DNA from: a virus
Length of the DNA: 21,956 nt
Direction: 5' to 3' (one strand)
IMG/VR virus record: IMGVR_UViG_3300017963_000802
Coordinates: 1 to 21,956 of that record
Shown here: one piece after another, positions 1-21,956 of the stretch
Numbering within the stretch: position 1 is the first letter of the stretch
Layout of the letters: the number at the start of each line of letters is the position of its first letter
Notes under the pieces: generated by a model
Databases searched by the model: none
Told to the model about the DNA's origin: nothing
What the model saw: only the letters and a program-made list of their open reading frames with translations
Made by a program: the position numbers and the translations under genes

Positions 1-2
1 AT

Positions 3-179
3 GGCAAGTATTCCGATCCGACTGTCGCTAAGGTGCTGTCCGATCCGGTCAAGAGGCAGAAACTTTTGGGCATTGCTAAGCGAATCACCAAGCGCGTAGA
101 CAAACCGGTCATTGAGGCTGAGGCGGAGGTGGTGGTCCGCGAAGACGAGGGGGAAGGGCTGCAGGAGACCGGCGCGTGA
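3..179 (+). CDS. 3' end of an unknown gene upstream of the large terminase (partial)
   Basis: An open frame enters from the left edge and stops with TGA at 177-179, giving the last 58 residues of a protein. The visible part is basic and probably helical at first (KVLSDPVKRQKLLGIAKRI), then becomes acidic (EAEAEVVVREDEGEG). The terminase GTG start overlaps its stop codon (GTGA at 176-179), so the two genes are probably translationally coupled. A small terminase subunit is often encoded directly upstream of the large one, and a basic helix followed by a charged tail would fit. That assignment rests on position only; no family is recognised. Confidence 0.6.
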   Translation, partial: GKYSDPTVAKVLSDPVKRQKLLGIAKRITKRVDKPVIEAEAEVVVREDEGEGLQETGA

Positions 180-2278
180 TTATCGATCGCTCAGGGAGAT
201 CCCACAGCCGTCTCACAGACGCGGAAGAAGAAGCTGCACTACAGAAGGAGCTGGCCGCGCTCTCGCCCGACGAGCGCAAAGCCCTGCTGCTGATGCTGGC
301 GGAGCTGGAGGGAGATCAAGAGGAAGGCGAGACTCCCCTCATCGTCAAGGTGGGCGAAGCCGAGTTCAAACACACGCCGGTCGACATCGAGACGTTCGTC
401 AAGGACGACTACTACCTCGGGGCTACAAGCAGCATGCTCTATCCGAAGCTGCTGAAGGACATGGAGGAGCTGTTTTCGGGCGGCTTCGTCGGGGGGTATA
501 ACGAGGCGATCCTTACCGGAAGCATTGGCTGGGGAAAGACGTTCTTCTCGTCGATAGGCATCTGTCGGATCTTGTACGAGCTATCCTGCCTTACCGACCC
601 ACACCGCTCGCTCGGACTTGCGCCCGACACAGACATCTCGATCATATGCCTCTCGGTCAACGAGGCGCTCGCAATGAAGGTTGCGTTTGACAACGTAGCC
701 AGCAAGCTGAAGGCGAGCCCCTACTTCGCCGAGCACTTCCCGTTCAAGCCTACGCGCAAGGAGCTACGGTTTCCACACAACGTCTGGATCGCAGCGCGCG
801 CGACGACCGACACATCCGCGCTCGGTCTGAACGTTGTGAGCGCGCTCGTGGACGAGTCGAACTTTTTGGATAGGGGTAAGAAAGTCGACAAGCGCTACGG
901 AGCCATCGACCACGCAGAGACGATCTACACCGGCCTGAAGCGACGTATCAAGTCCCGGTTCATGAAGCTCGGAGCGCTGCCGGGGATCATGTTCTTGGTG
1001 TCTTCTAAGAAGACCACGGACGACTTTACGGCGCGGCGCATCCGCGAAAGCAGGAACGAGACCTCTGTGTTCGTCCGAGACTATGCGACGTGGGACGTGC
1101 GGCCCGAGGACTTTGCTCACTCACCTCGCTTCTTTGTGGTCTGCGGAAACGAGCAGGCCCCGTCGCGTATTCTAGATCCCGGCGAGGCGAAGGTTGTGAC
1201 TGAGGAGTCGCTGCCGGACGGCTGCTCGCTCGTGAAGGTGCCAGAGGAGTTTCGGCCCGACTTCGAGAACGATCTAGAAGGCGCGTTGCGAGACATCGCG
1301 GGGCTCTCGACGGTAGCCATCGCTCCGTTCATTCAGCGGCGCGACAAGCTCGTATACAACCCTGACAGGACACATCCGTTTAGTGTGGAGATATACGATC
1401 CTTCGAAGCCGGGTACGTTCATGTGGGATCGAATGATACGGGAGGGCACCGTCAAGGACTTCTCTGGGTTCACGCACAAGGTCATTCGCCCGATCGTCAA
1501 TCCCAAGGCTGCGCGGCACATTCACATCGACCCTGCGTATCGAAAGGACGCTGTCGGTTTCTGCATGGGCCACATCAGCGACTGGAAGGACGTGGTTAGG
1601 AGGTCGGAGAGCGGCGAGGTGTATCAGGAGCGCGCGCCGGTCCTCTACGTGGACTTGATTCTACAGATCGTTCCTCCCGTGGGAGACGAGATTATACTGG
1701 GGGACTTGCGCCGGATGGTCTACGAGCTGAGCGACCACGGGTACATGATCACCTACATCACCTTGGATACCTGGCAGTCGGTCGAGGCGCTACAGCAGCT
1801 GAAGGCGAAGGGCTTCTATGCGGAGCACCTGTCTGTCGACACGAAGATGGACCCGTACGAGAAGCTCAAGTCGGCGTTCTACGAGGGGCGCATCAACGTC
1901 TATAACTATCCTGTGTTGTTCAGGGAGCTGAAGCAGCTGGAGAAGGACGAGAAGAAGAGGAAGATCGACCATCCGCCGCGCGGCAGCAAGGACGTGGCCG
2001 ACGCGCTGGCGGGTTGTGTGTACACGCTGACAGAGCATCAATCAACACAACCCCTTCCGATCTTGCAGGGGGTGTCGTATTCTCCAGACGCTTGGATGGA
2101 AGAGCAACTGCAACACGCCGCCGCTTCAAGGGAGAGCGCTCCGGACAACGGGCGCTTCTTCCCACCGACGCGTAATTCGCCCGGTGGGGGCTTTCCCCTT
2201 CAGGTTCTCCCACCGATCATAGGCGGCCAATCAGGCGGCTTTGGTCAAGGCGGCGACAGCAACGGATGGGGACCGTAG
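176..2278 (+). CDS. terL: Terminase large subunit (packaging ATPase and nuclease)
   Basis: This 700-residue protein is the DNA-packaging motor, which docks on the portal, pumps DNA into the prohead and cuts the concatemer. The ATPase half shows Walker A GSIGWGKT at residues 115-122, Walker B SALVDES with the Asp-Glu pair at 226-227, and a coupling-type motif MFLVSSKKT near 272-280. The RNase H-like nuclease half shows three acidic positions: HIDPAY (D452), TLDTWQS (D530) and KDVADALAG (near D609). The last ~60 residues are glycine/proline-rich and probably disordered. The GTG start at 176 is chosen because AGGAG at 163-167 lies eight bases upstream and the start overlaps the previous stop. 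The length is somewhat above the T4 gp17 size. The neighbouring portal gene supports the call. Confidence 0.95.
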   Translation: MIIDRSGRSHSRLTDAEEEAALQKELAALSPDERKALLLMLAELEGDQEEGETPLIVKVGEAEFKHTPVDIETFVKDDYYLGATSSMLYPKLLKDMEELFSGGFVGGYNEAILTGSIGWGKTFFSSIGICRILYELSCLTDPHRSLGLAPDTDISIICLSVNEALAMKVAFDNVASKLKASPYFAEHFPFKPTRKELRFPHNVWIAARATTDTSALGLNVVSALVDESNFLDRGKKVDKRYGAIDHAETIYTGLKRRIKSRFMKLGALPGIMFLVSSKKTTDDFTARRIRESRNETSVFVRDYATWDVRPEDFAHSPRFFVVCGNEQAPSRILDPGEAKVVTEESLPDGCSLVKVPEEFRPDFENDLEGALRDIAGLSTVAIAPFIQRRDKLVYNPDRTHPFSVEIYDPSKPGTFMWDRMIREGTVKDFSGFTHKVIRPIVNPKAARHIHIDPAYRKDAVGFCMGHISDWKDVVRRSESGEVYQERAPVLYVDLILQIVPPVGDEIILGDLRRMVYELSDHGYMITYITLDTWQSVEALQQLKAKGFYAEHLSVDTKMDPYEKLKSAFYEGRINVYNYPVLFRELKQLEKDEKKRKIDHPPRGSKDVADALAGCVYTLTEHQSTQPLPILQGVSYSPDAWMEEQLQHAAASRESAPDNGRFFPPTRNSPGGGFPLQVLPPIIGGQSGGFGQGGDSNGWGP

Positions 2279-2282
2279 GATA

Positions 2283-2296
2283 CGACCGCGCGGTCG
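2283..2296. repeat. 14-bp perfect palindrome between terminase and next gene
   Basis: CGACCGCGCGGTCG is its own reverse complement. It lies four bases after the terminase stop and just before the ribosome-binding site GGAGG (2301-2305) of the gene at 2314. It could be a short RNA hairpin or a dimeric protein-binding site. No U-run follows, so it is not an intrinsic terminator. Confidence 0.4.
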
Positions 2297-2313
2297 CATA
2301 GGAGGATGACAGG

Positions 2314-2655
2314 ATGGCTAAGATTCCCGAGCTGATAGAGAATCTCAGGATTCTCATGCTAGAGCCTCCGTGGGATCAATTCGTTCGGCTGCAACGCGCG
2401 GTGGATTCGGCGACGGAGTCTCCGGAGCTAGAGCGCTTGACGAACGACGAGCTTCGAGCGATCAAGGGCTTTCGGATAACGCTCCACCGCTGCGCCACTA
2501 TGGAGCCCGACGCTATGTTGAAGCACGTAGCGGCTCACTGGTTGGGGACGGTCGAGCAGGCTGTGCGAAAACTTCCCATCGGGCCGGAGGCGGTGAAGGC
2601 CATGAACGGCATGATGGGGTATCCGGGAAGTGGAACTTATGGGACCCTTACGTGA
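2314..2655 (+). CDS. Hypothetical protein, 113 aa
   Basis: A small, probably helical protein starting MAKIPELIENLRIL. GGAGG at 2301-2305 lies eight bases before the ATG. It ends with TGA at 2653-2655, and the next gene's ATG shares its last A (ATGA-type overlap), so the two are probably co-translated. I recognise no family. The C-terminal stretch is glycine-rich (MMGYPGSGTYG). Its position between terminase and portal suggests a packaging or head-assembly accessory, which is only an inference. Confidence 0.7.
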   Translation: MAKIPELIENLRILMLEPPWDQFVRLQRAVDSATESPELERLTNDELRAIKGFRITLHRCATMEPDAMLKHVAAHWLGTVEQAVRKLPIGPEAVKAMNGMMGYPGSGTYGTLT

Positions 2656-2993
2656 TGAACAGCAGGCACAGACGGCTGTTGGAGCACACTAAGGGGCTCC
2701 AAGAAGGCCCAGTAAGCACCGGAGTGGTATTGATCTCGCCGTCTACGACGGGACGGCAGGAAGCGCTTGCAGCGGCCGAGGGGGTGCGCCTTAATGGGCT
2801 CATGAAGGACTTGGGGGAGTTAGTTGGACGTTTGGTTGCTGCCGAGTTGGAGGCTGAGAACTACCGACCGGCGGATTATGCGAGGGTGCCGGAGATCAGC
2901 CAGCGAATGCGGGAGCGCATCGCTGGACGTCTAACCAAAGGCTGTAGGATCTTCGACGCGGCGCTCGCCGACGCGCTGAGCATGCGTGGGTGA
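2655..2993 (+). CDS. Hypothetical protein, 112 aa
   Basis: The start is placed at ATG 2655 (MNSRHRRLLEHTKG) because it overlaps the stop of the preceding gene by one base, the usual arrangement here. The same frame is open further upstream, but that part lies antiparallel to nothing useful and simply overlaps the real gene at 2314 in another frame. The product is mixed-charge and probably mostly helical (LMKDLGELVGRLVAAELEAE). It ends with ALADALSMRG 15 bases before the portal start. No family is recognised. Confidence 0.6.
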   Translation: MNSRHRRLLEHTKGLQEGPVSTGVVLISPSTTGRQEALAAAEGVRLNGLMKDLGELVGRLVAAELEAENYRPADYARVPEISQRMRERIAGRLTKGCRIFDAALADALSMRG

Positions 2994-3008
2994 GGATAGG
3001 TGACGTGA

Positions 3009-4778
3009 GTGGGCTTCTTCAGCAACATAGCCAATCGCATCAGGCAGGCCTGGACGAAGGATAAGGAACAGGTTGCGATCCAGCTGGCCAAGGGAGCCAC
3101 GGCGGCGGGCTATCCCTCATCTGGGTACGATATTCTTCAGGCCTACGGCTACGAGGTTCTCGCCGACTACTTGCGGCTGGAGCAGGACCTGCTTTCTCGG
3201 TACGTCGACTATGAGGAGATGGACGACTACCCCGAGATCAGCGCGGCGATTGACGTGTTTGCTGATGACGCTACTCAGCCCGATACGCAGCTGAACAGGA
3301 CGGTGTGGATCACCGCTGCCAACAAGAACGTTCAAGAGAACCTCGACGACATGATTAACCGTCGTTTGAGGATCGACGAGGAGATCTGGGAGATCGCCCG
3401 TACCATGGTCAAGTACGGGAACGACTTCGAGGAGCTGCTGGTCACGGGCGATGGAGTTGTGGGGCTCAACTACCTACCGCCCCCAACCGTGCGGCGCATA
3501 GAAGGCCCGCGCGGCGAGCTGTACGGCTTCATTCAAGACTTCCAAGGCCGCTTCGGCTGGTCACCGGAGGAGTTCAAGACGATCTTGGCGCAGCGCACGG
3601 CGTCTATTCAAGGGCAGATAACGTCCAACGACCCGGTGACGCAGACGTGGGCGGACGATTCGGTGGCCGCGTTGGAGGACTGGGAGGTGGTGCACTTTCG
3701 GATGCGCGGCAAGCACCGAAGGTCCATCTACGGGTTCTCCGTGCTCGAGGCTGCACGGTGGATTTGGAAGCGCCTCATGCTGTTGGAGGACTCAGCGCTC
3801 ATCTACCGCCTTCAGCGAGCGCCTGAGCGCTACGCCTTCTACATCGACATCGGCAACCTCCCCCCGGCCGAGGCGCTCGCCTACGTGAGCCGGGTGCGGC
3901 AGCAGTATAAGAAGCGCAAGTACGTCAATCCGGAGACAGGAAAGCTAGACCTGCGCTTTGAGACGATCGCACCAGACGAAGACTTCTTCCTACCAACGAG
4001 ACAAGGGCAGGAGGGTACGAGGATCGACGTGTTGCAGAGCCCGCAGTGGCAGCACATGGACGACGTCGAGTACTTCCAAGGCAAGCTCTTTTCGGCGATA
4101 AAGATCCCAAAGGCATATCTCCAGCAGGACGACAGCACGGCGCGAGCGGTGCTCTCTACCGAGGACGTGCGGTTTGCTCGTACGGTGCTGCGCATTCAGC
4201 GAGAGCTGCGAAACGGCCTGGGCAAGGTCTGTCGCGTGCACCTGGCGGCAGTGGGTATCGACCCTCACCGCGAGGAGTACGAGGTGCACATGACCGTACC
4301 GTCCTCGATCTTCGAGTTGGCTCAGCTCGAGGTGCGCAATGCTCGCGCAGACCTAGGGTCAAGGATGCGCGAATTCATGTCGCTCTACTGGCTCTACAAG
4401 AACGTCTTCAGTCTCAGCGACGAGGAGATCGAAGAGGTCTCTAAGCAGCGCGCGCAGGACATCAAGGACGAGGCTGTTTGGGCTGCAGCAGCAGAGGCGG
4501 CGGCGTCCGAGGTGGCGGGCGGAGAGGAAGAGGGCGGTGGCGGCGGGATGTTCGGTTCCGTCGAGAGAGAAAGGGCTTTGGCGTCAGGTCGGCGCATCAA
4601 AGCGCTCGGTCCCGCGCGGGGCATTTCTGAGCGGGAGCTAATGAAGGGGAAGGGAAGCGCGTCCGAGCAGCGCGCACAGGTAAAGCTCGACAAGATCATC
4701 CAGAACGATGCGACTTTGCGCCGCCGGCTGGACCAGCTGCGCGGTTTGGTAACTGAATTGGCTCGATCTCGGCGTTGA
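3009..4778 (+). CDS. Portal protein, T4 gp20-like
   Basis: This 589-residue protein should form the dodecameric portal ring at the capsid vertex through which DNA is packaged and ejected, and from which T4-type proheads nucleate. Family resemblance is clear around YEEMDDYPEISAAIDVFADD (residues 68-87), which matches the T4-like portal pattern of an early 'P-E-I-x-x-A-x-D-x-x-A-D-[DE]' helix. GNDFEELLV, a PPPTVRR turn and the IKIPKAYL segment followed by TARAVLSTEDVRFARTV also fit. The C-terminal ~100 residues are Ala/Glu/Gly-rich and charged, longer than usual for T4 gp20. The start is GTG 3009, with a weak GGATAGG-type site upstream. It lies directly before the other head genes, as expected. 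Confidence 0.92.
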   Translation: MGFFSNIANRIRQAWTKDKEQVAIQLAKGATAAGYPSSGYDILQAYGYEVLADYLRLEQDLLSRYVDYEEMDDYPEISAAIDVFADDATQPDTQLNRTVWITAANKNVQENLDDMINRRLRIDEEIWEIARTMVKYGNDFEELLVTGDGVVGLNYLPPPTVRRIEGPRGELYGFIQDFQGRFGWSPEEFKTILAQRTASIQGQITSNDPVTQTWADDSVAALEDWEVVHFRMRGKHRRSIYGFSVLEAARWIWKRLMLLEDSALIYRLQRAPERYAFYIDIGNLPPAEALAYVSRVRQQYKKRKYVNPETGKLDLRFETIAPDEDFFLPTRQGQEGTRIDVLQSPQWQHMDDVEYFQGKLFSAIKIPKAYLQQDDSTARAVLSTEDVRFARTVLRIQRELRNGLGKVCRVHLAAVGIDPHREEYEVHMTVPSSIFELAQLEVRNARADLGSRMREFMSLYWLYKNVFSLSDEEIEEVSKQRAQDIKDEAVWAAAAEAAASEVAGGEEEGGGGGMFGSVERERALASGRRIKALGPARGISERELMKGKGSASEQRAQVKLDKIIQNDATLRRRLDQLRGLVTELARSRR

Positions 4779-4815
4779 CACTTCGTCCGAGGAACAGGTA
4801 GGGTTGGAGGCAACC

Positions 4816-5688
4816 GTGCCCACAAATAGGTACATCCCAGTAGACTCCATTAGGTCCTTAACTCGCGGCAGTTACGAGCACGTGATCTCCGCGGTAGAGC
4901 AGGTGGTTCAGGAGAACGCGGATCACATCTTCGGCAAGAAGATCGGAATTCGTCTTTTGGGCACCTTTCCGGACAAGGCGCTCGCGCTATCGGAGGACGG
5001 CGCACTCGCTCAGGTCCGCTTCGAGTCAACGGGTAACGGGTCGGTACGGCTGACGCATTACTCGCTGTTGGATTCGGTGCCGACCTTCACGGAAGATCGC
5101 TTGGAGGACTTTGCGCGGGGCCAGGTTCGGCGTGCGCTTAGCTTGTGGCTGTCGGGCAAGGTCGACAGAGCGCACGAGATCATCGCCGAGGCTGCTCCTT
5201 ACGTGGAGGACAGACCAAGGCTAGACGACCGCGAGATAGTGGACACACTCACGGCGTCCTTCGAAGCACCGCGCCCCTGGAAGCATCTCTATGGAGAGCG
5301 CAGGGATCAGATCAGGGAGTCCTTAGGGCACGCGGCGAAGGCGCTGATCGAGAGTTCCACGTTGCAGCCCAAGTTCGGTGCGCTCTACGAGGGTGCGGTG
5401 GACGAGGGGTCTATGGCCCGGTACCACGATCTGGTGGAATCGGACATGGCTTACCTCGGAGGGCGAGTAGGGGAGCTGAAAGATCTTGTCGAGCGGAGTT
5501 ACGAGTCTCTAAGATCTGTGATAGGGTCTGATGACCTGGAGGATGAGACGGTTTACACCCTCGCTCTTTTTTCGGAGGATCTGTTAGCAGATCTTCGACG
5601 GCTTCACAACGTGATCACCGAGTCTGCAAAGAAGCTAACCAGACCGATAGTCTCGGTCGGCTGTATGACACCGTCGCCGAGGGTCTGA
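4816..5688 (+). CDS. Unknown head-region protein, possibly read through by a -1 frameshift
   Basis: I choose GTG 4816 (MPTNRYIPVDSIRSL) because GGAGG at 4806-4810 sits five bases upstream. An in-frame TTG at 4804 would add four residues but has a poorer site. The product is 290 residues, acidic and mostly helical after an N-terminal alpha/beta part (IGIRLLGTFPDKALAL, then AQVRFESTGNGSVRLTHYSLL). No family is recognised. Its place between portal and prohead core genes suggests a head-assembly or portal-associated role. The last ~11 residues in frame (SVGCMTPSPRV) look unlike the preceding helices, whereas the -1 frame continues as helix-like sequence to 5765. An indel or frameshift near the 3' end is therefore possible. 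Confidence 0.75.
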   Translation: MPTNRYIPVDSIRSLTRGSYEHVISAVEQVVQENADHIFGKKIGIRLLGTFPDKALALSEDGALAQVRFESTGNGSVRLTHYSLLDSVPTFTEDRLEDFARGQVRRALSLWLSGKVDRAHEIIAEAAPYVEDRPRLDDREIVDTLTASFEAPRPWKHLYGERRDQIRESLGHAAKALIESSTLQPKFGALYEGAVDEGSMARYHDLVESDMAYLGGRVGELKDLVERSYESLRSVIGSDDLEDETVYTLALFSEDLLADLRRLHNVITESAKKLTRPIVSVGCMTPSPRV

Positions 5689-5765
5689 ACGATTACGAGA
5701 CTGCGAGCCGTTTTGTAGCTACTATGAGCAAGCGGCTGTGCGCGGCCAGCACCAGCACCACGTAG
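5631..5765 (+). other. Coding-like -1 frame continuation of the 4816 gene
   Basis: In the -1 frame relative to the upstream gene, codons from about 5631 to the TAG at 5763-5765 read as plausible helical protein, including SLGRLYDTVAEGLNDYE and ASRFVATMSKRL. The zero frame ends at 5688 with an unconvincing tail. The -1 frame would close the otherwise empty 88-base gap before the next ATG at 5777. An AAAGAAG stretch lies at 5628-5634 (zero-frame codons AAG AAG preceded by A). Only about 25 codons lie beyond the zero-frame stop, so openness alone proves little. This could be a sequencing indel, a programmed shift or chance. Confidence 0.4.
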
Positions 5766-5776
5766 GAGAGACGGAG

Positions 5777-6898
5777 ATGGCAAGGCAACCGATTGTGATC
5801 ACCACCCTGCAGGAAGATCTGAAGAAGATCGGACTGTACACCGAAACGGACCAAGAAGCGCCAGGCCCCGAGCCGGATCAAGAGGGTGGCTACACAGGCG
5901 ACAGCGACGAGGAGCCCGAGGACGAGCCCGACACCATCAGCGAGATGGACGAGCCTGAAGACGAGCCCGCGGAGGAGCCTGAGATGGATGACGACGATGC
6001 CGAAGAGGCTATCGAAGCCATGGGCACTCTCGCACGCCACTTTCTGCATCAGCATGAGCCCCTCGGCAAGCCTGTGGGAGCAGTCACGGAGTCGCGTCGT
6101 CGGCGCCGTCAGTCTCGCTATGCCAAGGCGCAGCGGTCTAGCAACCCCACGGTGCGGATCAATTCCCTGCTCGAGGAGGTGTCCGACATCGTCGGTGACA
6201 TCCACCGGACGCGCAAGGAAGAGCAGATCAAGGGATTTGCGAACATCGCCGTGATCGCCGACAAGCTGGCCGGCACCTTCAGCGGCTGGGGCATGTCTCT
6301 CGAGGAAGGCAACCTGTACAAGGTTGGCGCCGTCATGAAGAAGCTCTCCGAGGATGCTGCCACCATGGCCGTACGGCTGGAGCAGCCCGAAGGCGAGCCC
6401 GAGGATGACGACGAAGGCGACATGGACGAGATCGGCCCCCGCGGCGGTCCGCCCGAAGATGACGACGAAGGCGACATGGACGAGATCGGCCCCCGCGGCG
6501 GTCCGACCGACGACGCCGAGGTCGATGCGCTCTTCAAGAAGTTCATGGCCAAACTTCTGGACGCTCTGCAGCTCTATCACGACGTGACGGGCAAAGAGGA
6601 AGCCGACGAGCCCGAGGATGACGAGGACGAAGTCGACGTCGATGTAGAGGTCGATGTCGATGAGCCCGAGGATGACGAGGGTGAGGAGGACGAAGACGAG
6701 CCCGAGCTGGATGAGGGCGACGACGAGGATGATGACGAGGACGAGCCGGAGGTGGAGCCCGAGGAAGAGGCCATCGCCGAAGCTCGCAAGCGTCTCGCTG
6801 ACATGAAGGGCCGCCTTCGGGAGAAGAAGGTGGTGAAGGCTGGCAAGAAGGGAAAAGGCCGAAAGAAGCGAGTCCTCAAGGGAGGGAGGGCTCACTAG
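5777..6898 (+). CDS. Highly acidic prohead-core-like protein with a tandem 18-residue repeat
   Basis: A 373-residue protein. The start is ATG 5777 (MARQPIVITTLQEDL), with AGGAG at 5764-5768 upstream. An earlier in-frame GTG at 5738 has no such site. The protein alternates helical segments (residues ~75-200) with long Asp/Glu/Pro runs, and ends in a very basic tail (KKVVKAGKKGKGRKKRVLK). Two exact copies of PEDDDEGDMDEIGPRGGP follow one another near residues 208-243. T4 encodes a very acidic prohead core protein (gp67) between portal and protease, and position plus composition make this a functional analogue candidate. Homology is not shown. A role in the scaffold core with the basic tail contacting partners or DNA is inference. 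Confidence 0.8.
   Translation: MARQPIVITTLQEDLKKIGLYTETDQEAPGPEPDQEGGYTGDSDEEPEDEPDTISEMDEPEDEPAEEPEMDDDDAEEAIEAMGTLARHFLHQHEPLGKPVGAVTESRRRRRQSRYAKAQRSSNPTVRINSLLEEVSDIVGDIHRTRKEEQIKGFANIAVIADKLAGTFSGWGMSLEEGNLYKVGAVMKKLSEDAATMAVRLEQPEGEPEDDDEGDMDEIGPRGGPPEDDDEGDMDEIGPRGGPTDDAEVDALFKKFMAKLLDALQLYHDVTGKEEADEPEDDEDEVDVDVEVDVDEPEDDEGEEDEDEPELDEGDDEDDDEDEPEVEPEEEAIAEARKRLADMKGRLREKKVVKAGKKGKGRKKRVLKGGRAH
6398..6505 (+). repeat. Tandem duplication of a 54-bp unit inside the acidic protein gene
   Basis: Two head-to-tail 54-base copies (6398-6451 and 6452-6505) differ at one base (GAG versus GAA, both Glu). They encode two identical 18-residue units. The near-identity at the DNA level points to a recent duplication by slippage or unequal recombination. 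Confidence 0.9.
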
Positions 6899-7083
6899 CC
6901 AAGCAGGAGGCGTGGAGAGCTAGGAGATCTGCCTATCGATCTGGCCGCCTCGAGCTGGTAGGATTCGAGAAAGACGTAAAAGATCCACCAAACAAGAGAA
7001 AGACACGCAAGGTAAAGAAGAAAACACGCTCCGTTTTGGGGGGCACGCCCCTCCGGAGTAACTTCCGCTGGCGGTTTCACTGA
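6865..7083 (+). other. Open -1 frame bridging the gap before the protease gene
   Basis: The 186 bases between the acidic gene's stop (6896-6898) and the next ATG (7085) hold no stop in the -1 frame until TGA 7081-7083, one base before that ATG. The frame reads as lysine/arginine-rich protein (AKQEAWRARRSAYRSGRLEL, later NKRKTRKVKKKTRS). It has no ATG or GTG start of its own in the gap. An AAAGAAG stretch lies at 6862-6868, as in the other -1 case. Base composition in the middle is A-rich and unlike its neighbours, so this may equally be a leader or regulatory region. Confidence 0.3.
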
Positions 7084-7084
7084 C

Positions 7085-8677
7085 ATGAAGATCGAGCTAA
7101 CCGAAGACGCGAGACCAGGGCCGGGCCAAGAGTGGCTGTGCGACTCGCTGCCTATCACCGTGCAGTTGGTGGAGGACGGGGCGGACGGTGGACGCCTCGT
7201 CGTGCGTGGGGAGTTTGCTCGATCAGGTGTGGCCACAGAAAACAAGCGGGTCTATCCCGAGACTCTCTGGGAGCGGGAGATCAAGAGACTGTCTCCGCAG
7301 ATGCGGGAGAAGAAGCTGTTTGGTGAGCTGGACCATCCGAATGATGGGCGGACCCAGCTCGCCCGCGTGTCTCATGTGGTCACGGGCCTGGAGGCAGCGG
7401 ATTCGGGCCACATCGTTGGTGAAGCAGAGGTCTTGGGGACTGCCCGGGGGAACGACCTTCGGGCCATGCTCCAAGCCGGGTGTAAGGTTGGAGTGTCCTC
7501 GCGCGGCTACGGTTCGACGAGGACTAACTCGAAGGGTGAAGAAGTTGTCCAGGAGGACTACAATCTCGTGACATTCGATTTTGTAGCCGAGCCGGCCGAC
7601 AATACTGCGTACCCAGACGTATTCAGCGAGGACAAGGAGAAGGGCATGGGCATCCAAGCTCAGAAGCAACAGGATCAGGCCAAGGCCAAGGCCTTCGCTG
7701 CTCGGGTAGAGCAGGAGGCTGCCGCGAGGGAAGCGGGGTCGACCGGAGACGACATGCAGAAGAAATTCGAGAACGACATCATCTCGAATCTCGGGAAGCT
7801 TTCGGCGGAGGCGCGCGAGAAGATCAAGGCCGACCTTATGGCCGACCCCGAGGTTGGTGGAAGTCTCGAGGCCATCGAGCAGATCAAGCGGGCGTTGTCG
7901 CCCTTCCTCACACAGGAAGACGCCGACGAGCGCACCGCGCGGCTCGAGCGCACCGTCAAGGAGCAGGAGCTGAAGCTGAAGGAGAGTGAGCAGCAGATCG
8001 AGCGGCTGTCCTCTCTGGCGCGCGAGGCGGGGTACAAGTACTTCTTGGAGCGCACGCTTCAGGACAACCCCGACAAGGCACTGGTCTTGAAGCTGGTAGG
8101 CGATTTGGCTCAGTACGAGACCGCCGACGCCTTGAAGGATGCGCTGCACGGCATTCTCGACGAGATCAAGGAGCGCCAGGAGCAAGAGGCGGCACGGCAG
8201 GCGGAGCATCAGGCCCGCGAGGAAGAAGCCGAGCGACGAGCACAGCAGGAGCGTGCGCGAGCGCAGGAGGTCGAGACCGGACTCAAGGAGGACGTCACGA
8301 AGCTCACCGACGCTCTCGAGAAGGCGCTCCAGGCGAACAAGAACTTGGGTCTGCAGCTTTACGCTGAGCGACGGCTGGAGGCACATCCTCAGAAGAAGAC
8401 GATCCGCAAGCTCATCGAGAGCACGGGTCTCACTTCGAAGGATGAGGTCGACGAGATCATCGAGGATCATCGGATTCCCGAGCGCGACTCGGACGACCTG
8501 GCAGCCATCCGCGCCCGCGTTCGCAGCGTGACCCAAGGTGGGCGTTCCACAACGCCTGAGCAAGAGGAAACTCCCCCTCCGGCCGCACGTCGGCTTGAGG
8601 AGAGCGACTACAACGGACTAGGCGTCGACCTATCCACGCTCAAAACACTTTCGGGCATGGGTGCTCGGAAAGGGTAG
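7085..8677 (+). CDS. Prohead protease (T4 gp21-like) fused to a coiled-coil scaffold domain
   Basis: Residues 1 to ~180 form a T4-type prohead protease, which matures the head by cutting scaffold, capsid and internal proteins. The family layout is visible: NKRVYPETLW (53-62), FGELDHP with probable catalytic His84, AGCKVGVSSRG with catalytic Ser at 138 or 139, and VTFDFVAEP with Asp165. Residues ~190-530 are Lys/Glu/Ala/Gln-rich heptad-like helix (for example residues 270-310 and 355-410), as expected of a scaffold. T4 has these as separate genes 21 and 22. The ATG at 7085 has no good ribosome-binding site but follows the stop of the -1 open frame by one base. An internal start at 7646 may give free scaffold. 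The major capsid gene follows. Confidence 0.9.
   Translation: MKIELTEDARPGPGQEWLCDSLPITVQLVEDGADGGRLVVRGEFARSGVATENKRVYPETLWEREIKRLSPQMREKKLFGELDHPNDGRTQLARVSHVVTGLEAADSGHIVGEAEVLGTARGNDLRAMLQAGCKVGVSSRGYGSTRTNSKGEEVVQEDYNLVTFDFVAEPADNTAYPDVFSEDKEKGMGIQAQKQQDQAKAKAFAARVEQEAAAREAGSTGDDMQKKFENDIISNLGKLSAEAREKIKADLMADPEVGGSLEAIEQIKRALSPFLTQEDADERTARLERTVKEQELKLKESEQQIERLSSLAREAGYKYFLERTLQDNPDKALVLKLVGDLAQYETADALKDALHGILDEIKERQEQEAARQAEHQAREEEAERRAQQERARAQEVETGLKEDVTKLTDALEKALQANKNLGLQLYAERRLEAHPQKKTIRKLIESTGLTSKDEVDEIIEDHRIPERDSDDLAAIRARVRSVTQGGRSTTPEQEETPPPAARRLEESDYNGLGVDLSTLKTLSGMGARKG
7634..7639 (+). promoter_or_regulatory. Strong internal ribosome-binding site before ATG 7646
   Basis: AAGGAG six bases upstream of an in-frame ATG in the protease-scaffold gene. 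The codons involved (AAG GAG) also encode Lys-Glu in the linker, so chance is possible. Confidence 0.5.
7646..8677 (+). CDS. Possible nested scaffold protein from an internal start in the protease gene
   Basis: An in-frame ATG at 7646 (MGIQAQKQQDQAKAKAF, residue 188 of the full protein) is preceded by AAGGAG at 7634-7639 with a six-base spacer. That is better than the signal at the full-length start. It falls at the boundary between the protease domain and the coiled-coil half, so it would yield a 343-residue scaffold without protease. Phage lambda does this with C and Nu3. A second candidate ATG at 7754 (MQKKFENDI) has GGAG at 7745-7748. The domain boundary and the sites are seen; use of the start is inferred. 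Confidence 0.5.
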   Translation: MGIQAQKQQDQAKAKAFAARVEQEAAAREAGSTGDDMQKKFENDIISNLGKLSAEAREKIKADLMADPEVGGSLEAIEQIKRALSPFLTQEDADERTARLERTVKEQELKLKESEQQIERLSSLAREAGYKYFLERTLQDNPDKALVLKLVGDLAQYETADALKDALHGILDEIKERQEQEAARQAEHQAREEEAERRAQQERARAQEVETGLKEDVTKLTDALEKALQANKNLGLQLYAERRLEAHPQKKTIRKLIESTGLTSKDEVDEIIEDHRIPERDSDDLAAIRARVRSVTQGGRSTTPEQEETPPPAARRLEESDYNGLGVDLSTLKTLSGMGARKG

Positions 8678-8700
8678 GTTAGCGCGTACCATGCGTTAAC
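8678..8700 (+). promoter_or_regulatory. Hairpin in the leader of the major capsid gene
   Basis: GTTAGCGC (8678-8685) pairs with GCGTTAAC (8693-8700), eight pairs including one G-U, around a seven-base loop. It begins right after the protease-scaffold stop and is followed by A-rich sequence, not a U-run, so it is not a terminator. It could be an RNA processing or stabilising element that sets capsid mRNA levels apart from the upstream genes. Confidence 0.35.
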
Positions 8701-8742
8701 AAAAGCAAACGCGAGAGGTTTCAAGAGTCACAGGAGAGAAAC

Positions 8743-10254
8743 ATGGGCACCGAAGCTCGACAGATTCTACACGAAGACCGCCGTAGGACCGTCGCCGACC
8801 GCAGCTATGTTGGCGCATTGGTTCGGAAATGGAGTGAGTTCCTCGAAGGGCTCCCAGACAGGACGGAGCAGGACCGATACACGCTCGGTGTCACCGCCGT
8901 TCTGATGGAGAACGAGAGTCAGTATCTCCAGAACCTCACCGAGGAAACTCGGACGGTCAACGTCGGTTCATTCACCAAGTTCATCTTCCCGGTATTGCGC
9001 CGGGTGTTCCCCAACCTGATCGCCAACGAGATCGTCTCGGTTCAGCCGATGACGGCTCCGGTCGGCGCGGTGTTCTTCCTCGACTACGTCTACGGCACCA
9101 CCAAGGGACCGACGACGGCAGGCGACATCTTCCCGCGGGACTTCGACCGTGACTACTCCTCGGAGTACATCAACGGCGAGATCTTGGCGACTGGTGACGG
9201 CACCAACTGGGGTGGCACCGGTAACCACCTGACTGCCACCTTGGCCTTCAATCCCGTTAGGGCGCTCGACACCACGCGCGGCTACTCCGTAGTCGTTCGC
9301 GAGCTGAACGCCACGACCGGCGCGACCGTTCAGGAAGCGACGGATGACGGCGCTGGCGGCTTCACGTTCGACCCCACGGGCGCGAACATCGCTGGTACCA
9401 TCAACTACGACAACGGCGCCATCACGGACTTCTCGTTCCAGAACGCGCCGGCCACCGGGAACCCCGTCAAGGCGTACTACTACTACGACGGCGAGCTGAA
9501 CACCAAGGTTCCGCAGATCAACTTGGACGTCAAAAAGGCCGCCGTCGAGGCAGTCCCGCGGCGTCTCAAGGCTCTGTGGTCCGCTGAGGCTGCGGAAGAC
9601 CTCCGCGCGTTCCACGGCGTCGATGCCGAGACCGAGATGGTCTCTGCCATCGCGCAGGAGATCGCGTTGGAGATCGACCGCGAGATCATCCAGCAGCTGT
9701 TCGCGTCCTCTACGGGCACGACCGGCACCTTCGACCGCGTGCCTCCGGCAGGCGTCAACGAGCTGGATCATCTCCGTGCGATGATCACCACCATCAGCAC
9801 GGTGTCCAACCTCATCCACAAGAAGACGCTGCGTGCGCCGGCCAACTGGATCGTCACCTCTCCCGAGGTGTCGGCCCTGCTGACCCAGCTCACGACTCAC
9901 GGCGACTTCCGTCCGCTCTGGGTATCGGGTGGCGAGAGCCCCTACGGCCCGGTGGACATGCCGCGACCCCTCACGCAGCATGGGCAGTTTTCGATCTACA
10001 AGGTCGGAACGCTCATGAACAAGTGGCTCGTGTATGAAGATCCCTTCTTCACCTCAGACCAGATGCTCATCGGTCTGAAGGGCGCGAGCTACCTCGACAG
10101 CGGCTTCGTGTGGGCTCCCTACATCCCGCTACAGGTCACCCCAACGTTCCTCGATCCGAACGACTTCAGCTTCCGTAAGGGCCTCCGCACGCGCTACGCG
10201 TCGAAGCTCCTGCGGAGCGAGTTCTACGGCTCGATCCGGATCCAGAACCTGTAG
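8743..10254 (+). CDS. Major capsid protein, T4 gp23-like, with inserted beta module
   Basis: A 503-residue capsid shell protein. RVFPNLIANEIVSVQPM (87-103) followed by TAPVGAVFFLDYVYG is the hallmark of the T4 gp23 family, near where the mature protein begins its HK97-type fold. The helical N-terminus looks like a propeptide; VLME/N at 53-57 is a candidate L-x-E cut for the gp21-type protease. FAPY-like C-terminal features (GFVWAPYIPLQVTPTF, FRKGLRTRYASKLL) also fit. Residues ~148-255 (ATGDGTNW to YYYYDGEL) look like a surface insertion of beta type, including DDGAGGF and TINYDNG motifs that recur in the tail sheath. AGGAG precedes the ATG, and a terminator follows at 10293. High expression is expected. 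Confidence 0.95.
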   Translation: MGTEARQILHEDRRRTVADRSYVGALVRKWSEFLEGLPDRTEQDRYTLGVTAVLMENESQYLQNLTEETRTVNVGSFTKFIFPVLRRVFPNLIANEIVSVQPMTAPVGAVFFLDYVYGTTKGPTTAGDIFPRDFDRDYSSEYINGEILATGDGTNWGGTGNHLTATLAFNPVRALDTTRGYSVVVRELNATTGATVQEATDDGAGGFTFDPTGANIAGTINYDNGAITDFSFQNAPATGNPVKAYYYYDGELNTKVPQINLDVKKAAVEAVPRRLKALWSAEAAEDLRAFHGVDAETEMVSAIAQEIALEIDREIIQQLFASSTGTTGTFDRVPPAGVNELDHLRAMITTISTVSNLIHKKTLRAPANWIVTSPEVSALLTQLTTHGDFRPLWVSGGESPYGPVDMPRPLTQHGQFSIYKVGTLMNKWLVYEDPFFTSDQMLIGLKGASYLDSGFVWAPYIPLQVTPTFLDPNDFSFRKGLRTRYASKLLRSEFYGSIRIQNL

Positions 10255-10292
10255 GGTTCACTAGCACACTGATTCCTCTCGCTGCTGGAAGG

Positions 10293-10334
10293 CAGGCTCT
10301 GCCGCTCTTGGGCGGTAGGGCCTGTTTTTCTTTT
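10293..10334 (+). terminator. Intrinsic terminator after the major capsid gene
   Basis: CAGGCTCTGCCG (10293-10304) pairs with CGGTAGGGCCTG (10313-10324), twelve pairs including two G-U, possibly thirteen with 10305/10312. TTTTTCTTTT follows at 10325-10334. This is a strong Rho-independent terminator that would separate head-block transcripts from the genes downstream. Confidence 0.9.
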
Positions 10335-10341
10335 GCCCTCG

Positions 10342-10350
10342 TGTTACAGT
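10342..10350 (+). promoter_or_regulatory. Candidate extended -10 promoter after the capsid terminator
   Basis: TGTTACAGT fits an extended -10 (TGnTAnnnT). Transcription would start near 10357, giving a short leader with the GGAGG site of the gene at 10375. No convincing -35 is visible. Its place right after a terminator is what makes it worth listing. Confidence 0.3.
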
Positions 10351-10374
10351 CATCACTCACGGACGGAGGACTAG

Positions 10375-10794
10375 ATGTGCCAAGGAATTACCGACCAAGC
10401 GAAGCTCGTCGAAGCTGAGCTGGCAAGCTTGGGGCTGGACGATCCCATTCCCGAGCCCGAGGCGGACGACCCCGAGGTCACGGTGGCTACGGCGGAGATC
10501 CCGGTGGAGCCGGATATACCTCCAGAGAACATCGGGGACCCTGTTGGAGCAGAGGATCCGGCCGACGAGCCGGACGACACCGACAGGGAGGTTTTGGCTA
10601 AGGCGGCGCAGGCTCAAGCTCGAGCGATCGACCAATTGGGCGTGGCGTTTGAGTCTCTGTACAACCACTTCAAGCAAGCGCGACGGGCGACCGCGGTGCT
10701 TGCTGAAGCTGCAGAGAGGGTGGCGAGCGCTGCCATAGAGGACGACGGCGAAGAAGGAGAGGACGATGGTGGTGAGGTATCGGAAGAGGGCTGA
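10375..10794 (+). CDS. Acidic hypothetical protein, 139 aa
   Basis: Starts MCQGITDQAKLVEAELASLG with GGAGG a few bases upstream. The middle (residues ~25-72) is a Pro/Glu/Asp-rich, probably disordered stretch. Residues ~75-122 form a predicted amphipathic, Ala-rich helix (REVLAKAAQAQARAIDQLG to ERVASAA), and the end is acidic again. KLVE/A near residues 11-15 resembles a prohead-protease site of L-x-E/A type, so it may be head-associated. It is the first gene after the capsid terminator and overlaps the next gene by 29 bases. No family is recognised; a capsid accessory or core protein is possible. Confidence 0.7.
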   Translation: MCQGITDQAKLVEAELASLGLDDPIPEPEADDPEVTVATAEIPVEPDIPPENIGDPVGAEDPADEPDDTDREVLAKAAQAQARAIDQLGVAFESLYNHFKQARRATAVLAEAAERVASAAIEDDGEEGEDDGGEVSEEG

Positions 10795-11215
10795 CAGGGA
10801 CATCGTTATCATTCCGGGCTTGGGTCGCGTGGTGGCAGGACAGGTGCTCGAGGGCTTGGAGTACAGGCGTTACTGCCCCAGCCTGCTCGAGGTTGTGCCC
10901 GAGGCACCCCCTCCGCCGGCAAAGGCCCCTTCTCCGCCCGCTAAGGCCCCTAGGAGACCGCCCAAGGCGAAGAAGGTATCCAAACCTGCCGCGCCTAAGA
11001 AGGCGTCTAAGCCCCCTTCTAAGGCCAAGGAGCCGGCTCCGGAGGCAGCTCCCCCAGGTCCGGTAGCTGCGGCCGAGACTGTTTCGGTAACGGAGAGCGT
11101 TACGGCGGACGTAACTCCATCGCCTCCCGAGCCCGAGTCGGAGACAGAGAAGCCGTCTCCGGCTAAGATGAAGAAGCGGGCGGCCGTACGCCGCCGGAAG
11201 CGAAAGTCATCATGA
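10766..11215 (+). CDS. Small protein with histone-H1-like Lys/Pro/Ala tail
   Basis: A 149-residue protein. ATG 10766 has AAGGAG six bases upstream and lies within the end of the previous gene. Residues 1 to ~48 look like a small beta domain (DIVIIPGLGRVVAGQVLEGL, then CPSLLEVV). Residues ~49-149 are low-complexity Pro/Ala/Lys with PKKAS and KPPSK units, and end in a strongly basic RRRKRKSS. The tail composition is like histone H1 and other nucleic-acid-binding tails. The protein at 15261 has the same layout. I do not recognise a named family; binding to DNA or an acidic partner is inference. Its TGA overlaps the ATG of the zinc-ribbon gene. Confidence 0.7.
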   Translation: MVVRYRKRADRDIVIIPGLGRVVAGQVLEGLEYRRYCPSLLEVVPEAPPPPAKAPSPPAKAPRRPPKAKKVSKPAAPKKASKPPSKAKEPAPEAAPPGPVAAAETVSVTESVTADVTPSPPEPESETEKPSPAKMKKRAAVRRRKRKSS

Positions 11216-11385
11216 ACACCTGTCCCAAGTGCAACTCTCCGGGCCTCCTTGTGGAGGCGTCTCCAGACGGCAAGACGAAGACCCTCCGCTGTCAGAAGTG
11301 CGGCTTCACCGAGGTGAAGGATAACCAAGGCCGCAAGCTCCTGACGGAGGTGATGCCGCAAAGGGGATCCCCACTCCTGAGCTGA
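11212..11385 (+). CDS. 57-residue zinc-ribbon protein
   Basis: A very small gene starting ATG 11212, overlapping the previous stop (ATGA), and ending TGA 11383-11385. It shows CPKC at residues 4-7 and CQKC at 27-30, a clear four-cysteine zinc-ribbon arrangement with about 19 residues between the knuckles. Zinc ribbons of this size often bind nucleic acid or RNA polymerase, or serve as structural clips. No more specific function can be given. The tight overlap and intact cysteine pattern make it a real gene despite its length. Confidence 0.75.
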   Translation: MNTCPKCNSPGLLVEASPDGKTKTLRCQKCGFTEVKDNQGRKLLTEVMPQRGSPLLS

Positions 11386-11388
11386 CTT

Positions 11389-11403
11389 TGCTAGAATCCT
11401 AGC
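11389..11403 (+). promoter_or_regulatory. Candidate extended -10 and inverted repeat abutting a start codon
   Basis: TGCTAGAAT (11389-11397) fits an extended -10 element. With usual spacing, transcription would begin at or next to the ATG at 11404, giving a leaderless mRNA. GCTAG (11390-11394) and CTAGC (11399-11403) also form a five-base inverted repeat around AATC. No ribosome-binding site precedes the ATG. Confidence 0.3.
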
Positions 11404-12147
11404 ATGACAGCAGACAATCCAGCCTTTCAGTCCAAGGTGATGGACCGGGAGGCTTTGGGGAAGTGGATCCTACGGCGGCTTGGCGCTCCTATCTGGAAGG
11501 TCGAGCTGACACAGGACCACCTAGACGATGCGATCGAATCGGCCAAGCGTTGGTTTGCGGCCAAGAAAGGGCTGTTCCGGCTAGCCGAGTTTCGCACGAT
11601 CAACAACCGGCCCGACTACCCGCTGCCCGACGACTGCGATTTCATCATCGACCTCGCCTTCGAGCAGTCGGCGCAGGATATCTCCACCATCTGGTCTCCG
11701 TTCTTGCTGATGGAGGAGGAGATCCCATACGACGTGTTCGCTGCGCCTCAGTCCATCGGACTCTATTCGAGCTACGTCCAGAGCATCCAGTACATCGAGC
11801 AGGCCAAACGCATCACCGGGTCAGAGCTAGACTGGTTCCAGCGCGACCGCCACGTGTACATCTCGCCGACTCCCTCCACTAACCGGAGGATCATCTACCT
11901 CTACAAGACTTCCATCTTCGCAATCAATCAGCTGTCCGAGCGGGACCACGAGCTAATCAAGCGGTACGCGCTTGCTAAGGCCAAGCAGGATCTCGGGCGC
12001 GTACGGTCCAAGTGGGACTTCAACGCGGCACAGGGGACGGCTCCAATCGACGGAGACAGGCTGTTGGACGAGGCTCGGGACGAGATCGAAAAGCTCGAGG
12101 AAGACATCATCCTGGCCGGCTATCCGATGCATTTCTTGGTGGGTTAG
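11404..12147 (+). CDS. Putative neck / head-completion protein, 247 aa
   Basis: Starts MTADNPAFQSKVMDREALG. The N-terminal part (WILRRLGAPIWKVELTQDHLDDAIESAKRWF) has the 'G-x-P-x-x-x-V-E-L-T-x-x-x-x-D-x-A-I-x-x-A' pattern common in phage head-tail adaptor or neck proteins that follow capsid genes. The centre is beta-rich (HVYISPTPSTNRRIIYLYK) and the C-terminus is helical. It lies between the capsid and sheath genes, where T4-like phages place neck proteins, and it is directly coupled to the gene at 12151. The neck assignment is from pattern and position, not full homology. The start has no visible ribosome-binding site and may be leaderless. Confidence 0.65.
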   Translation: MTADNPAFQSKVMDREALGKWILRRLGAPIWKVELTQDHLDDAIESAKRWFAAKKGLFRLAEFRTINNRPDYPLPDDCDFIIDLAFEQSAQDISTIWSPFLLMEEEIPYDVFAAPQSIGLYSSYVQSIQYIEQAKRITGSELDWFQRDRHVYISPTPSTNRRIIYLYKTSIFAINQLSERDHELIKRYALAKAKQDLGRVRSKWDFNAAQGTAPIDGDRLLDEARDEIEKLEEDIILAGYPMHFLVG

Positions 12148-12150
12148 ATC

Positions 12151-12723
12151 ATGGCAACGAAGGTAGAGCCGATCCGTTTGAATGTTCGCCGCAAGGTTGA
12201 GCCTGCAGGCGAGTTCGACATGGAGAATGAGAACCAGGAGCTGCCGGCGATCTGGTCGCAGGAGAAGACGAACGGAGAAGGCACGACCATCGTCTACTGG
12301 TCTCAGGACATCGAAGGCTCGACCTTGGATCCACTCTACAACGAGCCCGAGACTCGCGAGTGGGCAGGCCCCTACCGGTTCAAGGCCTTCGTTGAATGGC
12401 CCGAGCAGGCTTACGAGGTGCGGGAAGAAGGTAACGAGATCAACTGGACCGGACGCTGCTACATCCCACGACTCACCATCGAGGACGCCGAGGCTCCTCC
12501 GCCGAAGGAAGGCGACGTCATTCGTATCTGGGAGATCCCGCACTTCGACGCTTTTGCTCAAGGGATGGAGAGCGGCATACCGCATGCGGGCTACTACTAC
12601 GATCTGACGGGAGTAGTTGAGGACGGACACGTGTTTGACAACCCCGAGTTTGAGGGGTTCTGGTGCGATATCAAGCGGCGTACGGAGTTCACTCCCGAGC
12701 GCCGCGTACTTAACGAGACGTAG
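12151..12723 (+). CDS. Putative virion protein in the neck region, 190 aa
   Basis: Starts three bases after the previous stop, so translation is probably coupled. It contains a beta-rich core (RFKAFVEWPEQAYEV, GRCYIPRLTIED, GDVIRIWEIPHFD) and aromatic-rich loops (TTIVYWSQDIEG, HAGYYYDLTGVV). Such a fold would suit a neck or head-tail joining protein, and the position fits a T4 gp14-like role, but I see no decisive motif. The C-terminus is acidic then basic (WCDIKRRTEFTPERR). Call it a probable structural protein of unknown exact role. Confidence 0.65.
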   Translation: MATKVEPIRLNVRRKVEPAGEFDMENENQELPAIWSQEKTNGEGTTIVYWSQDIEGSTLDPLYNEPETREWAGPYRFKAFVEWPEQAYEVREEGNEINWTGRCYIPRLTIEDAEAPPPKEGDVIRIWEIPHFDAFAQGMESGIPHAGYYYDLTGVVEDGHVFDNPEFEGFWCDIKRRTEFTPERRVLNET

Positions 12724-12737
12724 GAAAGTTAACGGAC

Positions 12738-13238
12738 ATGCCCATCACTGTAGAGATGATGCAGGCGGCTTCGCGAAGCGGCCTGTCGATCGTTTGCGCT
12801 TCATGCGAGTGCTATTGGGAGGCTCGGGAGAAAGGTCTGCCGGGAGATCGCTGCGCAGCGCAAAGCGCGTGCGGCTCTCCTCTCGCGGGAGACTGCTTCC
12901 GAGAGTATCGGGGGATCATGACGGCGGACGCCTTTCGCAGGTTCTGCTTCGCTTGCGGCAAAGACGCTACGCATCACTTGTCGCATCCGAGTTGGACGCG
13001 GGAAATGGGCATCTGCAGCGAGCACGTTGCATGGATGGACGATCCCGATATGCGCCGGCCCCAGCGAGCCGAGGCGCTTGTAGGGAAGAACGGATTTGAG
13101 TTGCCTCCCGAGAACACGCTCATCGGTGCTATCCTACGGACAGAGATGGAATGGGCCGAGCAGGACGACCGGGAATTCGATCCCGAGGCGTTCTTGAAGG
13201 GCGAGGATGACGCTAGCGAAGATCTGGATAAGACCTGA
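12738..13238 (+). CDS. Cysteine-rich, probable two-zinc protein, 166 aa
   Basis: The N-terminal 60 residues carry C20, C23, C25, C39, C45 and C53, and a second cluster follows: C70-x2-C73, histidines at 79, 80 and 83, and C93-x2-H96. The second is a plausible treble-clef or knuckle site. The last ~60 residues are acidic and without cysteine. AGGAAAG at 12722-12728 precedes the ATG. It sits among probable neck genes, where cysteine-rich proteins are not usual, so it may be a regulatory, nuclease-like or DNA-binding protein carried in the operon, or a zinc-stabilised structural part. No family is recognised. Confidence 0.65.
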   Translation: MPITVEMMQAASRSGLSIVCASCECYWEAREKGLPGDRCAAQSACGSPLAGDCFREYRGIMTADAFRRFCFACGKDATHHLSHPSWTREMGICSEHVAWMDDPDMRRPQRAEALVGKNGFELPPENTLIGAILRTEMEWAEQDDREFDPEAFLKGEDDASEDLDKT

Positions 13239-14022
13239 GCAATCAGCAAAGAGCATAGAACGTCTCGTCCGGGAGTGGCCGAAGCGCACGGCCAAGATGC
13301 GGGTCCAGCTCGCCTACCTCGCCGCCCACTACGTCTACCAGCAGGTTTGGGGTAAGATCCCAAACAAGAAAGAGTACGCCGGCTACAAGGGAAGTTTGAC
13401 GGTGTCTCGCATAGGCGGCGTGGACGCCTACGCTGTGTGGGCTGACACACGCAGCCGCAGGGTGCGCAAAGTTGACGCTCGTAAGACCGTTCTGTATGTT
13501 CGTCCGAAGAAAAGATCGACCCGCCGAACGCCACCGGAAATCCTAGTGCTTGAGAGCTTCAACCCCTGGACTGCTAGCACGCTTCCGTTCCACCCGAGCA
13601 AGAAGCACGCGGTTGTGATCTCTCGGCGCGCCAGCAAGCGGGTGGTGAACAAGCTGTCAGAGCAGAAGCGGCGGGAGCGCCGCCTGTGGGAGCCGGAGCT
13701 ACGAAAGGCGGGGGTGCGGAAGATTCGCAAGGACGCCGACGTGAAGATTCCGAAGGGGCTCGAGGCGCTGCCAGAGGTGGCGCTCGACGCTATGAGACTG
13801 GAGTTTGGTCTGGGCACGGCGGCTCGAGCGCACTGGCGTCCGGCGATCTCTCGTTTGAAAAAGAGCGGGATTAAGCAGATAATTCAGACTTCAGGACTTG
13901 CCCAGGCGTTTAACCATCCCGGATTTACAGGCTGGCGTAAGTGGCCGACTAAAACCAGAGGAAAGATCAGCGTCGGAAAGGCTAAGGACTTCTTAGCCTT
14001 CCAGAAGAAGCTGGGAGTCTAG
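13207..14022 (+). CDS. Basic hypothetical protein in the neck/tail-completion region, 271 aa
   Basis: ATG 13207 lies within the end of the previous gene (32-base overlap), with AAGGGCGAGG just upstream. The protein is strongly basic (runs such as RPKKRSTRRTPPE and SEQKRRERRLWEPELRK). An N-terminal helix (IERLVREWPKRTAKMRVQLA) is followed by beta-like segments and a helical second half that ends in KDFLAFQKKLGV. Proteins at this position in other phages act as neck or tail-completion factors, some resembling HK97 gp10, and an N-terminal helix then beta core would fit. No diagnostic motif is visible, so function is open. Confidence 0.65.
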   Translation: MTLAKIWIRPEQSAKSIERLVREWPKRTAKMRVQLAYLAAHYVYQQVWGKIPNKKEYAGYKGSLTVSRIGGVDAYAVWADTRSRRVRKVDARKTVLYVRPKKRSTRRTPPEILVLESFNPWTASTLPFHPSKKHAVVISRRASKRVVNKLSEQKRRERRLWEPELRKAGVRKIRKDADVKIPKGLEALPEVALDAMRLEFGLGTAARAHWRPAISRLKKSGIKQIIQTSGLAQAFNHPGFTGWRKWPTKTRGKISVGKAKDFLAFQKKLGV

Positions 14023-14032
14023 GAGAGACGAG

Positions 14033-14464
14033 ATGAATTCCAAGATCAACAAGCTTTTGGAGGCCATTCGGCGGCAGGTTGTAGAGGAAGAAGGCAAGGA
14101 CAAGGACGACATCACGGCGTACGGTCCGGGCGTCGCGGCCGACGTAGGTGGAGCCTCCACGGCCGACGCTGAAGCCGGCTCCGGCTCTGCGATGAACCCG
14201 ACCAACATCGGCGACACGGTGGATCAGTACATCATGACCATCGCCGATACGATCAGCATCCAGTACGACAAGACACGCGAGGAAGCGCTCAAGTTCGTGT
14301 TCGACGCGGCGACGACGCTGGCCAACGACGGCGACATCCCCGCGCCTCCAGACGATGACGCGGCTGACGAGGAAGTAGCCATCTGGCTCGGCAAGGCGAA
14401 GAGCGTCGACCTTGCGGGGCAGGTGTTGGGCAAGGCGCGGGAGATGCTCGGGAGTCAGGGATAA
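14033..14464 (+). CDS. Tagged internal-protein candidate, 143 aa
   Basis: The N-terminus MNSKINKLLEAIRRQ is a variant of the tag shared by the proteins at 18496, 18928, 19308 and 20544, and has LLE/A, an L-x-E/A site suited to a gp21-type protease. After the tag comes a Gly/Ala/Asp-rich linker (residues ~28-55) and a helical domain (TVDQYIMTIADTISIQYDK, then EEALKFVFDAATTLA). AGGAG at 14021-14025 precedes the ATG. It lies among neck and tail-completion genes, about 4.4 kb from the main tag cluster. I infer capsid targeting and trimming; the mature function is unknown. Confidence 0.75.
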   Translation: MNSKINKLLEAIRRQVVEEEGKDKDDITAYGPGVAADVGGASTADAEAGSGSAMNPTNIGDTVDQYIMTIADTISIQYDKTREEALKFVFDAATTLANDGDIPAPPDDDAADEEVAIWLGKAKSVDLAGQVLGKAREMLGSQG

Positions 14465-14467
14465 TCC

Positions 14468-15226
14468 ATGGCAGAGCCAGTCCTCGAGTCCCCAATCTCT
14501 GAGCAAGAGCGCGAAGCGTTTCTGAGGCGCGTCCGTGGTCAGGACCAGGTAGGCACGGTAGGCCTACGCGACTTCGACCAAGGCCTCGTCGAGACGATGG
14601 GGGCGTTTATCGAGGACCAGCGCTATTGGCTGAACATCGACGGCGTCGATCCTCCTCCCGGACGACCCGGCGTGCTCGTCACGTTCAGCTTTCCCGAGTC
14701 CGAGTTCAAGTCGTACGTCGTTCCGCTCGTGTTGATCCGGCGGGACGACATCTCTCCTGCTATGGAGCGCTGGCATCCAGGCACTCGGACCTACCAGACG
14801 CCGCCGCGGGACGCTCTACCCGTCAAGCTGCCCGAGGACGATACGATCTTCTCCGGAATGGAAGGGCACGACCGTCGAGAGATAGGCCATCAGGCTATGC
14901 CGTTCGACATCTCCTATACGATCTCCTGCATCGCCCACTACCGCGGGGCTATCGGCCAACGGGGACAGGTCCAGGCGGTTTTTCACCACGTACTGAAGAC
15001 CTACGGACCTTACGCGGCGGTCACGCTCTACGACAGTTTGGGGGATCCGAGGCAGTACCACACGTTTACCGAGGGCACGTCAGTACTTGACGAGCACTCC
15101 GAGATAGCAGATCGAATTATCGGGCTGGCGATCAGCATGCGCGTTGAAGCGGAGCTGGACCTCTACGAGCCTGTAACGGTCCGGACCGTCACCCAACCAC
15201 TGATTACCAACCTAACTCCCCTTTGA
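14468..15226 (+). CDS. Putative tail terminator / neck-tail joining protein, 252 aa
   Basis: Starts three bases after the previous stop (MAEPVLESPISEQEREAF). It is mixed alpha/beta: a beta segment with a conserved-looking turn (GVLVTFSFPESEFKSYVVPL), a central loop, then DISYTISCIAHYRG and a helix-strand end (DRIIGLAISMRVEAELDLYEPV). This layout resembles tail-completion or sheath-terminator proteins that cap the tail tube, and the gene lies shortly upstream of the sheath. The T4 counterpart would be gp15 or gp3. No diagnostic residues can be named, so the role rests on fold impression and position. Confidence 0.6.
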   Translation: MAEPVLESPISEQEREAFLRRVRGQDQVGTVGLRDFDQGLVETMGAFIEDQRYWLNIDGVDPPPGRPGVLVTFSFPESEFKSYVVPLVLIRRDDISPAMERWHPGTRTYQTPPRDALPVKLPEDDTIFSGMEGHDRREIGHQAMPFDISYTISCIAHYRGAIGQRGQVQAVFHHVLKTYGPYAAVTLYDSLGDPRQYHTFTEGTSVLDEHSEIADRIIGLAISMRVEAELDLYEPVTVRTVTQPLITNLTPL

Positions 15227-15260
15227 GGGATCGACGAATTTCCTGTAATGTAGGTGCGTC

Positions 15261-15623
15261 ATGGCTAAGTACTACAACCGCGGACGGGGCAACCTTCCCC
15301 TAACTCTCACTGAGGGCCGATCCACTTCGGTTCCTGGCAACTCATGGATCGAGCTGGAAGGGGCAGATCAAACCTGTCCTGCCGTAATGCGCGCCGTGCG
15401 CAAGGGCCTGCTCTACCGGCAGCCCGAATCCAAACCCAAGAAAACTTCCCCCGCGGCAGCAGAGGCGGCTCCGAAGGCTGCTCCCAAGCCGGCGGCGAAG
15501 AAGAAAGCAGAGGCAAAGACCCCAGCCACAGCAGGGGATGAGGCAGGAGCCCCCGCAGCTCCTGATCCGAAGCCTTCGACAGCGGGCAAGTCCAGAAAGA
15601 CAAGCCGAAGCTCCAAGAAGTAG
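15261..15623 (+). CDS. Small protein with H1-like Lys/Ala/Pro tail, 120 aa
   Basis: Residues 1 to ~52 form a small beta-type domain (NLPLTLTEGRSTSVPGNSWI, then CPAVMRAVRKGLL). Residues ~53-120 are Pro/Ala/Lys/Ser low complexity, ending KSRKTSRSSKK. The layout matches the protein at 10766, including a G-R-x-x-x-x-G turn and a 'CP' before a helix, which suggests distant paralogy. AGGTG lies a few bases before the ATG. TGTAAT at 15244-15249 could be a -10 element. The protein directly precedes the sheath gene. Function unknown; an acidic partner or DNA is the likely target of the tail. Confidence 0.7.
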   Translation: MAKYYNRGRGNLPLTLTEGRSTSVPGNSWIELEGADQTCPAVMRAVRKGLLYRQPESKPKKTSPAAAEAAPKAAPKPAAKKKAEAKTPATAGDEAGAPAAPDPKPSTAGKSRKTSRSSKK

Positions 15624-15666
15624 TCGCTCAACTGCTTCTCGTAGCTCTCTGTAGGAGGAAAAGATC

Positions 15667-18348
15667 ATGGCCGAGTTTCTATCGCCTGGCGTATTCATCG
15701 AAGAAGTTCCCTCAGCGGTCCAGACTGTCCAAGCCGTTTCGACGTCCAACATGGCCATTGTCGGCTATACCCCGAAGGGTCCGACCGACGAGGCAACGCT
15801 CATCACGTCGTCCATCCAGTTCGACGAAATTTTCGGCGGCATGGACGCCAACACCTTCACGGGTCACGCCGTCATGGCGTTCTTCGCGAACGGCGGCCGA
15901 CGCTGCTTCGTGGTCCGTGTCGTGCCCAGCGATTCCGTGGAGGCGGACGTCGACATCCTGAGTCGGGTCTACAACCAGTGGATCAACGAGGGCACTGCTT
16001 CAGCCGACCAGCAATTTACGGACTCGGCGCCGGGCACGCCGGCAGACCTCAACACGACCATCGCGGCTTACAACGGCAACGCGACGCCGGCCGGCACCAA
16101 CATGGGCATCGAGATCAGGTGGCGCGGCGCCGGCACTCCGGTCACTACGGAGGCTGTGCGCAACCGCGACGACTCGGCCGATGTGGCTCAGGTAGGCGCC
16201 CCGACTCCCCTACAGTCGTACGAGTTTCGGGTCGATCCTTCATCCCTACCAGCTCTTGCCGAGGGCGACTACAAGCAGTTCGTTGTCGATCCTTCTGACG
16301 ACTTCGTGCTTAACACTGATCCCACCGGAGGCGCCGCTCTCCTATTCACAGTTCCAGCACCGACTGCCGGAACTGTAGGAACGGTCACGACTGCGCAGGG
16401 CTCCGTATGCACCTTCGACTTCGCGACCGGCTACGGTTCTGTGAAGTTTGCGGGGACGGAGGAGGTGGTAGTCGGAGGTGATGCCATCACGATAACCTGC
16501 GACTACACGCCGACCACGGTGTCCTGGAAGATCAGAGACGACGGTGCCGGCAACCTCGAAGATGTCGTCGCGGGCTCTCTGAGCGGCAGCGGCGCGGACA
16601 CCATCAACTACAACGACGGCACCTACGACTTCGAGACGGGCGCCACTACGGCCATCCCGCACGAAGGTGCTCCGCTTCTCGCCGACTACTACTACCAGAT
16701 CTGGGATTGCGACCCCATCTCCAATGGAGCGTGGGCCAACGAAATGCAGGTCCGCGTCAGCGGCAACCTCGACTACTTCACTGTGGCTACCCAGAGCTAC
16801 TCCAGACACGACTTTGCCGTGCTGCAGTACAACTCCGGAACCGGCGAGTACGACGTGACCGAGACCTATGAGGCTCTCGACTTCACCGACTCGACGTCCA
16901 CGCAGTACTTCCCTGATGTGGTCAACGAGCTGTCAGATCTCATCTCCGTCACGACTCCGGGCGGGGACGCCTATCCAGGCAGCCTCGACGGATGGGCCTA
17001 CACGTCCTACTTCGGCGGCGGTGACGAAGACAACACAGCAGGAAACTCGACGTTCGGCGGCACGCAGATCATCCCGGCGGCGATCAACGACTTCAGCGTC
17101 GGCGCTCGGGCGTGCACCATCAACTACACGGGCACGACCAGCGGCGCGCTCACCATCACCGACGACGGCTCCGGCGGCCTGACCGGCTCGGTCGATCCGG
17201 CCTACGCCACGGTCGTCACGGTCGGCGGCGTGACGCTTCAGCCGAATACCATCGACTACGACACAGGCTACGTCAATTTCAAGACGCTCGAGACCATCGA
17301 AGGCGGCACGCTCATCAGCGCCACCTTCTACGTGGAGGCTGAGGAAACTTCCAACACCGACCAGTTCGGCGACGCCAACAAGCGCTTCACCGACTCCGAT
17401 GCGGTGGTGCACTTCCTGGCCGGCGACAACGGCACGTTCACCACGGGTACCTACAGCCGCGCGGAGTTCACCAACCCGACGCTGCAGGCCTCCAAGCGTG
17501 GCCTGTACGCGCTGGACGAGGTAGACGAGCTGCTCAACGTCATCATCCCCGACTTCGCCGGAGATGTGACGGTGACGGGCGACCTGCTCGACTACGCGGC
17601 GAGTCGTGCGAACCTGCCGAGCGGTGGAGATCGCTTCATCATCCTGACGGTGCCTCTCGGCTCCGACCCACAGGAAGCGGTGGATTGGTTCCGCTACGAC
17701 CTCGGACGGTTCAGCAAGTGGGCCGCGCTGTACTGGCCGTGGATCAACGTCGCCGACCCGTTGGTCGACGGCCGCACGCTCACCATGCCTCCCATGGGCC
17801 ACATCGCAGGCATCTACGCTCGGACCGACAACAACAAGTCGGTGGGCAAGGCTCCGGCCGGAACGGTGGACGGCGCGCTGAACTGGCTCACGGGCCTCGA
17901 GTACATTTCGACGCAGGGCGAGCGCGACTACGTCTACCCGAACAAGATCAACCCGCTCATCAGCTCACCTCAGACGGGGCTGGCTGTATGGGGCGCGCGT
18001 ACCATCTCGTCCGAGAGCGAGTGGAGGTACGTACACGCGCGGCGGTTGTTCATGTTCATGGAGAAGAGCATCTACAACTCGACGGCCTGGATCGTCTTCG
18101 AGAACAACGGCCCGCAGCTGTGGGCGAAGATCAAGGGACAGATCGACGGATTCATGTCCGGCCTGTTCTCCGCAGGCTTGTTCTACGGGACGTCGGCATC
18201 GCAGGCGTACTTCGTCATCTGCGACAGCTCCAACAACACCACGTCCACCATCGAGGCAGGACAGGTCATCATCGACGTCGGCGCGGCGCCGAACCGGCCT
18301 GCAGAATTTGTGCGCTTCAGATTTCAGCAGGCAACGATCGCAGCCTAA
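15667..18348 (+). CDS. Tail sheath protein, T4 gp18-like, with beta-module insertions
   Basis: An 893-residue contractile sheath subunit, much longer than T4 gp18 (about 660). The N-terminus MAEFLSPGVFIEEVPSAV and the following TSNMAIVGYTPKGPTD are typical of sheath proteins, as is the C-terminal region (INPLISSPQTGLAVWGART near 761-779, then RRLFMFMEKSI, AEFVRFRFQQATIAA). Residues ~110-560 hold extra beta-rich material with repeated motifs: RDDGAGN (290-296) with TINYNDG (312-318), TDDGSGG (498-504) with TIDYDTG (528-534), and FDFATG near 250-255. These match a motif in the capsid insertion. AGGAGG precedes the ATG. A terminator follows at 18410, and no tail tube gene is recognised after it. 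Confidence 0.93.
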   Translation: MAEFLSPGVFIEEVPSAVQTVQAVSTSNMAIVGYTPKGPTDEATLITSSIQFDEIFGGMDANTFTGHAVMAFFANGGRRCFVVRVVPSDSVEADVDILSRVYNQWINEGTASADQQFTDSAPGTPADLNTTIAAYNGNATPAGTNMGIEIRWRGAGTPVTTEAVRNRDDSADVAQVGAPTPLQSYEFRVDPSSLPALAEGDYKQFVVDPSDDFVLNTDPTGGAALLFTVPAPTAGTVGTVTTAQGSVCTFDFATGYGSVKFAGTEEVVVGGDAITITCDYTPTTVSWKIRDDGAGNLEDVVAGSLSGSGADTINYNDGTYDFETGATTAIPHEGAPLLADYYYQIWDCDPISNGAWANEMQVRVSGNLDYFTVATQSYSRHDFAVLQYNSGTGEYDVTETYEALDFTDSTSTQYFPDVVNELSDLISVTTPGGDAYPGSLDGWAYTSYFGGGDEDNTAGNSTFGGTQIIPAAINDFSVGARACTINYTGTTSGALTITDDGSGGLTGSVDPAYATVVTVGGVTLQPNTIDYDTGYVNFKTLETIEGGTLISATFYVEAEETSNTDQFGDANKRFTDSDAVVHFLAGDNGTFTTGTYSRAEFTNPTLQASKRGLYALDEVDELLNVIIPDFAGDVTVTGDLLDYAASRANLPSGGDRFIILTVPLGSDPQEAVDWFRYDLGRFSKWAALYWPWINVADPLVDGRTLTMPPMGHIAGIYARTDNNKSVGKAPAGTVDGALNWLTGLEYISTQGERDYVYPNKINPLISSPQTGLAVWGARTISSESEWRYVHARRLFMFMEKSIYNSTAWIVFENNGPQLWAKIKGQIDGFMSGLFSAGLFYGTSASQAYFVICDSSNNTTSTIEAGQVIIDVGAAPNRPAEFVRFRFQQATIAA

Positions 18349-18409
18349 TGATTCCGCGTACTTAGCGCGGTTTAGTTAGGATTCAGTTACCACTAAGCAA
18401 CTAAAGATA

Positions 18410-18449
18410 GGCGTTGTCTACCTCTCGTGGGCAACGCCTTCGTTTCTTT
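18410..18449 (+). terminator. Intrinsic terminator after the tail sheath gene
   Basis: GGCGTTGTCTAC (18410-18421) pairs with GTGGGCAACGCC (18427-18438): twelve pairs, two of them G-U, with a five-base loop. The U-rich TTCGTTTCTTT follows. It separates the sheath transcript from the tagged-protein cluster. Confidence 0.85.
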
Positions 18450-18469
18450 GGGGGGATCGAGCAGCGGCC

Positions 18470-18475
18470 TAAACT
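18470..18475 (+). promoter_or_regulatory. Candidate -10 element before the tagged-protein cluster
   Basis: TAAACT, with TTGGGG at 18448-18453 as a weak -35 sixteen bases away. Transcription from about 18482 would give a short leader with the GGAGG site of the gene at 18496. Listed mainly because it lies between a terminator and a new gene cluster. Confidence 0.25.
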
Positions 18476-18495
18476 GTGGTAGGTTGGAGGGCGAT

Positions 18496-18552
18496 ATGAA
18501 CAAGCGCATCAATCGGTTGTTGGAGGGCATTCGGCGCGAGCTTGGCGAGGCC
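18496..18552 (+). repeat. 57-bp tag-coding direct repeat, copy 1
   Basis: First of three near-identical 57-base segments (others at 18928-18984 and 19308-19364), each beginning at a start codon. Across the three copies five positions vary, all third codon positions and all synonymous. Confidence 0.9.
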
Positions 18553-18921
18553 GAGACGAAGTCAGACATCAAGGCAGCCATCAAGGCGGCTTGGGCGAAG
18601 GTGAAGGCGGGGGAGAAGCTGAGCAGGACGGACAAGATCGCCCTAGTGGTCGAGGCCATCTTCAAGTCCGAGAAGCGCCCGGCTTTCAACATGGAAACTG
18701 CGGCGGGCCGCTCGCCGCTGACTCTGAACCAGTTCTCTTCGATTGCCCGCAACAACTTAGAGCAGATTAACAACTGGCTTGGGGTGTTGGGGGCCAAGTT
18801 TGCTCCCTATCGCTACAGGGATCCAAGTGTTTACAAGAGCGGTGCGGGGGCTTTCGGCAGGGCTGGTGGAGGGCGCGTATCTCGGAAGGACTCAGCAAAC
18901 CTCTTGCGACGCGTAGGTTGA
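18496..18921 (+). CDS. Tagged internal-protein candidate A, 141 aa
   Basis: The start is ATG 18496, with GGAGG at 18486-18490; the frame is open upstream but that part overlaps the terminator. The N-terminus is the shared 19-residue tag MNKRINRLLEGIRRELGEA, with LLE/G and LGE/A as possible prohead-protease sites. The remainder is basic and helical (IKAAIKAAWAKVKAGEKLS, LNQFSSIARNNLEQINNWL), with a glycine-rich C-terminal stretch (KSGAGAFGRAGGGRVSRK). No domain is recognised. It is the first gene of the cluster and is followed six bases later by the next tagged gene. I infer packaging into the capsid and ejection with the DNA. Confidence 0.8.
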   Translation: MNKRINRLLEGIRRELGEAETKSDIKAAIKAAWAKVKAGEKLSRTDKIALVVEAIFKSEKRPAFNMETAAGRSPLTLNQFSSIARNNLEQINNWLGVLGAKFAPYRYRDPSVYKSGAGAFGRAGGGRVSRKDSANLLRRVG

Positions 18922-18927
18922 GGAACA

Positions 18928-18984
18928 ATGAACAAGCGAATCAATCGGTTGTTGGAGGGCATACGTCGCGAGCTTGGCGAGGCC
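18928..18984 (+). repeat. 57-bp tag-coding direct repeat, copy 2
   Basis: Differs from copy 1 at three bases and from copy 3 at three bases, all silent. Confidence 0.9.
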
Positions 18985-19308
18985 GTGGAGAAGATCAAGC
19001 CGAAGGACGTGGAGGAGTTCGCGGAGGTTGAGGACACCATCAAGTCTCTCATAAAGGGACAATACGGCGGCCATCCTCCCAACTCGATGGACTTCAAGAA
19101 GATCGCAGCGCGCTGTCCGATGTCGGCCGCTAGGATGCGCAGCTTGATCAAGCGCTACCCGAAGACGGTAGCTTCTTGGTTCGGCGGTAAGGATCTCGAC
19201 TTTGAGAAGGCGGCGCCCGCGAAGGGCAGCGGAGCTTATGTCAAGCCGTTCACTCATGTGGTCCGACCCAGCAAGGCGACAGCGGCTTACTTCAGTGTGG
19301 TGAAGTGA
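18928..19308 (+). CDS. Tagged internal-protein candidate B, 126 aa
   Basis: Begins with the identical 19-residue tag, then a charged helical segment (KPKDVEEFAEVEDTIKSLI), a region that could be a helix-turn-helix (MDFKKIAARCPMSAARMRSL followed by IKRYPKTVASWFGG), and a basic Pro/Ala-rich end. GAGGA just before the ATG overlaps the previous stop region. Its own TGA shares a base with the next ATG. No family is recognised. A DNA-binding effector is possible but rests only on the helix-turn-helix impression. Confidence 0.8.
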   Translation: MNKRINRLLEGIRRELGEAVEKIKPKDVEEFAEVEDTIKSLIKGQYGGHPPNSMDFKKIAARCPMSAARMRSLIKRYPKTVASWFGGKDLDFEKAAPAKGSGAYVKPFTHVVRPSKATAAYFSVVK

Positions 19309-19364
19309 TGAACAAGCGCATCAACCGGTTGTTGGAGGGCATACGTCGCGAGCTTGGCGAGGCT
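19308..19364 (+). repeat. 57-bp tag-coding direct repeat, copy 3
   Basis: Same reading frame start as copies 1 and 2; the only changes are silent (for example Asn AAC, Ala GCT). Confidence 0.9.
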
Positions 19365-19604
19365 CCGGTCGACAACTCTGCGAGTGTGGGTAAGACGATC
19401 AAGATCGGAAACCGCAAGCAGGTGGTGACGCGCGACTACGTCTCAGACACTTCGGGCGCTCGAGTCATCCAGTACAAGGACAAGAAGGGTCGTACTCGGA
19501 GCATCTCTCAGCGGAAGGGCAGCGATGCTTGGTTTGGGGACATGCCCGGGAAGGGCGCGGTGAAGGTCGACCTTTCTGCGTTGGGCGAGGCGAAGAGGGT
19601 ATGA
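19308..19604 (+). CDS. Tagged internal-protein candidate C, 98 aa
   Basis: ATG 19308 overlaps the last base of the previous TGA; a GTG one codon earlier is a less likely start. After the 19-residue tag comes a small basic, beta-rich domain (SVGKTIKIGNRKQVVTRDYV, then ARVIQYKDKKGRTRSISQR) and the end VDLSALGEAKRV, which repeats an LGE/A motif. The pattern of short strands and basic turns could be an SH3-like or other small beta barrel, which is inference. The stop overlaps the ATG of the next gene, so the cluster is translationally chained. Confidence 0.8.
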   Translation: MNKRINRLLEGIRRELGEAPVDNSASVGKTIKIGNRKQVVTRDYVSDTSGARVIQYKDKKGRTRSISQRKGSDAWFGDMPGKGAVKVDLSALGEAKRV

Positions 19605-20095
19605 CTCTGGGCAAGCTGCTAGCGGAGCTGCGGGGCGAGCTGGAGGAAGCTGCTAAGAGGTGGCAGGACCTTCCGGCCGACGTGTTCATAAAGATCAGCA
19701 GCTCTCGCGGCGGCTTCGTGGTGGAGTTCACGGCAGCGGACGGCTCGAGCGAGGCCAGCCTGACGGGGAGTGTGGAGTGCGAGCCGGCCGATTCGGAGTG
19801 CGGTGACGTCTACGAGGTTACGGTCTCGGAGGCTCCGCGGGGCTGGGGACCTTTGTTGTACGACGTGGCGATGGAGCACGCGCATCCGCGGGGGCTGATA
19901 GCGGATCGCTTCGAGGTTACGCGCGCTGCTCGGAAGTTGTGGGGGGTTTACTTTAGGAAGCGCTCGGACGTAACGAAGCGCGAGCTTGGTCCGGACTGCG
20001 AGGCGGGCACGTGGGACGAGGCTTTGAACCATGCCTACTACAAGGCGCCGAAGATCGTTCCTGCGGCGAAAGCTGCGGGCAAGCTAATCGAGTAA
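19601..20095 (+). CDS. GNAT-like protein with a divergent tag, 164 aa
   Basis: The start is ATG 19601, overlapping the previous stop (ATGA). The N-terminus MTLGKLLAELRGELEEA aligns with the end of the common tag (LLxx[IL]RxELxEA) and has LEE/A as a possible cut site. The core has beta strands (VFIKISSSRGGFVVEFTAA) and YEVTVSEAPRGWGPLLYDVA (71-90), which resembles GNAT motif A: a strand, then a glycine turn, then a helix. The following DR-x-x-V-x-x-A-x-x-x-W-x-x-Y pattern (102-117) and RSDV (121-124) occur in phage proteins of this kind as I recall. Acetyltransferase activity is not established. I infer a capsid-delivered enzyme-like protein. Confidence 0.75.
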   Translation: MTLGKLLAELRGELEEAAKRWQDLPADVFIKISSSRGGFVVEFTAADGSSEASLTGSVECEPADSECGDVYEVTVSEAPRGWGPLLYDVAMEHAHPRGLIADRFEVTRAARKLWGVYFRKRSDVTKRELGPDCEAGTWDEALNHAYYKAPKIVPAAKAAGKLIE

Positions 20096-20098
20096 GCT

Positions 20099-20551
20099 AT
20101 GGCAGACGCACCAAAGACTCCGGCTCCTACTCCGGGGGACAAGGCGGAGAAGGCGGTAGAGGTAGCGGGCAAGTTATCGGCGGTGGTGAAGGATCACCAG
20201 CACCAACCGAACAAGTTCGTTGAAGTGATCAGCCAACTTTCGGAGGTCATCACGACGCACGGGATGGCGCCGACGATACTGAGCTGCGGGATCGTCTTTT
20301 CGTTCTTCGCGCTCTTTCGTCCCGAGGGTAAGCCAGCCTACGCGATGTACGGCGGACTGGGGCTCGGGGTGGTGTTGATCCTCGTCGGGGTTTTGCTGCA
20401 CTTGTGGAAGACTTCGCGCGAGAAGCCTCGGACGATGGCGCCGCCTCCGCCGTTGGACCCTCAGTTTGTGGAGACGCTAGATCTATTTCGTCGGATAGTG
20501 GCGCATCATACGACAGCGGATCGAGGAGAAGGACCGCAGGCTGATGAATAG
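20099..20551 (+). CDS. Two-transmembrane-segment protein, 150 aa
   Basis: Starts three bases after the previous stop. The N-terminal ~50 residues are soluble, Pro/Lys-rich then helical. Two hydrophobic segments follow at ~55-73 (MAPTILSCGIVFSFFALF) and ~81-103 (YGGLGLGVVLILVGVLLHLW), joined by a short RPEGKP loop. A cytosolic Pro-rich linker and helix end the protein. It lacks the tag. A holin is possible from topology, but there is no endolysin nearby. Another option is a membrane protein acting with the ejected proteins at entry. It overlaps the next gene by eight bases. Confidence 0.75.
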   Translation: MADAPKTPAPTPGDKAEKAVEVAGKLSAVVKDHQHQPNKFVEVISQLSEVITTHGMAPTILSCGIVFSFFALFRPEGKPAYAMYGGLGLGVVLILVGVLLHLWKTSREKPRTMAPPPPLDPQFVETLDLFRRIVAHHTTADRGEGPQADE

Positions 20552-20882
20552 GAAGATCAACCGATTGCTAGAGAGCGTTCGGCGGGCGTTGCAGGTGGAG
20601 TTGGCGGACATGCCTTCGGAGGACCTGGCGCGTCGGGTGGGGGACGAGATCGGAGTGGACTGGGACGAGATTCCGATTGGGGAGTTCCGGATGGGGCTGG
20701 CGGTCGAGCTGGAGCACGGGAAGATCGACCCTCAGACGAACGTCTCGGACGACGACTGGATTATCACGGGCAAGATCGCCCTGGCGCATTTGAAGGAATT
20801 CGGCGACTACTACACGAGGCTTATCAAGGTCGAGCCGGAGATCGAGAAGCTGAGAGCGCAGTTGTCTTCAGCGCGGGACTAG
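20544..20882 (+). CDS. Tagged DUF5661 protein, 112 aa
   Basis: The N-terminus MNRKINRLLESVRRALQ is a clear tag variant with LLE/S. Residues ~28-100 match DUF5661: GVDWDEIPIGEFRMGLAVEL (37-56), EHGKIDP, NVSDDDWIITGKIALAHLKE, FGDYYTRL. DUF5661 is a small helical domain of unknown function found in phages and bacteria; its His and acidic residues (ELEHG, AHLKEF) are intact here. The ATG lies inside the end of the previous gene, with AGGAGAAGGA upstream. I infer a DUF5661 domain delivered with the virion. What it does is unknown. Confidence 0.85.
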   Translation: MNRKINRLLESVRRALQVELADMPSEDLARRVGDEIGVDWDEIPIGEFRMGLAVELEHGKIDPQTNVSDDDWIITGKIALAHLKEFGDYYTRLIKVEPEIEKLRAQLSSARD

Positions 20883-20997
20883 CGCTTAGGGGGCAGTTTG
20901 AGGTAGGCTCTTGGTGACTTTGGCGGTTAGGGTTTCGTCCGGAGATCGACCGAGATACCATCAGGGTTCTAGCTGCTCAAACTAGGAGAGAAATCAC
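20883..20997 (+). other. Intergenic region with a long-range inverted repeat
   Basis: No gene is seen in these 115 bases. AGTTTGAG near the left end and CTCAAACT near the right end (about 80 bases apart) are perfectly complementary and would bring the AGGAGAG site before ATG 20998 close to the base of a stem. No U-run follows, so I see no terminator. Eight bases over this distance may be chance. Confidence 0.3.
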
Positions 20998-21585
20998 ATG
21001 CAGGTCACATTCACCAACAACACGTCGGACGAGCTGTACGTTTCGACTCTCTACAAGGGGATTGCCGCTAGTGGGTCGGTGACGACACGTCGGACCTACG
21101 AGCAGCTCAACGCGGAGCAGGAGCTGAAGAAGCTGATCGCCGATGGCAGCATCAGCATCACGACAACTCCGGAGGACGGCGACGGCGCTGGCGTCGGAGC
21201 GGATGCGGTCAAGCGTACGTTCGCGTTTGACGACGCGGACATCGCGCTCGCGGCCACCGAGGCGATCATTCCGCTGGCGGGTGCTCTACCTGGCGGGTGT
21301 GTGGTTGTCGGCATCTACGCCGACAACACGGACTGGACGGACGGCGGTGTTGGCACGTTCTCGATGGACATCGGCAACGCGACGGACGACAACAAGTTCA
21401 CTGCTACTCCGATCGACATCGACAACGGCAACTTCGTGGACAACCGCGGCGTGTACATCCCGGCGGACGCTGACCAGCTACAGGTGAAGATCACCGGCTC
21501 GGTAAACCTCGACACGCTGACCGCAGGTCAGACCGAGCTGACGATCTATTACATCAGCGCTTCGGTGTTGGACGAGACGCCTTGA
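20998..21585 (+). CDS. Putative virion surface protein, 195 aa
   Basis: Residues 1 to ~56 (MQVTFTNNTSDELYVSTLYK to SISITTTP) form a small beta domain that recurs in the next gene. A short Gly/Asp linker leads to a beta-rich C-terminal domain (residues ~70-195: IIPLAGALPGGCVVVGIYAD, GTFSMDIGNATDD, LQVKITGSVNLDTL, ELTIYYISASV) which looks like a jelly-roll or similar sandwich. AGGAGAG precedes the ATG. No cysteine pattern or catalytic motif is seen. A capsid decoration or tail accessory protein is likely but not proven. Confidence 0.7.
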   Translation: MQVTFTNNTSDELYVSTLYKGIAASGSVTTRRTYEQLNAEQELKKLIADGSISITTTPEDGDGAGVGADAVKRTFAFDDADIALAATEAIIPLAGALPGGCVVVGIYADNTDWTDGGVGTFSMDIGNATDDNKFTATPIDIDNGNFVDNRGVYIPADADQLQVKITGSVNLDTLTAGQTELTIYYISASVLDETP

Positions 21586-21591
21586 TCTCGG

Positions 21592-21621
21592 GCTCTCTAC
21601 CTAGACAGTGAGGTAGAGAGC
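21592..21621 (+). repeat. Perfect 11-bp hairpin between the two paralogous genes
   Basis: GCTCTCTACCT (21592-21602) and AGGTAGAGAGC (21611-21621) are exact inverted copies around an eight-base loop, a few bases after the stop at 21585. No U-run follows, so it may be a processing or stabilising hairpin, or a terminator of non-standard type. Confidence 0.8.
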
Positions 21622-21662
21622 GTGCTAGGACGATGGGAGTTTGAACGGACGGAGGAGAAGAC

Positions 21663-21956
21663 ATGGCACAGCTGCAGATCGCAAACATTTCGACGGAGGA
21701 GGTTTACCTACGGGACATCTACACGAGCATTCCTGTAGGGCAGACCAAGACTGTCGAGCGGTCGGCTACGGACCTGCCGAAGATGCATGCGTTGCAGGAG
21801 GCGCTTGCTGACGGGAAGGTGACCTTGTCGGTGCAATACAGCGCGGACGAGGTTGCTTCCGGTTTGCACGCGCCGCCTTCTACGATCGAGGCGGTGGACA
21901 TAGCTCCGGTGCAGGCGTCGGCGCCAGCGGCGGGGCTCGTTACGATCTACAAGGCG
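21663..21956 (+). CDS. Paralogue of the 20998 protein, N-terminal 98 aa (cut by window end)
   Basis: ATG 21663 has GGAGGAG upstream. The first ~55 residues (MAQLQIANISTEEVYLRDIY, then LPKMHALQEALADGKVTLSV) align with the 20998 N-terminus in order and spacing: an 'x-N-x-[TS]-x-E-[LV]-Y' strand, a 'x-L-x-x-L-x-x-[AG]-[DG]-x-[IV]' helix-turn, then a strand. The frame runs open off the right edge, so total length is unknown; a low-complexity Ala/Pro segment appears at ~70-92. Tandem paralogues of a surface protein are the simplest reading. Confidence 0.75.
   Translation, partial: MAQLQIANISTEEVYLRDIYTSIPVGQTKTVERSATDLPKMHALQEALADGKVTLSVQYSADEVASGLHAPPSTIEAVDIAPVQASAPAAGLVTIYKA

Follow-up and report, generated by a model that had tools for sequence, protein, structure and literature searches.

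An inserted beta-rich module in both the major capsid protein and the tail sheath protein of a virus with a T4 gp23-type capsid

Do two otherwise unrelated virion proteins of the same phage carry the same inserted domain and, if so, what is that domain? The question arises from IMG/VR record IMGVR_UViG_3300017963_000802, positions 1 to 21,956 (the whole stretch of 21,956 nucleotides analysed here, referred to as the window), in which a preliminary description had noticed similar short motifs in the capsid and sheath proteins. In the explanation that we consider probable as a whole, the capsid insert and the sheath inserts represent one small, all-beta domain family of about 100 residues, whose members would brace neighbouring subunits and were copied between virion genes long ago.

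The capsid and sheath proteins and their inserts

The features relevant to this question, all on the + strand, are as follows.

8743..10254 (+): major capsid protein of the T4 gp23 type, 503 aa (Pfam Gp23, 1.5e-72; phrog_138 major head protein, 6.8e-71)
9169..9495 (+): predicted I-domain module of the capsid protein, residues 143-251, flanked by the two stretches of T4 gp23 alignment (motifs, profile alignment, cross-class HMM search, structure match)
15667..18348 (+): tail sheath protein, 893 aa (Phage_sheath_1, 2.1e-8; Phage_sheath_1C, 1.7e-9; phrog_23, 1.8e-56; PDB sheath proteins, to 3e-74)
15667..15966 (+): N-terminal part of the conserved sheath core, residues 1-100 (solved sheath proteins align over about 1-118)
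16279..16512 (+): probable diverged sheath copy M1, residues 205-282
16489..16704 (+): shorter sheath copy M2, residues 275-346 (iE 9e-18 to a module profile that includes M2 itself)
17005..17346 (+): sheath copy M3, a full-length module, residues 447-560
17479..18345 (+): C-terminal part of the conserved sheath core, residues 605-893 (solved sheath proteins align over about 604-890)

The capsid protein has a gp23/HK97-type core, with T4 gp23 chains from the PDB matched down to 3.5e-27. Alignment to T4 gp23 covers residues 80-127 and 249-486, and the module fills the gap between them, at the E-loop position. In the sheath protein, PF04984 and PF17482 both score above cut-off, indicating a conserved core that is split and comprises subtilisin-like and C-terminal domains.

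All of the peptides quoted in the preliminary description are present at the residues assigned to them. The capsid protein has DDGAGGF at 201, TINYDNG at 219 and KAYYYYDGE at 243. In the sheath protein, M2 has DDGAGN at 291, TINYNDG at 312 and ADYYYQ at 339; M3 has DDGSGG at 499, TIDYDTG at 528 and ATFYVEAEE at 552; and the partial third match has CTFDFATG at 248 and CDY at 278. The shared unit is real, although it is longer than first described. The capsid module begins about 55 residues upstream of the part originally recognised (201-251, positions 9343-9495), and M3 begins about 50 residues upstream of its original start, in the GDG...PVRP strand region, giving a module of about 100 residues (capsid 143-251, sheath 447-560). 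The exact nucleotide pattern of the DDG motif had no match in the window record because codon choices differ. Scanning the window against Rfam and for tRNAs yielded nothing.

Profile and structural evidence for a single module

Since the module is short and rich in G, T and D, the likeness might simply reflect chance or generic beta-rich composition. Pairwise alignment of the capsid copy with M2 and M3 scored above all 1000 shuffles. Comparison of short-module profiles by hhalign gave 95% (E 3e-8) for capsid versus M2, 74% (E 3e-5) for capsid versus M3, and 97% (E 4e-11) for M2 versus M3, whereas control segments from the capsid and sheath proteins reached at most 2.5% against these three profiles. 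When full-module profiles were built with more relatives from capsids only and from sheaths only, 90 columns aligned (hhalign 97%, E 3e-11).

We also searched 4725 ORFs with HMMs of one protein class and asked for matches in the other. At E<1e-3 the sheath-only model found 32 capsids and the capsid-only model found 18 sheaths; no reversed-sequence control matched at E<0.01. The window capsid was itself found by the sheath-only profile (E 9e-8), with no reversed sequence at E<=0.1. The scores are thus far above beta-rich controls, the matches span 90 columns, and both structural models (below) land on the same solved domain. The observation therefore withstood the refutation test proposed in the preliminary description. 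Chance likeness, to which we assign a negligible probability, is already refuted for the capsid copy, M2 and M3.

The partial third match is a different case. M1 alone (sheath 248-280) was not significant in profile comparison, control pairs scoring equally high. However, it lies in register with a clear copy in a relative, L105, which carries four copies (hhalign 90%, E 1.6e-6). Judged through this relative's sequence, M1 is probably a third, diverged sheath copy. A further candidate, M0 at sheath residues 100-200, received no support from profile comparison, although a clear copy occupies residues 170-228 in L105.

The invariant or near-invariant residues of the module are D24, G26, G28, Y45 and G48. 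This pattern of D and G plus one Y is as expected for fold maintenance, and the residues look structural. No Pfam or NCBIfam model reached its curated score on the module in the copies searched; a match to DUF2460 (GTA distal tail protein) was sub-threshold (E 0.06). Against PDB sequences, the top match of the sheath-only profile was the phage P1 capsid protein gp23 (9ukm_A 227-294, E 0.002), which we recognised as P1 by its sequence and entry title. A mixed module profile also matched this region (E 4e-4). With the full profile built from capsids only, no PDB sequence was matched.

AlphaFold2 models led to the same domain. The capsid-copy model (pLDDT 82.7) had as its top VIA match 9ukm_A 197-304 (Z 7.2, 96 aligned residues, 3.4 A; next rank 5.3), and the M3 model (pLDDT 91.5) had 9ukm_A 197-305 (Z 7.5, 94 aligned residues, 3.5 A). 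A VIA Z of about 7 is moderate and falls within the range attainable by models that lack a true match, and the two models are compared here through this third structure rather than by direct superposition. The weight of the structural case therefore lies in convergence, with two models and two profiles all pointing to the same residues of a single chain. The M3 model also matched the capsid of jumbo phage S6 (147-292, Z 6.5). In a viral structure library, both models matched sheath protein A0A6J5S5A9, capsid protein ctDOT22 and the baseplate wedge proteins of ACP17 and Kuja, each with probability 0.99-1.00. A Foldseek search of the PDB with the capsid copy gave no match at E<=0.001.

Both the capsid and the sheath models have the I-domain of P1 gp23 as their best match in the PDB, so the capsid copy, as modelled, is the already known I-domain of gp23-type capsid proteins. 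Sequence identity between the P1 domain and the window copies is only 15-21% in the structural alignments. P1 carries one copy, in its capsid (PDB 9ukm; PMC12810830), whereas this phage has two or three further copies in its sheath. The window capsid is also a homologue of T4 gp23, with its insert at the matching place (T4 gp23/gp24, PMC9958956). The T4 I-domain has about 60 residues, unlike the module of about 100 residues here, and it gave no sequence or structural match to the module in the searches run, so common descent with it is not demonstrated here; the absence of T4 gp23 among the VIA matches listed says nothing either way. The P1 authors report that the P1 and T4 I-domains are structurally similar (PMC12810830).

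Distribution and inheritance of the module

In related phages the module is also found in a gp6-like baseplate wedge protein and in siphophage tail-tip proteins, and one 159-kb contig has it in five virion genes. Single-sequence tblastn searches of isolated phages with the modules found capsid and tail-tip proteins and no sheath, at a sensitivity below which sheath copies of isolates may lie. A match to the 'capsid decoration protein' of Piffle was dismissed as chance, as it lies on the opposite strand. A related catalogued family is phrog_6128 (function unknown, 1200 positions), which 22 of the 27 module sequences match (best 1.5e-6). It consists of tail-tip proteins from siphophages, in which the copies are arranged in tandem; the carrier protein and tail type differ from those studied here, and the family is unnamed.

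The preliminary description had suggested a mobile domain. The occurrence of the module in up to five virion genes of a single contig would fit a recent, mobile element-like copying of the capsid module into the sheath of this lineage. In a module tree, however, the clade's capsid copies group together, and sheath copies M2 and M3 each group across phages (the tree has only 64 columns, which leave its deep forks unresolved and give no deep branch order). Since copies group by position, the module has not been recently mobile here, and the capsid and sheath positions predate the clade. We therefore regard recent copying as very improbable, while older reuse of the domain among virion genes is real. 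The domain family would have been copied between virion genes long ago and since then inherited in place.

The modules have changed faster than the cores that carry them, with mean identities of 58% versus 75-83% in the capsid and 33-44% versus 62-67% in the sheath. Such divergence is also compatible with a surface that is weakly constrained or faces the host.

Possible roles on the virion

The capsid copy would be an I-domain at the E-loop position, where T4- and P1-type capsids carry theirs, and the sheath would have three copies, two of them clear and one diverged, placed where its conserved core is split into N- and C-terminal halves. The P1 I-domain protrudes outward and touches neighbouring subunits (PMC12810830), and that of T4 rests on a neighbouring subunit and reinforces the capsomer (PMC9958956). 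Extra sheath domains described elsewhere are likewise beta-rich and interrupt the sheath core between its two halves; they are located at a distance from the tube and may act as cement for the sheath (PMC9230969). These precedents make a position on the virion surface, as originally suggested, likely for both the capsid and the sheath copies. On the head, each I-domain would sit on the outer surface and brace a neighbouring subunit, as shown for T4 and P1. On the tail, the copies may stand out from the surface of the sheath and provide additional contacts from one subunit to its neighbour, a role already proposed for other extra sheath domains. In the passages of PMC9230969 consulted, such domains are called Ig-like, with no link to the capsid I-domain, whereas here the two are linked by sequence profile and fold.

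Fraser and colleagues are reported to have described promiscuous Ig-like domains on phages in 2006 (a study cited in PMC10684548). Here too, one beta domain family recurs across virion protein classes; unlike those terminal additions, the copies in capsid and sheath lie inside the proteins that carry them. No Ig family model (I-set, FN3, Big_2 and kin) reached its curated Pfam score on whole proteins or single modules, and antibody-type domains matched the capsid-copy model only at Z 3.3-4.

Adhesion, the other role first suggested, would make the module an accessory domain present in many copies on head and sheath, comparable to the Ig-like domains for which weak binding of cell-surface sugars has been proposed. 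Surface position, copy number and the faster evolution of the modules fit this reading, and sheath domains of this general kind have been proposed to aid adhesion (PMC9230969). Pointing the same way are a sub-threshold likeness to the OAA lectin domain, a sugar-binding family (E 0.011), and low-Z structure matches to galectins (Z about 3.5) and carbohydrate-binding proteins. However, no sugar-binding or Ig-like family reached a curated score, the conserved D, G and Y positions look structural, and the solved I-domains brace subunits. We consider adhesion unlikely. Slightly less likely again is a docking role, in which other virion proteins would attach to the copies, for example decoration proteins on the head, or whiskers and fibres along the tail. 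Linkers of the T4 I-domain do contribute to the sites where the decoration protein Soc binds (PMC9958956), and extra sheath domains have been suggested to take part in tail appendages (PMC9230969), but we identified no such partner in the window or in relatives. Given the T4 and P1 precedent, stabilisation of neighbouring subunits appears likelier than adhesion.

The element for which the sources consulted gave no account is the presence of the I-domain family in a tail sheath. In the literature on the T4 head, the capsid I-domain is regarded as a feature of T4-like heads, and descriptions of extra sheath domains have so far gone no further than generic beta or Ig-like inserts. One family for both implies a testable common role, the bracing of neighbouring subunits. 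More tentatively, and with somewhat less than even confidence, we propose that the capsid I-domain, the extra sheath domains, the gp6-type wedge domain (including that of T4 gp6) and the tandem tail-tip domains could form one unrecognised brace superfamily, copied from one ancestor between structural genes. If so, head, tail and baseplate would be reinforced by the same part. Sheath copies of the family explain part of the large variation in sheath protein size, and the module profile finds virion proteins that are now annotated as hypothetical.

One module in the capsid and sheath proteins

Pfam and PHROG matches agree with the preliminary description that two of the genes encode a capsid protein and a tail sheath protein. 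These and their neighbours are:
3009-4778: portal, T4-type
7085-8677: prohead protease
8743-10254: gp23-type major capsid protein (Pfam Gp23, 1.5e-72; phrog_138, 6.8e-71)
15667-18348: contractile tail sheath protein (phrog_23, 1.8e-56; Phage_sheath_1 and Phage_sheath_1C above cut-off)

The DDGxG ... TINYxxG ... YYY pattern described as recurring in both proteins is present, with every quoted peptide at its residues. Relatives of both proteins were gathered from viral contigs for profiles. Pairwise scores of the capsid segment exceeded all 1000 shuffles for the two good sheath segments (M2 and M3), and did not for the third (M1). With short-segment profiles (hhalign), the capsid matched M2 at 95% (E 3e-8) and M3 at 74% (E 3e-5), and M2 matched M3 at 97% (E 4e-11); against eight control segments of the same two proteins, these profiles reached at most 2.5%. 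More diverse relatives revealed that the module is longer than the segment initially described. Starting at the GDG...PVRP stretch, it spans residues 143-251 of the capsid protein and 447-560 of the sheath (M3), and full-length capsid-only and sheath-only alignments matched over 90 columns (97%, E 3e-11). When 4725 ORFs were searched, the sheath-only profile recovered 32 capsid proteins (E<1e-3), among them that of the window at 9e-8, and the capsid-only profile found 18 sheaths; neither matched reversed sequences at E<0.01.

The partial third match in the sheath is not significant by itself. The sheath of a relative, L105, carries four clear copies, and the one adjoining its M2 aligns in register with the profile of the third region (90%, E 1.6e-6). 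Therefore, M1 is taken as a diverged copy.

Other features of the window were also seen. A very acidic ORF (5738-6898), in a scaffold-like position flanked by the portal and protease genes, contains a 54-base unit in 2.1 copies (6397-6510, 96% match). Five ORFs (14033-14464, 18496-18921, 18928-19308, 19308-19604 and 20544-20882) start with a similar leader, identical in three of them (MNKRINRLLEGIRRELGEA) and there including an LGE motif. L-x-E motifs are of the kind cut by T4-type prohead proteases. The five resemble internal head proteins whose leader targets them to the capsid. The adjacent ORFs 20998-21585 and 21663-21956 have an N-terminal domain in common (blastp 7e-6).

Fold and identity

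AlphaFold2 models of the capsid copy and M3 are confident and nearly all beta (pLDDT 82.7 and 91.5). In VIA-align, where a Z of ~7 can occur by chance, both best matched phage P1 capsid protein gp23 (9ukm_A) over ~95 residues at 3.4-3.5 A: residues 197-304 for the capsid copy (Z 7.2) and 197-305 for M3 (Z 7.5). For M3, the jumbo phage S6 capsid protein came next at Z 6.5, followed by T4 baseplate protein gp6 at Z 5.3. Among all PDB sequences, P1 gp23 was also the top match of the sheath-only profile (227-294, E 0.002), and a mixed profile matched it at E 4e-4. In a viral structure library, the two models had matches in common: an uncultured sheath protein, a capsid protein and baseplate wedge proteins.

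The matched part of P1 gp23 is named the I-domain; it protrudes outward and touches neighbouring subunits (PMC12810830). Because two models and two profiles agree on the same residues of one chain, we accept the module as an I-domain. In the window capsid it is flanked by two regions alignable with T4 gp23, at the place equivalent to the T4 I-domain, which rests on the adjacent subunit and strengthens the capsomer (PMC9958956).

The capsid I-domain itself is already known, as are, in general, promiscuous beta domains on phages. In the open-access papers searched, we found no statement that sheath inserts and capsid I-domains form one family, which does not prove its absence.

Distribution and mobility

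The module also occurs in gp23-type capsids of isolated phages (phiXF1, QdP_Psa3, EP_H11, Rhizobium phages, SP-15, LIS04 and Vibrio 1.031.O). The capsid gene of Bacillus phage SP-15 (L219, 9030-11547) is annotated as two joined pieces around an endonuclease gene. Tandem copies are found in siphophage proteins of Marinobacter phage AS1 and Acidovorax phage ACPWH and in their homologues on two plasmid records, which together define phrog_6128 (no known function); we label these proteins tail-tip because their genes directly follow the tape measure gene. They consist of tandem I-domain-like modules (L214, 2941-5055; L216, 2941-5064; L225), and in some phages the protein is divided into two genes. 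Relatives' sheaths carry from none to four copies. In the 159-kb contig G013, five ORFs carry the module: those for the capsid, the sheath and a Baseplate_J / gp6-like wedge protein, plus two that encode small proteins. Contig G014 has four copies in its sheath and one in each of two further ORFs, the weaker of these two at E 7e-6. One G014 ORF (L239) has the module in its C-terminal half and a start faintly like those of window ORFs 20998-21585 and 21663-21956 (E 0.025).

The module had been proposed as a shared surface insertion, possibly mobile. In a tree of 58 copies (64 columns, deep branches not resolved), the capsid copies of the window phage's clade cluster together, and M2 and M3 each cluster across phages. 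On this tree, recent movement in the window phage lineage is disfavoured.

A second domain of ~115 residues, absent from the window sheath and matching no Pfam family at cut-off, occurs in relatives' sheaths at three different places beside or inside modules:
near M3: L001 (residues 490-613), L030, L004, L082
in M2: L033, L086, L087, L089, L092, L083
N-terminal of M1: L035, L050
Judged by these placements, this domain, unlike the module, looks mobile.

Possible roles

Conservation in the module falls on D, G and Y positions that belong to the fold. Modules evolve faster than the protein cores, as expected if they are a surface part. By analogy, bracing is the likeliest role; adhesion, or docking of other proteins, is possible but less likely. 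The I-domains of T4 (PMC9958956) and P1 (PMC12810830) brace neighbouring subunits, and the window capsid copy would do the same. Extra domains of other sheaths, between the core halves, point away from the tube (PMC9230969). The sheath copies, likewise between the core halves, may provide extra contacts between sheath subunits.
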